Source: Janibacter massiliensis
Lineage (GTDB): Bacteria; Actinomycetota; Actinomycetes; Actinomycetales; Dermatophilaceae
Reading direction: 5' to 3'
Length of the DNA stretch: 64,000 nt
Assembly: GCF_900289115.1 (NCBI RefSeq)
Contig: NZ_LT985196.1
Location: 533,027 to 597,026, forward strand
The translations under genes were made by a program, and so were the position numbers. Each line of letters starts with the position of its first letter. Position 1 is the stretch's first letter. Shown piece after piece: positions 1 to 64,000 of this stretch. The notes under the pieces are model-generated. The model saw only the letters and a list, made by a program, of their open reading frames with translations, was not told the DNA's origin and searched no databases.

Positions 1-76
1 TGTGGTGCAGAGTCGGCGCCCTCCGGGCTCTCCCCCTCTCTATTCGTGGGCAGCGTCAGATGTGTATAAGCGACAG
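1..76. other. Sequencing-adapter contamination at contig end (Illumina P5 + i5 index + Nextera)
   Basis: Positions 44-76 match the Nextera transposase adapter with two mismatches; the mosaic-end core is readable as AGATGTGTATAAGCGACAG at 58-76. Positions 36-43 read CTCTCTAT, the published i5 index S502. Positions 10-35 align without gaps to the P5 flow-cell oligo at about 18 of 26 positions, most differences falling on A. The order P5-index-adapter is exactly that of a library molecule, so this is technical sequence and not chromosome. It also explains why the first gene breaks off here. Confidence 0.95.
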
Positions 77-369
77 CCGGGGGCAGGCGGCACCGAGGGG
101 CCACCCGAGCCCGGGGGCGGCGGCACGCTGGCCTGGGCCGTGTGGAGGGCGAACGACCGGATCGCGCCGCGCTGCTCCATCGCGCGCAGGGCGCCGAGGA
201 CCCGCTCCCGCTCCCCAGCGTCGGCCGGGCGGCCCGTCGCCTCGAGGTAGGCGAGGACGCCGAGGTCCCGGTAGTGGCGCTCGACGTCGTTGCCGGGTCC
301 CCCGAGAGCGCCGTCGGCCTTGTTCGCGAGGTTGTCGAGCTGCGAGCGGGCCTTGTCCATGAAACCCAT
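77..369 (-). CDS. Small hypothetical protein, 3' end missing (contig edge)
   Basis: An open frame runs leftward from ATG at 369 (MGFMDKARSQLDNL) with a GAGGGG ribosome site just upstream. About 97 residues survive before the reading frame runs into adapter sequence. The visible part is hydrophilic: a helical N-terminus rich in K, R and N, then a segment around YLEATGRPADAGERERVL, then a Pro/Gly-rich stretch. It has no membrane segment and I do not recognise the family. It is divergent from the AIM24-like gene, sharing a 160-base upstream region. The true C-terminus is unknown because of the adapter junction. Confidence 0.6.
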
Positions 370-529
370 GCGTCCCCTCCGTCCGGCCCGCGGCCGGGCC
401 CGTCGTCGACGCGCCGGTGCGCGCCGGTGCGTGCGCAACCCTACGGACCGGCGCCTCGGATCACTAGGGTTCGAGGTGACCGGTCGCGCGACCGTCGCGG
501 CCGACTGCGGACACGAAGGGGAACCAGCG

Positions 530-1261
530 GTGACGATCCACGGCAAGCTGTTCACGGACTTCAAGGAGACGGAGTCGAGGGACCAGTTCTCGCTCCAGAA
601 CAAGAAGCTCCTGAAGATCCAGATGGGGTACGGCCCGGTCTGGGCCAGGTCGGGCTCGATGGTCGCCTACCAGGGCGACATCCGTTTCGAGAACAAGGGC
701 TCGGGCGGTCTGGGCAAGATGTTCAAGCAGGCGATGACCGGCGAGGGCGTCAACATGATGCAGTGCTCCGGCCAGGGCGAGCTGTTCGTCGCCGACATGG
801 CCTCGGAGGTGCAGGTCATGTACCTGGAGAACGACCTGATCTCCGTCAACGGCAACAACGTCCTCGCGTTCAGCTCGTCGATCGAGTGGGACATCAAGCG
901 GATCCAGGCCCGCGGCGCGGCGATGACCGGCGGCCTGTACAACGTCGAGCTGCGCGGCACGGGCTACGTCGCCATCACGACCAAGGGTGACCCGGTCGCC
1001 CTCGATGTGGCCTCGGCCCCGACCTTCGGTGACGCCCAGGCCGTCGTCCTGTGGACGCACGGGGTCCGCATGGACATCCGCGTCGACACCGGCGGTCTGA
1101 AGTCGATGGTCCGCGGTGGCACCGGGGAGACATTCCAGATGGCCTTCTCCGGCCAGGGGTACGTCCTCGTCCAGCCCTCGGAGTCGGTCGTCGAGGGCAA
1201 CGGCCAGGGCGGCAGCGGCGGGGGCGGCGGGGCGAGCGCGCTCGGGTCGCTCCTCAGCTGA
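530..1261 (+). CDS. AIM24 family protein
   Basis: The 243-residue product matches the AIM24 / tryptophan-RNA-binding-attenuator-like family. It is a glycine-rich beta structure with phrases such as GQGELFVADMASEVQVMYL, FSSSIEWDIKRI and GLYNVELRGTGYVAI, and it ends in a short Gly/Ser tail. I chose GTG at 530 because GAAGGGGA sits 6-9 bases upstream and the family homology starts there; the frame is open further upstream only as GC-rich read-through. Bacterial AIM24 proteins are cytosolic and their biochemical role is not settled; the mitochondrial relative is linked to inner-membrane organisation. No signal peptide or TM segment is seen. Confidence 0.85.
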   Translation: MTIHGKLFTDFKETESRDQFSLQNKKLLKIQMGYGPVWARSGSMVAYQGDIRFENKGSGGLGKMFKQAMTGEGVNMMQCSGQGELFVADMASEVQVMYLENDLISVNGNNVLAFSSSIEWDIKRIQARGAAMTGGLYNVELRGTGYVAITTKGDPVALDVASAPTFGDAQAVVLWTHGVRMDIRVDTGGLKSMVRGGTGETFQMAFSGQGYVLVQPSESVVEGNGQGGSGGGGGASALGSLLS

Positions 1262-1299
1262 CCCTGCCTAGGAAAAAAGTTCCCGGTCGGAGGCAACCA

Positions 1300-1851
1300 A
1301 TGGCGCGTTCGTCCCGTCCTAAGGGTATGGGGACACCCGAAGGGGGAACGACGGGCGCGCCGGAGGGCGGATCCGTCGGCGGCGCGGGGGCGCCGCCCGG
1401 CCCGGCGCCGCGTGCTGACAGCGCGCGGCGCCGGCTCCGGCCGGGGGTCGGGGTCGCGTCGTTCGTCGCCGGGGGGCTGGCGGTCACGCTCGCCTCGGTG
1501 CCGATCGTCCTCGGCCTCATGGTGGTCGGCAGCGCGGAGCGGCCGACCACCGTCTTCGAGCAGTGCGAGCACGAGGACCTCACCGCGACCGGCCCGGACG
1601 GGGGTCCGGTGCGCACCGGGCTGTGCGTCCAGCACGCCCTGCGCGACCCGATCCTCGGAGTGCACCTCGACCAGCTGCGGCTCGTCGTCCGGCAGGAGGA
1701 CGGCACCGAGATCCCCCGGGCCGTCACGTACGGCTGGCCGCTGCGGCGCGACGCACAGCCGGAGGTCGTGTTCGGCTCGGACACGGTCACGGTCTCCGAC
1801 GGGCACGTCACCGCGACGTTCCCGCGGGTGAGCGCGGAGGACCTCGGATGA
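1300..1851 (+). CDS. Small single-pass membrane protein (paralogue 1)
   Basis: The 183-residue product has a basic, Gly/Pro-rich N-terminus, one hydrophobic segment at about residues 48-72 (VASFVAGGLAVTLASVPIVL), then an outside-facing domain. That domain carries TVFEQCE, a second cysteine in LCVQH, and a GWPLRR stretch. Start ATG 1300 follows GGAGG at good distance; ATG 1327 is an alternative. Its stop overlaps the next gene by ATGA at 1848, so the two are translationally coupled. The next product shares the same cysteine motifs, which suggests tandem duplication. The family is not recognised; two cysteines in the exported domain could form a disulfide (inference). Confidence 0.7.
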   Translation: MARSSRPKGMGTPEGGTTGAPEGGSVGGAGAPPGPAPRADSARRRLRPGVGVASFVAGGLAVTLASVPIVLGLMVVGSAERPTTVFEQCEHEDLTATGPDGGPVRTGLCVQHALRDPILGVHLDQLRLVVRQEDGTEIPRAVTYGWPLRRDAQPEVVFGSDTVTVSDGHVTATFPRVSAEDLG

Positions 1852-2231
1852 GCGCCTGGCTCCGGGGCGCGCTCGGGTTCGCCCTCGGCGTCGTCGTCGC
1901 CGTGCCGGTGGCCTACCTGGCGGTCGGTGCGCTCGTCGTCGCCGAGCTCGCGTTCCACCAGCCGCAGACCGTGTGGGAGCAGTGCGAGGGCCGCTACTGC
2001 GTCCGGCACGAGAGGGCCGACCGCCTGCTCGCGGAGGACACCGACGTCCTCGTCCTGGTGGAACCCGCCCACGACGCCCTGGAGGGCGGTCGCGCGGAGG
2101 TGCCCTGGCCGTTCCCGTACGAGGTCGGCGCTGGTGCCGACGTCGCCGGCGACCACGTCACGCTCAGCGGGGAGGACGGCACGACCGTCCGGATCGACAC
2201 GGACATCCTCGACGCCGCCGCCACCCGCTGA
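1848..2231 (+). CDS. Small single-pass membrane protein (paralogue 2)
   Basis: The 127-residue product starts at ATG 1848 within the ATGA overlap with the previous gene. It has an N-terminal hydrophobic segment (GALGFALGVVVAVPVAYLAV), then TVWEQCE, then RYCVRHE and a PWPFPYE stretch. These line up in the same order with TVFEQCE, LCVQH and GWPLRR of the upstream protein, so the two are probably diverged tandem copies. Both C-terminal parts are rich in short beta-like stretches ending in D/T/V. No enzyme motif is visible and I do not recognise the family. The pair precedes bioB by 48 bases and may be read into it. Confidence 0.7.
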   Translation: MSAWLRGALGFALGVVVAVPVAYLAVGALVVAELAFHQPQTVWEQCEGRYCVRHERADRLLAEDTDVLVLVEPAHDALEGGRAEVPWPFPYEVGAGADVAGDHVTLSGEDGTTVRIDTDILDAAATR

Positions 2232-2279
2232 CCGACACCCCATCCGTCCACAGGCCGGGCCGGTGGGAGGATGGCCCCC

Positions 2280-3317
2280 ATGACTGCGCAGGCTCCCGCA
2301 CCCACCGACGACCGCCGCACCGACGGGGACATCATCGAGATCGCCCGCGAGCAGGTCCTCGATCGCGGGGTCCCGCTGAACCGGGAGCAGCTCATCGAGG
2401 TTCTCCGCACCGGCGACGACCGGCTCGAGGAGCTGCTGTCCCTCGCCCACGAGGTCCGGATGCGCTACCAGGGCCCGGCCATCGAGGTCGAGGGCATCGT
2501 CTCCCTCAAGACCGGCGGCTGCCCCGAGGACTGCCACTTCTGCAGCCAGTCGGGCCAGTTCACCTCGCCCGTGCGAAGCGTGTGGCTGAACATCCCCGAG
2601 CTCGTCCGGGCCGCGAAGCAGACCCGCGAGACCGGCGCGAGCGAGTTCTGCATCGTCGCCGCCGTCCGCGGTCCCGACGAGAAGCTCATGGCGCAGATGC
2701 GCGAGGGCGTCAAGGCGATCCACGACGAGGTCGACATCCACGTCGCCGCCTCCTTGGGGATGCTCAGCCAGGAGCAGGTCGACGACCTCGTCGACATGGG
2801 CGTGCACCGCTACAACCACAACCTCGAGGCGGCGCGCAGCTACTTCCCGGAGGTCGTCACGACGCACACCTACGAGGAGCGCTGGGACACCTGCCGGATG
2901 GTCAAGGAGTCCGGCATGGAGCTGTGCTGCGGCGGGCTCGTCGGCATGGGCGAGACGCTCGAGCAGCGGGCGGAGCTCGCCGCCGAGCTCTCGGCGCTCG
3001 AGCCGCACGAGGTGCCGCTGAACTTCCTCAACCCGCGCCCCGGCACGCCGTTCGGCCACCTCGAGCCGATGTCGAGCAACGACGCGCTCCGGACGATCGC
3101 CGCGTTCCGCCTGGCCCTACCCCGCACGATCCTGCGGTACGCCGGCGGCCGCGAGCTCACCCTCGGTGACCTCGGCACGAAGGACGGTCTCCTCGGCGGG
3201 ATCAACGCCGTCATCGTCGGCAACTACCTGACGACCCTCGGCCGCGACCCCAAGGAGGACCTCGCCCTCCTCGAGGAGCTCGAGATGCCGATCAAGGCCC
3301 TCAACGAGACGCTGTGA
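2280..3317 (+). CDS. bioB: Biotin synthase
   Basis: BioB is a radical-SAM enzyme that inserts sulfur into dethiobiotin as the last step of biotin synthesis. The 345-residue product has the [4Fe-4S]/SAM motif CPEDCHFC with cysteines at about 81, 85 and 88. It also has conserved BioB blocks [25 protein letters not shown] and a C-terminal [18 protein letters not shown] at 2265-2270 sits 9 bases before ATG 2280 but directly abuts the ATG at 2271, so I take 2280. The stop overlaps the bsaP GTG. The product is cytosolic. The other bio genes lie 5-10 kb downstream on the same strand. Confidence 0.97.
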
Positions 3318-3523
3318 CGCAGCAGCACGACGCGCCGTACTGCACCAGGTGCGGCGAGCCGGAGGCCACGGGCGACCACGGCGCGTGCGAGCGCTGGCTG
3401 GCGTCCGAGGAGCCGCCGCGGTTCTGCCCGCGCTGCCGCCGGCGGATGAAGGTCCAGGTCGTCCCGCTCGGCTGGAGCGCGACGTGCTCGGTCCACGGGA
3501 CGGAGCGCCAGGACCCCGCCTGA
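3314..3523 (+). CDS. bsaP: Biotin synthase auxiliary protein
   Basis: This 69-residue cysteine-rich protein begins at a GTG that overlaps the bioB stop (GTGA). It has four metal-site-like elements: YCTRCG, a single Cys in ACERW, FCPRC and TCSVH. Size, cysteine pattern and position directly after bioB match BsaP, the actinobacterial protein reported in mycobacteria as needed for BioB activity and thought to carry an iron-sulfur cluster. It is an essential partner rather than an enzyme itself. Identification rests on gene position and Cys pattern; the exact cluster ligands cannot be read from sequence. Confidence 0.85.
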
Positions 3524-3553
3524 CGCCCGACGCTCGCCGTCAGCCCTGCGCCG

Positions 3554-5095
3554 TCAGCCCTGCGCGGCGAGGTCGAGCGCCCGCTGCGCCGCCTCCCGCG
3601 CGGCGGGCACGTCCGCGTCGACGAGCGACAGACGCGTGCGCCGCTCGATGAGGTCCTCGGGCGTGAGCGCCCCCTCGGCGAGGACGCCGTGGAGCAGCTC
3701 GGCCCCGATCGTCGGGCGCCCGGGCACGACCGGCTCGCCGAGCCAGGCCGCCTGCTCCCGCAGCGCCCACACCGCCGCCGCCTCGGTCCCGTAGCGCCGC
3801 ACGAGGTGCCGGGGCGCGTCGATGCGGGAGAGTGTGCGCTCGTCGGCCGCTCCGACGAGGGGGATCCGGGTCGTGCGGCACGGCTCGTCCCGGCCCAGCC
3901 GTGCGACCGCGGCGTCGACGGCGTCCTGGGCCATCCGTCGGTACGTCGTCAGCTTGCCGCCGGCGATCGTCAGCGGACGGCCGGGCTCGTCGAGGAGGAG
4001 ATGCTCGCGCGAGACGTCGCTCGTCGGCATCGCACCCTTCGCCTCGGACGTCGCCGGGGTGACCAGGGGCCGCAGACCCGCGAAGCGACCGACGACGTCG
4101 TCGCGGGTCAGCGGACGCGCCAGCCCGCGGTTGATGACCGACAGGAGGAAGTCGACGTCCTCCTCCGGCACGGGCGGCGCGATGCCGTCGACGCCAGGCG
4201 CCGGGTCGTCGGTGAGGCCGATGTACGTCAGCCCACCGGTCTGCGGCATCGCGAAGACGTACCGCCCGAAGTGGTCGGGCACGGGGACGGTGAGCTGGGC
4301 CCGCAGGTCGCCGAGGGCGCTCGAGCGGACCACGAGGTGCGTGCCGCGGCTCGGGGTCACCGCCAGCTGCGGCTCGAGGTCACCGGCCCACACCCCGGTC
4401 GCGGAGACGACGACGCGCGCCCGCACGTCGATGCTGCGCCCGGTGCGCTCGTCGGTGACGGTGAGCGCGTCCTCGCGGACCTCGCTCGCGGCAGCGTGGG
4501 TGACGACGTCAGCGCCGTGGGCGGCCGCGGTCCGGGCGATCGCGGTGACGAGCCGGGCGTCGTCCTCGAGCTGGCCGTCCCAGTAGACGATGGCGCCGCG
4601 CAGCCCGTCGGGGTCGATGGACGGGGCGAGCAGGAGCGCGTCCTGCGCGCTCACACGGCGCGGGCGGGGCAGCAGGCGCGCCGGCGTCCGCCGGACCATG
4701 CGGAGGGTATCGGCGAACCGGATGCCGGTCTCGGCGAGCGCGCCCATCGCCGGCGACGTGCCCTCGTCGAGCGGCAGGAGGGTGGCGATCGGGTGGATGA
4801 GGTGCGGGGCGATCGCGGTGAGGAGGTGGTGACGCTCGACCGCGGACTCCCACGCGATGGCGATGTCGCCCTTGGCGAGGTAGCGCAGGCCGCCGTGGAC
4901 GAGCTTGCTGCTCCACCGGCTCGTCCCCGCGGCGAGGTCGACCCGTTCGACGAGGGCCGTGCGCAGACCCCGGCTCGCCGCGTCGAGGGCGACCCCGGCC
5001 CCGGTCACGCCACCACCGACGACGACGACGTCGTACCGCTGCGCGCCGAGGCGGTCGAGGGCGGCCTCGCGGGTGCGCGCGTCGATGACGGTCAT
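3554..5095 (-). CDS. glpD: FAD-dependent glycerol-3-phosphate dehydrogenase
   Basis: The enzyme oxidises sn-glycerol-3-phosphate to dihydroxyacetone phosphate, passing electrons to the quinone pool at the membrane. The 513-residue product (normal length) has the N-terminal Rossmann FAD motif VVVVGGGVTGAGVALDAA, the GlpD block SSKLVHGGLRYL, the DDARLV segment, and the C-terminal GlpD domain with GGKLTTYRRMA. Start ATG 5095 follows AAGGAG. It lies 13 bases after the tetR gene on the same strand, so they form one unit diverging from the flavoprotein-kinase operon. The same order (glpD, tetR, flavoprotein, DAG kinase) is known at Rv2249c-Rv2252 of M. tuberculosis (from memory). Confidence 0.93.
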   Translation of the reverse strand: MTVIDARTREAALDRLGAQRYDVVVVGGGVTGAGVALDAASRGLRTALVERVDLAAGTSRWSSKLVHGGLRYLAKGDIAIAWESAVERHHLLTAIAPHLIHPIATLLPLDEGTSPAMGALAETGIRFADTLRMVRRTPARLLPRPRRVSAQDALLLAPSIDPDGLRGAIVYWDGQLEDDARLVTAIARTAAAHGADVVTHAAASEVREDALTVTDERTGRSIDVRARVVVSATGVWAGDLEPQLAVTPSRGTHLVVRSSALGDLRAQLTVPVPDHFGRYVFAMPQTGGLTYIGLTDDPAPGVDGIAPPVPEEDVDFLLSVINRGLARPLTRDDVVGRFAGLRPLVTPATSEAKGAMPTSDVSREHLLLDEPGRPLTIAGGKLTTYRRMAQDAVDAAVARLGRDEPCRTTRIPLVGAADERTLSRIDAPRHLVRRYGTEAAAVWALREQAAWLGEPVVPGRPTIGAELLHGVLAEGALTPEDLIERRTRLSLVDADVPAAREAAQRALDLAAQG

Positions 5096-5108
5096 GGGTT
5101 CTCCTTGG

Positions 5109-5705
5109 TCACGGGGCAGGTGGTGCCACCGGCTGGAGGTAGCCGGTGACGACGTGGCGGATCTCGTCCTCGATCTCGGACGCGTGGCCGTGGGCCTGGA
5201 CGATCGACCCGGAGACGGCGAAGGACTGCAGGGCCAGCAGGAGGACGAGGGCGGCACGGTCGGGATCGACCTCCCGGACCGAGCCGTCGGCGATCCCCCC
5301 CGTGATCCGTTCGCGCAGGTGGCTCAGGAGCATCTCGTGCGAGCGGCCCAGCCGGTCGAGGAGGTAGGGCAGGAGGATCTCGGCGTCGTGGTGCTGCAGG
5401 GCACGGAAGAGGGGGGAGGCGCGCAGGGCGGAGAGGAACCCGAGAACCTCGTCGACGAGCACCGTCAGGCGATCCGCCCCGGCGGGGATCGGGTCGGGGA
5501 CCCGGACCTCGTCGAGCAGCTGTCGGAACTCCGAGACGAGGGCGGACATGACGAGGTCGTTGATCGTCCCGCCGACGCGATACACGGTGACCCGGGAGAC
5601 CCCGGCCCGTCGGGCGATCGACGTCGCGGTGGCCCGGCGGACGCCGTAGGCCATGACCTCCTCACGCACGGCGGCGAGGACGAGCGCCTCGGTCGATTTC
5701 ACCAT
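5109..5705 (-). CDS. TetR-family transcriptional regulator
   Basis: The 198-residue product has an N-terminal TetR helix-turn-helix, readable as TSIARRAGVSRVTVYRVGG at about residues 27-45, followed by an all-helical ligand-binding region. It is cotranscribed with glpD and diverges from the flavoprotein gene across only 36 bases, so it very likely regulates both units. An imperfect inverted repeat sits in that gap. Its ligand is unknown; a glycerolipid precursor or acyl-CoA is a guess from context. Start ATG 5705 is the only good one; the upstream sequence is the shared promoter. Confidence 0.85.
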   Translation of the reverse strand: MVKSTEALVLAAVREEVMAYGVRRATATSIARRAGVSRVTVYRVGGTINDLVMSALVSEFRQLLDEVRVPDPIPAGADRLTVLVDEVLGFLSALRASPLFRALQHHDAEILLPYLLDRLGRSHEMLLSHLRERITGGIADGSVREVDPDRAALVLLLALQSFAVSGSIVQAHGHASEIEDEIRHVVTGYLQPVAPPAP

Positions 5706-5709
5706 GGAC

Positions 5710-5737
5710 AACAATGTATCACCACCGTTACTCTGTT
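5710..5737. promoter_or_regulatory. Candidate TetR operator in divergent promoter
   Basis: An imperfect inverted repeat lies between the two divergent starts: AACAATGTATC (5710-5720), six bases, then GTTACTCTGTT (5727-5737). The arms match at 8 of 11 positions when one is reversed. The stretch is AT-rich compared with everything around it, as expected for a promoter. Location and symmetry fit autoregulation by the adjacent TetR protein. No footprint data; this is inference. Confidence 0.4.
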
Positions 5738-5741
5738 TCAC

Positions 5742-7433
5742 ATGGCCGATCTGCTGACCCACGTCATCCCTCGTTCCGTCTGGTACGGCTGGGGTGACCC
5801 GACCGAGGCCAAGCCCCTGTCGGCCGGCGCGTGGTCCGCGCTCGAGAAGGAGCTCGGCGTCTCCCCTCGCCGGGTGCCGAACCTGCCCGTGCCCATCGAG
5901 GACGTGCGGCTGCCCGACAGCCGGCTGACGGACGACCAGCGTTCGGCGGTCGCCGCCGTCGTCGGGGCCGCGCACGTGACCACCGAGCGGCGGGACCGGG
6001 TCGAGCACGCCGGGGGCAAGTCGTACCCGGACATCAAGCGCCTGCGCGACGGCGACGGTCGCAACGCCCCCGACGCGGTCGCCTTCCCCGCCGATGCCCG
6101 CGAGGTCGCCGAGCTGCTGCGCACGTGCTCCGAGGCCGGGATCGCCGTCGTCCCGTTCGGCGGCGGTACGAGCGTCGTCGGCGGCGTCGGCGCGGGCGAG
6201 GACGGTCCCGCGCCCGTCCTGGCCGTGGACCTGCGCCGGATGGACAAGCTCGTCTCCCTCGACCCCGTCTCGCGACTGGCGACCTTCGAGCCCGGCCTGC
6301 GCGGGCCGGAGATCGAGGCCGCGCTGCGCCCCCACGGGCTGACGATGGGCCACTACCCGCAGAGCCACCAGGAGGCCACCCTCGGCGGGTACGTCGCCAC
6401 CCGGTCGGCCGGCCAGGCCTCGACGGGCTACGGCCGCAGCGACCAGCTCGTCGTCGGCGCCCGTCTGGCCACCCCTCGCGGCGAGCTCGTCGTCGGCAAC
6501 CGCGCGCCCGCCACCGCGGCCGGCCCCCGCCTGACCGACCTCGTCGTCGGCAGCGAGGGCGCCTTCGGGATCATCACCGAGGCGACCATGCGCGTCGTCC
6601 CCGCGCCGACCGTCAAGCGCTACGCCTCGTGGGCGTTCGGCTCGTACGCCGAGGCGACGGAGGCCTTCCGCGCCCTGGCCCAGGAGCTCGGCCACGGCGT
6701 CGCGCCCGACGTCTGCCGGCTCTCGGACGCCGAGGAGACCGAGGTCTCCATGCGGCTGGCTGGCCGGGCCGGGACCGCGATGTCCGCGTACATGCGCGCC
6801 CGCGGTCTGTCGGAGCCGTGCATCTCGCTCTTCCTCTGGGAGGGCCGGGACGACAAGGTCCTCGCCGCCCGCCAGAAGGCCGCCGAGGGGCTGCTGCGCG
6901 AGCACGGCATCCGCATGCCGAAGGTCATCGCCCAGAAGTGGGAGCACGGCCGGTTCTCCGCGCCGTACCTGCGGGACGAGCTCATGGGGCACGGCGTCCT
7001 CGTCGACACCCTCGAGACGGCGACGACGTGGGAGAACCTCCACGTCCTGCACGACGCCGTCTCGACCGCGCTCCACGAGGCGTTCGCCGGCCAGGGAACC
7101 CCGGCGATCGTCCAGTGCCACGTGAGCCACCTCTACGAGGCGGGCGCGTCGCTGTACTACACCTTCCTCGCCAAGGAGGCGGCCGACCCGATCGCCCAGT
7201 GGCGCACGGCCAAGGACGCCGCGTCCCGCGCGATCATCGCCGCCGGCGGCACGATCACCCACCACCACGCCGTCGGTACCGACCACCGCCCCTACCTCGC
7301 GGGCGAGATCGGCGGGCTCGGCGTGGAGATCCTCCGTGCGGTCAAGGCGACCCTCGACCCCGAGGGCATCCTCAACCCCGGCAAGCTCATCCCCACCGAC
7401 GCCGAGGTCGCAGCCGCCGAGGCCGCTCGATGA
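5742..7433 (+). CDS. FAD-binding oxidase, alkyl-DHAP-synthase-like
   Basis: The 563-residue product has the PCMH/VAO-type FAD fold: VVPFGGGTSVVGGV at about 137-150 binds FAD pyrophosphate, with EATLGGYVATRSAGQ and GSEGAFGIITEATM further on. A C-terminal HHH motif in THHHAVGTDH (HHH at 507-509) and the N-terminal WYGWGDP element are hallmarks of alkylglycerone-phosphate synthase, the enzyme that makes the ether bond of ether lipids from acyl-DHAP and a fatty alcohol. Substrate is not proven; it could be another 2-hydroxyacid or lipid oxidase. ATG 5742 lies 36 bases from the divergent tetR. The next gene overlaps by ATGA. Confidence 0.85.
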   Translation: MADLLTHVIPRSVWYGWGDPTEAKPLSAGAWSALEKELGVSPRRVPNLPVPIEDVRLPDSRLTDDQRSAVAAVVGAAHVTTERRDRVEHAGGKSYPDIKRLRDGDGRNAPDAVAFPADAREVAELLRTCSEAGIAVVPFGGGTSVVGGVGAGEDGPAPVLAVDLRRMDKLVSLDPVSRLATFEPGLRGPEIEAALRPHGLTMGHYPQSHQEATLGGYVATRSAGQASTGYGRSDQLVVGARLATPRGELVVGNRAPATAAGPRLTDLVVGSEGAFGIITEATMRVVPAPTVKRYASWAFGSYAEATEAFRALAQELGHGVAPDVCRLSDAEETEVSMRLAGRAGTAMSAYMRARGLSEPCISLFLWEGRDDKVLAARQKAAEGLLREHGIRMPKVIAQKWEHGRFSAPYLRDELMGHGVLVDTLETATTWENLHVLHDAVSTALHEAFAGQGTPAIVQCHVSHLYEAGASLYYTFLAKEAADPIAQWRTAKDAASRAIIAAGGTITHHHAVGTDHRPYLAGEIGGLGVEILRAVKATLDPEGILNPGKLIPTDAEVAAAEAAR

Positions 7434-8299
7434 CCGCGCGGTCCGTCACGCTCGTCGTCAACCCGACGGCGGGCGGTGGCCGGGCCGAGAGGCTGCGCAC
7501 CCCCGTGCTCGACGCCCTCCGCTCGACGGGCTGGGACGTCACCGAGGTCGTTCCCGGATCGGCGGCGGAGGCGACCGCGCTCGCCGCGGCGGCCGGGCCC
7601 GACGACCTGTTCGCGACGCTCGGCGGCGACGGGCTGCTCGGTGCGGTCGCGTCGGGGGCGATGGAGTCCGGCGCCCTCGTCGCGCCGCTGCCCGGCGGCC
7701 GCGGGAACGACTTCGCACGGGCCGTGGGCATCACCGACGGCATCCTCACCGTCGCCAAGGGCCTGCCGACCGCCACGGAGCGGCGCGTCGACATCGGTGA
7801 GGTCGCCGGAACGCGGTTCCTCGGCGTCGCCGCCGTCGGGTACGACTCGGTCGCGAACCGGATCGCCAACGAGTCCCGGCTCAGGGGCCCGCTCGTCTAC
7901 ACGGTCGGCGGGGTGAAGGCGGTGTTCCGCACGCGGCCGCGGCGGTTCGTCCTCACCGTCGACGGGCGGCGCGAGGAGGTCGAGGCGTGGAACGTCGCCG
8001 TCGGCAACTCGGGTCGCTACGGCGGCGGAATCCACATCTGCCCCGATGCCGTCCTCGACGACGGCCAGCTCGACCTCGTCGTCACCGGCCGGACCTCGCG
8101 GGTCGCCTTCGCCGTGACCGAGCTGCAGACGTTCAGCGGCAAGCACGTGCACCGGCCCGGCGTCCGGTCGAGCCGGGCGCGGACCGTGCGGATCGAGGGT
8201 CCGTCCGACCTCGACGTCTACGCCGATGGCGACCCGATCGGCCGGCTGCCGGTGACGGTGACGGTGCACCGGGAGGCCGTGCGTATCCTCGCCGGGTGA
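7430..8299 (+). CDS. Diacylglycerol-kinase-family lipid kinase
   Basis: This 289-residue protein belongs to the DAGK/YegS/sphingosine-kinase family, which phosphorylates lipid alcohols with ATP. It has the N-terminal VVNPTAGGG motif, the nucleotide loop LGGDGLLGAV (the usual GGDGT is GGDGL here, residues about 65-69), PLPGGRGNDFA, and a C-terminal beta-sandwich ending PSDLDVYADGDPIG. It is coupled by ATGA to the flavoprotein and by GTGA to bioA. In M. tuberculosis the same neighbour is Rv2252, linked to phosphatidylinositol-mannoside metabolism. A phosphatidic-acid-making role is likely but inferred. Confidence 0.88.
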   Translation: MTARSVTLVVNPTAGGGRAERLRTPVLDALRSTGWDVTEVVPGSAAEATALAAAAGPDDLFATLGGDGLLGAVASGAMESGALVAPLPGGRGNDFARAVGITDGILTVAKGLPTATERRVDIGEVAGTRFLGVAAVGYDSVANRIANESRLRGPLVYTVGGVKAVFRTRPRRFVLTVDGRREEVEAWNVAVGNSGRYGGGIHICPDAVLDDGQLDLVVTGRTSRVAFAVTELQTFSGKHVHRPGVRSSRARTVRIEGPSDLDVYADGDPIGRLPVTVTVHREAVRILAG

Positions 8300-9678
8300 T
8301 CGACCCCCGGCCGCCCGATGAGCTCCTCGCGATCGACCGGGATCACGTCTGGCACCCGTACTCGTCCTCCCTCGACCCGGTGACGACACGCCTGGTCGAG
8401 TCCGCGTCGGGGGTTCGCCTCCGGCTGCGCGAGGCGGACGGGAGCACCCGCGAGGTCGTCGACGGGATGGCCTCGTGGTGGTGCGCGATCCACGGGTACG
8501 CCGTGCCGGAGCTCGACGCCGCCGCGCGCGACCAGCTCGCCTCCATGAGCCACGTGATGTTCGGGGGGCTCACGCACGCGCCCGCGATCGGCCTCGTCGA
8601 GCGGCTGCTCGCGATCACCCCGGCGCACCTGACGCGGGTCTTTCTCGCCGACAGCGGGTCGGTCAGCGTCGAGGTCGCGATGAAGATGGCCCTCCAGGCG
8701 GGTGTCCTCGACGGGCGACCGACCCGCACCCGCTTCCTCACCGTCCGCGGGGGGTACCACGGCGACACGTTCTCGCCGATGTCGGTGACGGACCCCGTCG
8801 GCGGGATGCACTCCCTCTTCCGCGGGGTCCTGCCGGAGCACGTCTTCGCTCCGTTGCCCCCGCACGCCCCGGTCGACCCCGTCACGGGCGTCCCGGTGAG
8901 CGACCCCGGCGCGCTCGCGACGTGGCGGGAGTCGGTCGACGCGCTCTTCGCGCAGCACGGGCCGGACCTGGCCGCGGTCATCGTCGAGCCGCTGCTCCAA
9001 GGAGCAGGTGGAATGCGACCGTGGGCGCCGCAGGCGGTCGACCACCTCTCCCGCCGGGCGCGCGAGCACGGCGCGCTCGTCATCCACGACGAGATCGCGA
9101 CCGGGTTCTGGCGCACCGGGACCCGCTGGGCCGGCGACCGCTGCGCCGAGCCCGCGGACATCGTGTGCATCGGCAAGGCGATCACCGGCGGGTATCTCTC
9201 CCTGGCCGCGGTGCTGTGCACGGACGAGGTCGCCGACCGGGTGAGCGCGTCCGCCGGTGCCCTCATGCACGGTCCGACGTTCATGGGCAACCCGCTCGCG
9301 TGCGCGATCGCCTCGGCGAGCATCGACCTCCTCGAATCCCCGGGTTACGGCGGCACCGGTGCGGCGGGGACGGTGGCGCGGCTGTCCGCGGCGCTGCGCG
9401 CGGGGCTCGAGCCGCTGCGTGAGCGGCGCGGGGTGCTCGACGTCCGCGTGCTCGGGGCGGTCGGTGTCGTCCGGGTCGACCGGCCGGTCGAGGGGACGCT
9501 GCACGAGGCGGTAACCTCGGCCGCACTCGACGCGGGCGTGTGGCTGCGGCCGTTCCGCGACCTCGTCTACGCGATGCCGCCGTACGCGTGCACGGACGCC
9601 GACGTCGAGGTCCTCACGGCCGGGGTCGGGGCGGCCGTCGACGCCGCGGCCAGCGCTGAACGGACCGGGTCCGGGTGA
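8296..9678 (+). CDS. bioA: Adenosylmethionine-8-amino-7-oxononanoate aminotransferase
   Basis: BioA is a PLP enzyme that converts KAPA to DAPA using SAM as amino donor, the second biotin-ring step. The 460-residue product has DHVWHPYSS at the N-terminus, MASWWCAIHGY, SGSVSVEVAMKMA, the cofactor region VIHDEIATGFWRTG and the Schiff-base lysine in CIGKAITGGY (K294). GTG 8296 overlaps the kinase stop (GTGA). This ties biotin synthesis to a lipid operon in translation, which is unusual. bioF-bioD, which would normally follow, start 1.56 kb downstream beyond an opposite-strand gene. Confidence 0.95.
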   Translation: MIDPRPPDELLAIDRDHVWHPYSSSLDPVTTRLVESASGVRLRLREADGSTREVVDGMASWWCAIHGYAVPELDAAARDQLASMSHVMFGGLTHAPAIGLVERLLAITPAHLTRVFLADSGSVSVEVAMKMALQAGVLDGRPTRTRFLTVRGGYHGDTFSPMSVTDPVGGMHSLFRGVLPEHVFAPLPPHAPVDPVTGVPVSDPGALATWRESVDALFAQHGPDLAAVIVEPLLQGAGGMRPWAPQAVDHLSRRAREHGALVIHDEIATGFWRTGTRWAGDRCAEPADIVCIGKAITGGYLSLAAVLCTDEVADRVSASAGALMHGPTFMGNPLACAIASASIDLLESPGYGGTGAAGTVARLSAALRAGLEPLRERRGVLDVRVLGAVGVVRVDRPVEGTLHEAVTSAALDAGVWLRPFRDLVYAMPPYACTDADVEVLTAGVGAAVDAAASAERTGSG

Positions 9679-9720
9679 CCTGCGCGGGCTGCGCCGCCCG
9701 GTGCCACGGTAGGGCCGCCG

Positions 9721-10707
9721 TCATCGGTCCTCCGCACGGCCGTCGGCCTCCCGCTCGAACCAAGCCAAGAACAGCGCCGCGGCTTCATCGCACAGCGAGC
9801 CCAGCTCTCCCGCGGGGGTCGGCGTCGATTTCACACCAAGCGCCCACCCGTCCGTGTACCCCTTGGCAAGCCACGTCTGGCCATCGAGGAACTTGTTCAC
9901 CAGCGGGATCTTGTTGGCACCTCGCGCACCACGTCCATTCCCGGCCGCCGTCCTGGCGATACGGGGGAACCTCTCTCCTGCGTCGTCCGTGACCAGTTGC
10001 TCCAGGACCCTGAGATGCTTGATCCAAGCCGGCGCCGACTCGCACTCCCTCGCGTCAGGTAAGTCGTCGTCGTCGGCAATCACCTGGACACCCACGTGAT
10101 ACTCGAGCCGCAGAAGCTCGCTCTCCTTCGGCATCGCCCGCCCGATCACTTGGACCTGGCCGCGAAGCTCGCGTCCGTCCGGGAGTGTCGGGGATTGCAC
10201 GATGATCGAGGGCATCCCGGCGCCGTTGCGCCGGATCTCGACAAACCAGTCGGAAGGGAACAACCGCTCCGCGACCCCCTGGGCCCGGAACATGCGCTCA
10301 ACAGTGAGCTTGTCGGACGGCATGTTCCGCACGTCATCGAGGGTCAAACGTGAGTCAGGCAGGGTCGCGAGGAGCTGCTCCCATGTGATCACGCAGTCGA
10401 CGAGATCTGCGTGAACGCCCGCATCCTCAGCGGCGAGTACCAGCAGAACGAGATGGTCGACAACCTCCGCTTCACGCTCAAGCTGCTCGGCCGTGATCTG
10501 GTGATCGAACTTCGCCTCCAGACCAACTCGTCGCTCTTTGCCATCAGCCGCGTACACCAGCAGGACATCGATCCTTCGCTTCGACTCGCATCTGACATCG
10601 GTCAGAACCCCCAGTTCGCCGGTCGCGAGTTTCAAGCTCTCCTCGAGCAGGGCGGTTGCGTGCTCGGCGTTGTGGCGAAGCTCCGCGGCGAGAGCCCGGG
10701 TTGCCAT
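9721..10707 (-). CDS. Putative PD-(D/E)xK-nuclease-like protein inserted in the bio locus
   Basis: This 328-residue protein belongs to no family I can name. Residues about 35-65 read RRIDVLLVY, then RRVGLEAKFDHQIT: an acidic residue in a beta strand followed by E-A-K, the pattern of a PD-(D/E)xK nuclease core. The rest is a mixed alpha/beta region with a C-terminal LFLAWFERE. Base composition is lower (36 G+C of 60 bases at 10441-10500) than in the flanking bio genes. It is antisense to bioA and bioF and separates them, which points to an acquired gene. Start ATG 10707 lacks a clear ribosome site; an in-frame GTG lies about 30 bases upstream. A stand-alone restriction or defence role is inference. 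Confidence 0.65.
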   Translation of the reverse strand: MATRALAAELRHNAEHATALLEESLKLATGELGVLTDVRCESKRRIDVLLVYAADGKERRVGLEAKFDHQITAEQLEREAEVVDHLVLLVLAAEDAGVHADLVDCVITWEQLLATLPDSRLTLDDVRNMPSDKLTVERMFRAQGVAERLFPSDWFVEIRRNGAGMPSIIVQSPTLPDGRELRGQVQVIGRAMPKESELLRLEYHVGVQVIADDDDLPDARECESAPAWIKHLRVLEQLVTDDAGERFPRIARTAAGNGRGARGANKIPLVNKFLDGQTWLAKGYTDGWALGVKSTPTPAGELGSLCDEAAALFLAWFEREADGRAEDR

Positions 10708-11235
10708 CGGTTCACTGGTAAAGATCGAGGTCCCCACGGGACTTTGGTAGCACGGCAAGGCACAACTTGTCCCCGAATGACAAGGTCCACCGCCCCCGAT
10801 CGTCGGGCTGCCGCCCCGGTCTACCGGGCCGATGCCCCGGAGCGGAATCTTGGGCCGGACGCGAGGGGTCTGACGGCACCCACGACCAATTGGACGCTTG
10901 GCCAGCGAGTGGTCAAGTCGCTCATACGCGACCTCGGCGCCTCGGCGGCGATGGCCTCGAAGATGTCGTGTCGGGGGGATCCGCCAGCCGGCAACGGCGG
11001 TCGTGCACCCGCCGCAGGTGGTGCACTGCGCGGCTTGGGCAGGCGTTTCCCACCGGATCTCGTGCCCGGGAACACGACGGCGTAGGCAAGCATCCGCGGC
11101 AACGGAGAGCACAGCGCGCTCGGATCCGCCGGGCCAGCAGCGAGGGTGGGCGTGGGCTCGATCGCAGACCGGGGGTGGGGGCGGTCTCACCCTGGCGGCG
11201 AGGGGCCGCCGGGATGCGGTGAGAGGATCGTCGGG
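10708..11235. other. 528-base region without a convincing gene
   Basis: No frame here shows the third-position GC pattern of real genes combined with a ribosome site. Frames that stay open do so only because stop codons are rare in GC-rich DNA. The part next to bioF must hold its promoter and ribosome site (GAGAGG before ATG 11236). The remainder is probably the right flank of the inserted nuclease-like gene. I looked for direct repeats at the two ends of the inserted block and found only short GGGCCGCCG-type matches, not a credible attachment site. Confidence 0.5.
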
Positions 11236-12408
11236 ATGATCACCGACGCGACGACCTTGACCGACTGGCTGAGCGACCGGGCGCGCGAGCGGGATGCCGC
11301 GGGCCTGCACCGCGAGACGGTCGTCCGGGGGGATGCCGGGCCGGAGCACGTCGTCGACCTCGCGAGCAACGACTACCTCGGGCTGCGGCGGCACCCGCGC
11401 GTGATCGACGCCGCCCGCGCGGCGGCGGGGTCCGGTGGTGGCGCGGGGGCCTCGCGGCTGGTCACCGGGACGCTGCCGATCCACGCGGAGCTGGAGGACC
11501 GGCTCGCGGCGCTCGTCGGGACCCCAGCGGCCCTCGTCCTCTCGACCGGCTACCACGCGAACCTCGCGGCGACGACCGCCCTCGCCGACGCCGACACCCT
11601 GATCGTCTCCGACGCCCACTGCCACGCCTCGCTCATCGACGGGATGCGCCTGTCCCGCGGATCGGTGCAGGTCGCCCGGCACAGGGACCTCGGCCACGTC
11701 GAGGAGCTGCTCACGGCGCGGGTCGGCCGGGACGGCGAGCCGCGCGGCCGGGCGATGGTCGTCGTCGAGTCGGTGTACTCGGTGCTCGGCGACGCGGCGC
11801 CGCTGGTCGAGCTGGCGGACCTGTGCGCCGAGCACGACGCGGTCCTCCTCGTCGACGACGCGCACGGGCTGGGAGTGCGTGGCGCCGACGGTGCGGGGCT
11901 CGTCGCAGGGTCGGGGATCGCCGGACGGCCGCACGTCGTCGTGACGACGACGCTGAGCAAGTCGCTCGGGTCCCAGGGCGGGGCGGTGCTCGGGACCGGG
12001 CTCGTGCGCGAGCACCTGGTCAACACGGCGCGCCCGTTCATCTACGACACCGGCCTGGCGCCCGCGGCGGCCGGGGCGGCGCTCGGGTCGCTCGACGTGC
12101 TCGCCGACGAGCCGTGGCGCTGCGCGCGGGTGCGGGAGGTCGCGGCGCGGTTGGCCGAGGTGTGCGGGGTCGACGAGCCGGCCGGGGCGGTGCTGTCGGT
12201 GCCGATGCCCGGACCGGACGAGGCGGTCGCGGCGGTGGCGGAGGCCGGTGAGCGGGGCGTGCGGATCGGGTGCTTCCGCCCGCCGTCGACACCCGACGGG
12301 ATCTCCCGGCTGCGGTTCACCGCCCACGCCGGGATCACCGACGAGGACCTCGAGACGGTCGCGCAGGTCCTGGCCGGCGTCGTCGGCACGACAGGAGATG
12401 CGGCATGA
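11236..12408 (+). CDS. bioF: 8-amino-7-oxononanoate synthase
   Basis: BioF condenses pimeloyl thioester with alanine to give KAPA, using PLP. The 390-residue product shows the alpha-oxoamine-synthase blocks DLASNDYLGLRRHPRV, GAGASRLVTGT, SDAHCHASLIDG, VVESVYSVLGD, LVDDAHGLGVRG and the PLP lysine in TTTLSKSLGSQGG (K242). ATG 11236 follows GAGAGG. It overlaps bioD by ATGA, so bioF-bioD are one unit. No bioH or bioC homologue is seen nearby, so the source of the pimeloyl substrate is not explained by this window. Confidence 0.96.
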   Translation: MITDATTLTDWLSDRARERDAAGLHRETVVRGDAGPEHVVDLASNDYLGLRRHPRVIDAARAAAGSGGGAGASRLVTGTLPIHAELEDRLAALVGTPAALVLSTGYHANLAATTALADADTLIVSDAHCHASLIDGMRLSRGSVQVARHRDLGHVEELLTARVGRDGEPRGRAMVVVESVYSVLGDAAPLVELADLCAEHDAVLLVDDAHGLGVRGADGAGLVAGSGIAGRPHVVVTTTLSKSLGSQGGAVLGTGLVREHLVNTARPFIYDTGLAPAAAGAALGSLDVLADEPWRCARVREVAARLAEVCGVDEPAGAVLSVPMPGPDEAVAAVAEAGERGVRIGCFRPPSTPDGISRLRFTAHAGITDEDLETVAQVLAGVVGTTGDAA

Positions 12409-13181
12409 GCGAGCAGGTTCCCCCCACCGGCCCGACCCTCGACACCGATGCGGCGGACGACCGGCGCGAGCTCGCGCTGCCCTCGGTCGTCCTCGTCACC
12501 GGGACGGGGACCGAGATCGGCAAGACGATCGCGACGGCGGCGCTCACCGCGCTCGTCCTCGCCCGTGGGTCGCGGGTCGCCGTGCTCAAACCGGCGCAGA
12601 CCGGCCTGGCGCCGGGGGATGCGGGGGACGTCGACGTCGTGCGGTCCCTCGCGGCGACCCCGGAGACGGCGGCGCGGCTGACGACCCTCGAGCCGATCCG
12701 GGTGCCGGAGCCGCTCGCGCCCGACGTCGCCGCCCGACGTGCGGGGGTGGAGCTGCCGACGATCGCCGATCACGCCCGGACGGTGCGCTCGCTCGCGGCG
12801 GAGCACGACACGGTGATCGTCGAGGGCGCGGGCGGGTTGCTCGTGCGGCTCGACGGTCGGGGCGGGACGTTGGCCGACCTGGGGACGGCGCTGCGGTACG
12901 TCGGGACGTCGGTCGGGGTCGTCCTCGTCGCCGACCCGCATCTGGGGACGCTGAACTCGATCGCACTATCGGCGGAGGCGCTCGCCGCCCGGTCGCTCCC
13001 GCTGCTCGGGGTCGTGCTCGGGACGTGGCCCGAAGACCCGGGGCTGGCGGAGACGACGAACGTGGAGGAGATCCCGTCGGTGGCCGGCGCTCCCCTGCTC
13101 GGCCGCATCCCCACGGGAGTGGGCACCCTCGAACCCCAGACCTTCACCACCCAAGCCCCCACCTGGCTCACGATCCGCTGA
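12405..13181 (+). CDS. bioD: Dethiobiotin synthetase
   Basis: BioD closes the ureido ring of dethiobiotin using ATP and CO2. The 258-residue product has the P-loop VTGTGTEIGKTIATAAL at about residues 31-47, the substrate lysine in VLKPAQTG, and the EGAGGLLVRL block typical of the family. A hydrophilic N-terminal extension of about 25 residues precedes the P-loop. ATG 12405 overlaps the bioF stop. The stop at 13181 is followed 23 bases later by the first copy of a 71-bp structured repeat, which could end or stabilise this transcript. Confidence 0.95.
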   Translation: MSEQVPPTGPTLDTDAADDRRELALPSVVLVTGTGTEIGKTIATAALTALVLARGSRVAVLKPAQTGLAPGDAGDVDVVRSLAATPETAARLTTLEPIRVPEPLAPDVAARRAGVELPTIADHARTVRSLAAEHDTVIVEGAGGLLVRLDGRGGTLADLGTALRYVGTSVGVVLVADPHLGTLNSIALSAEALAARSLPLLGVVLGTWPEDPGLAETTNVEEIPSVAGAPLLGRIPTGVGTLEPQTFTTQAPTWLTIR

Positions 13182-13204
13182 CCCACCGCCCGCTCGTCCC
13201 TCCT

Positions 13205-13275
13205 CGCAATTGCGCGCGCAATTGCCATCTGCGCGCCGAATATCGCGCGCAGATGTCAGCGATGACGCGCAGATC
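13205..13275 (+). repeat. 71-bp structured intergenic repeat, copy R1
   Basis: The element opens with a perfect 20-base palindrome, GCAATTGCGCGCGCAATTGC (13206-13225). A hairpin follows with arms CATCTGCGCGC (13226-13236) and GCGCGCAGATG (13245-13255) around an 8-base loop. It ends with a further CGCGCAGATC. Ungapped alignment gives 64 of 71 identities with copy R2, 64 of 71 with R3 and 58 of 71 with R4. It lies 23 bases after the bioD stop and 98 bases before the phosphatase start. No coding potential. Confidence 0.9.
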
Positions 13276-13373
13276 GTCGACCGGCGGGGGCGACCGTCGT
13301 CGTTCACATCCCACGAACCCCCGAACCCACCACGCCCGATCCACGAATCCCCGAGACCACCCAGGAGCACCCC

Positions 13374-13880
13374 GTGAGCGAGCCGTACCGCGTCTGCGTC
13401 GTCTGCACCGGCAACATCTGCCGGTCGCCGATGGGTGAGTTCATCCTTCGTGAGCTCTTCGAGGAGGCCGGTCTCGGGGACCGCGTCGTCGTCGACTCCG
13501 CGGGGACGACCAGCTGGGAGGTCGGCAACCCGGCGGATCCTCGGACCCTCGCGGTGCTCGAGCGGAACGGTCACGCTGACTTCGGCGGCCGCGAGCACGT
13601 CGCGCGGGCGTTCGAGCACGGGTGGCTCGCCGAGCGTGACCTCGTCCTCGCCGCCGACCGGGGGCACGCGTCCACCCTCCGCTCCTACGCCCGAACCCCC
13701 GAGGACGCGGCGAAGGTCCGACTCTTCCGCTCGTTCGACCCCGCTGCTGGCGAGGACGCCGAGATGCCCGACCCCTGGTACGGCGACGCAGCCGCCTTCG
13801 ACCAGACGTACGCGGAAGTGACCGCCGCCGCCCGCGGGGTCGTCGACTTCGTCCGCGACGACCTCGACCGACGAGGCTGA
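13374..13880 (+). CDS. Low-molecular-weight protein-tyrosine phosphatase
   Basis: This 168-residue cytosolic phosphatase has the P-loop C(X)5R-S as CTGNICRS (Cys11, Arg17, Ser18) and the general-acid aspartate in MPDPWYG (Asp133). SAGTTSWEVGNPADP is the usual second block. It probably removes phosphate from tyrosine residues of proteins, as PtpA-type enzymes do; the substrate is unknown. GTG 13374 follows AGGAG with 6-base spacing. It is monocistronic, bounded by repeat R1 upstream and a strong terminator downstream. Confidence 0.93.
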   Translation: MSEPYRVCVVCTGNICRSPMGEFILRELFEEAGLGDRVVVDSAGTTSWEVGNPADPRTLAVLERNGHADFGGREHVARAFEHGWLAERDLVLAADRGHASTLRSYARTPEDAAKVRLFRSFDPAAGEDAEMPDPWYGDAAAFDQTYAEVTAAARGVVDFVRDDLDRRG

Positions 13881-13957
13881 CCCGACGCGGCATCCGTTAC
13901 GCCGGTCACAGCCGCGTGCCCGGCTGAGGCTCACCCCCCACCCCGACCCGGGCGCGC

Positions 13958-13991
13958 CGAAGGCCCCGGACCATGAGGTCCGGGGCCTTCG
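13958..13991. terminator. Bidirectional transcription terminator
   Basis: A perfect 15-bp stem, CGAAGGCCCCGGACC (13958-13972) against GGTCCGGGGCCTTCG (13977-13991), closes a 4-base ATGA loop. It lies between the convergent 3' ends of the phosphatase (plus) and the PRC/DUF2382 gene (minus). There is no long T tract, as is common in actinobacterial terminators. It can serve both strands. Confidence 0.85.
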
Positions 13992-14037
13992 GGGTTCACG
14001 TCACCGCATCAGCGGCGGGTGGGTGGTGCGTCGTGGT

Positions 14038-14880
14038 TCACGCGCCCGTGATCTTGCGGCCGGCCTTGTCGAGCCAGCTGTCGCCCTCGCGGGTGTAGCC
14101 ACGGCGCTCGAAGTCGGCGTCACGGTCCTGGACGTTCGAGTAGCGCGTGCGCTCGCCGCCCTCGTGCTCGATCTCGATCTCCTCGTGCGAGACGTCGGCC
14201 GTGACCTGCTGGTTCTCCGTGACGGTCCGCTTGTCGAGACCGACACGCTCGACGTCGACGACCTCCTTGTCGACGACCGCGCGCTCGGCGGACGTCGTGG
14301 CCTCGATCGTCTCCTCGCGGAGCTCGCCGCCGGTGCGACCGTCGGCGATCGGCTCGCGGACGACCTCCACCTCCTCGCGCTCGACCGGGACGTTCACCGT
14401 CTGCTGCTCGGTGACGACGTGCTTGCGGAGGCGGACCTTGCCGCCCTCGACGCGCTCCTTGCCGACGTTCAGCTGCTCCTCGCGGCGGACGACCGAGTCA
14501 CCCTCGACCGCCCGGTCGCGGTCGACGTCCACGTCGGCAGCAGCGGCGCGGTCCACGTCGACGTCCGTGCGGGTGTTGTCCATCGAGTAGTAGCGGTAGA
14601 GCTCGTCCTGCTCAGCCTCACCGATGTGACCGTCGTCGTCGACGTTCGGAGCGTCCTTGACGAAGTCCTTGGTGTACGGGACGCGGATCTCGGAGCCCGA
14701 GATGTTGGCGCCGTTCAGCGGGATGAAGGACTCCTTGTTGCCGAAGAGGCCCGTGTTGACCGTCACCCAGGTCGGCTGGTCCGTGACGTCGTCGAGGTAG
14801 ATCTGGCCGACGGAACCGATCTTGTCGCCGTTCTGGTCGACGACGGTGCCGTTCTGGACCTCATCCAGGTTGAAGTTCAT
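14038..14880 (-). CDS. PRC-barrel and DUF2382 domain stress protein
   Basis: In this 280-residue protein residues 1 to about 90 form a PRC-barrel (GDKIGSVGQIYLDD, PTWVTVNTGLFG). Residues about 115-250 are a DUF2382/YsnF-type region with repeated acidic-basic strands such as VVRREEQLNVGKERV, VNVPVEREEVEVVREP and ENQQVTADVSHEEIEIE. The join is rich in Asp/Val. Such proteins are cytosolic and associated with general stress; their biochemical role is unclear. A long 5' region carries a recognisable promoter. It is monocistronic, with a shared terminator downstream. Confidence 0.9.
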   Translation of the reverse strand: MNFNLDEVQNGTVVDQNGDKIGSVGQIYLDDVTDQPTWVTVNTGLFGNKESFIPLNGANISGSEIRVPYTKDFVKDAPNVDDDGHIGEAEQDELYRYYSMDNTRTDVDVDRAAAADVDVDRDRAVEGDSVVRREEQLNVGKERVEGGKVRLRKHVVTEQQTVNVPVEREEVEVVREPIADGRTGGELREETIEATTSAERAVVDKEVVDVERVGLDKRTVTENQQVTADVSHEEIEIEHEGGERTRYSNVQDRDADFERRGYTREGDSWLDKAGRKITGA

Positions 14881-14999
14881 GCTGTTCTCCTTCGAGTAGG
14901 TGACGCCTGTGCAGCGCCCTCTTCCGGGGGCAGTCCTTCAGCTGAAGCGCGGTGCCGCTGCCACTGTCGTGGCCCCGACGGGGCGATCAGTCATCCCTG

Positions 15000-15027
15000 A
15001 ACATACCTTGCACAACGCGTTCGTCAA
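15000..15027 (-). promoter_or_regulatory. Promoter of the PRC/DUF2382 gene
   Basis: Reading the minus strand, TTGACG (15027-15022) is followed after 16 bases by TATGTT (15005-15000), about 120 bases ahead of the start at 14880. The same sequence also resembles a stress-sigma promoter, with GGGTTT and AGGTAT at roughly the right spacing. That would suit a stress gene, but the two readings cannot be separated from sequence alone. Confidence 0.5.
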
Positions 15028-15041
15028 ACCCTCGACAACGA

Positions 15042-15545
15042 TCAGTTCTCGGCGGTGCCATCCCCGGGCAGGTGGAGGGGCAGGGACATCCGTGCCGAGG
15101 GGCCGTCGAACCCCGCTCGCTGGTAGAGGCTCCGGCCCTGCTCGGTCGTGTCGAGGAAGACCTCATCCGCCCCGACCGTGCGGGACCAGCGGACGATCTC
15201 GTCGACGAGCGCCGCGCCGTGGCCGTGGCGCCGGTGGTCGGGGTGGACAACGAGGTTGCCGAGCCGGACGACACGACCCGAGGGTCGCTCCGGGCGGACG
15301 ATGCAGCACTCGATCGAGCCCGACCCCACGGCGACGAGGCCCTCGGGGGTGATGACGACGGGGAAGCACGCCCGGTCGGGACGGTCGACCAGCCCGCCGA
15401 ACCACGCGCGGGCCCGGCCCTGCCAGCCCGGCGTCGCCGTGCCATCGACGAGAAACAACATCTCCCACAGCTCGAGGATCGACTCGAGGTCGGAGGACAC
15501 GGCCAGCCGCATCCGCCCCCCGCACACCTGGCTCATGACGGACAT
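15042..15545 (-). CDS. GNAT-family N-acetyltransferase
   Basis: This protein of about 167 residues has the GNAT acetyl-CoA motif A in VVHPDHRRHGHGAALVDEIV (R-x-x-G-x-G) and the motif B-like FLDTTEQGRSLYQRAGF. The substrate cannot be predicted. Three in-frame ATGs compete: 15545, 15536 and 15512. The last one (MRLAVSSDL) starts where the fold should start and follows a GGGGGG tract, so it may be the true start. The gene is divergent from the defence operon, whose first start lies 187 bases away, so it marks the left edge of that island. Confidence 0.85.
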   Translation of the reverse strand: MSVMSQVCGGRMRLAVSSDLESILELWEMLFLVDGTATPGWQGRARAWFGGLVDRPDRACFPVVITPEGLVAVGSGSIECCIVRPERPSGRVVRLGNLVVHPDHRRHGHGAALVDEIVRWSRTVGADEVFLDTTEQGRSLYQRAGFDGPSARMSLPLHLPGDGTAEN

Positions 15546-15731
15546 GCTGCACCGCCCACCAACATCGCGGGCCCGGCGGGCTCCGGACCACGGCGAGCAC
15601 GCGCCCGGGACAGGGGTCGCCCGAATGCGGCGGAGGACCGGGGAGCCTAGTGCCGTTCTGACCCCTGCGGACGATTTCCCTCCGGTAGGTTGGCAAGTCA
15701 CCGAGCCCCCACACGTAGAGGCAGGTCGTTC

Positions 15732-18700
15732 GTGCAGGTCTTCGATGTCCGAGAGAAGGTCGTCACCGACTACCGAACCTTTACCGAGGCGTCGGTGAGC
15801 CCTCGGGCGCGGGACATCCGGGCCTTCCTCGACCTTCAGGCCCAGGACGGCGCCCAGTGGCCGGACCCGTGGATCAGCCTGAACCCGAGTTTCCGGGCGG
15901 GCGGTTCGATCGAGGACCTCGTCGCCCAGGGCCGCCTGCACCCGGACACCGCCCCGATCTTTCGCATCAAGAACCCCGGTAGCGACCCCGCGGGTGAGCC
16001 GCTGCACCTCCATCAGCACCAGGCGGACGCCATCGATGCCGCGCGCGCCGGCGGGTCGTACGTCCTGACGACCGGCACGGGGTCGGGCAAGTCGCTCGCC
16101 TACATCATCCCGATCGTCGACCACGTGCTGCGGTCCCGCGTGGCCGAGGGGCCTCGCCGCGGGGTCAAGGCGATCATCGTCTACCCGATGAACGCGCTGG
16201 CCAACTCGCAGATGGGCGAGCTGGAGAAGTTCCTCGACCACGGTTTCCCCCCTGGCCAGGCGCCCGTGCGGTACAAGCGATACACCGGGCAGGAGGGCGA
16301 GGACGAGCGCGCCGCGATCCTCGCCGATCCCCCGGACATCCTCCTGACGAACTACGTGATGCTCGAGCTGGTTCTCACCCGGCCGAAGGAGCGCGACTCG
16401 CTGGTCGCCGCCGCGGAGGGGCTGCGGTACCTCGTCCTCGACGAGCTCCACAGCTACCGAGGCCGCCAGGGCGCGGACGTCGCGCTGCTCATCCGACGGG
16501 TTCGCGACGCCTGCCGTTCCGAGCAGCTGGACGTCATCGGCACCTCGGCGACGATGGCCACCGGCAAGCGGGCCGAGCAGGCGGCCGAGGTGGCGAGGAC
16601 CGCGAGCCTGTTCTTCGGGGTGGAGGTCCCGCCTGAACGGATCATCGGCGAGACCCTGGTTCGGTCCACCACGGGGGACGCCTCCGACCGTTCAGCCATC
16701 GTCGAGGTCATCGACGAACCCGACCTCCTCGACCGCCTCGACTACGACGCCCTCGCCGCGCACCCGATCGCCGCGTGGGTCGAGGACCGGTTCGGGCTCG
16801 ACGGCGAGAGCGACCCGCCGCACCTCGTTCGCCGTCGCCCCTCTCGGATCGAGACCGAGGCCCGGGTCCTTGCGTCGCAGACGGGGCGCGGCGAGACCGC
16901 CTGCGGAGAGGCGCTGCGCCGGACCCTGCTGCGGGGGTCGAACGTGGCGCACCCGCGCACCGGTCGGCCGCTCTTCGCCTTCAGGCTGCACCAGTTCCTG
17001 TCCAAGGGTGACAACGTCTACTCGACCATCGAGCCCGAGGGTGCGCGCACGCTCGTCGGGACCTACCAGCTGCGGTCCCCGCAGGACCATGGCGCGGCGC
17101 TCCTGCCCATGACGTTCTGCCGCGAGTGCGGCCAGGACTATCTCGTCGCCGACCTTCGGCCCGATGCGGACGGCACCTGGGTCGCAGCCCGTCCCGGCGT
17201 CGGGGACGACCCGTCGCGGATGCAGCGCGGATACTTGTACCTGTCCCGGGGGGACGACTTTCCCTGGCCGGAGAACCCCGTCGTCAGCAAGCGCCTCCCG
17301 GCCGACTGGTTCGAGACCGTGGACGGGCAGGATGTCGTTCGGAAGAACTACGAGCAGCACCTTCCCCGGACGGTGCGCGTCCGCAAGGACGGATTGATTG
17401 ACGACGAGGGACAGCTCGCCTGGTGGGTTCCCTCACCCTTTCGCTTCTGCCTGCGGTGCACGACCTCGTACACCAACGTCCGCGGGAACGACTACCCCCG
17501 CCTGGCGACCCTCGACCGCGAGGGCCGGGCGAGTGCCATCACGGTCATCGCGACCAGCCTGCTGCGCACGCTGCGTGAGCTTCCCGACGAAGCTCTCGAC
17601 CCCCGGGCGCGCAAGCTGCTGACGTTCGTCGACAACCGGCAGGACGCTGCCCTGCAGAGCGGGCACTTCAACGACTTCGTCCTCACGGCGCAGCTGCGGG
17701 GGGCGTTGGTCAGGGCGCTGGAGCACTCGGCCGACCACACCCTCGACCACGAGGCGGTCGACTCTGCGGTGTCCGAGGCCCTCGCCCTGGACTTCGAGGA
17801 GTACGCGCTCTCGCCGGAGGCGGTGTACTCCGCACGCGAGCGGGCCGAGTCGGCGCTCCGCCGGGTGGTCGGGTACCGCGTCCTCGCCGACCTCAAGGTC
17901 GGCTACCGGCTGACCATGCCGAACCTCGAGCAGACCGGCCTGCTGGTGGTCGATTACGCCGATCTCGACCTCGTCGCGAAGGACGACGCGATGTGGCGCG
18001 GGTGCGATCCGATGCTCGCCGACGCTCGCCCGCAGCAACGCGCCGAGTGGTGCCGGGCTCTCCTGGGGGAGTTCCGCCGGGAGCTCGCGGTGTACGCCGC
18101 ACCGCTCACGGGTCAGGGGTGGGACCAGCTCCAGAGCGCCTCGCGCCAGCATCTCACCGGGCACTGGGCCCTCGCAGAGAACGAGCAGCCCGCATCGACC
18201 TCGCGCGTGATACCTGGCAGCCCGCCGAAGGGGCGACGCAAGGGAGCGGAGCACGACGACAAGTTCCTGGGGGGGCGTAGCGCGTTCGGTACGTACATCG
18301 CGCACGAGCACAACGAGGTCCGCGGGACGCGTCCGTCGGTCGAGGACCGGGTCGGCCTGATCCGCGACCTCTGCAGCGTGCTCGCCCGGGCGGGCATCCT
18401 CGTCGAGGTCGGCGACCAGAAGGGCGGACCCGGGTACCAGCTGAACGCCGGAAGCGTGGTGTGGCGGCTGGGCGGCGGGAAGAAGGGGTATGTCGACCCG
18501 GTCCGGGTGCACATCTACGCGGAGCACGCGAAACGGGTCAACCCGTACTTCGTCGAGCTGTACCGGGACGTCGCAGCGTCGCTGAAGGGCCTCCGGTCGC
18601 GGGAGCACACCGCTCAGGTGCCTCCGGCCGAGCGCGAGGAGCGCGAGCACGAGTTCTCCGAGGCGAAGCTCAACGCACTCTTCTGCTCCCCGACGATGGA

Positions 18701-20867
18701 GCTCGGGGTCGACATCAAGTCGCTGAACGCCGTCGCCCTGCGGAACGTCCCGCCGTCACCGGCCAACTACGCTCAGCGCTCCGGCCGCGCCGGGAGATCT
18801 GGCCAGCCGGCGCTCGTGACGACGTACTGCGCGACGTTCAGCGCCCACGACCGGTACTTCTTCAACCGGCCGGAGCAGATGGTCGCCGGGGTCGTCCAGC
18901 CGCCCCGGCTCGATCTGGCGAACGAGGCGCTCCTGCGCAGCCACGTGTACGCGATCTGGCTCGCCGAGGCGGGGGTCTCCCTCCCGGCGCGGATCCCGGA
19001 CCTGCTCGAGATGGACGACATCGACATCCTTCCGATCGACCGCGACCTCCGGGCGGACCTCACCCGTCCCGACATCGCGCCCCGGGCGGTTGCGCGCGCC
19101 GAGAAGGTCGTGCGCGCGGCGCGGACGTCGTGGGGGTCGGGGGATGCCGACTGGTGGTACGAGGAGTGGGTCTCGGACGTCATCTCCCGGGCGGAGACCG
19201 AGCTCGACGAAGCCCTCGAGCGGTGGCGCATCCTCTACCGCGCGGCCTACCGGGAGCACGAGGCGCAGTCGAAGCGGGTGCGTGACCACGCGACCGACCA
19301 CGCGGGGCGCCGTGATGCCGAGGCCCGGCAGCGGGAGGCGGCCGGGCAGCTGCGTCTGCTGTCGAACGAGGACCGCGACGGCGGCCAGACGGACTTCTAC
19401 ACCTACCGCTACCTCGCGTCGGAGGGCTTTCTGCCGGGGTACTCCTTCCCCCGCCTGCCCCTGGCTGCGTACATCCCCGGCATGACCCGGAACGCCGGGG
19501 ACTACATCCAGCGGCCCCGGTTCCTCGCGATCTCCGAGTTCGGGCCAGGTGCACTGATCTACCACGAGGGCGCGCAGTATCAGGTGTACCGCGTCGAGGT
19601 ACCCCGGGGCGCCGACGGCGTGACGACGGAGTCCGCCCGCACCTGCGAGGCCTGCGGCTACCACCACCGGGTCGAGGTGGGGACGGATCGGTGCGAGCTG
19701 TGCGGTGCCGAGCTCGGCGACGAGACCCGCGGCCTGCTCGAGCTGCGCACGGTCTTCACGAAACGACGCCACCGGATCAGCAGCGACGAGGAGGAGCGGC
19801 GGCGCCAGGGGTACGAGCTCCGGACGACGTACCACTTCACGCAGGGGCCGTCGGGACGCTCGCATCACGACGCGTCCGTGGCCGGGGAGTCGGGTCCGCT
19901 CCTGGAGCTGACCTACGCCGACTCGGCCACCGTCCGGGTGACCAACCTCGGCCCCAGACGCGCCGCTCACGGTGACAAGGGCTTCATCCTCGATCCCCGG
20001 AACGGCCGGTGGCTGCGGCAGTCCGACGAGAACGGGGACGACGACGCGCTCACCGATCCGGGGACGGTGGAGCGCCCCATCCGTGTCGTGCCGTACGTCC
20101 ACGACCGGCGGAACATCGTCATCGCCCGGTGGGCGGAGGAGCTCACCCCCACGCAGGCCGTCACCCTGCGCCACGCGCTCGAGCGCGGTATCGAGGTCTG
20201 CTTCCAGCTGGAGGACTCCGAGCTGTCGTCGGAGGCGTTGCCCGACCCGGACAACCGAGGGCGGCTGCTCCTCACCGAGTCGTCAGAGGGAGGCGCGGGC
20301 GTGCTCCGTCGCCTCGTGTCCGAGCCGGATGCGGTCGCCCGCGTCGCCCGGGCCGCCCTCGACCTGCTCCACTTCGACGACCGAGGGGGCGACCTCCGCC
20401 GGGCGCCGACGGCGACCGAGGACTGCCAGCTCGCCTGCTACGACTGCCTGCTCGGGTACAACAACCAGCCCGACCACGCGCTCATCGACCGTCACAGCAT
20501 CGTCGACCTGCTGCTGGCGCTCGCCGGGGGCTCGACCGCTGCCCAGGGGGACGCCACGCCGGGCGCAGCGGGTGTCGCGGACGCCGCTGACCTCGACAGG
20601 TTGACCAGCTACGAGCAGGAGCTGGTCGGGTGGCTCGAGCAGCACGGCCACACGGTCCCCATGTCGTTCGGGATGCGCGTGGGTGACATCCGCGTCCCGA
20701 TCGTCTACCCGGACCACGCAGCGGTCTTCGACCTGCGCGATCCCGATGCTGCCGGGTGCGCCGATGCCCTGGAGGATCTCGGGTGGACCGTGGTCCGGGT
20801 CCGCGGCACGGACGAGCTGGCGAAGACGGTGCCGACGCTGTCGTCGGTCTTCGGGGCAGGACGATGA
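15732..20867 (+). CDS. Very large DExH helicase with C-terminal DUF1998-like domain (DrmA-DrmB-fusion-like)
   Basis: Product of 1711 residues. N-terminal VQVFDVREKVVTDYR leads into a superfamily-2 helicase with Walker A TTGTGSGKS (K120), DELH box (237-240) and helicase C motif QRSGRAGRSG (about 1015). Two zinc-like knots, CRECG (about 463) and CLRCTTSY (about 573), interrupt the core. The C-terminal third has CEACG and CELCG (about 1305-1320) and EDCQLACYDCLLGYNNQ (about 1565), the cysteine signature of DUF1998. In DISARM defence, DrmA (helicase) and DrmB (DUF1998) are separate; here both sit in one chain. A Druantia DruE-like reading is the main alternative. GTG 15732 starts the family homology. 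It leads the operon, 10 bases before the SNF2 gene. Confidence 0.85.
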   Translation: MQVFDVREKVVTDYRTFTEASVSPRARDIRAFLDLQAQDGAQWPDPWISLNPSFRAGGSIEDLVAQGRLHPDTAPIFRIKNPGSDPAGEPLHLHQHQADAIDAARAGGSYVLTTGTGSGKSLAYIIPIVDHVLRSRVAEGPRRGVKAIIVYPMNALANSQMGELEKFLDHGFPPGQAPVRYKRYTGQEGEDERAAILADPPDILLTNYVMLELVLTRPKERDSLVAAAEGLRYLVLDELHSYRGRQGADVALLIRRVRDACRSEQLDVIGTSATMATGKRAEQAAEVARTASLFFGVEVPPERIIGETLVRSTTGDASDRSAIVEVIDEPDLLDRLDYDALAAHPIAAWVEDRFGLDGESDPPHLVRRRPSRIETEARVLASQTGRGETACGEALRRTLLRGSNVAHPRTGRPLFAFRLHQFLSKGDNVYSTIEPEGARTLVGTYQLRSPQDHGAALLPMTFCRECGQDYLVADLRPDADGTWVAARPGVGDDPSRMQRGYLYLSRGDDFPWPENPVVSKRLPADWFETVDGQDVVRKNYEQHLPRTVRVRKDGLIDDEGQLAWWVPSPFRFCLRCTTSYTNVRGNDYPRLATLDREGRASAITVIATSLLRTLRELPDEALDPRARKLLTFVDNRQDAALQSGHFNDFVLTAQLRGALVRALEHSADHTLDHEAVDSAVSEALALDFEEYALSPEAVYSARERAESALRRVVGYRVLADLKVGYRLTMPNLEQTGLLVVDYADLDLVAKDDAMWRGCDPMLADARPQQRAEWCRALLGEFRRELAVYAAPLTGQGWDQLQSASRQHLTGHWALAENEQPASTSRVIPGSPPKGRRKGAEHDDKFLGGRSAFGTYIAHEHNEVRGTRPSVEDRVGLIRDLCSVLARAGILVEVGDQKGGPGYQLNAGSVVWRLGGGKKGYVDPVRVHIYAEHAKRVNPYFVELYRDVAASLKGLRSREHTAQVPPAEREEREHEFSEAKLNALFCSPTMELGVDIKSLNAVALRNVPPSPANYAQRSGRAGRSGQPALVTTYCATFSAHDRYFFNRPEQMVAGVVQPPRLDLANEALLRSHVYAIWLAEAGVSLPARIPDLLEMDDIDILPIDRDLRADLTRPDIAPRAVARAEKVVRAARTSWGSGDADWWYEEWVSDVISRAETELDEALERWRILYRAAYREHEAQSKRVRDHATDHAGRRDAEARQREAAGQLRLLSNEDRDGGQTDFYTYRYLASEGFLPGYSFPRLPLAAYIPGMTRNAGDYIQRPRFLAISEFGPGALIYHEGAQYQVYRVEVPRGADGVTTESARTCEACGYHHRVEVGTDRCELCGAELGDETRGLLELRTVFTKRRHRISSDEEERRRQGYELRTTYHFTQGPSGRSHHDASVAGESGPLLELTYADSATVRVTNLGPRRAAHGDKGFILDPRNGRWLRQSDENGDDDALTDPGTVERPIRVVPYVHDRRNIVIARWAEELTPTQAVTLRHALERGIEVCFQLEDSELSSEALPDPDNRGRLLLTESSEGGAGVLRRLVSEPDAVARVARAALDLLHFDDRGGDLRRAPTATEDCQLACYDCLLGYNNQPDHALIDRHSIVDLLLALAGGSTAAQGDATPGAAGVADAADLDRLTSYEQELVGWLEQHGHTVPMSFGMRVGDIRVPIVYPDHAAVFDLRDPDAAGCADALEDLGWTVVRVRGTDELAKTVPTLSSVFGAGR

Positions 20868-20877
20868 GAGGGTGGGT

Positions 20878-23763
20878 ATGAGCGTGACGGGATCTTTGGC
20901 GGCCGGGTCGCTGGTCCGGGCGCGAGGTCGGGAATGGGTGGTGCAGCCGGGCAGCGACGACGACTTCCTCGTCCTGCAGCCGCTCGGCGGGCGGGCCGAG
21001 GACGTCACGGGTCTGCACACCGCGCTGGAGCAGGTTGATCCCGCGACGTTCCCCCTGCCCTCCGCCGATGATCTGGGGGATGCCCGGAGCGCCCGTCTGC
21101 TCCGCACCGCCCTGCGGCTCGGTTTCCGGTCGACCGCCGGCCCGTTCCGCTGCATCGGCTCGATCGCGGTCGAGCCGCGGGCCTACCAGCTGGTCCCGCT
21201 GATGCTCGCCCTGCGCCAGCCGGTCACCAGGTTGCTCATCGCCGACGACGTCGGCATCGGCAAGACGGTCGAGGCAGGCCTCATCGCGGCGGAGCTGCTC
21301 GCCCAGGGCAGCATCGAACGGGTGGCCGTCCTCTGCAGCCCGGCGCTCGCCGAGCAGTGGCAGCAGGAGCTGCGCGAGAAGTTCCTCCTCGACGCGACAC
21401 TCGTCCTCACCTCGACCGCGGCGAGGCTCGAGCGGGGCCTGATGATGGACGAGTCGCTCTTCGACCGGCACCCGGTGACGGTCGTCTCGACCGACTTCAT
21501 CAAGTCCCCGCGCCGGCGTGACGACTTCGTCCAGCACGCCCCCGACCTCGTCATCGTCGACGAGGCGCACACCGCTGTCATGGACGCGGACACCACGGGC
21601 CGGGCGCGCCACCAGCGGTTCGAGCTGCTGACCGCGCTCGCCGCGAACCCCGCCCGTCATCTCCTGCTCGTCACGGCGACGCCGCATTCGGGCAAGGAGG
21701 AGGGTTTCCGCAACCTCGTCGGGCTGCTTGACCCGCAGCTCGCGACGATCGACCTCGACACCACGGCCGGCCGCGAGCGCCTTGCCCGGCACATGGTCCA
21801 GCGTCGTCGGAAGGACATCCGCCACTTCGTCCAGGCCGGGCTGCAGGAGCAGACCGTCTTCCCCGAGGACCGGGAGACCGCCGACCGCGCCTACTCCCTC
21901 ACCCCTGCCTACCGTGACCTTTTCAACCGGGCGCTGGCGTTCGCCCGGGAGCAGGTGACGGACACGTCGGGGAGCGCCGTGCACCAGCGGGTCCGGTGGT
22001 GGTCCGCTCTGGCGATGCTGCGGACCCTCGCGTCCTCCCCGGCGGCCGCGGCGGAGACCTTCCGCTCCCGGGCGGCTTCCGTGCAGGCTGAGGACCTGTC
22101 GACCGTCGACGCCCTCAGTCGGTCGCGGGTGTTCGACGCGGCGGACGACGAGGCGGTCGAGGGCATGGACGTCTCCCCCGGCGCCGACCCGGGCACCGAG
22201 GCCGAGGGGGAACTCTCGTCCGCATCGCGCGAGCGCCGGACGCTGCGGGACCTCGCGCGTCGGGCGGAGGCGCTGCGTGGCCCGACGGAGGACGCGAAGC
22301 TCGCCGTGGCGGTGCGCGAGGTCAAGCGCCTGCTCGCCGACGGGTACAACCCGATCGTGTTCTGCCGGTTCATCCAGACGGCCGAGTACGTCGCCGAGCA
22401 CCTGAGCAACGCGCTCGGCAAGGGAATCGTCGTCGGGGCGGTGACCGGGACCCTGCCGCCGGCGGAGCGCACCGAGCGCATCGCCGAGCTCACGGCGGAC
22501 CCGGACAAGCGGCTCGTGCTCGTCGCCACCGACTGCTTGTCGGAGGGAGTCAACCTCCAGGAGCACTTCCAGGCGGTGCTCCACTACGACCTGGCGTGGA
22601 ACCCGACGCGCCACGAGCAGCGCGAAGGCCGCGTCGACCGGTTCGGGCAGCGGGCGAGGACGGTGCGGGCGCTGACGCTGTACGGCCCGGACACCCAGAT
22701 CGACGGCATCGTCCTCGACGTCCTCATCCGACGGCACCGCGCCATCCGCAAGGCGACGGGGGTGAGCGTGCCGGTCCCCGATCAGAACGACTCGGTCCTC
22801 GAGGCCCTGATGGAAGGCCTCCTCCTGCGGGGCGCGAGCGGCGACCAGCTGCTGCTCGATGTCGATGTCTCGCGCGCGGACCACGACCTGGAGACAGCGT
22901 GGGAGTCCGCGGCGGCCAAGGAGAAGGACACCCGGACGAAGTACCAGCACGCGGCGCTGAAGCCGGAGGTCGTCGCCGACGAGGTCAACCGGATGCGTGA
23001 GGCCATCGGCACCGGCGCGGAGATCGAGCCGTTCGTCCGGTCGGTCCTCGTGGGGCTCGGCGGTCATATCACCGGCGACGCCGAGGACCGGCTCGAGGTC
23101 GCCACCGACACTCTCGACCCCGCGCTGCGGGACCTCCTGCCGCGCACCGGGCGCCACGGGTCGACCTTCGTCCGCACCGCACCCGCCCCGTCGGGCGCCG
23201 CGGCGCTGACGCGAACCGACCCGACCGTCGCCGCGGTGGCCCGCCACGTGCTCGAGTCGGCCTTGGACGCCAGCGTTCCGGGCGAACGTCTGGCCAGGCG
23301 GGCCGGGATCATCCGCACCACCGCCGTGACCGGACGGACGACGCTGCTGCTCGTGCGCTACCGCTTCCACCTCGATCTGCCGAGCCGGGAGAAGGGGACG
23401 CGCACGCTCGTCGCGGAGGACTGCGAGCTCCTCGCCTTCCGCGGAGCGCCGAGCAGCGCGCAGTGGCTCGACGCGGCGGAGACAAGCGCGCTCGCCGAGG
23501 CGCGGCCCGACGCGAACATCCCGCCGGACCAGGCGCGACAGGGCATCGCCACGATGCTCGACCAGCTGCACCACGTCGAGGAGCACCTCACGGCACGGGC
23601 CGACGAGCGGGCGGCGGAGCTCGCCACCAGCCACGCCCGGGTCCGCGAAGGCGCGGGCGAGATCATCCGCGCGCTCAAGGTGCGTGCCGAGCACCCCGTC
23701 GACGTGCTCGGGGTCTACGTGTACCTGCCCGTCGTGGGCGCGACGAAGGGAGCCGGTTCGTGA
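20878..23763 (+). CDS. SNF2-family helicase, DISARM DrmD-like
   Basis: The 961-residue product has helicase core motifs IADDVGIGKTVEAGLI (Walker A near 122-137), LVIVDEAHTAV (DEAH near 227), VTATPHSG, SEGVNLQEHFQ and HEQREGRVDRFGQ (motif VI near 581), all typical of bacterial SNF2/RapA-type translocases. The long C-terminal region has no motif I recognise. Size, sequence style and its position directly before a large adenine methylase match DrmD of class-1 DISARM. ATG 20878 follows AGAGGG. Its stop overlaps the methylase GTG by GTGA, so the two are coupled. No nuclease motif is visible. Confidence 0.85.
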   Translation: MSVTGSLAAGSLVRARGREWVVQPGSDDDFLVLQPLGGRAEDVTGLHTALEQVDPATFPLPSADDLGDARSARLLRTALRLGFRSTAGPFRCIGSIAVEPRAYQLVPLMLALRQPVTRLLIADDVGIGKTVEAGLIAAELLAQGSIERVAVLCSPALAEQWQQELREKFLLDATLVLTSTAARLERGLMMDESLFDRHPVTVVSTDFIKSPRRRDDFVQHAPDLVIVDEAHTAVMDADTTGRARHQRFELLTALAANPARHLLLVTATPHSGKEEGFRNLVGLLDPQLATIDLDTTAGRERLARHMVQRRRKDIRHFVQAGLQEQTVFPEDRETADRAYSLTPAYRDLFNRALAFAREQVTDTSGSAVHQRVRWWSALAMLRTLASSPAAAAETFRSRAASVQAEDLSTVDALSRSRVFDAADDEAVEGMDVSPGADPGTEAEGELSSASRERRTLRDLARRAEALRGPTEDAKLAVAVREVKRLLADGYNPIVFCRFIQTAEYVAEHLSNALGKGIVVGAVTGTLPPAERTERIAELTADPDKRLVLVATDCLSEGVNLQEHFQAVLHYDLAWNPTRHEQREGRVDRFGQRARTVRALTLYGPDTQIDGIVLDVLIRRHRAIRKATGVSVPVPDQNDSVLEALMEGLLLRGASGDQLLLDVDVSRADHDLETAWESAAAKEKDTRTKYQHAALKPEVVADEVNRMREAIGTGAEIEPFVRSVLVGLGGHITGDAEDRLEVATDTLDPALRDLLPRTGRHGSTFVRTAPAPSGAAALTRTDPTVAAVARHVLESALDASVPGERLARRAGIIRTTAVTGRTTLLLVRYRFHLDLPSREKGTRTLVAEDCELLAFRGAPSSAQWLDAAETSALAEARPDANIPPDQARQGIATMLDQLHHVEEHLTARADERAAELATSHARVREGAGEIIRALKVRAEHPVDVLGVYVYLPVVGATKGAGS

Positions 23764-26700
23764 AGGGCGACTTCTCGACCATCCGCACGGTCGGCACGAC
23801 CCTCCCGGCGGAGCTCCTCGAGCGGGTCGTCGCCGGGGACACCCAGCTCGGCCGACTGTCGGCCGCGGACTACCACCTCGCCGCGGGCGAGACCCCCCGG
23901 GCGGCGGCGCACCGCGCGTGGTCGTACCTCAAGCAGGCGTGGGTCGGCTTCCGAGGACAGATCGAGGGCCGCCGGGACGACGACCCGCTCATCGGGGTGA
24001 CCCGCGACCAGTGGCTGCACGTCGTGCTGCGCGAGCTCGACTACGGGCGGGTGCCGCAGACGCCGGCCGGCGGCATCGTCGTCGACGAGCGGGCCTATCC
24101 CGTCTCGCACGAGTGGGGGGCGCTCCCCATCCACCTGCTCGGGTGGAACGTCCCCCTGGACCGCAGGTCCAAGGGGGTGCCGGGAGCGGCGGACCGGGCG
24201 CCGCACGCGATGGTGCAGGAGCTGCTCAACCGGTCCGAGGATCGCCTGTGGGGGATCCTCGCGAACGGCCGGAGCCTGCGGCTGCTCCGCGACTCGACGA
24301 ACCTCACCGGGGTCTCGTACGTCGAGTTCGACCTCGAGACGATGTTCGACCACGACGTCTTCAGCGACTTCGTCGTCCTCTACCTCCTGTGCCACCAGTC
24401 CCGCTTCGAGGTCGGTGAGGGCCAGCCGCCGACGGCCTGCCCCATCGAGACGTGGCGGTCCACGGCCCGTGACCTCGGCGTCCGGGCGCGGCAGGAGCTA
24501 CGCGAGGGGGTTGCCCGGGCGCTCGAGCTGCTCGGCAACGGCTTCCTCACCCACCCGGCGAACACCGAGCTGCGACGCCGCCTGTCCACCGGGGAGATGA
24601 CGCACACCGAGCTCCACCGCGAGCTCATGCAGCTGGTCTACCGGCTGCTCTTCCTCTTCGTCGTCGAGGACCGCCCCGAGCGGGACCTCATCCTCGATCC
24701 CGCGATCACCCCGGCGCAGCGCGAGCGCTGGTCGGTGTACTACTCCAGTCGGGTGCTCCGGCGCCGCGCCCTCGTGCTGCGCCGGACGCGTCACGGCGAC
24801 GAGTGGCAGCGGACGTGGACGGTGCTGCGGGGGCTCGGCGGTGACGGGATCCCGGAGCTCGGCGTCACCGGGCTGGGTGGGCTCTTCGCGCCGACACCGG
24901 GCGAGACCCTGGCGGCGGAGGCACTCACTCGGGCCGATCGATCCGCCCCGCTGTGCCAGATCGGCAACGACTCCTTTCTCGCCGCGGTCCGTGCGCTGTC
25001 CGTGATCCGGCTCAAGGGGCAGCCGGAGCAGGTCGTCGACTTCGGTCGCCTGGGCGCCGAGGAGCTCGGGGGCATCTACGAGTCGCTGCTCGAGCTCGTC
25101 CCGCACCTGGACATGTCGACGTGGGCCCTCTCGTACGGCGAGTACCTGGGCAACGATCGGAAGACGACCGGGTCGTACTACACCCCGAGCGATCTCATCG
25201 ACCTCGTTCTCGACGAGGCGCTCGACCCGTTGCTCGACGAGGCGGAGCGCGCCGACGACCCGGAGGCCGCACTGCTGGCGATGACGGTGTGCGACCCGGC
25301 GTGCGGGTCCGGGCACTTCCTCGTCGCGGCCGCCCGACGGATCGCCGAACGGGTCGCACTGGTGCGTTCGGAGACGCGGGACCTCCTGCCGGGCGACCTC
25401 GACGCGGCGATGCGCGATGTCGTCGTCCGGTGCATCTACGGCGTCGACCTCCAGCCGATGGCCGCCCAGCTCGCGAAGGTCGCGCTGTGGCTCGAGTCGA
25501 TGGAGCGCGGGAAGCCGCTCGCCTTCCTCGACCACCACATCAAGGTCGGCAACTCCCTGCTCGGGGCGACTCCGGCGCTGCTGTCCCGGGGTGTGCCGGA
25601 CGGCGCGTACGCGGTGCTCACCGGGGACGACAAGAAGGTCGCCGCGGCGCTGAAGAAGCAGAACCGCACCGAGCGGGTCGCCAAGCAGTCCACCCTCCTC
25701 AGCCAGGACGACGACGCCGAGGGGATCGAGATCGCGCCCGAGCGGGTGCGCGCACTCCAGGCGGTCGTCCCGCAGCGCACCGCCGCCGAGGTCGCGGCGG
25801 TTGCCGAGCGGTTCCGCGCGCTGGAAAGCGACGACGAGATGACGCGCGCCCGGCGCGCCGCGGACACGTGGTGCTCCGCCTTCACCGCGCCGAAGGTCGA
25901 TTCCAGCCGGGCAATCACCACGGAGACGGTGCGCAACGCTGCGCACGGCACGCTGCCGGCTGTGCTAGGCGAGATCGTGTCGGAGGAGGCGACCCGCTAC
26001 CGCTTCTTCCACTGGCACCTCGAGTTCCCCGAGGTCTTCACCCCGCTGCCGGCGGACGACATCCCCGACGACGACCCGACCGGCTGGGCGGGCGGGTTCA
26101 CGGCGATGCTCGGCAACCCGCCCTGGGACCGCGTGAAGCTGCAGGAGAAGGAGTTCTTCGCGCACCGGGACGCCGCCGTGGCCGCGGCTCCGAACGCCGC
26201 CGCACGCAAGCGGCTCATCACCGCGCTCGTGGAGTCGAACCCCACGCTGGCGGCGGAGTGGCAGGATGCTGTTCACCAGTCCGAGGCGACGAGCGCTCTG
26301 CTGCGGGTGTCGGGGCGGTTCCCCCTGTGCGGGACGGGGGATGTCAACACGTACAGCGTCTTCGCCGAGCTGTTCCGCTCGTCGCTGTCCCCCGCCGGCC
26401 GCATGGGGATCATCACACCGACCGGCCTCGCAACGGATGCGACGACCTCAGCGTTCTTCGCCGACACGCTCCAGGCCCGGCGCCTCGGGACGTTCTACGA
26501 CTTCGAGAACGAGGCGAAGATCTTCGCGGGCGTCCACAACCAGTTCCGCTTCGCGGTGACGTCGATGACCGGTGGAGTTCGTGCTGATCGCACGCGCCTC
26601 GCGTTTTACACCCGATTCATCGCCGACGTGCCCGATCGCCGGTTCGAGCTCAGCGCCGACGAGATCCTCCGGATCAACCCCAACACCGGGACACTTCCGC

Positions 26701-27797
26701 TGTTCCGTACCCGCCGGGATGCGGAGATCACCCTCGCGGTGTACCGCCGGTTCCCGGTTCTCATCGACGACGCGACCGGCACGAACCCCTGGGGTCTGCG
26801 CTTCATGCGGATGTTCGACATGGCCAACGACTCTGGTCTGTTCCGGACCGGCGAGCAGCTCGCGCAGGACGGGGCGGAGTTCGACGGGTGGGCGTGGACC
26901 TCCGGCCCCCGGCGCTGGGTCCCGTTGTACGAGGCGAAGATGCTCGGCCACTACGACCATCGGTTTTCGACATACCGTGGCGCCACACAGGCGCAGCTGA
27001 ACAAGGGCACGCTCCCCCACCCCGACGCGGCCGCCCACGACGACCCGTCGATGGAACCCTTGGCCCGCTACTGGATCCACGAACGCGAGGTCGACAAGCA
27101 GCTCGATAATCGCTGGGACCGCGACTGGCTCCTCGGCTGGCGCGACATCGCTCGCGCTAGCGATGCCCGGACCTGCGTACCGAGCGCAATGCCGATCTCA
27201 GCCGTCGGTGGTGGTTTCTACCTTGCGTTCCCAAGGCAGGGCGGCGACGGCCCTCTTCTTGAGGGCGTGTGGTCGAGCTTTGCGTATGACTTCCTCGCCC
27301 GACAGAAGGTGAGCGGCGCTCACCTCAACCTCTCGCCGATGAGGCAGCTGGCGTGCCCGACGCCGGGCGAGGTCGCGGCATCTCTCCGTGGCGTCGACTC
27401 GACGTCATACGCGGGTTGGCTGCGCCCGCGGGTGCTCGAGCTGACGTACACCTCGTGGCGCATGGCCCCGTTCGCGGTCGACTGCCTAGAGCTCCCCGAC
27501 GGGACGGACCCCGGCCCGCCATTCCGGTGGATCCCGGAGCGACGGGAGCAGCTGCGCGCCGAGATCGACGCCGCGATGTTCCACCTCTACGGCATGCCCC
27601 GAGAGGACGTCGAGCACGTCATGGGTTCGTTCACCGTGGTCCGGAAGTACGAGCTGCGCGACCACGGCGAGTTCCGGACGAAGCGCCTCATCCTCGAGAT
27701 CTACGACGCCATGGCCGACGCCGCCGCCCGCGGCACGGTCTACACCTCACCCCTCGACCCCCCGCCGGGGCATGGACCTCGGCACGGATCGCGGTAG
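23760..27797 (+). CDS. Eco57I/DrmMI-like N6-adenine DNA methylase
   Basis: The 1345-residue product has SAM-binding motif I CDPACGSGHFLVAAARR (near residue 512), IYGVDLQPMAAQLAKVALW and the catalytic motif IV NPPW (near 785) of gamma-class adenine methylases, preceded by TGSYYTPSDLID. The roughly 480-residue N-terminus has no clear nuclease motif, and the C-terminus resembles the target-recognition part of type IIG / BREX PglX / DISARM DrmMI enzymes. It probably methylates adenine in host DNA to mark self. GTG 23760 overlaps the SNF2 stop. Base composition drifts lower near 27100-27400. Confidence 0.88.
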   Translation: MKGDFSTIRTVGTTLPAELLERVVAGDTQLGRLSAADYHLAAGETPRAAAHRAWSYLKQAWVGFRGQIEGRRDDDPLIGVTRDQWLHVVLRELDYGRVPQTPAGGIVVDERAYPVSHEWGALPIHLLGWNVPLDRRSKGVPGAADRAPHAMVQELLNRSEDRLWGILANGRSLRLLRDSTNLTGVSYVEFDLETMFDHDVFSDFVVLYLLCHQSRFEVGEGQPPTACPIETWRSTARDLGVRARQELREGVARALELLGNGFLTHPANTELRRRLSTGEMTHTELHRELMQLVYRLLFLFVVEDRPERDLILDPAITPAQRERWSVYYSSRVLRRRALVLRRTRHGDEWQRTWTVLRGLGGDGIPELGVTGLGGLFAPTPGETLAAEALTRADRSAPLCQIGNDSFLAAVRALSVIRLKGQPEQVVDFGRLGAEELGGIYESLLELVPHLDMSTWALSYGEYLGNDRKTTGSYYTPSDLIDLVLDEALDPLLDEAERADDPEAALLAMTVCDPACGSGHFLVAAARRIAERVALVRSETRDLLPGDLDAAMRDVVVRCIYGVDLQPMAAQLAKVALWLESMERGKPLAFLDHHIKVGNSLLGATPALLSRGVPDGAYAVLTGDDKKVAAALKKQNRTERVAKQSTLLSQDDDAEGIEIAPERVRALQAVVPQRTAAEVAAVAERFRALESDDEMTRARRAADTWCSAFTAPKVDSSRAITTETVRNAAHGTLPAVLGEIVSEEATRYRFFHWHLEFPEVFTPLPADDIPDDDPTGWAGGFTAMLGNPPWDRVKLQEKEFFAHRDAAVAAAPNAAARKRLITALVESNPTLAAEWQDAVHQSEATSALLRVSGRFPLCGTGDVNTYSVFAELFRSSLSPAGRMGIITPTGLATDATTSAFFADTLQARRLGTFYDFENEAKIFAGVHNQFRFAVTSMTGGVRADRTRLAFYTRFIADVPDRRFELSADEILRINPNTGTLPLFRTRRDAEITLAVYRRFPVLIDDATGTNPWGLRFMRMFDMANDSGLFRTGEQLAQDGAEFDGWAWTSGPRRWVPLYEAKMLGHYDHRFSTYRGATQAQLNKGTLPHPDAAAHDDPSMEPLARYWIHEREVDKQLDNRWDRDWLLGWRDIARASDARTCVPSAMPISAVGGGFYLAFPRQGGDGPLLEGVWSSFAYDFLARQKVSGAHLNLSPMRQLACPTPGEVAASLRGVDSTSYAGWLRPRVLELTYTSWRMAPFAVDCLELPDGTDPGPPFRWIPERREQLRAEIDAAMFHLYGMPREDVEHVMGSFTVVRKYELRDHGEFRTKRLILEIYDAMADAAARGTVYTSPLDPPPGHGPRHGSR

Positions 27798-27805
27798 GGG
27801 TACTG

Positions 27806-28999
27806 GTGCTCGTCTATCCCGTCGACGTCGAGTCACACAGCGACGACCTCCTCTGCACCGCCGTCAGGCAGCAGCTCGCCCAGCCGCTGACCCCCGATAT
27901 CGGCCCGGTGCCCGCGCTTGACCGTCCGCTGCGTACGCGAGTCCCCGACATCCTCCTCCGTCTCGGGCTGGTGATGTCTGCGCAGGGACGAACCGGCGGA
28001 GGTCGGACACGCTCAACCGACGCGCTGTGGCCGATTCTCAAGTACTTCCACTTCTTCCGTCGTTCCCGCCGAGGCGGACTGCTGGCGGGACCCGACGCTG
28101 CCCGTTATCGACATCACAGCCGCGGCGCCGTCTCAGACGAGCTCGGCATGGCGTTCAGTCTCCTTGCGGCTGAAAGATGGATCGTGGACGCCGGTCTGAT
28201 CCCAGGCAACATCGTTGACCTCGAACGCCACCCGGGGCCGCTGGCCCTCAACCTCGCCAGAGGCCGGCGCCCCGATTTCGGTTACGAGGCATTCGACCTC
28301 GGGACCATGACCCCGAGGTGGCTCACAGTCGAGGCCAAAGGAGCATCCGCGCCCGCGTCCGAGACGCGCGCGGCGAAGCAATTGGCTGACGCGCACGGGC
28401 AAATCACAGCGCTGCCCAACATCAGCGGGCTCGCATCGGTGACCTTCACCGGTCGTGGCCCCGTGTCCATCTGGGCCGTCGCCGCACCCGCGGAGGAACC
28501 GCTCGATCCCGTGCTTGCGGATTTCTTCAAGTTCTCTGCAGGTCGACGACGTCACCGGCCCGAGGCGCGCCTACGTCATTCGATCAGCGCTCTCGCCGCG
28601 TGGTCAGGGGTGAACATGCTTCTAGGTCAGGAACGTGAGGCCCCGGTCGAATACACCTCATTACGGGACGAGTGGATGGGCCACCTCGACGTCTACGGCC
28701 GCAGAGGGCAGCTCGAGGGTCTGGAGATCTTTCGCGGGATCGATGCCCCCCTGGCCGAGTCGTTGCTCAAGGGAGACGTCGACATGTACCTCTCCGCACG
28801 TGTGCAATTGGCCGAACAGTGGTTCGCACGTCAGTCGAGGATCGATGAAGATGACTACCGTGAGCTCTATGAGCCCGGCTCGACAACGTGGGTGACCGCC
28901 CTTGCGCCCAACGGTGCGATCCTGGCGATCCGCGGTCGGGTGAAGGTGCCCGAACGCGATCCCCGAGCGACGAGACTGGAGGAGATGGACGATGAGTGA
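27806..28999 (+). CDS. Unknown operon protein with PD-(D/E)xK-like core
   Basis: Product of 397 residues from GTG 27806, which follows an AGGGG tract 9 bases after the methylase stop. Near residues 153-178 it reads RRPDFGYEAF, then WLTVEAKGA: the P-D ... E-A-K spacing of a PD-(D/E)xK nuclease. The N-terminal 110 residues are basic and may bind DNA. The C-terminal 150 residues are helical with no known motif. It overlaps the mcrB-like gene by 8 bases, so it belongs to the same transcript. I do not recognise the family. It occupies the place where DISARM operons usually carry other accessory genes. Confidence 0.7.
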   Translation: MLVYPVDVESHSDDLLCTAVRQQLAQPLTPDIGPVPALDRPLRTRVPDILLRLGLVMSAQGRTGGGRTRSTDALWPILKYFHFFRRSRRGGLLAGPDAARYRHHSRGAVSDELGMAFSLLAAERWIVDAGLIPGNIVDLERHPGPLALNLARGRRPDFGYEAFDLGTMTPRWLTVEAKGASAPASETRAAKQLADAHGQITALPNISGLASVTFTGRGPVSIWAVAAPAEEPLDPVLADFFKFSAGRRRHRPEARLRHSISALAAWSGVNMLLGQEREAPVEYTSLRDEWMGHLDVYGRRGQLEGLEIFRGIDAPLAESLLKGDVDMYLSARVQLAEQWFARQSRIDEDDYRELYEPGSTTWVTALAPNGAILAIRGRVKVPERDPRATRLEEMDDE

Positions 29000-31205
29000 G
29001 AGCGTGCGCAAGGAAGTTCTGATCGCAGCCCTCATCGACGTCCTCCGTGAGTCGCACGGGCACCTGCCTGCGTCCCAGGCCATCGAGGCGGTGCGGCAAC
29101 GCGTCGAGCTGACCGAATACGAGCTCAGCCGGAACCCGAGCGGCCACGAGCGGTTCGACACCTTCCTCCGGTGGGAGTCCTCCGGGCTCGTCACCCTCGG
29201 GTGGATCGTCAAGGAGTACGACGGCTGGGTCGTCACCGAGGCCGGTCGCGCGGCGATGTCCGCGCCCCGTCCCGAGAACGGCTGGTACCGCTTCTACCAA
29301 GAGCTGTACAGGCGCGAGAAGGCCCGCCTCCGGTTGGAGGAGCGACGAACGGCTGCCGAGCTAACCATCGCCACGGCGCTCGACCTCCTCGAACCTGGCA
29401 CGTGGACGGGTCTGGACGACCTCGTGAGCTGCGTCGAGACCGACGAGGACGCTGTCGTGACGTGGCTCGCCGCGCACCAAGGAGCTGCGACGCGACGCGT
29501 GCTCGGCGCCGAGGGCCAGGTCCTCGACCGCCCGCGATGGCGACCGGACGACGACGCCGACTCCATACGCGCAGCGCTCGTCGCTGAGGGGTTGCAGTTC
29601 GACCCGGCCACCGGTCGGGCGAGCCTTGCCGGCCACCTCGGGCGGGAGGACCTCTTGCCAGACGAGGGAGACCCGGAGACGACGACGCGCGCGTGGCTGG
29701 TGCGCGGGTCGAACGTGTCCGGCAAGGACATGGTGCCGACCTGGCTGCGGGAGTCCTTCGTCTCCCTCGCCGCGACCCACCTCCGCACACTGAGCCTTCC
29801 GGTGGAACGGCGGCAGATCGCCGAGGCCGTCGAGATCGATTACGCGTCGCAGTCGTACAACCAGCGGTCCAACCGCTTGCGGTCGTTCGACCTGTTTCTC
29901 AACCGGATGTCGATCGACGACGTCGTCGTGACGGTGAAGGGGAGCGACCTCGTCATCGGCCATCTGATCAGCGAGCCGACGCAGGTCGCCTCGTCCGGCG
30001 GGCTGAGCAACCTGAGGCGTGAGGTTCGGTGGGAGAACCCCGATCGACCGGTGCCGTTCAGCGACCTACCCGAGGGCGTCAAGGCACGGCTGAAGTCCCA
30101 GGACGACGTCATCGACCTGACGACCCAGCTCGACGCCCTCCGCGAGCTCGCGGGGGAGACGACTAAGGACGAGACGGCCGAGGTCCCGGACGCCCCGCAG
30201 ACCGCAGACCTCCAGGACCCGACGCAGGACCTCGCCGACGAGCTGCACGTCGACCTCGAGTGGCTGCAGAAGACGACCCGGTTGCTCCGCCAGCGGAAGC
30301 AGATCATCTTCTACGGGCCCCCAGGCACGGGGAAGACGTACGTCGCGCAGAAGCTTGCCGAGGCCGTCACCGACGCGGACGCCGTGAAGCTCATCCAGTT
30401 CCACCCGGCGTACACGTACGAGGACTTCTTCGAGGGGTACCGCCCGACGCCGAACGCGGCTGGCGACGGGGTCCAGCTCGCACTCCGGCCGGGGCCGTTC
30501 CGCAAGCTCGTCGACCGCGCCTCGGACAACCCAGGCACGGCCTACATCCTCATCGTCGACGAGATCAACAGGGCCAACCTCGCCAAGGTGTTCGGTGAGC
30601 TGTACTTCCTCCTGGAGTACCGCAAGCACCCGATCGACCTGCTGTACGCCGAGCCCGATGCCGAGCCGTTCATCATGCCGCCGAACGTCTTCATCATCGG
30701 GACGATGAACACGGCCGACCGATCCATCGCGCTCGTCGATGCGGCCATGCGCAGACGGTTCGCCTTCCTCCCGATGCACCCGGACGAGCGGCCGACCGCG
30801 GGGCTGCTGCGGCGGTGGCTGGCGGCGAAGGGCGGCGACACCGAGCTCGCCGACATCCACGACGAGCTGAACAGCCGAATCGACGACGCCGAGTTCAAGA
30901 TCGGACCGTCGTACTTCATGCGGGATGAGGTCGCCGAGGAGGGCGGGCTCGAGCTGATGTGGGAGACGTCGATCGTCCCGCTGCTCGAAGAGCACTACTT
31001 CGGGGACTCTCAGGTCGACGTCGGTAGGCGGTTCTCGTTGGACGACGTTCGCAGGTCTGCGCGCCGTCTCCGCGAGCCGTCCGCCTCGCCGGCCGAGGGA
31101 TCGACCGAGGGCCAGTCGTTCGATAGCACCGGCGGGGCAGCTGGCGCTCCGGAGCCCGGCGACGTTGACGCGCCCGGTGTGGACGAGGGCGCCGGTGACG
31201 CCTGA
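28992..31205 (+). CDS. mcrB: McrB-like AAA+ NTPase of a modified-DNA restriction system
   Basis: The 737-residue product ends in a McrB-type motor with Walker A GPPGTGKTYVAQKL (near 440), the McrB block FHPAYTYEDFFEGYRP, Walker B VDEINRANLAKVFGELYF (near 522) and sensor segment NTADRSIALVDAAMRRRF. McrB proteins hydrolyse GTP and drive the McrC nuclease. The N-terminal 90 residues resemble an Mrr_N winged helix (FDTFLRWESSG, VVTEAGRAAM); the middle may read modified bases. The last 45 residues are Ser/Gly/Asp-rich and disordered. ATG 28992 follows GGAGGAG. It overlaps mcrC. Confidence 0.88.
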   Translation: MSESVRKEVLIAALIDVLRESHGHLPASQAIEAVRQRVELTEYELSRNPSGHERFDTFLRWESSGLVTLGWIVKEYDGWVVTEAGRAAMSAPRPENGWYRFYQELYRREKARLRLEERRTAAELTIATALDLLEPGTWTGLDDLVSCVETDEDAVVTWLAAHQGAATRRVLGAEGQVLDRPRWRPDDDADSIRAALVAEGLQFDPATGRASLAGHLGREDLLPDEGDPETTTRAWLVRGSNVSGKDMVPTWLRESFVSLAATHLRTLSLPVERRQIAEAVEIDYASQSYNQRSNRLRSFDLFLNRMSIDDVVVTVKGSDLVIGHLISEPTQVASSGGLSNLRREVRWENPDRPVPFSDLPEGVKARLKSQDDVIDLTTQLDALRELAGETTKDETAEVPDAPQTADLQDPTQDLADELHVDLEWLQKTTRLLRQRKQIIFYGPPGTGKTYVAQKLAEAVTDADAVKLIQFHPAYTYEDFFEGYRPTPNAAGDGVQLALRPGPFRKLVDRASDNPGTAYILIVDEINRANLAKVFGELYFLLEYRKHPIDLLYAEPDAEPFIMPPNVFIIGTMNTADRSIALVDAAMRRRFAFLPMHPDERPTAGLLRRWLAAKGGDTELADIHDELNSRIDDAEFKIGPSYFMRDEVAEEGGLELMWETSIVPLLEEHYFGDSQVDVGRRFSLDDVRRSARRLREPSASPAEGSTEGQSFDSTGGAAGAPEPGDVDAPGVDEGAGDA

Positions 31206-32421
31206 GCCGCTCGAGCTGCAGGAAGGGGTCGCCCGAGACGACTGCGATCTCACGGTCGAGCAGGCGTTCGCACTCGACGCGTCCGGGTGGCTGACCGTGA
31301 CGCGGTCCCCCGGCGGGCGGTGGACCGTCGCACCGAGGACATGGGTCGGATCTGCGCGAATCGGTGATCTCGACGTCGTCATCCGCCCCAAGCTGCCGAT
31401 CCGGAGGGTGTTCTTCCTCCTCGGGTACGCGGCCGGGAACGACCGGTGGGACGCGACGCCTACCGCCATGGCGACGACGGATGACCTCGTCGATGCGATG
31501 GCGAGCGCGTTCGTCGCCCAGGCGGAGCGAGCGATCGGCCAGGGCTTGCTGCAGGGGTACCGCACGGTCGAGGACGCGCTGCCGGTCGTCCGCGGGCGGA
31601 TACGGCTCGCCGACCAGATGCGGCAGCACTTCGGGTTGGCGCTCCCGGTCGAGGTCACCTACGACGAGTTCGACACCGACATCGCCGAGAACCAGATTCT
31701 CAAGGCGGCGGCGACGGTGCTGCTCCGCCTGCCGATGGTGCGGCAGGACACGCGGCGGCGACTCGCCCGGGTACACCGCTCGCTGGCGGACGTCTCGCCG
31801 CTCGTGCGCGGGAGCGTCCTGCCTCACTGGTCACCGACGCGCCTCAACGCGAGATACCACGTGGCGGTGCCGCTCGCCGAGCTCGTGCTCCGATCGTGCT
31901 CTGTCGAGCAGGCCGCGGATCCGACCCAGCGGACGGCGGGCTTCATGATCAACATGGCGACCCTGTTCGAGGACTTCCTCGAACGTGCGCTCCGCGAGGC
32001 GATCGAAGGTCGGTTCGGTGGCGGGCTGAAGGGCCAGGACGGGCAGTGGCTCGACACCGGCCAGTCCGTGTGGGTCAAGCCCGACCTCGTCTGGTACCCG
32101 ACCGGGTCGTCGACGGCAGGGGCCGTGATCGACGCGAAGTACAAGGCGGAGAAGCCGTCCGGGTATCCGAACGCGGACCTGTACCAGATGCTCGCCTACT
32201 GCACGATCCTCGGCCTCGACCGGGGACACCTCGTGTACGCGAAGGGTCAGGCCGAGCCAGCGCACCGAGTCGTCCGCAACGCGGGCGTCACCCTGGTCCA
32301 GCACGCCCTCGACCTAGACCAGGAACCTGACGCGCTGCTAGTGCAGGTCGGACATCTCGCGACTAGGGTCGTCGCACGGGAGTCGGGCGTCAAGCCACGT
32401 AGGTCGGGGGACTCGAACTAG
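31195..32421 (+). CDS. mcrC: McrC-like nuclease subunit
   Basis: The 408-residue product carries McrC features: an N-terminal region that docks to McrB (RIGDLDVVIRPKLPI), the LLQGYRTVEDALPVVRGRI segment, and a C-terminal PD-(D/E)xK nuclease. In the nuclease, D of VKPDLVWY (near 295) and D-A-K of VIDAKYK (near 313) make the active site. With McrB it should cleave DNA carrying modified bases. GTG 31195 follows GAGGG and overlaps the mcrB stop by 11 bases; GTG 31177 is a weaker alternative. A 34-base gap follows before the next, compositionally different gene. Confidence 0.9.
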   Translation: MTPEPLELQEGVARDDCDLTVEQAFALDASGWLTVTRSPGGRWTVAPRTWVGSARIGDLDVVIRPKLPIRRVFFLLGYAAGNDRWDATPTAMATTDDLVDAMASAFVAQAERAIGQGLLQGYRTVEDALPVVRGRIRLADQMRQHFGLALPVEVTYDEFDTDIAENQILKAAATVLLRLPMVRQDTRRRLARVHRSLADVSPLVRGSVLPHWSPTRLNARYHVAVPLAELVLRSCSVEQAADPTQRTAGFMINMATLFEDFLERALREAIEGRFGGGLKGQDGQWLDTGQSVWVKPDLVWYPTGSSTAGAVIDAKYKAEKPSGYPNADLYQMLAYCTILGLDRGHLVYAKGQAEPAHRVVRNAGVTLVQHALDLDQEPDALLVQVGHLATRVVARESGVKPRRSGDSN

Positions 32422-32455
32422 TTCCGGCGGAAGCCGCGACGAGAACTTAGGGGCA

Positions 32456-33376
32456 GTGGTGGTCCGAGCGGAATTCGAAGAAAAAGAGTATGAAACCTTC
32501 GCGAATGTTGAATTGTACCAACTAGGGCGTCGGGGGCCACTGCCTCCCCTATGGACGCCCGGCCAGGTCCTCGAAGCAACTTTGGGCTACGACGCCGCGG
32601 CGAACGTGCGCCTAAATAAATCGCTTCGCCGAGCAATGGCGCTCCCGCCTAGGCGGCACGCGCGAATGGACGGCGTGACCACCGCGGCAATCTATCCCGC
32701 GCGTGGGCAGTATGCGAACATTCCACGATTTGTGGCGAGCCTATTTATCCAGTATAAACGGCCTGACAGGATGAGCGGTCGAGGCCAGTCAGCACATCTC
32801 TGGAACGGCCAACGCTACTACCGTGCTCGAATCGAAACCGATTCCAACCAGTATAGAATCCTCCGTGATCTCGATCAGATGGTTCATCCGAGGGCAGTCG
32901 TCCGCTATGCCGCGCCAGCATTCCACACTCGAACCGAACTCTTCGCATCTGCGTCGACCCACGCGGTCCTGGAACGGACAGCATTTCTTCGACCGGTTCG
33001 ACTGAAGGACCAGCACACCTACTGGACCTACCGAATGCCTGGTAGCATGGGGCTGTGGAACCCCGCGGGGGATGCCTCCTATGCGGAGAGCATCGACCAA
33101 ATGGTCGAAAACCTGTCGGATAGGCAGGAATCAGAAACACTCCAGTCCCATTTGAGAGAACTTTTTCTATCAATTGCAGAGGCCGATCACCTTGGCTTAA
33201 CGGACAGCGACCGCCGCCTGCTAGATGCGTTCCTAGCGCCTAATGCGCGCATCGGGCGGCATTCGCAAGCGAGAGCGATACTCGCGATTTCCGGGTGGGT
33301 AGTGCGCCAACGCCTCACTTGGCGGCTGATAGCCCAACCACACGATCGCTACCGTGCTGGGATGATCGGGGCATGA
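32456..33376 (+). CDS. Low-GC unknown protein at island edge, possible nuclease-like
   Basis: The 306-residue product comes from a strikingly AT-richer gene: 26 G+C of 60 bases at 32461-32520 and 24 of 60 at 33121-33180. It contains VLEATLGYDAAANVRL, then PRFVASLFIQYKRPDRM, an E...G-Y-D...Q-Y-K arrangement that could be a PD-(D/E)xK-type core; no family is recognised. GTG 32456 follows GGGG and comes 34 bases after mcrC. The stop overlaps the purB ATG (ATGA at 33373-33376), so its 3' end abuts a housekeeping gene. It may be a later acquisition than the rest of the operon. Confidence 0.65.
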   Translation: MVVRAEFEEKEYETFANVELYQLGRRGPLPPLWTPGQVLEATLGYDAAANVRLNKSLRRAMALPPRRHARMDGVTTAAIYPARGQYANIPRFVASLFIQYKRPDRMSGRGQSAHLWNGQRYYRARIETDSNQYRILRDLDQMVHPRAVVRYAAPAFHTRTELFASASTHAVLERTAFLRPVRLKDQHTYWTYRMPGSMGLWNPAGDASYAESIDQMVENLSDRQESETLQSHLRELFLSIAEADHLGLTDSDRRLLDAFLAPNARIGRHSQARAILAISGWVVRQRLTWRLIAQPHDRYRAGMIGA

Positions 33377-34797
33377 CCTCGACGCCGCGTGCCTCTCTCG
33401 CCGACATCACCCCGCCGATCGCCCTCGGCGCGCTCGACGGGCGCTACCGCCCCGCCGTGTCCGACCTCGTCGACCACCTGAGCGAGCCGGCGCTCAACCG
33501 CACCCGCGCGCACGTCGAGATCGAGTGGCTCATCCACCTCACCGACCGGCAGGTCGTCCCGAACGTCCGGGCGCTCACCGACGACGAGAAGGCGAAGCTG
33601 CGCGCCGTCATCACCGAGTTCGGCGCGCGGGACATCGACGAGATGGCGACGACCGAGCGCGTCACGCAGCACGACGTCAAGGCCGTCGAGTACTACCTCA
33701 AGGAGCGGCTGCACCGGATCGCCCCGGCGCCGGAGGACCGCGGCCTGGCCGAGCTCATCCACTTCTGCTGCACGTCCGAGGACATCAACAACCTCTCCTA
33801 CGCGCTCATGGTCCAGGGCGCGATCGAGCAGGTGTGGCTCCCCCGCGCGACGACCCTCGTCGAGGCCCTCGCGACGATGGCGAGCGACCTGCGGGACGTC
33901 CCCCTGCTGGCCCACACCCACGGCCAGCCGGCGACCCCGACGACGATGGGCAAGGAGCTCGCGGTCCTCGCGTTCCGCCTCCAGCGCCAGCTGCGCCGCA
34001 TCGAGGACGCCGAGTACCTCGGCAAGCTCAACGGCGCGACCGGCACGTACGGCGCGCACCTGGCTGCGGTCCCCGGCGCCGACTGGCAGGACATCAGCGA
34101 GTCGTTCGTCACTGGGCTCGGCCTCACGTGGAACCCGCTGACGACGCAGATCGAGTCGCACGACTGGCAGGCCGAGCTGTACGCCGACGTCGCGCGCTTC
34201 AACCGCGTCCTGCACAACCTCTGCACCGACGTCTGGACGTACATCTCGATGGGCTACTTCGCCCAGGTGCGTGGGCAGGGCACGGTCGGGTCGAGCACGA
34301 TGCCGCACAAGGTCAACCCCATCCGCTTCGAGAACGCCGAGGCCAACCTCGAGGTGTCGAACGCCCTCCTCGACGTCCTCGCAAGCACCCTCGTCCAGTC
34401 CCGGCTCCAGCGGGACCTCACCGACTCCTCGATGCAGCGCAACATCGGCGTCGCGCTCGGCCACGGCCTCCTCGCGATCGACAACGTCACCCGCGGGCTC
34501 GCGGGGCTGGACGCCGTGCCCGAGGCGATGGCGGCCGACCTCGACGCGAACTGGGAGGTGCTCGGCGAGCCGATCCAGACGGCGATGCGAGCCCTCGGCG
34601 CGCAGGGCGTCCCCGGCATGGAGAACCCGTACGAGCGCCTCAAGGACCTCACGCGCGGTCGGCGGATCGGCCAGCCGGAGCTCGTCGAGTTCGTCCACGG
34701 GCTCGGGCTGCCGGCCGAGGTCGAGGAGCGACTCGCGGCGATGACGCCGGCGACGTACGTGGGCCTGGCGCCCGAGCTCGTCGACCACCTCGACTGA
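33373..34797 (+). CDS. purB: Adenylosuccinate lyase
   Basis: PurB performs two eliminations in purine synthesis: SAICAR to AICAR, and adenylosuccinate to AMP. The 474-residue product has the fumarase/aspartase signature GSSTMPHKVNP, plus TSEDINNLSYAL, HTHGQPATPTTMGKE and the RNIGVALGH helix. ATG 33373 overlaps the stop of the low-GC island gene, yet purB clearly belongs to the core genome. Its own promoter must lie inside the last part of that gene or upstream of it. It defines the right edge of the defence island. Confidence 0.97.
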   Translation: MTSTPRASLADITPPIALGALDGRYRPAVSDLVDHLSEPALNRTRAHVEIEWLIHLTDRQVVPNVRALTDDEKAKLRAVITEFGARDIDEMATTERVTQHDVKAVEYYLKERLHRIAPAPEDRGLAELIHFCCTSEDINNLSYALMVQGAIEQVWLPRATTLVEALATMASDLRDVPLLAHTHGQPATPTTMGKELAVLAFRLQRQLRRIEDAEYLGKLNGATGTYGAHLAAVPGADWQDISESFVTGLGLTWNPLTTQIESHDWQAELYADVARFNRVLHNLCTDVWTYISMGYFAQVRGQGTVGSSTMPHKVNPIRFENAEANLEVSNALLDVLASTLVQSRLQRDLTDSSMQRNIGVALGHGLLAIDNVTRGLAGLDAVPEAMAADLDANWEVLGEPIQTAMRALGAQGVPGMENPYERLKDLTRGRRIGQPELVEFVHGLGLPAEVEERLAAMTPATYVGLAPELVDHLD

Positions 34798-34854
34798 GGG
34801 CCTCGGCCGGCCCCGCTTCGCGGCGGGATGTGATGGCCGACCCCCCTTGTGCAT

Positions 34855-34870
34855 TCGAACAGGTGTTCGA
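34855..34870. promoter_or_regulatory. LexA (SOS) box
   Basis: TCGAACAGGTGTTCGA is a perfect match to the actinobacterial LexA operator TCGAAC-N4-GTTCGA. It lies 12 bases upstream of the GTG start of the DUF222-HNH gene. LexA control of 13E12/DUF222-HNH genes is known in mycobacteria, so this gene is most likely induced by DNA damage. Confidence 0.9.
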
Positions 34871-34882
34871 TAACGTTGGGGC

Positions 34883-36358
34883 GTGGCCATCGCGGCGCTG
34901 GATCTGCAGGCCCCGGGCGGGGGGATGCCCGGGGCGATCGGTGATGCGCACGCGGCGGTGGACGCTGCCCTGGCCGCGGGGGCCGGTGGGGTGGGGTCGT
35001 TGGCCGAGCTGCGCGCGGCGTTGGGTGAGGCGGAGCGGCTGGTGCGGCGGGCGGAGGCGGTGCGGTTGGCGGTGATCCGGGAGATCGACCGGCGTGGGGC
35101 GGCCGCGTCGGCGGGGCACACGGACACCGGGTCGTTCGTCGCGATGGTGACGAACACCGACCGGGTCAAGGCCGCGGGTGCGGCGCGGTTGGCGGCGGAC
35201 CTGGAGGCGAGCGCGACGGGTGCGGCGCTGGCGCGGGGGGAGATCTCCAGCGAGCACGCGCGGGTCATCACCCAGGCGTTGGCGGACCTGCCGGGGTCGG
35301 TGGACGAGGCGGGGCGGGCGGTGGTCGAGGAGTCGCTGGTGCGGGCTGCGGGTGGGATGAACCCGAGGAGCCTGCGGCGGTTCGGTCGGCGGGCGATCGA
35401 GGCGGTCGAGCCGGATCCGGTGGTGGTGGACGAGCACGAGAACTCCCTGGTGGAGGCGCAGGAACGGGCGGCGTGGGAGAACACGACGTTCTGGATGCGG
35501 GATGCCGGTGACGGCACGACCCATGGCCGGTTCACGGTGCCGACGGTGCAGGCGCACGCGGTGAAGAAGGTCCTGGACGCGATGACCGCGCCGCGGCGGC
35601 GCACGGACGACACCCCGGAGGCGTACCGGGACGACGCGCGTGCCGGCGGGTCACCGGCCGACGCTGCCGACGTGGGGCTGGCGGGGCCGTTCGACGCGGA
35701 CCCGGCGATGTTGACGCCGCAGCAGCGGGAGGTCGCGGACCTGCATGCGGCGTACTCGACGGCGTGGAACGAGACCGGTGACCAGGGGCGGCGGTGGCAG
35801 CAGCTGCGGGGTCAGGCGTTCGCGTCGTTGATCGAGCGGATCCCGACCGACCATCTGCACGACAAGGTCGCGGCCACGGTCGTGGTCCATGTCGATCTGG
35901 CAACGCTGCGCGGGGAGCACGCGAAGGCCTCGAGCACCGACACCGGGGAGCTGATGTCTGCCGGGGAGCTGCGGCGGTGGGCGGCCGGGGCGGGGATCAT
36001 CCCGGGCGTCCTGGGTGGGGAGTCGGTGCCGCTGGACCTGGGGCAGGGGAGCAGGTGCTTCACGACCCACCAGCGGCTGGCGTTGGCGAAGGTCTACGAG
36101 GAGTGCGCCGCGGAGCACTGCGGCCGGCCGTTCGCGTGGTGCGAGATCCACCACGACCACCCGTGGAAGGACGAGGGCCGCACGAGCCTGGACAACGCGA
36201 TCCCCCTCTGCCCGTTCCACCACCGGCTCATCGACCAACGACCACACGTCGTCGAACCCGCCGACCCGCCGCAGGATCCACGAGATCCACGAGATCCCAG
36301 CGGCCGATCACGCGAGCGGACGGAACGGAAGGTGGTGCGCTTCCACGACCAGACCTAG
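34883..36358 (+). CDS. DUF222 / HNH endonuclease-signature protein (13E12 type)
   Basis: The 491-residue product has the DUF222 region over roughly the first 300 residues (GSLAELRAALGEAERLVRRA, GEISSEHARVITQALADLPG). The C-terminal HNH/McrA-type zinc nuclease reads CAAEHCGRPFAWCEIHHDH, then SLDNAIPLCPFHHRLID. The last 30 residues are Arg/Pro-rich, encoded by short 9-base GATCCACGA repeats. These multicopy proteins are abundant in actinobacteria; their function is unproven and they behave like selfish or SOS-induced nucleases. GTG 34883 is assigned from the SOS box and operon-free context. The gene is convergent with bfr. Confidence 0.9.
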   Translation: MAIAALDLQAPGGGMPGAIGDAHAAVDAALAAGAGGVGSLAELRAALGEAERLVRRAEAVRLAVIREIDRRGAAASAGHTDTGSFVAMVTNTDRVKAAGAARLAADLEASATGAALARGEISSEHARVITQALADLPGSVDEAGRAVVEESLVRAAGGMNPRSLRRFGRRAIEAVEPDPVVVDEHENSLVEAQERAAWENTTFWMRDAGDGTTHGRFTVPTVQAHAVKKVLDAMTAPRRRTDDTPEAYRDDARAGGSPADAADVGLAGPFDADPAMLTPQQREVADLHAAYSTAWNETGDQGRRWQQLRGQAFASLIERIPTDHLHDKVAATVVVHVDLATLRGEHAKASSTDTGELMSAGELRRWAAGAGIIPGVLGGESVPLDLGQGSRCFTTHQRLALAKVYEECAAEHCGRPFAWCEIHHDHPWKDEGRTSLDNAIPLCPFHHRLIDQRPHVVEPADPPQDPRDPRDPSGRSRERTERKVVRFHDQT

Positions 36359-36380
36359 CGCTGGTCGACCCGCGCGGGGG

Positions 36381-36442
36381 CCCAGGCAGTACGCGGGACC
36401 CAGGCAGCGGGCGGGGCTCGGTCAGCGGGCGGGGCTCGGTCA
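36381..36442. repeat. 18-bp-period tandem repeat carrying copies of the bfr stop codon
   Basis: Two identical 18-bp units, GCGGGCGGGGCTCGGTCA, occupy 36407-36424 and 36425-36442; each ends with TCA, the complement of TGA. The second TCA (36440-36442) is the bfr stop codon. To the left, CCCAGGCAG recurs 18 bases apart (36381 and 36399), extending the period with more divergence. It lies between the convergent HNH and bfr genes. Confidence 0.85.
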
Positions 36443-36928
36443 GGCGGGGTTGACGGAGACGTCGACCTGCTGCGCGAGGTAGTTCTGCACGCCCGTGGCC
36501 CGGATGGCGTCGAGCTGCGACTCGAACCAGTCGGCGTGCTCCTCCTCCTCGCGGGCGGACTCCTCGAAGACGAGGGCCGTCGCGTTGTCGCCGAGCGCGT
36601 GACACTCCGAGGCCGCCGAGTTGAACAGGCGGACCGCCGAGACCTCGCTCTCGAGTGCGAGGCGGAGCATCTCCTCGGGCGTCTCCCCGACCTGGATGTG
36701 ACCCAGGCGCTGGACGTTCGGGTGACCGTCGAACATGAGAATCCGCTGGATGTAGGCGTCCGCGTCCTTCATCTCGCCGATCGACAGGTCGTAGAAGACC
36801 TTGCCGAGGCGCGGCAGGCCCCAGTTGTCGAGCATCCGCGCGTTGAGGAAGTACGCGTTGGTGACCGTCAGCTCGAACGTGAGCGCCTCGTTGAGCAGCT
36901 CGACGACACGGGGGCTAATGGGCTGCAT
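36440..36928 (-). CDS. bfr: Bacterioferritin
   Basis: The 162-residue iron-storage ferritin assembles as a 24-mer with heme. Family blocks are PRVVELLNEALTFELT, NARMLDNWGLPRLGK, GEMKDADAYIQRIL and EEEEHADWFESQLD. Ferroxidase ligands Glu19, Glu52, Glu93 and the E/H pair in EEEEHADW are present, and the heme-ligand Met53 is kept. The position equivalent to His54 is aspartate (Asp55 in EMKDAD). ATG 36928 follows GGGAG. The bfd stop lies inside its first codons (14-base overlap), so bfd-bfr form one unit, presumably under the DtxR box upstream of bfd. Confidence 0.95.
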   Translation of the reverse strand: MQPISPRVVELLNEALTFELTVTNAYFLNARMLDNWGLPRLGKVFYDLSIGEMKDADAYIQRILMFDGHPNVQRLGHIQVGETPEEMLRLALESEVSAVRLFNSAASECHALGDNATALVFEESAREEEEHADWFESQLDAIRATGVQNYLAQQVDVSVNPA

Positions 36929-37145
36929 GGGCGATCTCCCGGTGGAGGCCGGCATCGATCCCGGTGCCGGTGAGGACGGTGGCCACCTCATGCTGGCACT
37001 GAATGGCCTTCACCGCGAACACGCACCCGCCGCACTCGGAGCCGGCGCCCGTCCGCTGGCACACCTCGGCGAGGGAATCGGCCCCGGCGTCCACGGCAGC
37101 GCGGATCTGCTGGTCGTTGACGACCCGGCAGTGGCACACGATCAC
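36915..37145 (-). CDS. bfd: Bacterioferritin-associated ferredoxin
   Basis: The 76-residue [2Fe-2S] protein has MIVCHC at the start and ECGGC near residue 38, the C-x-C ... C-x-x-C arrangement of the BFD/Fer2_BFD domain. Bfd reduces the iron core of bacterioferritin so that stored iron can be released. An extra cysteine lies at IQCQHE. ATG 37145 begins at the motif itself. The DtxR box about 55 bases upstream fits its role under iron limitation. It overlaps bfr by 14 bases. Confidence 0.93.
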   Translation of the reverse strand: MIVCHCRVVNDQQIRAAVDAGADSLAEVCQRTGAGSECGGCVFAVKAIQCQHEVATVLTGTGIDAGLHREIAHAAH

Positions 37146-37199
37146 GGACGGTCCTCGGCGCGCTGGGAGGGGATGCGAGCGGCGGACCGCCCGAATACT

Positions 37200-37242
37200 T
37201 TAGGTGTGCCTTACCTAAGCACGAGCGGGCCGGGGGTCGCAA
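37200..37242 (-). promoter_or_regulatory. bfd-bfr promoter with DtxR/IdeR iron box
   Basis: The 19-base sequence TTAGGTGTGCCTTACCTAA (37200-37218) matches the DtxR/IdeR consensus at about 15 of 19 positions. On the minus strand its first six bases TTAGGT form a -10-like hexamer, preceded after 18 bases by TTGCGA (37242-37237). Repressor bound there would cover the -10. The divergent lipoprotein gene starts 121 bases to the right and could also be affected. Confidence 0.85.
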
Positions 37243-37339
37243 CCTCCGTCCGGCGCCCGGCATGGACGCCTCGACCCGCTCCCAGCGTGGTCGATTACCG
37301 TGATCGGGCGACAAGTTTCCGAGCCTCCGGAGGTCTCCC

Positions 37340-38272
37340 ATGCGTCGCACGACCGTCTCCACGTCCCGGGGTGTCACGTCCCGACGGGTCGCGTCGCGTC
37401 GCGGCGCGTCCGTCCTCGTCGCCGCCCTCGCGGTCGCCACCCTCACCGCGTGCGGGGACACCAACGACGACGCGCCGGCCCCGACGCCCCTGAGCGCGAC
37501 CTCGACCGCCCCCGACAGCACCGCCACCAGCAGCGGCACCAGCTCGGACGATGACTGGACACCGGCCACCTTGACCTCGGGCGGCACCGGTTCCGGCGGG
37601 AAGGACGGCGACGGGAAGGCATCGGCCAGCACCGGTTCGGCCGGCTCCACGACCCGCCCGACCGGCGACAAGATCGACCCCGACGAGCTGAGCTCACGGA
37701 TGACCGCCGCCGTCGCGAAGTTCCCGACGGCCCGCGTCCGCGGCGACGTCGACGGCGGCAGCGACGGCCTCACGCTCACGGTGGAGGGCGACGAGCAGAT
37801 CGCCTCCTCGCCACAGATGGACCTCGACGTCGAGCTCGAGGACACCACGGCACGGGTGATCGAGACCGGTGGGCAGGTGTACGTCCGCGCAGGCCAGGGC
37901 GACTGGATCGCCTTCGCCTCCGACGACGACAGCCACCCGGTCGCGCAGCAGTTCGGGCCGATCATCAAGCGGCTCCGGATCGGCGACACCCTCGACGCCC
38001 TGGCTGCGGGCACTCGCGAGGTGCGCGAGCAGGGCACGGTGACCGTCGACGGCGTCCGAACGACCAAGTACGCCCTCGTCGTCGACAGCCGAAAGATGAT
38101 GGCCGCCTACGGGGACACGATCCCGGACAGCGCGCCCGACACCGTGATCTTCACCGTGTGGCTCGACTCGCGAGACCTGCTGCGGAAGGCCGACTACACG
38201 GTCGGCACGACCCACGCCGTCATCCGGACCGACCAGTGGGGCAAGAAGGTGTCGATCTCGGCCCCGAGCTGA
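37340..38272 (+). CDS. LppX/LprAFG-type lipoprotein
   Basis: This 310-residue exported lipoprotein has a basic N-terminus rich in R/T/S, a hydrophobic stretch VLVAALAVATLTAC, and the lipobox LTAC with the lipidated cysteine near residue 38. A Ser/Thr/Gly-rich linker of about 90 residues follows. The folded domain (MDLDVELEDTTARVIETGG, VYVRAGQGDWIAF, VTVDGVRTTKYALVVD) resembles the LppX/LprG half-barrel family, which carries lipids across the periplasm-like space. ATG 37340 follows GGAGG. The cargo is unknown. Confidence 0.82.
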   Translation: MRRTTVSTSRGVTSRRVASRRGASVLVAALAVATLTACGDTNDDAPAPTPLSATSTAPDSTATSSGTSSDDDWTPATLTSGGTGSGGKDGDGKASASTGSAGSTTRPTGDKIDPDELSSRMTAAVAKFPTARVRGDVDGGSDGLTLTVEGDEQIASSPQMDLDVELEDTTARVIETGGQVYVRAGQGDWIAFASDDDSHPVAQQFGPIIKRLRIGDTLDALAAGTREVREQGTVTVDGVRTTKYALVVDSRKMMAAYGDTIPDSAPDTVIFTVWLDSRDLLRKADYTVGTTHAVIRTDQWGKKVSISAPS

Positions 38273-38319
38273 GCTGGGGCGATCCGGGGCGACGACGGGC
38301 AGCCGTCATCCGGTGTGCG

Positions 38320-39216
38320 TCAGGGTGAGTCGACGCCGCCGTTGACGTTGAGCGTCTCGCCGATGACGTAGCTGCTCTCCGCCGACGCGAGGAAGACGTA
38401 CGCCGGGGCGAGCTCGACCGGCTGACCGGCACGGCCGATCGGCTGCCCGACGCCGAACTTCGGCAGCTTCTCCTTCGGCTGGCCCTCGACGACCTGCAGC
38501 GGCGTCCAGATCGGGCCCGGCGCGACGAGGTTGACGCGGATCCCCTTCGGCGCGAGCTGCTTGGCCAGCCCCTTGCCGAAGGTGTTCATCGCGCCCTTGG
38601 TCATCGCGTAGTCGAGCAGGTGGTCGCTCGGGGAGTACGCCTGGATCGACGTCGTGAGGATGATCGACGCGCCCGCCTCCAGGTGCGGCACGACGTCCTT
38701 GAGCAGCCAGAACATCCCGTAGACGTTCGTCTTCACGGTCTCGTCGAACTGCTCGTCGGTGATGTCGGTGATCGCCGGGCGGCTGACCTGCTTGCCGGCG
38801 TTGACGACGACGACGTCGAGGCCGCCGAGCTCGGCGATCGCCCGCTCGACGAGCTCGGTGTTGAACTGCCGGTCCCGCACGTCACCGGGGATCGAGACGC
38901 CCGTGCGGCCCTCGGCGCGGATGAGCTCGACGATCTTGTCCGCGTCGGGCTGCTCGTCCGGCAGGTGGGTGATCACGACGTCGGCCCCCTCCCGGGCGAA
39001 GGCGATCGCCGTCGCGGCGCCGATGCCCGAGTCGCCGCCGGTGATGAGCGCGCGACGGCCCTCGAGCCGGCCGGTGCCTCGGTACGACGTCTCGCCGAGG
39101 TCGGCCTTCGGGTCGAGCTTCGCGTCGAGACCGGGGAAGTCCTGGTCCTGCGGGTCGGGCGTGATCTTCGGGTGCCGGTCGACGGGATTGTCCTGGGACA
39201 GCTGGTCGTTGGTCAT
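38320..39216 (-). CDS. Short-chain dehydrogenase/reductase
   Basis: The 298-residue NAD(P)-dependent oxidoreductase has the cofactor motif TGGDSGIGAATAIAFA (near 58-73), NAG in VVVVNAGKQ, and catalytic Ser in TTSIQAY with Tyr-x-x-x-Lys in YAMTK. The N-terminal 45 residues (DRHPKITPDPQDQDFPG) are the extension typical of the YhdF/YhxC group of stress-related SDRs. Substrate unknown. ATG 39216 has a modest ribosome site. It is convergent with the lipoprotein gene and 110 bases from the divergent copZ. Confidence 0.92.
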   Translation of the reverse strand: MTNDQLSQDNPVDRHPKITPDPQDQDFPGLDAKLDPKADLGETSYRGTGRLEGRRALITGGDSGIGAATAIAFAREGADVVITHLPDEQPDADKIVELIRAEGRTGVSIPGDVRDRQFNTELVERAIAELGGLDVVVVNAGKQVSRPAITDITDEQFDETVKTNVYGMFWLLKDVVPHLEAGASIILTTSIQAYSPSDHLLDYAMTKGAMNTFGKGLAKQLAPKGIRVNLVAPGPIWTPLQVVEGQPKEKLPKFGVGQPIGRAGQPVELAPAYVFLASAESSYVIGETLNVNGGVDSP

Positions 39217-39326
39217 GAGGTGGACGATAGGTCCACGGTGTGTGCGTCACATCACCCCGATGGGGGTGCGAGCGCGCCGCCAGACCCGACGACCCGTTGT
39301 CGGATCCCTACGAGAAGGTGGAGCAC

Positions 39327-39599
39327 ATGAGCAGCGCTGGCGGATCGACCGAGAACCAGACCACGCCCGTCGTCGTCACGGGCATGACGTGCGGTCACTG
39401 CGTCGCGGCCGTCACCGAGGAGCTGTCGGCGATCCCGGGTGTCACCGACGTCGCGGTCGACCTCGTCGCCGGGGGTGACTCGCCGGTGACCATCACGAGC
39501 ACCGGGCCGATCGAGCACGACGCGATCGTCGCCGCCGTCGAGGAGGCCGGCTACACCGTCGCACGGGGCGGCGAGGCGCCGACCCCGAACCACCCGTGA
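39327..39599 (+). CDS. copZ: CopZ-like heavy-metal-binding protein
   Basis: This 90-residue protein contains one heavy-metal-associated domain with the metal motif GMTCGHC (near residues 17-23). It should carry Cu(I) to the CopA pump encoded directly downstream, whose GTG overlaps its stop (GTGA at 39596). The C-terminal ten residues are Pro-rich. ATG 39327 follows AGGTGGAG. No CsoR-type copper sensor is seen next to it. Confidence 0.9.
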   Translation: MSSAGGSTENQTTPVVVTGMTCGHCVAAVTEELSAIPGVTDVAVDLVAGGDSPVTITSTGPIEHDAIVAAVEEAGYTVARGGEAPTPNHP

Positions 39600-42058
39600 G
39601 CGGCGACCCGGGCTCCCCCGGGTTCGCGGACACCGAGCCGCGCGAGGTCGATCTCGCCATCACCGGGATGACGTGCGCCTCGTGCTCGGCCCGGATCGAG
39701 CGCAAGCTGACCCGGCTGGGGACCGACACGAACGTCAACCTCGTCACGGAGAAGGCCCACGTCGTCTTCCGTGAGCCGCTGACCGTCGACGACCTGATCG
39801 GCACCGTGCGCGGCATGGGCTACGGCGCGACCGAGATCGTCCCGGCCTCCGCGCGAGCGCGGGCGAAGGCGACGGACCGGGCCGGTGCTGGCGCTGATGG
39901 CCCGAGCACCGGCGAGTCGGCCGACGCCGATGCCGTGGCGCACCCGGCCAGCGAACCCGGGGTCGCCGACGACGCGAAGCGGCCGATCGATCCGCGCGCG
40001 CGGCTCGCCATCGCCGCCGTCCTGACGATCCCGGTCCTCTTCCTCGCGATGTCCCCCGGCTTCGACGTGCCCTGGAACCCGTGGGCGCAGCTCGTCCTCG
40101 CGACGCCCGTCGCCCTGTGGTGTGCGTGGCCGTTCCACCGGGCCGCGGCCCTCAACGCCAAGCACGGCAGCTCGACGATGGACACCCTCGTGAGCATCGG
40201 GGTCATCGCCTCGTGGGCGTGGTCGGTCGTCATCCTGCTCGGCTGGGCGACCGGCTGGTGGGGCACGCACGCCGACGGCGGGCACGCGCTGCCCCACCTG
40301 TGGTTCGAGACCGCCGCGGTCGTCACGACGTTCCTGCTGCTCGGCCGCTACCTCGAGGAGCGGGCGAAGAACGCGGGCAAGTCGGCGCTGACCTCGTTGG
40401 CGTCGCTGTCCGTGCGGGACGTCGCCGTCGAGCGGATCGACGCCCGCACCCGCGCCACGACGGCCGTCCGTATCCCCATCGAGGACCTCGCCGTCGGGGA
40501 CACCTTCATCGTCCGGCCCGGCGAGCGGCTCGCGACCGACGGCATCGTCCGGGAGGGCACGAGCGCGGTCGACGCCTCGCTCGTCACCGGCGAGTCGGTG
40601 CCCGTCGACGTCGTCGCCGGGGACGAGGTCGTCGGGGGTTCGCTCAACGTCAACGGGCGCCTGACCGTCGAGGCCCGCGCGGTCGGCGCGGACACGACGC
40701 TCGCCTCGATCACCCGCCTGGTCGAGCAGGCGCAGAACGGCAGCTCGCCCGCGCAGCGGCTCGCCGACCGGGTGAGCGCGGTGTTCGTGCCCGTCGTCCT
40801 CGGGCTGGCGCTGCTCACCCTCGCCGGGTGGTGGATCGGCACGGGAAGCTTCGCGACCGCGCTGTCCGCGGCCGTGGCCGTGCTCGTCATCGCCTGCCCG
40901 TGCGCGCTCGGGCTCGCGACCCCGACGGCGCTCGTCGCCGGGACCGGCCGGGGCGCCGAGCGGGGGATCCTCATCAAGGGTCCCCAGGTCCTCGAGGACA
41001 CCCGCGCCGTCGACACCGTCGTCCTCGACAAGACCGGGACGGTGACGACCGGCCACGGTCGGCTTGTCGACGTGACGGCCGCTGGTCGGCTCGACCCCGA
41101 CGCGGCGCTGCGGGCGGCTGCGGCCGTCGAGTCGGGCAGCGAGCACCCGATCGCACGGGCGGTCGTCGCCGGTGCCACCGAACGCGGCCTGAGCATCCCC
41201 GCCGCGACGGGGGTCGAGGCGCTGCCCGGCAGCGGCGCCCGGGGAACGGTGAACGGGACCGAGGTCGTCGTCGGCAAGCCCGAGCTGTTCACCGAGGTTC
41301 CCCAGGAGCTGCGGGAGCCGGCGGACGATGCGGAGCAGGCGCACGACGCGGTGCAGGCGAGCCCGCCGGACGGCGCCGCCGGCACGCCGGATCGGGTGGC
41401 TGACGCCTCGCGTCTCGTGGCTGACGCCTCGGATCGGGTGGCTGGCACGCGGGTGCTCGTCGGCTGGGGCGGCGTCGCGCAGGCGGCGCTCACCGTGGCC
41501 GACGACGTCCGGCCCGAGGCGGGAGAGGCGATCGCTGCCCTCCGCGCGCGGGGGATCGACGTGCGGCTGCTCACCGGCGACTCCGAGCGGGTCGCCCGCG
41601 CCGTCGCCGCGCAGGTGGGCATCGACACGGGCGACGGTGGTTCCGTCGTCGCGCAGGTCCGGCCGGAGGACAAGCACGCCGCGATCGAGGCGATGCAGCG
41701 CGAGGGTCGGGTCGTGGCCATGGTCGGCGACGGCATCAACGACGCCCCCGCGCTCGTCCAGGCCGACGTCGGGATCGCGATGGGCGGCGGGACCGACCAG
41801 GCGAGCGCCTCGGCCGACGTCGTGCTCGTCCGGGACGACCTGCGGGCCGTCGAGGAGGCGCTCGACCTGTCGACCCGCACCGTCCAGGTCATCCGCCAGA
41901 ACCTCGTGTGGGCGTTCGGTTACAACGTCATCGCGATCCCGATCGCGATGTCCGGCCGGCTCGACCCGATGATCGCCGGGGCCGCGATGGCGCTGTCGAG
42001 CGTCACGGTCGTCGGCAACTCGCTCCGGCTGCGCGCGTTCCGTCGCCGCTCCCGCTGA
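39596..42058 (+). CDS. copA: Copper-translocating P1B-type ATPase
   Basis: The 820-residue membrane pump has one N-terminal HMA domain (GMTCASC), TM segments beginning near residue 135, the membrane CPC motif (VIACPCALGLATP), phosphorylation site DKTGTVTTGH, the N-domain EHPIARAV and hinge GDGINDAPALVQADVG. It exports Cu(I). An insertion of about 45 residues in the N-domain contains a seven-residue repeat (VADASRL, VADASDR, VAGTRV) near residues 600-620. GTG 39596 is coupled to copZ. The 3' end is followed by an 18-bp-period repeat that copies the stop codon. Confidence 0.95.
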   Translation: MSGDPGSPGFADTEPREVDLAITGMTCASCSARIERKLTRLGTDTNVNLVTEKAHVVFREPLTVDDLIGTVRGMGYGATEIVPASARARAKATDRAGAGADGPSTGESADADAVAHPASEPGVADDAKRPIDPRARLAIAAVLTIPVLFLAMSPGFDVPWNPWAQLVLATPVALWCAWPFHRAAALNAKHGSSTMDTLVSIGVIASWAWSVVILLGWATGWWGTHADGGHALPHLWFETAAVVTTFLLLGRYLEERAKNAGKSALTSLASLSVRDVAVERIDARTRATTAVRIPIEDLAVGDTFIVRPGERLATDGIVREGTSAVDASLVTGESVPVDVVAGDEVVGGSLNVNGRLTVEARAVGADTTLASITRLVEQAQNGSSPAQRLADRVSAVFVPVVLGLALLTLAGWWIGTGSFATALSAAVAVLVIACPCALGLATPTALVAGTGRGAERGILIKGPQVLEDTRAVDTVVLDKTGTVTTGHGRLVDVTAAGRLDPDAALRAAAAVESGSEHPIARAVVAGATERGLSIPAATGVEALPGSGARGTVNGTEVVVGKPELFTEVPQELREPADDAEQAHDAVQASPPDGAAGTPDRVADASRLVADASDRVAGTRVLVGWGGVAQAALTVADDVRPEAGEAIAALRARGIDVRLLTGDSERVARAVAAQVGIDTGDGGSVVAQVRPEDKHAAIEAMQREGRVVAMVGDGINDAPALVQADVGIAMGGGTDQASASADVVLVRDDLRAVEEALDLSTRTVQVIRQNLVWAFGYNVIAIPIAMSGRLDPMIAGAAMALSSVTVVGNSLRLRAFRRRSR
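41396..41458 (+). repeat. 21-bp tandem repeat inside copA
   Basis: GTGGCTGACGCCTCG begins at 41396 and 41417, and a diverged third unit starts at 41438. The 21-base period keeps frame and encodes a seven-residue repeat within the CopA nucleotide-binding domain. It is probably a recent slippage expansion in a flexible loop. Confidence 0.8.
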
Positions 42059-42117
42059 CCCACGCGCGTCCGCTGATCCGCTTGCGTCCGCTGACCCGCT
42101 TGCGTCCGCTGACCCGC
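42052..42117. repeat. 18-bp-period tandem repeat iterating the copA stop codon
   Basis: TGA of copA is at 42056-42058. Near-identical context (CGCTGACCC or CGCTGATCC) recurs with TGA at 42074, 42092 and 42110, exactly 18 bases apart, so further stops lie in the same frame. The clearest unit is GCTTGCGTCCGCTGACCC, present twice. No coding role. Confidence 0.85.
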
Positions 42118-42147
42118 TGCGGCGCCCGTGTGCGTCTGCTGCGCTCC

Positions 42148-42210
42148 CGCCGAGATACGGGTTTCGGCTCCCATCGCCGTCCGATGAGGACCGAAAGCCG
42201 TATCTCGGCG
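42148..42210. terminator. Long near-perfect hairpin between convergent genes
   Basis: The 20-base arms at 42148-42167 and 42191-42210 pair with a single G-G mismatch. The loop contains a second small stem, CATCG (42172-42176) with CGATG (42182-42186). It sits between the convergent copA and VOC genes, so a two-way terminator is the simple reading. The stem is unusually long and includes the AT-rich GAGATACGG, so it could instead be a mobile palindromic repeat. No second copy is seen in this window. Confidence 0.6.
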
Positions 42211-42252
42211 TGGTGGGAGAGGCCGGTGCGGGACGCTGGGATCGGGCCGAGC

Positions 42253-42346
42253 GGGTCAGCTGGGTGCCTGGGTCAGCTGGGTGCCTGGGTCAGCTGGGTG
42301 CTACGCGGGTCAACTGGCTGCGCGGGTCAGGTGGCTGCGCGGGTCA
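42253..42346. repeat. 17-bp tandem repeat next to the VOC gene stop
   Basis: GGGTCAGCTGGGTGCCT is repeated head to tail at 42253, 42270 and 42287 (last unit diverging at its end). Related units CGCGGGTCA(A/G)(C/G)TGGCTG follow up to the VOC stop codon, whose complement TCA is at 42344-42346. TCA recurs at 42256, 42273, 42290, 42310 and 42327, mostly 17 bases apart. It lies on the far side of the hairpin from the copA repeat. Confidence 0.85.
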
Positions 42347-42985
42347 GATGGTGACGGGGCCCTCAGGGGTGTTGAAGACGACCTCGAGCAGGCCCGGCGT
42401 GCCGTGCGGCGCGACGAAGGTGAAGTCGATGACCGAGCTCGTCGCGTCGGCCGGCAGGCCCAGCCAGTCGCGCACGCGCCCCGGGTCGCCCGCGAGCGTG
42501 AGGGAACCGATCGTCACCTCGGTGCCCGGTGCGACGTCGGCCGACGGGTGCGGCGAGAGCTCCAACCACTGGATGAAGTACGGCAGCTGCGCGTCGGCCA
42601 TCATCCCCTTGACGCCGATCTGGCACCAGCGGAACTCGCGACCGTCCGGGGTCCGGCGGCCGCCGTCGACCGACTGGCGACCCAGCCGCTCCTCGATGGG
42701 CGCCATGTCGTCGACGCGGACGACCCACCCCATCCACCCGCCACCGGCCTCCGACCGGGCGCGGACCGCCTGGCCGAAGGGGGCCTTGTCGGCGCTGGGG
42801 TGGTCGAGCACCTCGACGACCTCGACGTAGCGCTCGTGCGCCAGCGGGAGGATGACGTTCCGCGTGCCGAACCGGGGGTGGAGCCCCCCGTCGACCGGTT
42901 CCACGCCCAGCTGGTCCGCCAGCCTGCGGGCCGTCGCCTCCAGACCGTCCCGCTCGGCGGCGTACGACACGTGGTCCACTCGCAT
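42344..42985 (-). CDS. VOC-superfamily (glyoxalase-3-like) protein
   Basis: The 213-residue product begins MRVDHVSYAAERDG, a glyoxalase-like first strand with the metal-type His, and contains FGTRNVILPLAHERYVEVVE and IQWLELSPHPSAD. These segments match the Glyoxalase_3/VOC fold of many uncharacterised actinobacterial proteins. No substrate can be assigned. ATG 42985 is the natural start. The stop codon lies inside the last unit of a 17-bp tandem repeat. It is followed upstream, on the same strand, by the TrmH-type gene, 72 bases away. Confidence 0.82.
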   Translation of the reverse strand: MRVDHVSYAAERDGLEATARRLADQLGVEPVDGGLHPRFGTRNVILPLAHERYVEVVEVLDHPSADKAPFGQAVRARSEAGGGWMGWVVRVDDMAPIEERLGRQSVDGGRRTPDGREFRWCQIGVKGMMADAQLPYFIQWLELSPHPSADVAPGTEVTIGSLTLAGDPGRVRDWLGLPADATSSVIDFTFVAPHGTPGLLEVVFNTPEGPVTI

Positions 42986-43057
42986 GCGGTAATCGTGACA
43001 CGGGCCGGAGGCGCCGGTGACACGGGTGCCCCCGCCGGGGTGAGGGCCAGCCTGCGC

Positions 43058-43903
43058 TCACCCCGGGTGGGAGTCCTGGCCGGAGAGCCCGCGGCTGCGG
43101 TGCCGCAGCGCCTCGTACGCGACGATCGCCGCCGAGGTGGCGACGTTGAGCGAGTTGACCACCCCGTGCATCGGGATGCGGATCCGCTCGTCGGCCGCCT
43201 CGAGCGCGGCGTCGGTGAGCCCGTACTTCTCCGTGCCGACCGAGAACGCGACCGGCCCCGACCAGTCGACATCGGTGTGCACGGTCTCGGTGTCCGGGGT
43301 CGTCGCGAGGTGCCGGACGCCGTGGTCGGCGAGCCACGCGATGGTCTCGCCGAGCGTCGCCGAGGCGACCGGCACCGAGAACACCGTCGCCTTGCTCCCG
43401 CGCACGACGTTCGGGTTGCCCCAGTCGGTCACCGGGTCGACCGCGACGACGAGGTCGATCCCCGCGGCGTCGGCCGTGCGGAGCATCGCCCCGAGGTTGC
43501 CGGGCTTCTCGATGCCCTCGCACAGCAGCACGAGCGGGTCGGGCGGCAGGGTCACCTGCGCCAGCGGCAGCCCGGGCGTCGGGACGACGGCGAGGAAACC
43601 GTCCGGCCCCTCGCGGTAGGCGGTCTTCTCGAAGGCCGCGCGGGCGACCTCCCACGTCTGCGCCCCGAGCGACCGGGCGCGCTCGACGAGCAGCAGCTGC
43701 GCGGCCGGGTCGAGCATGAGCTCGGCGCAGTGGAGGACCACCTCGGGGATCGCGCCGGCGTCCATCGCGAGCGCGAGCTCTTCGTAGCCCTCGACGAGGC
43801 AGGTGCCCGAGTCCTCCCGCTCCCGACGCCGACGCAGGGCCGCCACCCCCTTGAGGCGAGGGTTCGCGGGCGACGTGATCTGCAGGTCGGCTGCCGGGGT
43901 CAG
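43058..43903 (-). CDS. TrmH/SpoU-family RNA methyltransferase (likely CTG start)
   Basis: The product of about 281 residues transfers methyl from SAM to RNA (2'-O-ribose type). It has an N-terminal substrate-binding part ITSPANPRLKGVAALRRR and SPOUT knot motifs LCEGIEKPGNLGAMLRTADA, VVRGSKATVFSVPV and MHGVVNSLNVATSAAIV. The conserved N-terminus must be included, yet no ATG/GTG/TTG precedes it in frame. A CTG at 43903 overlaps the HAD stop as CTGA and has GGGAG six bases upstream, so CTG is probably the start. The target (23S rRNA or tRNA) is unknown. Confidence 0.85.
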   Translation of the reverse strand: MTPAADLQITSPANPRLKGVAALRRRREREDSGTCLVEGYEELALAMDAGAIPEVVLHCAELMLDPAAQLLLVERARSLGAQTWEVARAAFEKTAYREGPDGFLAVVPTPGLPLAQVTLPPDPLVLLCEGIEKPGNLGAMLRTADAAGIDLVVAVDPVTDWGNPNVVRGSKATVFSVPVASATLGETIAWLADHGVRHLATTPDTETVHTDVDWSGPVAFSVGTEKYGLTDAALEAADERIRIPMHGVVNSLNVATSAAIVAYEALRHRSRGLSGQDSHPG

Positions 43904-44730
43904 GACGTGCTCCCGGTAAGGGAGTCGAGGACGTCGGCCAGGCCGTCCTCGAGGACGTCGCCGGTCACCTCGTCGGCCGCGGCCTTGACCTCGTCGGGCG
44001 CGTTGCCCATCGCAACCCCGCGGGCGGCCCAGCGGAGCATCTCCAGGTCGTTGCGCTGGTCCCCCACCGCGACCGTGTCGCCCGGCTGGACGCCGAGCTG
44101 CCGGCGCAGCTGCTCGAGCGCCGACCCCTTCGAGACGCCCTCCGGGTTGATGTCCAGCCAGGCCGACCAGCCGACGGCGTAGCTCACCTCGTGAAGCCCG
44201 ATCTGGTCGATGAGCTCGTCGAACTCGGCGCTCGTCGACTCCGGCGAGCGGATCGTCACCCGGGTCACGGGCTCGGCCATGAGCTCCTCCCACGGGACGA
44301 CCCGCAGCCGGCCGTCGAGCTCACCGTCGGGGAACGGTGCCGACAGCTTGAACCCGACCCCGAGCTCCTCGACCGCGACGACCGGCACGGGCGAGCCGTC
44401 CGGCCAGCGCTCGCGGATGACGGTGAGGGCGGGGCGCGGGTCGAAGGTCACCGCCTCGAGCACCTCGAAGCCCTCCTCTCTCGACGGATCGAGCGCGACC
44501 GTCACCGCACCGTTCGAGCACACCGCCCGGCCGGTGGTGATCCCCAGCTGGCGGACGATCGGCATCGTCGCGACGACCGCCCGACCGGTCGACATGACGA
44601 CGTGGTGGCCGGCGTCGACGACCCGCCGGACGGCGTCCCGCACGCGCGGGCTGAGCACCTGGTCGTGCGTGATCGTCGTGCCGTCGATGTCGAGGCAGAT
44701 CATCAGGGGGCGCGAGCCGGTGCTCTCCAT
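43900..44730 (-). CDS. HAD-superfamily Cof-type phosphatase
   Basis: The 276-residue hydrolase has motif I CLDIDGTTITHD (nucleophile Asp near 13), motif II VMSTGRAV, motif III lysine in GVSKGSALEQL and motif IV GDQRNDLEML. These are the Cof/YidA-type HAD phosphatases that act on sugar phosphates and related small metabolites; the exact substrate is unknown. ATG 44730. Its stop is overlapped by the CTG of the downstream RNA methyltransferase, making a coupled pair. Confidence 0.92.
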   Translation of the reverse strand: MESTGSRPLMICLDIDGTTITHDQVLSPRVRDAVRRVVDAGHHVVMSTGRAVVATMPIVRQLGITTGRAVCSNGAVTVALDPSREEGFEVLEAVTFDPRPALTVIRERWPDGSPVPVVAVEELGVGFKLSAPFPDGELDGRLRVVPWEELMAEPVTRVTIRSPESTSAEFDELIDQIGLHEVSYAVGWSAWLDINPEGVSKGSALEQLRRQLGVQPGDTVAVGDQRNDLEMLRWAARGVAMGNAPDEVKAAADEVTGDVLEDGLADVLDSLTGSTS

Positions 44731-44760
44731 GCCGCCGACCCTAACGGCGCGTTCCCCGCG

Positions 44761-45630
44761 TCACGGGCGCGGGCGCCCCAGGCGCCAGTAGCCGCTGTGA
44801 CTGATCCGCCGCCGGTCGAGCCCATGCCCGCGCATCACGTGCCTCCGGGCTGCGGCGACCATCGACCCCTCCCCGCAGATCCACGCGTAGCCGAGACCGG
44901 GGATCGGTTCCTGCGCCAGCACGTCGAGCACCGCGGACCCCGGCGCCGCGTCCCCGCGTTCGTGGACGAGCGCGCCGGCCGGGATCGACTCGACCCCAAC
45001 CGTCTCGACCGAGGGGACCTCGACGTGGACGAGGCTCACGGGCCGGCCCGGCCCGTTCCCGAGCCATTCCTGGATCGCGCACACCGCGGGCAACGCTGTC
45101 TCGTCCGCGACGAGCAGCTGGACCCGGTCGACCGCTGCGGCGTCACCGGGCCGCCACCCCGCGTAGACCGACCCCGCCGAGCGCACCCCGACCTCGTCCC
45201 CGACGCCGACCCGGCACGCCCACGCCGATCCCGGGCCGCTGTCACCGTGGCGCACGACGTCGACGTCGATCTCCCCGGCCTCGGGCCGGTGCGCACGGAT
45301 CGTGTACCACCGCAGCGCGGGGCGCTCGCCCTCCGGCATCGCCGCGACGGCCGCGCGCGGGTCGGGCCGGTCGGCTGGCATCACGAGGCGTGCACCCCGC
45401 TCGGGCATGAGGAGGCCGACGTACTCGTCGGGGCCGCTGCGCTCGAAGGTCCGGAGGGTGTCGGCGGCGATCGTCAGACGGCGGGTCGCGGTCCCGAGGT
45501 CCCGGACGGCGACGACGCGCGCGACCGTCTGCACCTGCTCCTTCCGGGCGGGGGCGAGCGCCATCGTCAGGCCGGCGGCGCGGTGCACGAGGGCGACGGC
45601 CCCCTTCTCGATCAGGCCTCCGGTGCTCAT
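44761..45630 (-). CDS. Siderophore-interacting protein (ferric-siderophore reductase)
   Basis: The 289-residue flavoprotein of the ViuB/SIP family has an N-terminal FAD-binding barrel (RRLTIAADTLRTFE, RWYTIRAHRPEAGEIDVDVV, GSAWACRVGVGDEV) and a C-terminal NAD(P)H domain (LLVADETALPAVCAI, YAWICGEGSMVAAARRHV, ISHSGYWRLG). It reduces imported ferric siderophore so that iron is released in the cytosol. ATG 45630 overlaps the stop of the ABC ATPase, placing it last in the iron-uptake operon. Confidence 0.94.
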   Translation of the reverse strand: MSTGGLIEKGAVALVHRAAGLTMALAPARKEQVQTVARVVAVRDLGTATRRLTIAADTLRTFERSGPDEYVGLLMPERGARLVMPADRPDPRAAVAAMPEGERPALRWYTIRAHRPEAGEIDVDVVRHGDSGPGSAWACRVGVGDEVGVRSAGSVYAGWRPGDAAAVDRVQLLVADETALPAVCAIQEWLGNGPGRPVSLVHVEVPSVETVGVESIPAGALVHERGDAAPGSAVLDVLAQEPIPGLGYAWICGEGSMVAAARRHVMRGHGLDRRRISHSGYWRLGRPRP

Positions 45631-46556
45631 CGGGGCTCCTGCGCGATCGGTCGGGGCGCACGGCCCCCGTGGGCTGGTGGGTGGGCGGGGACGACGAGGG
45701 GGGTGCCGGTCACCGGGTCGGGGACGACCTGGACCGTCAGCCCGAGCGTGCGTTCGAGGACGGCTGGCGTGAGGACGTCCGCTGGCTCGCCCTGCGCCAC
45801 CACGCGACCGTCGTGCATCGCGACGATCCGATCGGCGTAGCGGGCGGCGAGGGCGAGGTCGTGGAGGACCATGACGATGGTCGTGCCGGTGGACCCGAGC
45901 CGCCGGACGACGTCGAGCACGTCGATCTGGTGGGCGAGGTCGAGGAAGGACGTGGGCTCGTCGAGCAGGAGCACCGGCGCCTGCTGAGCGAGGACGAGCG
46001 CGAGCCACACCCGCTGCCGCTGGCCGCCGGAGAGCTCGCCGACGCCCCGGTCGACGAGGTCCCGGGTCCCCGTGACCTCGAGCGCCTCGGCGACCGCGGC
46101 GTCGTCCGCAACGGTCCATCGGCCGAACCAGCCGCGGTGGGGGTGCCGGCCGCGCGCGGCGAGCTCGGCGACGGTCGTCCCGGCCGGGACGACCGGGTGC
46201 TGCGGGAGGAACGCGATCTGCCGCGCGAGCGCCTTCGCGGGCACATCGGCGACGTCCCGCCCGTCCAGCGTGACCCGACCACCCGCGAGCGGCACGAGTC
46301 CGCGTACCGCGCGCAGCAGCGTCGACTTGCCGCAGCCGTTCGGACCGATGATCGCCGTCACGGCGCCGGGCTCGACGTCGAGGTCGACCCCGTCGACCGC
46401 CGCCGCGCTCGCCCCCGGGTGGACGAACCGCACGCCGCTCGCCCGCAGCTCCGGCGGCGCGACCGGCGCGCCCCGGGCGACGCACGTGGCGCTCCGCGCG
46501 TGCGCGGAGTGCCACTTCTCGGCGTGGGGGCTGGTGGCCATGGGGGTGGTGGTCAT
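45627..46556 (-). CDS. Iron-siderophore ABC transporter ATP-binding protein (FepC/FecE type)
   Basis: The 309-residue ATPase has Walker A GPNGCGKSTL, Q-loop IAFLPQHPVV, signature LSGGQRQRVWLAL, Walker B VLLLDEPTSFLD and H-loop VLHDLALAARYADR. An N-terminal extension of about 35 residues (MTTTPMATSPHAEKW) precedes the fold; an internal start is possible. It powers the permease pair encoded upstream on the same strand. Four-base overlaps on both sides show tight coupling in the operon. Confidence 0.94.
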   Translation of the reverse strand: MTTTPMATSPHAEKWHSAHARSATCVARGAPVAPPELRASGVRFVHPGASAAAVDGVDLDVEPGAVTAIIGPNGCGKSTLLRAVRGLVPLAGGRVTLDGRDVADVPAKALARQIAFLPQHPVVPAGTTVAELAARGRHPHRGWFGRWTVADDAAVAEALEVTGTRDLVDRGVGELSGGQRQRVWLALVLAQQAPVLLLDEPTSFLDLAHQIDVLDVVRRLGSTGTTIVMVLHDLALAARYADRIVAMHDGRVVAQGEPADVLTPAVLERTLGLTVQVVPDPVTGTPLVVPAHPPAHGGRAPRPIAQEPR

Positions 46557-47602
46557 CGGACCTCCGTCGGTCGTCGGGTGATGAGCCAGATGAGGAAGGG
46601 AGCGCCGATCGCGCCGGTGACGACGCCGACCGGCAGGTTCGTGCCGGGCAGGGCGTAGGCGGCGACGTGATCAGCGGTGACGAGGGTGATCGCGCCGACG
46701 AGCGCGGCGGCGACGACCGTCGGCCGACCGCGCAGCAGCCGCCGGGCGATCGGACCGGACAGCAGCGCGACGAACGCGATCGGTCCCGAGAGGGCGCACA
46801 CCGCCGCGACGAGGAGGACGACGAGGACGAGCACGGCCGCGCGGGTCCGCCGCAGGTCGACGCCGAGCCCGGCAGCGAGGTCGTCGCCGAGCGCGGTGAC
46901 CTCGCTCACCCTTCCGACGGCGACCGCGAGCGGCAGCAGGGCGAGCGTCGTGAGCGCGAGCCACCGGATGCCGTCCCACGTCGCCGCGCCGAGGCTGCCC
47001 GTGACCCACAGGAGCGCCTCGTGCGCCCCCGTGATGCTCGAGCGGAGCAGCACCCACTGGACGAGCGCATGGCACGCGGCGGCCGTCGCGACGCCGCCGA
47101 CGATCAACCGGGTCGAGGCCCGCGGGCCACGTCCGGCGAGGCCAACGACGAGCGCGGTGGCCACGACCGCGCCGGCGAGGGCGCACCCCGTGACGGCCGG
47201 GCCCCGCAGGTCGAGGACGACGGCACCGACGACCGCCCCGAGCCCCGCGCCGGAGGTGACCCCGAGGACATCCGGGCTGGCGACGGGATTGCGCACGTGG
47301 TCCTGCAGCAGCGCGCCCGCCGCGCCCAGGCACATCCCGCCGAGCAGTGCGGTGACGGCGCGCGGCAGCTTCGACTCCATGACGACGAAGGTCGCGACGG
47401 GGATCATCTCGCCGCGCAGGATGCGGACGAGGTCGACCGGCGTCACCGTGTAGTCACCGAGGAGCACGCGCACCGCCAGGACGCCGACGAGCGTGGCGAG
47501 CAGGCCACCGAGGACGACGCCGGTGGTGCGTCGACGGCGCCGGCGCGCGAGGGCGAGCGGCGAACCACAGCCCGGCGACCGGGCGAGCGCGGGCGTGCTC
47601 AT
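46553..47602 (-). CDS. Iron-siderophore ABC permease 2 (FecCD family)
   Basis: The 349-residue, multi-helix permease has the FecCD signatures ESKLPRAVTALLGGMCLGAAGALLQ (early helix pair; ATPase-facing and lining residues) and GLGVDLRRTRAAVLVLVVLL, with SGPIAFVALLSGPIARRLL near the coupling helix. An Arg-rich cytoplasmic stretch (ARRRRRRT) precedes helix 1. ATG 47602 overlaps the stop of permease 1. It forms the heterodimeric channel together with that protein. Confidence 0.93.
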   Translation of the reverse strand: MSTPALARSPGCGSPLALARRRRRRTTGVVLGGLLATLVGVLAVRVLLGDYTVTPVDLVRILRGEMIPVATFVVMESKLPRAVTALLGGMCLGAAGALLQDHVRNPVASPDVLGVTSGAGLGAVVGAVVLDLRGPAVTGCALAGAVVATALVVGLAGRGPRASTRLIVGGVATAAACHALVQWVLLRSSITGAHEALLWVTGSLGAATWDGIRWLALTTLALLPLAVAVGRVSEVTALGDDLAAGLGVDLRRTRAAVLVLVVLLVAAVCALSGPIAFVALLSGPIARRLLRGRPTVVAAALVGAITLVTADHVAAYALPGTNLPVGVVTGAIGAPFLIWLITRRPTEVR

Positions 47603-48543
47603 GCGAGCGTCCGTCGGCGCAGGAGCAGGACGAGGGCGGGCGCCCCGACGAGCGCGACCGTGATGCCCGCGGGCACCTCCCCCGGGGGTGCGAGGACCCG
47701 CCCGACGACGTCCGCGATGACGACGAACGCGGCTCCGCACCCGGCCGAGGCCGGGAGAACCGCGAGGTGTCCCGTCCCGACGAGCGGCCGCGCGGCGTGC
47801 GGTGCGAGGAAGCCGACGAAGCCGAACGGTCCGGCGACGGCCGTCGCACCAGCGGTGAGCAGTGCCGCGGCCAGGAGCGCCAGGCCGTGGAGCCGTCCGA
47901 CGTCGTGCCCGAGCGCGGACGCGGCCTCGTCCCCGAGCGCGAGCGCGTCGAGGCCCGGGGCGAGCGCCAGGGCCAGGACCACCCCGCCGAGCAGGAGCAG
48001 CGCGACCGGCAGGAGCACACCGACCGACCGCCCGGCGGACGAGCCGACCTGCCACGACCTCAGCTGGTCGAGGGCGCCGCGGTCGGTCAGGAGGATCCCC
48101 GTCGCGGCCGAGCTGCACACCGCGGTGAGCGCGGCGCCGACGAGCACGCTCGTCTCGGGTCGTCGGGCGACCGGCACCCGGCGCGTCGCGAGGTGGACGA
48201 GCACCCCGACCACGAGCACCCCGACGACGGCGAGGACGCCGACGAGCGAGGACGACCCGATCCCGAGCACGGCGGTGGCGACGACGACCGTGAGCACGGC
48301 ACCCGCGGTGAGGCCGAGCAGGCCGGGGTCCGCCAGCGGGTTGCGCGAGCTGCCCTGGAGGGTTGCACCGGCCAGACCGAGCGCCGCGCCGACGACCAGC
48401 CCGACGACGGTGCGATCGGTGCGGGCCTGCAGCACGCCGGACGTCGACAGCGCGCCCGCACCCACCGCAACCGAGAGCGTGACCGCCGCACCGAGGGCGA
48501 GCAGCATCACCGCCGCCGCGACCGCACGGCTTCGGCCGCTCAC
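47599..48543 (-). CDS. Iron-siderophore ABC permease 1 (FecCD family)
   Basis: The 314-residue permease has the FecCD patterns VVGAALGLAGATLQGSSRNP, LADPGLLGLTAGAVL, LGHDVGRLHGLALLAAALLT and AGPFGFVGFLAPHAARPLVG. It starts nearly at the first helix. It overlaps both neighbours by four bases: the binding-protein stop (48540-48543) and the second permease start. With permease 2 and the ATPase it completes a type-II importer for ferric siderophore. Confidence 0.93.
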   Translation of the reverse strand: MSGRSRAVAAAVMLLALGAAVTLSVAVGAGALSTSGVLQARTDRTVVGLVVGAALGLAGATLQGSSRNPLADPGLLGLTAGAVLTVVVATAVLGIGSSSLVGVLAVVGVLVVGVLVHLATRRVPVARRPETSVLVGAALTAVCSSAATGILLTDRGALDQLRSWQVGSSAGRSVGVLLPVALLLLGGVVLALALAPGLDALALGDEAASALGHDVGRLHGLALLAAALLTAGATAVAGPFGFVGFLAPHAARPLVGTGHLAVLPASAGCGAAFVVIADVVGRVLAPPGEVPAGITVALVGAPALVLLLRRRTLA

Positions 48544-49643
48544 CGGGTGACCGGGGTTCCGCCCGCCGCCGTCGCGACCTTCGGCATGAACTTCGTCGCC
48601 GCGACCTCGATGGACAGCGGGGTGGGGCTGCTCATCGCGTAGGCGACCGTGCGGTCGACCGAGGCGACGTACTGCTTCTTGCGGATCGCCGGGATCGCCG
48701 AGACGAGCGGGCTGGCGAGGATCCGGTCGAGCTGCTTCGGCTCGTCGAGGTAGAAGATGAAGACGTCGGCGTCCAGCTCCTCCGCCCGCTCCGCGGACAG
48801 CGAGAGGTCGAACGTCTTCTTCGCGCGGGACAGCTCGGCGACGAGCGGCGCGTCCTTCATCCCGAACTCACGGAGCATCTGCGGCCGGAGGTCTCCCGAG
48901 CCGTAGAGCCCGAGCGTGCTCGTGTCCTTCGGGTCGATCCAGCCCCACGCGACGGTCTTCCCGCGCAGGTCGTCGAGGTCTTTCTTCGCCCGCTCGATCG
49001 TCTCCTCGGTGCGCGCGACCAGATCCTTCGCCGCGTCGGGGCGGCCGACGGCAGCGCCGATCGTCGTCGTCGAGTCCCGCCACGGGGTCGTCCACGGCAT
49101 GTCGGGGTAGGCGACCGTCGGTGCGATCTTCGAGAGCTTGGCGTACTCGGCCTTCGTCATCCCGGAGTTCACCCCGAGGATGAGGTCCGGCTCGAACGTC
49201 GCGATCTCGTCGAGCGGCACCCCGTCGGAGTCGTCGTACCGCTCGACGGCGGAGCCGCTGCTGTTGTTGATGCTCCTGTTCTTGCGGATCTGCTCGTCGA
49301 ACCAGTCGGTCGAGCCCTTCGCGTTCCCGCCCCAGGTGATCTTCGCGGCCGCCGCCGGGACGAGGCCGAGGGCGGCGACGACGTCCTGGTCCGACCAGCC
49401 GATCGTCACGACCCGCTGCGGCGCGCTCTGCACCGTCGTCGACCCGAAGGCGTGCTCGAGGGTCACCGGCAGCGCACCGTCCTCGACCTCCCCGCTCGCG
49501 CCGGTCGAGCCGCCCTGTCCGTCGGCGGGTCCGGTCGAGCAACCCGCGGCCAGGAGGAGCGGACTGGCCAGGGCGAAGGAGAGGGCGGTGCGGCGGCGCA
49601 TCGAGGGGTCCGTTTCGGGGTCGGAGACAGGTCGCTCGGCCAT
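48540..49643 (-). CDS. Iron-siderophore-binding lipoprotein (FepB/FecB type)
   Basis: The 367-residue exported lipoprotein has RRRTALSFALASPLLLAAGC, with twin-arginine-like residues and lipobox LAAGC. The binding-protein fold follows: QRVVTIGWSDQDVVAALGLVP, EIATFEPDLILGVNSG, PWRDSTTTIGAAVGRPDAA and DVFIFYLDE. Start is uncertain: ATG 49643, ATG 49661 (nearly leaderless, 3 bases from the iron box) and ATG 49601 all lack a strong ribosome site. It is the first gene of a five-gene operon (binding protein, two permeases, ATPase, reductase) under a DtxR-boxed promoter. Confidence 0.92.
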   Translation of the reverse strand: MAERPVSDPETDPSMRRRTALSFALASPLLLAAGCSTGPADGQGGSTGASGEVEDGALPVTLEHAFGSTTVQSAPQRVVTIGWSDQDVVAALGLVPAAAAKITWGGNAKGSTDWFDEQIRKNRSINNSSGSAVERYDDSDGVPLDEIATFEPDLILGVNSGMTKAEYAKLSKIAPTVAYPDMPWTTPWRDSTTTIGAAVGRPDAAKDLVARTEETIERAKKDLDDLRGKTVAWGWIDPKDTSTLGLYGSGDLRPQMLREFGMKDAPLVAELSRAKKTFDLSLSAERAEELDADVFIFYLDEPKQLDRILASPLVSAIPAIRKKQYVASVDRTVAYAMSSPTPLSIEVAATKFMPKVATAAGGTPVTR

Positions 49644-49663
49644 GACAATGAGGTTAGCCATGC

Positions 49664-49705
49664 CTAAGTAAGGCTTACCTAAGCAACGTAGCCCGGTGGT
49701 GTCAA
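49664..49705 (-). promoter_or_regulatory. Promoter and DtxR/IdeR iron box of the siderophore-uptake operon
   Basis: On the minus strand TTGACA (49705-49700) is followed by exactly 17 bases and TTAGGT (49682-49677), a strong promoter. The -10 is the first part of a 19-base DtxR-type box whose plus-strand sequence is CTAAGTAAGGCTTACCTAA (49664-49682). Iron-loaded repressor would block the promoter. This is the same architecture as at bfd. Confidence 0.9.
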
Positions 49706-49768
49706 CCGTCGCCAGGGCAGCGCGGTCGGGACCGAGCCGGCCGAGCACCCGGGCGCGTGACCGAGGCC

Positions 49769-50464
49769 TCAGGACTCGCGGGCGGGGAGGATCCCGTCGA
49801 GGAGGACGTCCAGTCCGGGGAGCGGCGGGGCGGCGGCTGTCTCGAGCGCAGCGGTGAGCGGGAAGTCCGCGGGGTCGACCTGCGCCAGCGCCCGCTCCCC
49901 ACCGGGGGTGAGGGTGGCACTCGCCTCGAACAGCGCGTGCGCCTGGACGTACGTCGTCAGGGCGTACGTCGCCGCTGCCGCCCGGGCCGGCTCGAGCCCC
50001 TGCGCGGCGAGGAACCGCAGCAGGGCCTCGTTGAGCGCGAGCGCGTGGGGTCCGACGATCCGTCGACGGGCGAGCACGTCCGCGAGCCCGGGGCTCGCGG
50101 TGAGGACCTCGACCGCCGACGCGACGAACCGACCCAGCCGGGCGGGAGCGTCGGGGACCGACCCGTCGACGGCCAGAGGCGCGAGCGGGATACGTCCGAC
50201 GAAGGCGTCGCCGACCGCGTTGAGCAGGTCATCCATGTCGGCGAAGTACGTGTACATGGCCGTCGGTGTGGCGCCGGCCGCCGCCGCGACCGACCGCAGC
50301 GACAGCACGCCCCCTCCCTCGACGAGCCCGACGGCGGCGGCGACGAAGCGATCGGCGTCGAGGTCTCCGCGCGGGCCCCGACGGGACGCCGGGGACCCGC
50401 CCGTCGGCGCAGCGGCGTTTCCGTCGGCTGCCGGGGGCGTTCGTGAGGACTTCTTGCGGACCAT
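49769..50464 (-). CDS. TetR-family regulator
   Basis: The product of about 231 residues has an N-terminal basic tail (MVRKKSSRTPP) followed by the helix-turn-helix SLRSVAAAAGATPTAMYTYF near residues 56-75, with a helical ligand domain after it. The start is ATG 50464; a GTG lies one codon earlier. It diverges from the CPBP protease gene with 26 bases between the starts, so it may control that gene and itself. Ligand unknown. Confidence 0.85.
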   Translation of the reverse strand: MVRKKSSRTPPAADGNAAAPTGGSPASRRGPRGDLDADRFVAAAVGLVEGGGVLSLRSVAAAAGATPTAMYTYFADMDDLLNAVGDAFVGRIPLAPLAVDGSVPDAPARLGRFVASAVEVLTASPGLADVLARRRIVGPHALALNEALLRFLAAQGLEPARAAAATYALTTYVQAHALFEASATLTPGGERALAQVDPADFPLTAALETAAAPPLPGLDVLLDGILPARES

Positions 50465-50490
50465 CACTCACCACGGTAGCGTCCCGATTT

Positions 50491-51396
50491 GTGCAGCGAA
50501 CAAACAGCGTGCCTCGGATCACCGGTCGGGCCGCGGCCGGGCTGGTGCTCGGGTACCTGCTCGCGCTCGCGGGGATGGTCGCGCTGTGCGCCGGATTCGC
50601 CGCTGGCGGGCACGACATCCCGCCGTGGGCCATCGCGGTCGGCCGATGGATCCCGGCCCTGGCGAGCCTTCTCGCGCTGCTCGTCGTCCCCCTCGTCCCC
50701 CGACGCGGACGCGCGGCCGAGCAGACCGACGGCTCCCGAGCAGAGGGCCGGCCGACGCGCCTGGCGGACATCTGGCGACTGCGCCCGGGCGGGTGGAGGG
50801 GCCTGCTTCGTGCGTGGTACGCCGCGATGGCCGTGACGGCGGTCGCGACGATCGTCCCGGCGATCGTCGCGGGCGTCGTCACGGGCACCATGCCGAAGGG
50901 GCCCCTGCCGCTCGCGTCGGTCGTGCCCCTGCTCGTCATCGGCAGCAGCCTGCTCGTCGTGAGCACGATCGGCGAGGAGGTCTTCTGGCGCGGCCACGCC
51001 CACACCGTCCTGCGGGCGCTGGGGTTCTGGCCGATGGCGCTCGTCGTCGCGATCGCGTGGGCCGCGTGGCACGTCCCGATGCAGTGGCTCTACTGGCGCC
51101 AGGGCACGTTCACGGCCACGGAGTCGATCGCGCTCACGGTCGGGATCGCGGCGTGGGCGCCCCTGCTCGCCGCCCTCGTCGAGCGGTTCGGGTCCGTCTG
51201 GCCGGCTGCTGCCGCCCACGCCGTGCCCTTCTCCGCGGGCAACCTCCTACGGGAGGGCGCGATGGACGAGACCGCCCCGTTCTGGGTGGTCAACGCGCTC
51301 ACCTGGGTCGTCATGCTCGCCCTCGCCGCGGTCGTGATCCGCTGGCGCGGCGGCGGGCGCGAGGAGGTCGGTGCCCGGGAGCCGACCCCCTCGTAG
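50491..51396 (+). CDS. CPBP-family intramembrane metalloprotease
   Basis: The 301-residue multi-pass membrane protein carries the CPBP (CAAX protease / bacteriocin-immunity) motifs: EEVFWRG (E-E-x-x-x-R), AAWHVPMQW and AAAHAVPFSAGN with the metal-binding His and Asn. It likely cleaves membrane substrates; none is known. GTG 50491 begins inside a short TTTGT...ACAAA inverted repeat, so the mRNA may be leaderless or the true start a little downstream. The sensor kinase follows after 9 bases. Confidence 0.85.
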   Translation: MQRTNSVPRITGRAAAGLVLGYLLALAGMVALCAGFAAGGHDIPPWAIAVGRWIPALASLLALLVVPLVPRRGRAAEQTDGSRAEGRPTRLADIWRLRPGGWRGLLRAWYAAMAVTAVATIVPAIVAGVVTGTMPKGPLPLASVVPLLVIGSSLLVVSTIGEEVFWRGHAHTVLRALGFWPMALVVAIAWAAWHVPMQWLYWRQGTFTATESIALTVGIAAWAPLLAALVERFGSVWPAAAAHAVPFSAGNLLREGAMDETAPFWVVNALTWVVMLALAAVVIRWRGGGREEVGAREPTPS

Positions 51397-51405
51397 GCTG
51401 GATCC

Positions 51406-52788
51406 ATGCCGGAAGCGAGCGTCCCCGCCGCGTTCGAGCGGTGGGAACGCCCCGCCCCGCCGATCGGGCGCCGCGACATCGGCCTGAGCGTCGTCGTCGG
51501 CATCCTCGCGATCGTCCTCCTCGAGCTCGTCCGTCGCCTCGGCGCCCTGGAGACGGTCGGCGCGGACCCGTGGGTCCAGCGCGCCGCCACGCTCGCGGTC
51601 GCCGCCCTCCTCGTGGCCCGGCGTCGTCACCCGCTCGTCGTCGCCGGGCTCGCGGCCGCGCACATGTTCGTCGTCGGCGTGACGATGCCGCTGGTCATGG
51701 CGCAGATGAGCCTGCAGGTCGTGTACTTCGTCGCGTTCTTCTCGGCCACGGCCTGGGCCAGGGACCGCGCAGCGGCAGCGATCGTGTGCACCGGGATCGT
51801 CCTCGTCATGGCCCTGTGGATCGCCTGGAACTTCGCGTACGGCTCGGGGGTGGAGGACATCGTCGACGCGAACCAGGGTGCACCGACCGGTGGCGGGGTC
51901 GCCACCGCAGCCATCCTCATCACGGTGATCATCAACGTCCTCTACTTCGGGGGCGCCATCCAGCTCGGCCGGGTCACGTGGCGGGCGGCCCGGGCCCGCG
52001 CGGTCCTCGCCCACCAGGCGGAGACGATCGCCGACCAGTCCAGCCGCCTGCGTACCCAGGCGGTCGTCGACGAGCGGCTGCGGATCGCGCGTGAGCTCCA
52101 CGACGTCGTCGGCCACCACATCGCGGGCGTCGGCCTCCACGCGGGGGCGGCCCGCCGGCTCGTGCGCACCGACCCGGTCGCCGCCGCCGAGGCGATGGCG
52201 ACCGTCGAGTCGAGCGCCACCGACGCCGTCGCCCAGCTGCGCGGCCTGCTCGGGGCGCTGCGGATGCCCGATGGTGACGGGGACACGGGCCGGGTGGACG
52301 AGACGGGCCGGACGAACGTCACGAGCGACACGAACGAGGGCCAGCTCGAACCGGGAAAGCAGCCCGACCGGTCGCCCGGACCCGCGCTCGCTGACCTGCC
52401 CGCGCTGCTCGATCAGGTGCGCGACCGGCTCGACGTCGAGCTGACGACCGCGAGCGAACCGCCCGGCGCGCTCGAGGACGTGCCGCCGGCGGTCGGGGCC
52501 GCGCTCTACCGGGTCGTCCAGGAGTCGCTGACGAACGTCCGGCGGCACAGCACGGCCGACTCGGCACGCGTGGCGCTGCGGTGCGTCCGCCACGGCAGCA
52601 GCCCGCACGTCGAGGTCGAGGTCACCGACTCGGGTCGACCCCGCAATGGCACCTCCGGCTCCGGGCTGGGGCAGCTCGGGATCCGCGAACGGGTCGCCGG
52701 GCTCGGTGGCACCGTCGACATCGGGCCCCGCGTCACCGGGGGCTACCGCGTGCGCGTGCGCATCCCGCTGGCAGGCTCGCGGTCGTGA
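51406..52788 (+). CDS. Two-component sensor histidine kinase (HisKA_3 type)
   Basis: The 460-residue product has four to five TM segments within residues 25-195 and a short extracytoplasmic loop. The HisKA_3 dimerisation box ERLRIARELHDVVGHH contains the phosphorylated His232. HATPase blocks follow: YRVVQESLTNVRRHS and GSGLGQLGIRERVAGLGG. An insert of about 40 residues rich in D/G/T lies between the two domains. It is the NarL-type partner of the response regulator, whose GTG overlaps its stop. The signal is unknown; the adjacent ABC transporter suggests envelope or antimicrobial stress. Confidence 0.93.
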   Translation: MPEASVPAAFERWERPAPPIGRRDIGLSVVVGILAIVLLELVRRLGALETVGADPWVQRAATLAVAALLVARRRHPLVVAGLAAAHMFVVGVTMPLVMAQMSLQVVYFVAFFSATAWARDRAAAAIVCTGIVLVMALWIAWNFAYGSGVEDIVDANQGAPTGGGVATAAILITVIINVLYFGGAIQLGRVTWRAARARAVLAHQAETIADQSSRLRTQAVVDERLRIARELHDVVGHHIAGVGLHAGAARRLVRTDPVAAAEAMATVESSATDAVAQLRGLLGALRMPDGDGDTGRVDETGRTNVTSDTNEGQLEPGKQPDRSPGPALADLPALLDQVRDRLDVELTTASEPPGALEDVPPAVGAALYRVVQESLTNVRRHSTADSARVALRCVRHGSSPHVEVEVTDSGRPRNGTSGSGLGQLGIRERVAGLGGTVDIGPRVTGGYRVRVRIPLAGSRS

Positions 52789-53540
52789 GCACGCAGGGCA
52801 CGCAGGTCGCGCCGGACCCGCAGGACGGCTCGAACCGCACCGACGGGGGGCCGCTGCGCGTCCTCGTCGCCGACGACCAGCCGATCGTCCGATCCGGCCT
52901 GACGATGGTGCTCGGGACCGAGCCGGGGATCGAGGTCGTCGGCGAGGTCACCGACGGGGCGCAGGCGATCGAGCTCGCCCGCCGGCTGGCCCCCGACCTC
53001 GTCCTCATGGACGTCCAGATGCCCGGCACGGACGGCATCGAGGCCACCCGGACGATCACCTCGAGCAGCGACACCAGGGTCGTCGTCCTCACGACCTTCG
53101 ACCGAGACGACTACCTCTTCGCCGCGCTCGAGGCCGGGGCCAGCGGCTTCCTCCTCAAGACCGCCGGGAGCGACCAGCTCGTCGAGGCCGTCCTCGCCGT
53201 CGGGCAGGGGCACGCGCTGCTCGCCCCCGAGGTGACGGCGCGGGTCATCCGCCGCACCCTCGCCGCGCGGGCCGCCGCCCCGACCGGGAGCACCACCTCC
53301 CCCGGGGTCGTCACCGATCCGGGGCTCTCGCTGCTTACCGGCCGCGAGCGCGAGGTGCTCGGTCTCGTCGGGGCCGGGCTGTCGAACGCCGAGATCGCCG
53401 CCGAGCTCGTCATCGGGGAGGCAACGGTGAAGACCCACGTCTCGAACGTGCTGGCCAAGCTGCACCTGCGCGACCGCGTCCAGGCCGTCGTCCGTGCGCA
53501 CGAGTGCGGCATCGTCGCGGGCACCCGACCGCGCGGCTGA
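52785..53540 (+). CDS. NarL/LuxR-family response regulator
   Basis: The 251-residue product has a receiver domain with the acidic pocket Asp30/Asp31 (VADDQP), phospho-acceptor Asp76 (LVLMDVQMPG), the switch T in VVLTTFDR and the K in LLKTAG. A C-terminal LuxR helix-turn-helix follows (LLTGREREVLGLVGAGLSN, IAAELVIGEATVKTHVSN). GTG 52785 overlaps the kinase stop. It probably activates the ABC transporter genes 90 bases downstream, where a GATCCG-N8-CGGATC inverted repeat (53577-53596) is a candidate site. Confidence 0.94.
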   Translation: MSTQGTQVAPDPQDGSNRTDGGPLRVLVADDQPIVRSGLTMVLGTEPGIEVVGEVTDGAQAIELARRLAPDLVLMDVQMPGTDGIEATRTITSSSDTRVVVLTTFDRDDYLFAALEAGASGFLLKTAGSDQLVEAVLAVGQGHALLAPEVTARVIRRTLAARAAAPTGSTTSPGVVTDPGLSLLTGREREVLGLVGAGLSNAEIAAELVIGEATVKTHVSNVLAKLHLRDRVQAVVRAHECGIVAGTRPRG

Positions 53541-53629
53541 GTCGTCCCCCGACGGGCGGAGGAGAGCACCGCCGAAGATCCGCCGCGCGACGGATCCGGC
53601 CCGGGGCGCTCGTCCGTAGCGTCGAGGGC

Positions 53630-54550
53630 ATGGACATCACCACCAGCGCGAACGAGATCAGGGCAGAGCACCTGACCCGCCGGTTCGGGGACGTCACGGC
53701 CGTCGACGACGTGTCGCTGACGATCCCGGGCGGGCGGATGACGGGCTTCGTCGGCGGGAACGGCGCCGGCAAGACGACGACGATGCGGATGATCATGGGC
53801 GTCCTGCAGCCCACCGAGGGCGCGGTCCTCTGGCAGGGCCGACCGATGACCGCCGACGACCGCCGCACGTTCGGCTACATGCCCGAGGAGCGCGGCCTCT
53901 ACCCCAAGCAGAAGGTCGGCGAGCAGCTCGTCCACCTCGCCCGCCTGGCGGGGCTGTCCGCGGCCGACGCCCGGGCGAGCGTGGAGGAGCACCTCGAGCG
54001 TCTCGGCCTGGCCCACCGCGCGGGTGACCCCGTCGAGAAGCTCTCGCTCGGCAACCAGCAGCGGGTGCAGATCATCGCCGCGGTGATGACGCGCCCCGCG
54101 GCCCTCGTCCTCGACGAGCCGTTCTCCGGCCTCGACCCCGACGCCGTCGACTCGATGGCCGACCTGCTGCGCGAGCACGTCGCCCGCGGGATCCCCGTCC
54201 TCTTCTCCAGCCACCAGCTCGATCTTGTCGAGCAGCTGTGCGACCGGCTCGTCATCCTCTCCGGCGGCCGCAAGCGCGCCGAGGGAACGGTCACCGAGCT
54301 CCGCAGCGCCGGGGCCCAGCGGCACCGGGTCACCCTTCGTGGGGACGCCGGCTGGCTGCGGGACCTGCCCGGCCTGGACGTCGTCGACGTCGACGGGCGC
54401 GAGGCGGTGCTCGAGCTGCTCGGCGACGAGACGCAGCGCCGCGCCACCCTCGACCGGCTCCTCACCGAGGCGACCGCTCGCGGCGGCCTCGACGCGATCG
54501 CCCCCATCGTCCCCCGCCTGAGCGACATCTACCGAGAGGTCACGGCATGA
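53630..54550 (+). CDS. ABC transporter ATP-binding protein (NatA type)
   Basis: The 306-residue ATPase has Walker A GGNGAGKTTTM, the variant signature LSLGNQQRVQ, Walker B ALVLDEPFSGLDP and H-loop FSSHQLDLVEQLCDR. A C-terminal extension of about 80 residues (HRVTLRGDAGWLRDL) is typical of the NatA/DrrA group. ATG 53630 follows a GAGGG ribosome site. It is coupled by ATGA to its permease. The system is an exporter, probably for sodium, drugs or lipids; the substrate is unknown. Confidence 0.93.
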   Translation: MDITTSANEIRAEHLTRRFGDVTAVDDVSLTIPGGRMTGFVGGNGAGKTTTMRMIMGVLQPTEGAVLWQGRPMTADDRRTFGYMPEERGLYPKQKVGEQLVHLARLAGLSAADARASVEEHLERLGLAHRAGDPVEKLSLGNQQRVQIIAAVMTRPAALVLDEPFSGLDPDAVDSMADLLREHVARGIPVLFSSHQLDLVEQLCDRLVILSGGRKRAEGTVTELRSAGAQRHRVTLRGDAGWLRDLPGLDVVDVDGREAVLELLGDETQRRATLDRLLTEATARGGLDAIAPIVPRLSDIYREVTA

Positions 54551-55782
54551 GCACGCAGACGACCCCGACCCCGAGCAGCGCGAACCGGACCACCCCGGCC
54601 CAGACCCCGCGCGCCTCGGCCCGCGGCGCCTGGCGGCTCATCGCCCAGCGCGAGATCCTCGTCAAGCTGCGGGACAAGAGCTTCATCTTCTCGACGTTCC
54701 TCACCCTCGCGATCATCGGTGCGTCGATCGGCTGGCAGGCGTGGAACGCCGACCGGCACCGCGACTACACGATCGTCGCGGTGGCCGACGACGCGGCGAT
54801 GGCCGACACGATCGCCACGGCCGCGGAGCAGTCCGGCGACAACGTCGGGATCACGGTGACGCGCGTGCCCGACGGCGGCGCCGCCAAGGCGGCTCTCGCC
54901 GACGGGTCGGCCGACGGGTGGCTCCACGAGGACGGCGGCACGTGGACGCTCACGGGCCAGCGAGAGGTCGACGACCGGCTGGAGGGTCTGACGACGGAGA
55001 CGGTCGGCGGGGTCGTTCGGGCGCAGAACGCCCAGCGCGCGGGCACCGATCTCGCGGCCATCGAGAAGGGCACGGAGGTGAGGACCGCCCTCGTCGTCGG
55101 CGACCAGAAGGAGCAGCTGGTCGCGAAGGTCGTCGGCCTGGCGATGACGTTCCTCTTCTCCTTCGCGGCGCTGCTCTTCGGGATCGCTCTGGCGACGAGC
55201 GTCGTCGAGGAGAAGCAGTCGCGGATCGTCGAGATCATCACCGCCTCGATCCCCGTCCGGCAGCTGCTGCTCGGCAAGGTCGTGGGGAACGTCCTGCTCG
55301 CGATCGGCCAGCTCGTGCTCTACACGACCGTCGCGCTCGTCGGGGTGTCGTTCACCCCGTTCGCGTCGATGATCCCCGCGATGTCGAGCGGCCTGCTGTG
55401 GTTCGTCCTCTTCTTCGTCGTCGGGTTCACGGTCATCGCGACGCTGTACGCCGTCGCGGGGGCGCTGGCCAGCCGGACCGAGGACGTCCAGTCGACGTCG
55501 GTGCCCGTGACGATGCTCGTCATGCTCATGTTCTTCGGGGCGATGTTCCTCGACGGGGCGCCGAAGACGGTCGCCTCTTTCGTCCCGCCCCTGTCCGCGG
55601 TGCTCATGCCGATGCGGATCGTCGAGGGGACGGCGCAGTGGTGGGAGCCGGTCCTCGCGCTCGCCCTCCTGCTCGGGGCCGGTCTCGGGGTCGTGCTCGC
55701 CGCGGAGCGGATCTACCGCCGGGCGCTGCTGCAGACCGGCGGCAAGCTCACCGTCCGCCAGGCGTGGACCGCGGAGACGTGA
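54547..55782 (+). CDS. ABC-2 type permease (NatB type)
   Basis: The 411-residue product has one N-terminal TM segment (FIFSTFLTLAIIGASIGW), an extracytoplasmic region of about 150 residues, then five to six TM segments with the conserved VVEEKQSRIVEIITASIPVRQLLLGK motif between helices (split here across about residues 215-245). This is the NatB/ABC2_membrane_3 architecture. It pairs with the ATPase immediately upstream and overlaps it by 4 bases. The end is 66 bases from the next gene and its large operator. Confidence 0.92.
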   Translation: MSTQTTPTPSSANRTTPAQTPRASARGAWRLIAQREILVKLRDKSFIFSTFLTLAIIGASIGWQAWNADRHRDYTIVAVADDAAMADTIATAAEQSGDNVGITVTRVPDGGAAKAALADGSADGWLHEDGGTWTLTGQREVDDRLEGLTTETVGGVVRAQNAQRAGTDLAAIEKGTEVRTALVVGDQKEQLVAKVVGLAMTFLFSFAALLFGIALATSVVEEKQSRIVEIITASIPVRQLLLGKVVGNVLLAIGQLVLYTTVALVGVSFTPFASMIPAMSSGLLWFVLFFVVGFTVIATLYAVAGALASRTEDVQSTSVPVTMLVMLMFFGAMFLDGAPKTVASFVPPLSAVLMPMRIVEGTAQWWEPVLALALLLGAGLGVVLAAERIYRRALLQTGGKLTVRQAWTAET

Positions 55783-55822
55783 CGGCCGGCCGACGGGCGA
55801 CGTGACCGTCGGTTGACACCGA

Positions 55823-55866
55823 TCGGCTAACAGTGTTCACTCAGTGAAGTGAACACTGTTAGCCGA
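55823..55866. promoter_or_regulatory. Large palindromic operator of the SRPBCC-TetR operon
   Basis: Perfect 18-base arms at 55823-55840 (TCGGCTAACAGTGTTCAC) and 55849-55866 flank an 8-base spacer. A second palindrome, TTCACT-C-AGTGAA (55836-55848), is nested at the centre. TTGACA at 55813-55818 provides a -35 just upstream, so bound repressor would cover the promoter. The gene's GTG start lies in the right arm. The nearest candidate binder is the TetR protein encoded second in the operon. Confidence 0.85.
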
Positions 55867-56376
55867 GTCCTCGTCACCGTTCCCGTGGCCCTCGTCGCCG
55901 TCGTCGCGACCTCCTGGGTCTGGAGCCGGACCCACCCCCATGTCATCCGCACCGAGCGCGTCATCGACGCCCCGCCCGAGCGGGTGTGGGCCGTCCTCGA
56001 GGCGAACGAGCGCTGGTCGGAGTGGAACCCGTCGATCGTCCGGAGCAGAGGTCGCTTCGTCGAGGGCGGCACGGTGACGAACACCGTCCGCTCGGGCGAC
56101 GGGACCATGACGTTCACCCCGACGATCCTCTCGCTCGAACCCGACCGCGAGCTGCGGTGGCGCGGGACCTACTACGTGCGTGGCCTGGCCGACGGCGAGC
56201 ACTCCTTCGTCCTCGAGCCGCTGCCGGGTCGCCGGACCTGGCTCGTCCAGGAGGAACGCTTCGTCGGTGCCCTCGTCCCGTTCGCGGGCCGCACGCTCGA
56301 CCTCGAGGACGACTTCGAGGCGGTGAACGAGGCCCTCGCGCGACGGGTCGAGGCGGACGTACCGTCCACCCCGTGA
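55849..56376 (+). CDS. SRPBCC-family (polyketide-cyclase-like) protein with N-terminal anchor
   Basis: The 175-residue product has an N-terminal hydrophobic segment (VLVTVPVALVAVVATSW) followed by an SRPBCC helix-grip domain: VIDAPPERVWAVLEANERWSEWNP, GDGTMTFTPTILSLEPDRELRW and SFVLEPLPG (key blocks, in pieces). These proteins bind hydrophobic ligands. GTG 55849 is inside the operator's right arm, so the transcript is leaderless or starts at a later GTG. Its stop overlaps the tetR GTG (GTGA at 56373). Confidence 0.82.
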   Translation: MNTVSRVLVTVPVALVAVVATSWVWSRTHPHVIRTERVIDAPPERVWAVLEANERWSEWNPSIVRSRGRFVEGGTVTNTVRSGDGTMTFTPTILSLEPDRELRWRGTYYVRGLADGEHSFVLEPLPGRRTWLVQEERFVGALVPFAGRTLDLEDDFEAVNEALARRVEADVPSTP

Positions 56377-56936
56377 CCCGCACACCCCCCGGCACGCTGC
56401 CCGAACCGGCCGTTCCCGAACCGGCCGTTCCCGAGCGCAGCGCCCGGGTGGCCTCGATCGTCGGGGCCACGCGCGCGATCCTCGTCGAGCAGGGTTGGGA
56501 GGCGGTCTCGATGCGGACCATCGCCGCCGCGCTCGGGATCACCGCGCCCTCGCTGTACAAGCACGTGAAGAACAAGGACGCCCTCGCTGCGCTCCTCATC
56601 ACCGACGGCCTGCTCGCCATGGGCACCGGGCTGCACGCCGCGATCGCTCGCGACCCGTCACCCGCGGCGCTGCTGCCCGCCTACCGCCGGCTGGCGCTCG
56701 GCGACCCCGAGGTCTACCGGCTCGCGACGAGTGGCCCGCTCGATCGCGACGCGCTGCCCGACGGGCTCGAGGAGTGGGCCGGCTCGCCGTTCTTCCTCGT
56801 CACCGGCGACCCGCACCGCGCCCAGGCGCTGTGGGCCTGCGCGCACGGCATGGCGATCCTCGAGGTCGACGGCCGCTTCCCCGACCCGCGCGAGCTCGAC
56901 TCCACGTGGGAGGCCGCCGCGCGGCAGTTCGCCTGA
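56373..56936 (+). CDS. TetR-family regulator with WHG-type C-terminus
   Basis: The 187-residue product begins with a Pro-rich tail containing a 15-base tandem repeat (PEPAVPEPAVPE). The helix-turn-helix is SMRTIAAALGITAPSLYKHV near residues 49-68, and the ligand domain contains ACAHGMAILEVDGRFP, as in the TetR_C_13/WHG group. It is coupled to the SRPBCC gene and most likely represses this operon through the 18-bp-arm operator. It is convergent with serS, with a 2-base gap. Confidence 0.88.
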   Translation: MTRTPPGTLPEPAVPEPAVPERSARVASIVGATRAILVEQGWEAVSMRTIAAALGITAPSLYKHVKNKDALAALLITDGLLAMGTGLHAAIARDPSPAALLPAYRRLALGDPEVYRLATSGPLDRDALPDGLEEWAGSPFFLVTGDPHRAQALWACAHGMAILEVDGRFPDPRELDSTWEAAARQFA

Positions 56937-56938
56937 CG

Positions 56939-58207
56939 TCAGGCGGGCGCGATGACGTCGAGGCCGACGAACGGGCGCAGCGCCTCGGGCACGACGACCG
57001 AGCCGTCCGCCTGCTGGTGGTTCTCGAGGATCGCGACGAGCCAGCGCGTCGTCGCGAGCGTCCCGTTGAGCGTCGCCGCGACCTGGGTGCGGCCCTCGGC
57101 GTCGCGGAACCGGGTGTTCAGCCGCCGCGCCTGGTACGTCGTGCAGTTGCTCGTCGAGGTCAGCTCCCGGTGCCGGCCCTGGGTGGGGACCCACGCCTCG
57201 CAGTCGAACTTCCGGGCCGCCGGACCGCCGAGGTCGCCGGCCGCCGTGTCGATGACCCGATAGGGCACCTCGATGCGCGCGAGCATCTCCTTCTCGAACC
57301 CCAGGAGCTGCTCGTGCTCGGCCTGCGCCTGCTCCGGGTCGCAGTAGACGAACATCTCGAGCTTGTTGAACTGGTGGACGCGGATGATGCCGCGGGTGTC
57401 CTTGCCGTACGAGCCGGCCTCGCGCCGGTAGCACGTCGACCAGCCCGCGTACCGCCTCGGGCCGTCCGACAGATCGAGGATCTCGTCCGCGTGATACCCG
57501 GCGAGCGCCACCTCGGAGGTCCCCGTGAGGAAGAGGTCGTCCGCGGGCAGCTGGTAGACCTCCTCCTCGTGGGCGTCGATGAAGCCCGCGCCGGCCATGA
57601 CGTCGCGCCGCACGAGGGTCGGGGTGATCATCGGGACGAAACCACGCTCCACCGCGAGCTGCAGCCCCATCTGGAGCAGCCCGAGCTCGAGCCGCGCACC
57701 CGGCCCGGTGAGGAAGTAGAAGCGGCTGCCGCCGACCTTCGTCCCGCGCTCCATGTCGATGGCACCGAGCGCCTCGCCGAGCTCGAGGTGGTCCTTGGGC
57801 TCGAAGCCCTCGGCGGCGAAGTCCCGAGGGGTGCCGACCTCCTCGAGCACGACGTAGTCGTCCTCGCCCCCGGTGGGAACGCCGTCGACGATGACGTTGC
57901 CGACCCGCCGCAGCAGCGCGTCGAGCTCGACCTGGGCCTCGTCCTTCGCGGCGTCGAGCTCCTTGACCCGCGCGGCGACCTCCTTGGTCCGCGCGAGCAG
58001 GGCCTGCTTCTCCTCGCCCCGGGACTTCGCCACGGACCTGCCCATCGCCTTCTGCTCCGCGCGCAGCGCCTCGAACTCGGCGATCGTCGCCCGGCGTCGC
58101 TCGTCCCCCGCGAGGATCTCGTCGATGAGCCCGGGGTCCTCCCCGCGGGCGCGCTGGCTGGCGCGGACGACGTCGGGGTTCTCGCGCAGGAGCTTGATGT
58201 CGATCAC
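56939..58207 (-). CDS. serS: Seryl-tRNA synthetase
   Basis: The 422-residue class-II synthetase has an N-terminal coiled-coil arm (residues about 30-100, rich in K/E/A) that grips tRNA-Ser. The catalytic core has [17 protein letters not shown] (motif area), [22 protein letters not shown] split by motif 2, [11 protein letters not shown] and the C-terminal motif 3 stretch [18 protein letters not shown]. It charges tRNA-Ser in the cytosol. GTG 58207 begins the conserved [11 protein letters not shown]. It overlaps the antiporter stop by 4 bases on the same strand. Confidence 0.97.
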
Positions 58208-59580
58208 GCGGTCGAGGTTACCGGCGCGCCCGCGCCCGCCCCGCTCTCGCCGGGTCCACCCGGCCCGCGCGGTCGCACCTGCTTGCCCCGCTCCTTCCGG
58301 CGCTTCTCCAGCCGGGCCATCGCCGGTGTCGCGAGCACCCCGTGGAGGATGACCGACAGGACGATGGTGAACGCGACGGTCGACCACAGCCACCGCTGGC
58401 CGTCGAAGGCAGCCGCCCCCGTCGCGTACGCGAGGTAGTAGAGCGAGCCGATGCCGCGCACCCCGAAGAACGCGGTGACGAGCCGCTCGCGGGAGTCGAG
58501 GCCGGAGACCTCCTTCGCCTTCGCGTGCCCCACGCGGAGCGCGAGGAGCGCCGAGAGGGGCCGCACGACGAGGACGAGGACGAGCGCGAGGAGGGCGCCG
58601 CGCCAGTCGAGGTGGGCCAGGAGCCCGTGGGTGAGCGCCATCCCGAGCAGGAGGAGGACGAAGAGGGTCATGAGCCGCTCGAGCCGCTCGACGACCTGGT
58701 GCATGTGCTCGTGGTACTCGTTGCCGCGTTCGGCGGAGCGGAGCGTCATCGCGGCGACGAAGACGGCGAGGAAGCCGTACCCGTGGAGAACCTCGGACGT
58801 GCCGTACGCGAGGAGCAGCGCGGCGAACGCCAGGAGCGGCTCGCCCTGCTCGGCCATCCGCAGCGATGGTGACGGGGCCCGGAAGGCGATCTTCGCCAGC
58901 ACCCACCCGACGGCCAGGCCCGTGAGCACGCCGACCGCGACCTTGCCGACCAGCTCCCACCCGAACCACCCGGCGCCCCAGCTCGCGAACGCCCCCTCCG
59001 TCGCGGCGAGGATCGCGGCGTAGACGAACGGGAAGGCGAGCCCGTCGTTGAGCCCCGCCTCGGAGGTGAGCGCGAAGCGGACCTCGTCCTCCTCGTCGAT
59101 CTCGTCCTCGTGGCCCTCGGTGACGGGCCCCTCGACCTGGATGTCCGAGGCGAGGACGGGGTCCGTCGGCGCGAGGACGGCCCCGAGGAGGAGCGCGGTC
59201 GCCGGAGCGAGCCCGAGCAGACCCCAGCCGAGGAGTGCGACCGCCCCGATGCACAGCGGCATCGCGAGGAGCAGCAGCCGCCAGGTCACCGACCAGCGGC
59301 GGATGCTGCTCCAGCTGCGGAGATCGAGCGGACGGTCCAGCGCCAGCCCGACACCCATGAGCGCGAGGAGGACGGTGACCTCCGTGACGTGCTCGACGAC
59401 CGCGCGGTTCTCGACGGGGTCGAGGACGAGGCCGTCCGGGGTGGGGAGGAGCCCGATGAGCATGCCCATCGCGAGGAGCACGATCGGCGCGCTGATGGCG
59501 GCCTTGTGCAGGAGCGAGGGGAGGACGACCGCGGCGAGGAGGGCGATCCCCGACACGAGGAAGACGACGTCGGCGGTCAC
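58204..59580 (-). CDS. Na+/H+ antiporter, CPA1/NhaP type
   Basis: The 458-residue membrane protein has about 12 TM segments. The ion-site motifs are [16 protein letters not shown] and [13 protein letters not shown] (the paired acidic residues in N-D form). A charged cytoplasmic loop ([12 protein letters not shown]) lies between them. The C-terminal tail is basic, Gly/Pro-rich and short. It exchanges Na+ or K+ for protons across the membrane. GTG 59580 starts 9 residues before helix 1. It is divergent from the lipid-kinase gene. Confidence 0.92.
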
Positions 59581-59665
59581 CGCGTCACCCTACGTCGCCG
59601 ATCCGGCGCCGCCATCCCCCCGAAGGGAGGGGCCGCCCGCGGGGGGCGGGGGGTACCGTCGCCGC

Positions 59666-60910
59666 GTGCCCGGATCCTGGACCGCCCTCGCCCTCGTCGC
59701 GCTGCTCGAGGCCGCCCTCGTCGTGCTCGCGATCGTCGTGACCGAGTCCACGACCCGGGCGGCGCTGGGCCGCCCCCGGACCGAGCCGGGTCGGCACGCC
59801 CGGCCGCGCCCGTCCCGCGGGGTCTTCCGCCCCGCGGCTGCTCGCCGGGGGCTGGCCGGGAAGGGGGCGCCCGCCGGGAAGGACGTGGCCGAGCCCGTGC
59901 GGCTCAAGCGGGCGGCCGTCATCGTCAACCCGACGAAGTTCGCCAGCGCGGCGGCGCTCGCCGGCGTGCGCGCGCGGCTGGATCGGGTGTGCCGGGAGCA
60001 GGGCTGGAACGTGCCGCTCGTCCTGGAGACGACCGCCGAGGACCCCGGGACGGGTCAGGCCCGCGAGGCGCTGCAGGCCGGGGTCGACGTCGTCTGCCCG
60101 CTCGGTGGCGACGGGACGATCCGCGCGGTCGCGGCGGCGCTGGCGGGGACGAGCACGCCGATCGGCCTGCTGCCGGGCGGGACCGGCAACCTGCTGGCCC
60201 GCAACCTCGGTGCGCCCGTCGACTCGATCGAGGCGGCGATGGTGACGGCGTGCACGGGCCGCAACCGACCGATCGACGTCGGCTGGCTGCGGATCGACCC
60301 GCCGGAGGGGGACACCACCGACGACGAGGGCCACGCCGACGAGCCGCAGCGCGGGCCGGAGCTCGACGCGCATCTCTTCCTCGTGATGGCGGGGCTCGGG
60401 TACGACGCCGCGATCATGGAGGAGACCTCGGAGGCCTCGAAGAAGCGCTTCGGGTGGCCGGCGTACGTGCTCACGGGGCTGCGCGAGCTCGGACGGGCCC
60501 GCTTCCCCGTGCGGGTGACGGTGGACGGCGAGCCGCCGGTGGGGCGACGGGTGAAGACCGTGCTCGTCGGCAACTGCGGCCGGGTCCAGGGTGGCGTGGC
60601 GCTCCTGCCGGAGGCGAAGGTCGACGACGGGCGGCTCGATGCGCTACTGCTCGCGCCGAAGGGCCCGCTGTCGTGGCTCGAGATCGCGACGTCGATCATC
60701 ACCCGCGGCGCGACCGGCTCGTCCCGGATGAAGGTGCTGCAGGGGTCGCGGATGGAGGTGCGCACGCCGCGCCCCCAGGCGATCGAGATCGACGGCGACG
60801 CGATCGGGACGGCGAGCCACGTCATCGCGACGGTCCGACGACGAGCCCTCCTCGTCCGCGTCGAAGCCCTCACCCAGAGCGCCGCCAAGACCGACAAACC
60901 CGGCACCTGA
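59666..60910 (+). CDS. Membrane-anchored diacylglycerol-kinase-family protein
   Basis: The 414-residue product has an N-terminal TM helix (TALALVALLEAALVVLAIVV) and a basic linker. The DAGK fold follows: VIVNPTKFASA, LGGDGTIRAVAAALAG (intact GGDGT), LLPGGTGNLLARNL, and the C-terminal sandwich ending QAIEIDGDAIG. It likely phosphorylates a lipid alcohol at the membrane face. It is distinct from the soluble relative at 7.4-8.3 kb, which lacks the anchor and has GGDGL. GTG 59666. A 71-bp repeat begins 4 bases after the stop. Confidence 0.9.
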   Translation: MPGSWTALALVALLEAALVVLAIVVTESTTRAALGRPRTEPGRHARPRPSRGVFRPAAARRGLAGKGAPAGKDVAEPVRLKRAAVIVNPTKFASAAALAGVRARLDRVCREQGWNVPLVLETTAEDPGTGQAREALQAGVDVVCPLGGDGTIRAVAAALAGTSTPIGLLPGGTGNLLARNLGAPVDSIEAAMVTACTGRNRPIDVGWLRIDPPEGDTTDDEGHADEPQRGPELDAHLFLVMAGLGYDAAIMEETSEASKKRFGWPAYVLTGLRELGRARFPVRVTVDGEPPVGRRVKTVLVGNCGRVQGGVALLPEAKVDDGRLDALLLAPKGPLSWLEIATSIITRGATGSSRMKVLQGSRMEVRTPRPQAIEIDGDAIGTASHVIATVRRRALLVRVEALTQSAAKTDKPGT

Positions 60911-60914
60911 TTCC

Positions 60915-60985
60915 TGCATTTGCGCGCGCAATTGCAATCTGCGCGCCGAGTATCACGCGCAGATGTCACCGATGGCGCGCAGATC
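60915..60985 (+). repeat. 71-bp structured intergenic repeat, copy R2
   Basis: Same order of elements as R1: a TTGCGCGCGCAATTGC palindrome with one arm base changed, a hairpin ATCTGCGCGC ... GCGCGCAGAT-like (60937-60965), and the terminal GCGCGCAGATC. It has 64 of 71 identities with R1. It begins 4 bases after the lipid-kinase stop, on the same strand, and ends 40 bases before the efeB stop. Confidence 0.9.
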
Positions 60986-61024
60986 TCGAACCTTCGATGC
61001 GGCTCGCCCGTCGTTCGAGGTGGG

Positions 61025-62326
61025 TCAGCCGAGCAGCTGCGTGCCCCAGTCCTCACCCTCGCCGAGCCCGCCGGGGCAGGCGAAGACCGCCGATCCGGTG
61101 TGCTCGATGTACTCGTTCAGCAGGTCCGAGCGCGACAGCGCCCGCTGAATCGGGACGAATTGCCGTCCCACGTCCCGGCAGAAGGCGATGAAGAACAGCC
61201 CCGCGTCGAGGTGCCCCAGCCCGTCGCTGCCGTCGATGAAGGTGTACCCGCGCCGCAGGATCCGCCGCCCGCCGTGGCTCGACGGGTGGGCCAGCCGCAC
61301 GTGCGAACGGACGTCGATCGCGCTCGCGCCGTCGGTACCGGGCCTGGTGAAGTCGGGCTGCTCGAACTCGTCCTTCCCGCCGAGCGGGGCACCGCTGAGC
61401 TTCGCCCGACCGATCGACGCCTCCTGCTCCTGCAGGGTGCTGCGGTCCCAGACCTCGATGTTCATCCGGATCCGCCGCGCGACGAGGTACGTCCCGCCGG
61501 TCATCCACGACGCTCCCGGGACGTCCTGCGCCTGGACCCAGACGTGGTCCTGCAGCGCGGCGCCCTCCTCTGCCTTGATGTTGCTCGTGCCGTCCTTGAA
61601 GCCGAAGAGGTTGCGCGGGGTCGCCTGGCTCGTCGAGGTCGACGAGGTACGGCCGAACCCGAGCTGGCTCCACCGCACCGCGACCGTGCCGAACCCGAGC
61701 CGGATGAGGTTGCGCACGGCGTGGACCGCGACCTGCGGGTCGTCGGCGCACGCCTGGATGCACAGGTCGCCGCCCGAACGCGCGGGATCGAGGTCGTCAC
61801 CGCCGAACCGCGGGAGGTCCTCCAGGCCCGCGGGCCGACGCGTCTCGAGCCCGAACCGGCGGAAGAGCGAGGGCCCGTACCCGATGGTGATCGTCAGTCC
61901 GGCCGGAGGGAGGTCGAGCGCCTCGCCGGTGTCCGTCGGGACGCCGTGGGGTCCGAGGCCGACAGCACCGCCCGGCGCGGCCTCGGCTCCGGCGACCATC
62001 CGCTCGGCCGCCCGGGTCCACGCCCTCAGCATGTCCTGCAGCGCCTGCCGGTCGTCGGTCGTCACGTCGAGCGCCACGAAGTGCATGCGATCCTGCGCCG
62101 GGGTCGTCACCCCGGCCTGGTGGTCACCGCGGAAGGGGTGGGTCCGACCAGCCGGGTCGTCCCCGCCGTCCGCCGGGGCGGCCGGCGCCTGCTGCCCGGG
62201 ACCGCCGAACGCCTGCGCCGCCGCAAGACCACCGGCGAGAGTTGCCCCCGCGGCCGTGGCGAGGAGGTGCCTTCGTCGAGGCCCGGCCGCACCGCTGGCC
62301 GTCGTCCGATCCGTCGACCCGCTCAT
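61025..62326 (-). CDS. efeB: Deferrochelatase/peroxidase EfeB (DyP type)
   Basis: The 433-residue exported heme enzyme has a Tat signal, RRRHLLATAAGATLAGGLAA. The DyP fold carries the GxxDG motif in NLFGFKDGTSN (near 240) and FIAFCRDVGRQFVPIQ near the end with the heme-side Arg. EfeB takes iron from heme or oxidises ferrous iron outside the cell for uptake. ATG 62326 overlaps the efeO stop by 4 bases. No ferrous permease EfeU gene precedes efeO. Confidence 0.95.
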   Translation of the reverse strand: MSGSTDRTTASGAAGPRRRHLLATAAGATLAGGLAAAQAFGGPGQQAPAAPADGGDDPAGRTHPFRGDHQAGVTTPAQDRMHFVALDVTTDDRQALQDMLRAWTRAAERMVAGAEAAPGGAVGLGPHGVPTDTGEALDLPPAGLTITIGYGPSLFRRFGLETRRPAGLEDLPRFGGDDLDPARSGGDLCIQACADDPQVAVHAVRNLIRLGFGTVAVRWSQLGFGRTSSTSTSQATPRNLFGFKDGTSNIKAEEGAALQDHVWVQAQDVPGASWMTGGTYLVARRIRMNIEVWDRSTLQEQEASIGRAKLSGAPLGGKDEFEQPDFTRPGTDGASAIDVRSHVRLAHPSSHGGRRILRRGYTFIDGSDGLGHLDAGLFFIAFCRDVGRQFVPIQRALSRSDLLNEYIEHTGSAVFACPGGLGEGEDWGTQLLG

Positions 62327-63468
62327 CGTGTCCCGACGACGCCCGCGACCTTCGCGACCTCCTCGCTCAGGGCGTCGAGGGCCTTCGAGAGCGCCTTGAC
62401 CTCGTCCGTGCTCAGGTCGGTGTACGGCGCCCAGCCGTCCCCGCGCTGGTGCTTCGCGAGGAGCGTCTCGAGGGCCTTCGTCCGCTCGTCGATCCGCTCG
62501 ACGAGCTCCGGGTCCTCCTCCTCGAGGTAGGGCCGCAGCGCCTGGATCGCCGCCGTGCTCCCGTCGAGGTTGGCGTCGAAGTCCCACAGGTCCATGTGGC
62601 TGTACCGCTCCTCCTCGCCGGTGATCTTGCCGGTGGCGATCTCGTCGAGGAGGGCCTTGCTCCCGTTCGCGAGCTGCAGCTCGTCGAGCTCGACCTCCTT
62701 CGCCCTCGACACCAGCGTGCGCACGTCCTCCAGGAGCTGGTCGGCGATCGTCGCGCTGTCCTCCCTCAGGCCGGTCTTCCACAGGTCGCGCTCGAGGCGG
62801 TGGTACCCGGTGAACCGCATGCCCTCGTCGATGACGTCCTCCCGGCCGTCGATCTTCGGGTCGAGGTCGCCGAACGACTCGGCGACGGGCTCGATCCGCT
62901 CCCAGTAGACCCGCGCACGCGGGTACAGCCGCTTGGCCTCGGTGACGTCCCCCCGCTTGACCGCGGCGACGAACCTCTCCGTCTCGCTCTCGAAGGCGTC
63001 CGCCTGGCTGCTCACGTAACGCTGGTACGCGTCGGTGGCCTCGACGAGGCGCTCGTCGTCGGTCTTGTCGACCGCCTCGCCCGTCACCGTGAACGGAGCC
63101 CGGATGCCCTGGCCGACCAGGCCCGGCTTGCACGCCGTCTCGTACGTCCCCGGCTCGTCGAGGCGGACGAGGAAGCGGCGCTCGAGGCCGGGGCCGATGT
63201 TCTCGACCTCGCCCATGACGCGGTCACCCTCGGCGTAGACGTAGAACTCGTTGACCTTCGTGCCGGTGTTGCGCACCGTGAACTCGATCTGACCCGCCGG
63301 GGCCTCGGTGCGGGCGACCTGGCACTCGCTGTCGGTGGCGGTGACCGCGATGGCGCCCTCGGCGCCCGTCCTCCCCTCCGTCAGGCCGCACCCGGCGAGC
63401 ACGACGGCCGCGGTGGAGATTCCTGCGAGGGAGCGGACGACGGTGCGAGGGCGGGACGAGGTGGGCAT
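62323..63468 (-). CDS. efeO: EfeO iron-uptake lipoprotein
   Basis: The 381-residue exported protein has the signal AGISTAAVVLAGC with lipobox LAGC (Cys near 26), a cupredoxin-like N-domain (IEFTVRNTGTKVNEFYVYA, TYETACKPG with Cys), and a C-terminal imelysin/M75 domain with the metal motif HxxxE in GYHRLERDLW. EfeO binds iron for the EfeUOB system. ATG 63468 follows GGAGG. The upstream 350 bases hold no gene, only two 71-bp repeats, so efeU is not in the operon here. Confidence 0.95.
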   Translation of the reverse strand: MPTSSRPRTVVRSLAGISTAAVVLAGCGLTEGRTGAEGAIAVTATDSECQVARTEAPAGQIEFTVRNTGTKVNEFYVYAEGDRVMGEVENIGPGLERRFLVRLDEPGTYETACKPGLVGQGIRAPFTVTGEAVDKTDDERLVEATDAYQRYVSSQADAFESETERFVAAVKRGDVTEAKRLYPRARVYWERIEPVAESFGDLDPKIDGREDVIDEGMRFTGYHRLERDLWKTGLREDSATIADQLLEDVRTLVSRAKEVELDELQLANGSKALLDEIATGKITGEEERYSHMDLWDFDANLDGSTAAIQALRPYLEEEDPELVERIDERTKALETLLAKHQRGDGWAPYTDLSTDEVKALSKALDALSEEVAKVAGVVGTR

Positions 63469-63536
63469 GCGGGTTCCTCCGGATCGGGCGGTCGGGCACG
63501 CGGCCGGCGCGCCGACCAAGGTGAGGCCCTCCTTCC

Positions 63537-63607
63537 TGCAGTTGCGCGCGCATTTGCCATCTGCGCGCCGAACATCGCGCGCAGATGGCAGCGTCGACGC
63601 GCAGATC
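63537..63607 (+). repeat. 71-bp structured intergenic repeat, copy R3
   Basis: It has 64 of 71 identities with R1, without gaps. The second hairpin is perfect (CATCTGCGCGC at 63558-63568 with GCGCGCAGATG at 63577-63587). The first palindrome carries changes on both sides. It lies 69 bases upstream of the efeO start, in the efeO leader or promoter region. Confidence 0.9.
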
Positions 63608-63736
63608 TCGAGCCCCGGCCCGGACGTTGGCAGCGGCAGCCAGACCGTGGCTGGCATGGCGATGCAGTGCCGACCGGCGTGGCCGGGGTCGCCGGGTGGA
63701 GCCACGGATCCGCACGCGGATCGGGCGGGCTGACGG

Positions 63737-63807
63737 GATCTGCGCGTCGAATGAGACATCCGCGCGTGAAATACCGCGCGCAGATGTCAGTTGCGCGCGC
63801 AATTGCG
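63737..63807 (-). repeat. 71-bp structured intergenic repeat, copy R4 (inverted)
   Basis: Reverse-complement copy, the most diverged, with 58 of 71 identities to R1. The second hairpin keeps its stem through a G-T wobble in one arm. The final ACGCGCAGATC is unchanged. Its end is 15 bases before the DoxX-like start codon, directly adjoining that gene's ribosome site, so it could affect translation. Confidence 0.88.
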
Positions 63808-63822
63808 GGGAGGATGGGGGGT

Positions 63823-64000
63823 ATGCGCGCGACGACGAAGTTCCTCAGCGGGATGTACGCGGTGACCGGGGTGCTGCACCTTGCCGTGCCGCGGGTCTAC
63901 GACGACATCATCCCCGTCCCCCTCGGCCGCTGGGACCGGGAGCTGACCTACCTCTCGGGCGTCGCCGAGCTGGCCTGCGCCGCCGGCCTCGCCCACCCCC
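63823..64000 (+). CDS. DoxX-like small membrane protein (runs off window)
   Basis: The first 59 codons are visible: MRATTKFLSGMYAVTGVLHL, then VPLGRWDRELTYLSGVAELA. A membrane segment at the start, the P-R-x-Y-D-x-I-I-P stretch and the G-V-A-E-L helix are typical of small DoxX/DoxX-like four-helix membrane proteins. ATG 63823 follows GGAGGATGGGGGG. The 3' end lies beyond the window. Function unknown. Confidence 0.75.
   Translation, partial: MRATTKFLSGMYAVTGVLHLAVPRVYDDIIPVPLGRWDRELTYLSGVAELACAAGLAHP

Follow-up and report, generated by a model that had tools for sequence, protein, structure and literature searches.

We found that seven consecutive plus-strand genes (g1 to g7), spanning positions 15732-33376 of the window (the whole 64,000-nucleotide stretch of DNA that was analysed), combine an ARMADA Type I-like cassette, a canonical NxxD McrBC pair, and two accessory genes (g4 and g7) in one translationally coupled operon, which was probably gained horizontally and probably constitutes a two-layer defence. 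The pairing of such a cassette with McrBC is already known; what look new are two putative nuclease-like families, the apparently eroded Vsr domain of the first gene, and how widely McrBC is coupled to the cassette, as measured here.

Operon layout and genomic setting

A sequence-only reading of this DNA had proposed a seven-gene operon, and re-measurement reproduced exactly all of the junctions that it quoted: in order, a 10-base gap, a GTGA overlap, an 8-base gap, an 8-base overlap, an 11-base overlap, and a 34-base gap (Table 1). Its account of the gene contents agreed with our profile searches, which returned a DEAD helicase with an MZB/DUF1998 end, an SNF2 helicase, an Eco57I/N6 methylase, a McrB AAA protein, and McrC, and both profiles and motifs bore out a complete McrBC together with an extra nuclease-like gene (g4) within one coupled operon. 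The two genes it had called unknown, g4 and g7, drew no profile match here either, and the last gene is low in GC as it had remarked (62% at 32-33 kb versus about 72%). Four terminator-like sites were found between the operon genes against 4.2 expected in shuffles, none of them prominent, and a single transcript carrying g1 to g7 is therefore plausible. The start codon of g1 is GTG, with an upstream TTG at 15690 as a possible alternative start.

Table 1. Positions in the window of the operon genes, the Vsr-like region of g1, and the adjoining purB gene.
Feature	Position	Strand	Description
g1	15732-20867	+	YprA/DruE-like SF2 helicase with DUF1998/MZB, ARMADA YprA homologue; 1711 aa
C-terminal Vsr/DUF559-like nuclease region of g1	20619-20864	+	Predicted inactive; alignment with 21 relatives
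g2	20878-23763	+	SNF2/RapA-like helicase, BrxHII/DrmD-like
g3	23760-27797	+	PglX/DrmMI/type IIG-like N6-adenine methylase; 1345 aa
g4	27806-28999	+	Uncharacterised PD-(D/E)xK-motif protein; 397 aa
g5	28992-31205	+	McrB: variable N-terminal part, then AAA+ GTPase
g6	31195-32421	+	McrC
g7	32456-33376	+	Low-GC uncharacterised protein with nuclease-like motif; 306 aa
purB	33373-34797	+	Adenylosuccinate lyase; host core gene adjoining the operon, outside the defence system

By similarity to the corresponding block of relatives, the genes upstream of the operon include biotin genes and one for a low-molecular-weight phosphatase (13374-13880). Downstream, the start of purB, an eighth plus-strand gene that the sequence-only reading had passed over, overlaps the stop of g7 (ATGA, 33373-33376); this gene matches Pfam Lyase_1 and ASL_C and was found in 24 of 24 related genomes, and since relatives carry it we assign it to the host core genome rather than to the defence genes. 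In the relative L191, the phosphatase gene and purB stand approximately 1.4 kb apart without the operon, and this empty site identifies the operon as an insertion; our preferred explanation proposes that it was gained beside purB by horizontal transfer. No long flanking direct repeats and no tRNA were found at the ends of the island, nor any integrase among the flanking ORFs scanned. Through the ATGA overlap, purB, an essential purine gene, could come under control of the defence operon; inside g7, at 32832-32859, there is also a weak promoter-like site.

Near the start of the window (44-76), a remnant of the Nextera transposase adapter (...GGCAGCGTCAGATGTGTATAAGCGACAG) was observed with one mismatch in its 19-base core; given that this is probable assembly contamination, roughly the first 100 bases of the window are to be treated as unreliable. 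An adapter artefact at the operon itself was ruled out, as the adapter was seen at 44-76 alone, far from the operon.

Identity of the helicase and methylase core

ARMADA was described as a YprA helicase, a BrxHII/RapA-like helicase, and a PglX-like methylase, the latter two shared with DISARM class 1 and the first most like that of Druantia (Bell et al. 2025, PMC12458937). In Type I, which is common in Actinomycetota, YprA generally comes first, and in Type II a RelE-GajB gene (ArmD) follows; the Type I clade was defined by a YprA tree and gene set, and a C-terminal Vsr nuclease predicted to be active was described for its representatives (PMC12458937).

Profiles and motifs placed the three-gene ARMADA core (YprA helicase with DUF1998, BrxHII/RapA-like SNF2 helicase, and PglX-like methylase) in the window. 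g1 matched Pfam DEAD, Helicase_C, and MZB, carries the motifs GTGSGKS, DELH, and QRSGRAGR along with Cys pairs, and scored 316 bits against PADLOC DruE3, 286 against DruE1, and just 63 against DrmA. g2 matched Pfam SNF2-rel_dom and Helicase_C and bears DDVGIGKT, DEAH, and QREGRVDR, and g3 matched Eco57I and N6_Mtase, with the SAM motif DPACGSG and the catalytic NPPW both intact. The core is YprA-first, is without a RelE-GajB ArmD gene, and shares its order with relatives. These comprised 99 related loci, 80 of them gathered by alignment of g2 against 84,980 species genomes and 19 from sampled genomes of the phylum; the YprA-SNF2-methylase order was constant among them wherever the contig reached, across several phyla, and a g1 homologue was present in every locus except L117, which is on a truncated contig. 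On content, order, and profile ranking, g1 to g3 fit an ARMADA Type I-like core.

The sequence-only reading had instead seen a DISARM-like core and suggested a true class-1 DISARM (DrmD-DrmMI-DrmA/DrmB) that had lost DrmC and gained McrBC. DISARM class 1 does share homologues of the SNF2 protein and the methylase with the operon, as well as a helicase of the YprA family, and g2 matches the NCBIfam DrmD profile (293 bits) and g3 matches DrmMI (203 bits); however, g2 falls far under the DrmD model cut-off of 610 and g1 is DruE-like by its scores. Furthermore, DISARM splits helicase and DUF1998 between DrmA and DrmB and typically includes DrmC, a phospholipase D-type nuclease, whereas the window has neither: g1 holds helicase and DUF1998 in a single polypeptide, and profile searches found no match to DrmB, DrmC, or phospholipase D among the seven operon proteins. 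Because of this fusion and the absence of DrmB and DrmC, the cassette is not DISARM, and with both profile scores and architecture contradicting it we consider a class-1 DISARM origin highly improbable. What survives of the earlier proposal is the absence of DrmC and the recognition of a DISARM-related cassette, for which ARMADA Type I is the better fit than DISARM proper.

A separate candidate, Dpd, was raised by the 1013-bit match of g2 to PADLOC PDLC02853, which is labelled DpdE, and was ruled out as no DpdA occurs in the host genome. Against the same profile, ARMADA SNF2 proteins of Actinomycetota and Chloroflexota (L061, L100, L135) score 898-1027 bits; given these matches in two phyla and a host without DpdA, the DpdE label is probably wrong, and defence finders using this profile may mistake ARMADA for an incomplete Dpd system.

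McrBC linkage and the accessory genes

g5 matched Pfam AAA_5 and NCBIfam McrB PRK11331 (160 bits, under the model cut-off), and carries GPPGTGKT (Walker A, from 30315), DEINR, and NTADR, in which NTAD is the canonical NxxD signature. g6 matched Pfam McrBC (PF10117, 1.1e-54), and its PD...DxK nuclease motif (here PD...DAK) is intact at 32080-32139 (PDLVWYPTGSSTAGAVIDAK). From these features, g5 and g6 are predicted to be a canonical, non-CoCoNuT McrBC, with an NxxD McrB GTPase and a McrC bearing a PD-(D/E)xK nuclease.

The sequence-only reading knew of no named system that joins such a core to McrBC. In the passages of Bell et al. 2024 (PMC11090510) on these loci, the association of McrBC with a DISARM-like system is called particularly prevalent, and the domains drawn for the 'green' group in Figure 2 include YprA, DUF1998, SWI2/SNF2, and PglX; PMC12458937 likewise describes canonical McrBC operons as frequent companions of a DISARM-like cassette with YprA. 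As the link was already published, the central claim of novelty falls.

To the brief statements in the literature our survey adds a quantity. Taking as the base the 72 loci in which the methylase is complete and no less than 3.4 kb follows it, and seeking McrBC within 6 kb, we found a complete McrBC in 18 and a McrB cut by the locus end in 5 more, in every case on the strand of the cassette; the resulting 23/72 is a lower bound, with L071 showing a McrB-like N-terminus at its very edge. McrBC, usually overlapping or nearly touching the cassette (McrB starts -8 to +33 bases from the methylase stop in 14 of the 18), thus stands at about one third of close ARMADA I relatives, a figure for close relatives and not for all ARMADA I, since the loci were chosen by g2 similarity. 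The pairing turns out to be common in actinobacteria. McrBC is not obligatory, as about two thirds of the close relatives have none within 6 kb. The sequence-only reading had allowed that the first three proteins might fall in a named system normally accompanied by mcrBC, and this is largely what emerged, the system being named and McrBC present at about a third of close relatives; its other reservation, that the McrBC half might almost always be separate, was not what the genome survey found.

Linkage to McrBC follows clades, and the genes diverge together. Mapped onto the g2 tree, presence of McrBC required 8 changes versus 20.5 in shuffles, and the window falls in a supported five-locus group in which all five carry McrBC. 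McrB and McrC pairwise distances track the g1 distances (r = 0.84 and 0.88, respectively; p = 0.0005), a correlation that may come partly from shared host ancestry or joint transfer. Several other arrangements were observed. In L066 (16909-20390), an ARMADA I locus without McrBC, a Gabija-like pair of an OLD-TOPRIM ATPase and a UvrD helicase directly follows the methylase in the McrBC slot; in L062 (12850-20786), from Blastococcus, two ARMADA-type methylase genes stand in tandem upstream of McrB; and in L125 (18669-19388), a DUF6602 gene lies directly 3' of McrC as another accessory gene in an ARMADA-McrBC operon.

The accessory genes g4 and g7 have motif patterns that look like those of PD-(D/E)xK nucleases, and the two define nuclease-like families with no match in Pfam, PADLOC, NCBIfam, or PHROGs; profile searches of the PDB with both families gave no credible relative, and AlphaFold2 models of g4 (single-sequence) and g7 (three sequences) were unusable, with pLDDT of 30.5 and 31.8. 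g4, with PD at 28271-28276 and ExK at 28331-28339, belongs to an actinobacterial family that is rare: among 297 genomes of the class, 3 yielded a total of four homologues with 26-30% identity along the whole protein, and P156 D157 ... E176 x K178 G179 is invariant across the five sequences. No ARMADA or McrBC was found near these homologues, and g4 was absent from all 99 ARMADA loci, including the closest relative, L061, in which McrB starts 12 bases past the methylase. Most simply, g4 would have entered the methylase-McrB junction by insertion, with the tight spacing retained. Weak early matches to g4 in two genomes of the same family were rejected as chance similarity to an unrelated ORF. 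g7, a member of an unnamed family, carries E..LG(F/Y)D...QxK (D at 32591, QYK at 32750-32758), with E40, L43, G44, D46, Q99, and K101 invariant among five aligned members. Scans of viruses and plasmids returned no g4, and returned g7 in one plasmid and one prophage. One g7 homologue sits in the ARMADA-McrBC operon of L064, flanked by McrB and an AAA ATPase gene; of the others, that of L149 is carried by a plasmid from Vibrio, that of L150 neighbours a Type I restriction HsdR gene, that of L151 is at the edge of its contig, and that of L155 belongs to a prophage. In this prophage (868-2721, 5010-5831), ORFs resembling Vsr and cytosine methyltransferases were observed within a few kb of the homologue.

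These distributions bear on whether the components work together at all. ARMADA I and McrBC may be independent systems that accreted, along with two cargo genes, into a common transcript and are linked in function by nothing more than being carried together. The two thirds of relatives without McrBC nearby are consistent with this, as are the occurrence of g4 elsewhere without ARMADA and the other cargo in the slot, namely the OLD/UvrD pair of L066, an AAA gene in L064, and other ORFs in L088 and L125; against it stand the clade-structured retention of McrBC, the conservation of tight junctions across genera, and the co-divergence of McrBC with the ARMADA genes. We take accretion to be a serious possibility, if somewhat short of probable, and prefer the reading of the operon as a two-layer defence.

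Vsr erosion, proposed working, and comparison with known systems

Many relatives, including L061, L062, and L064, carry intact Vsr-like motifs, RPD(F/L).Y ... (V/I)DGPxH(D), at the end of the helicase. The window g1 instead reads RVPIVY and has a deletion at the DGPxH site, and its end, LEDLGWTVVRVR...SVFGAGR, is kept in frame; because the flanking frame and the final SVFGAGR are retained, the region looks like a case of domain erosion and not a frameshift. The active-Vsr feature of Type I representatives is therefore not found in this protein, its catalytic motifs being lost.

It may be supposed that McrBC-coupled ARMADA I is a single integrated machine, in which the cassette's own Vsr nuclease became dispensable and was replaced by McrC and/or the accessory PD-(D/E)xK proteins. 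In keeping with this, the window protein has lost the motifs, as have 15-16 of 25 McrBC-linked relatives (15 is the better figure, as L065 was scored degenerate yet keeps FLDGPVHD), and the McrC motif of the window is intact. However, degenerate motifs also occur in 19 of 48 loci without McrBC, all 19 in a streptomycete-type lineage, and the closest relative, L061, has McrBC and an intact Vsr motif together. Across phylogenetically independent pairs, a tie between Vsr loss and McrBC gain was favoured by 2, opposed by 0, and left tied by 4, which is not significant, and for this reason a hand-over of cleavage to McrC stays at the level of a hypothesis. We regard the integrated machine as unlikely; were it true, with McrC and the lineage-specific helpers g4 and g7 doing the cutting, one operon would restrict both unmodified and modified phage DNA. 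The eroded domain offers a natural knockout with which to ask which nuclease serves ARMADA I.

Methylase-based restriction acts on unmodified DNA, and McrBC cuts DNA with modified cytosine. Upon these established activities rests the division of labour in the two-layer defence that we favour; here we infer anti-phage activity, self/non-self logic, and any physical interaction among the products as well as this division. The ARMADA trio would tell self DNA, which is methylated, from invader DNA, which is unmodified, with its helicases engaging the invader DNA and processing it. Phage DNA that carries modified cytosine, and that escapes the first layer, would be recognised by the GTP-driven McrB and cut by McrC. 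Given the eroded Vsr-like nuclease of the YprA helicase, cleavage after ARMADA action would probably be supplied in trans (McrC, g4, g7) or be replaced by helicase action. That the trio modifies self and attacks unmodified DNA is suggested by analogy with the E. coli ARMADA Type II system, which provides direct, non-abortive defence requiring the methylase NPPW and helicase Walker motifs; the phage tests in PMC12458937 concerned Type II. With McrBC so tightly attached and retained by clade, functional coupling between modification-based and Type IV restriction is directly testable.

Among known systems, the operon most resembles ARMADA Type I in having a Druantia-like YprA helicase, then a BrxHII/RapA-like SNF2 helicase, then a PglX-like methylase, without ArmD. 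A BrxA-like insert after RecA1, a MarR-like insert, and a coiled-coil finger are also among the features ascribed to ARMADA Type I. The operon departs from the published Type I representatives in the loss of the Vsr nuclease motifs from its helicase, and in carrying McrBC along with two nuclease-like genes. It resembles the McrBC-DISARM-like group, as that is presented in the relevant passages of PMC11090510, in its NxxD McrB, its McrC with a PD-(D/E)xK nuclease, and the adjoining YprA/DUF1998, SNF2, and PglX genes, a likeness judged by these features; the association is described in those passages without accessory genes such as g4 and g7. With Druantia the operon shares a DruE-like protein, DruE being the best profile match of g1, whereas the SNF2 and methylase partners are foreign to that system and no other Druantia gene is present in the operon. 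In the BREX-BrxU and hsd-mcrBC pairings, modification-based restriction of unmodified DNA is combined with a Type IV enzyme directed against modified DNA; these are not homologous to the window operon as whole systems, but they provide the working analogy for it.
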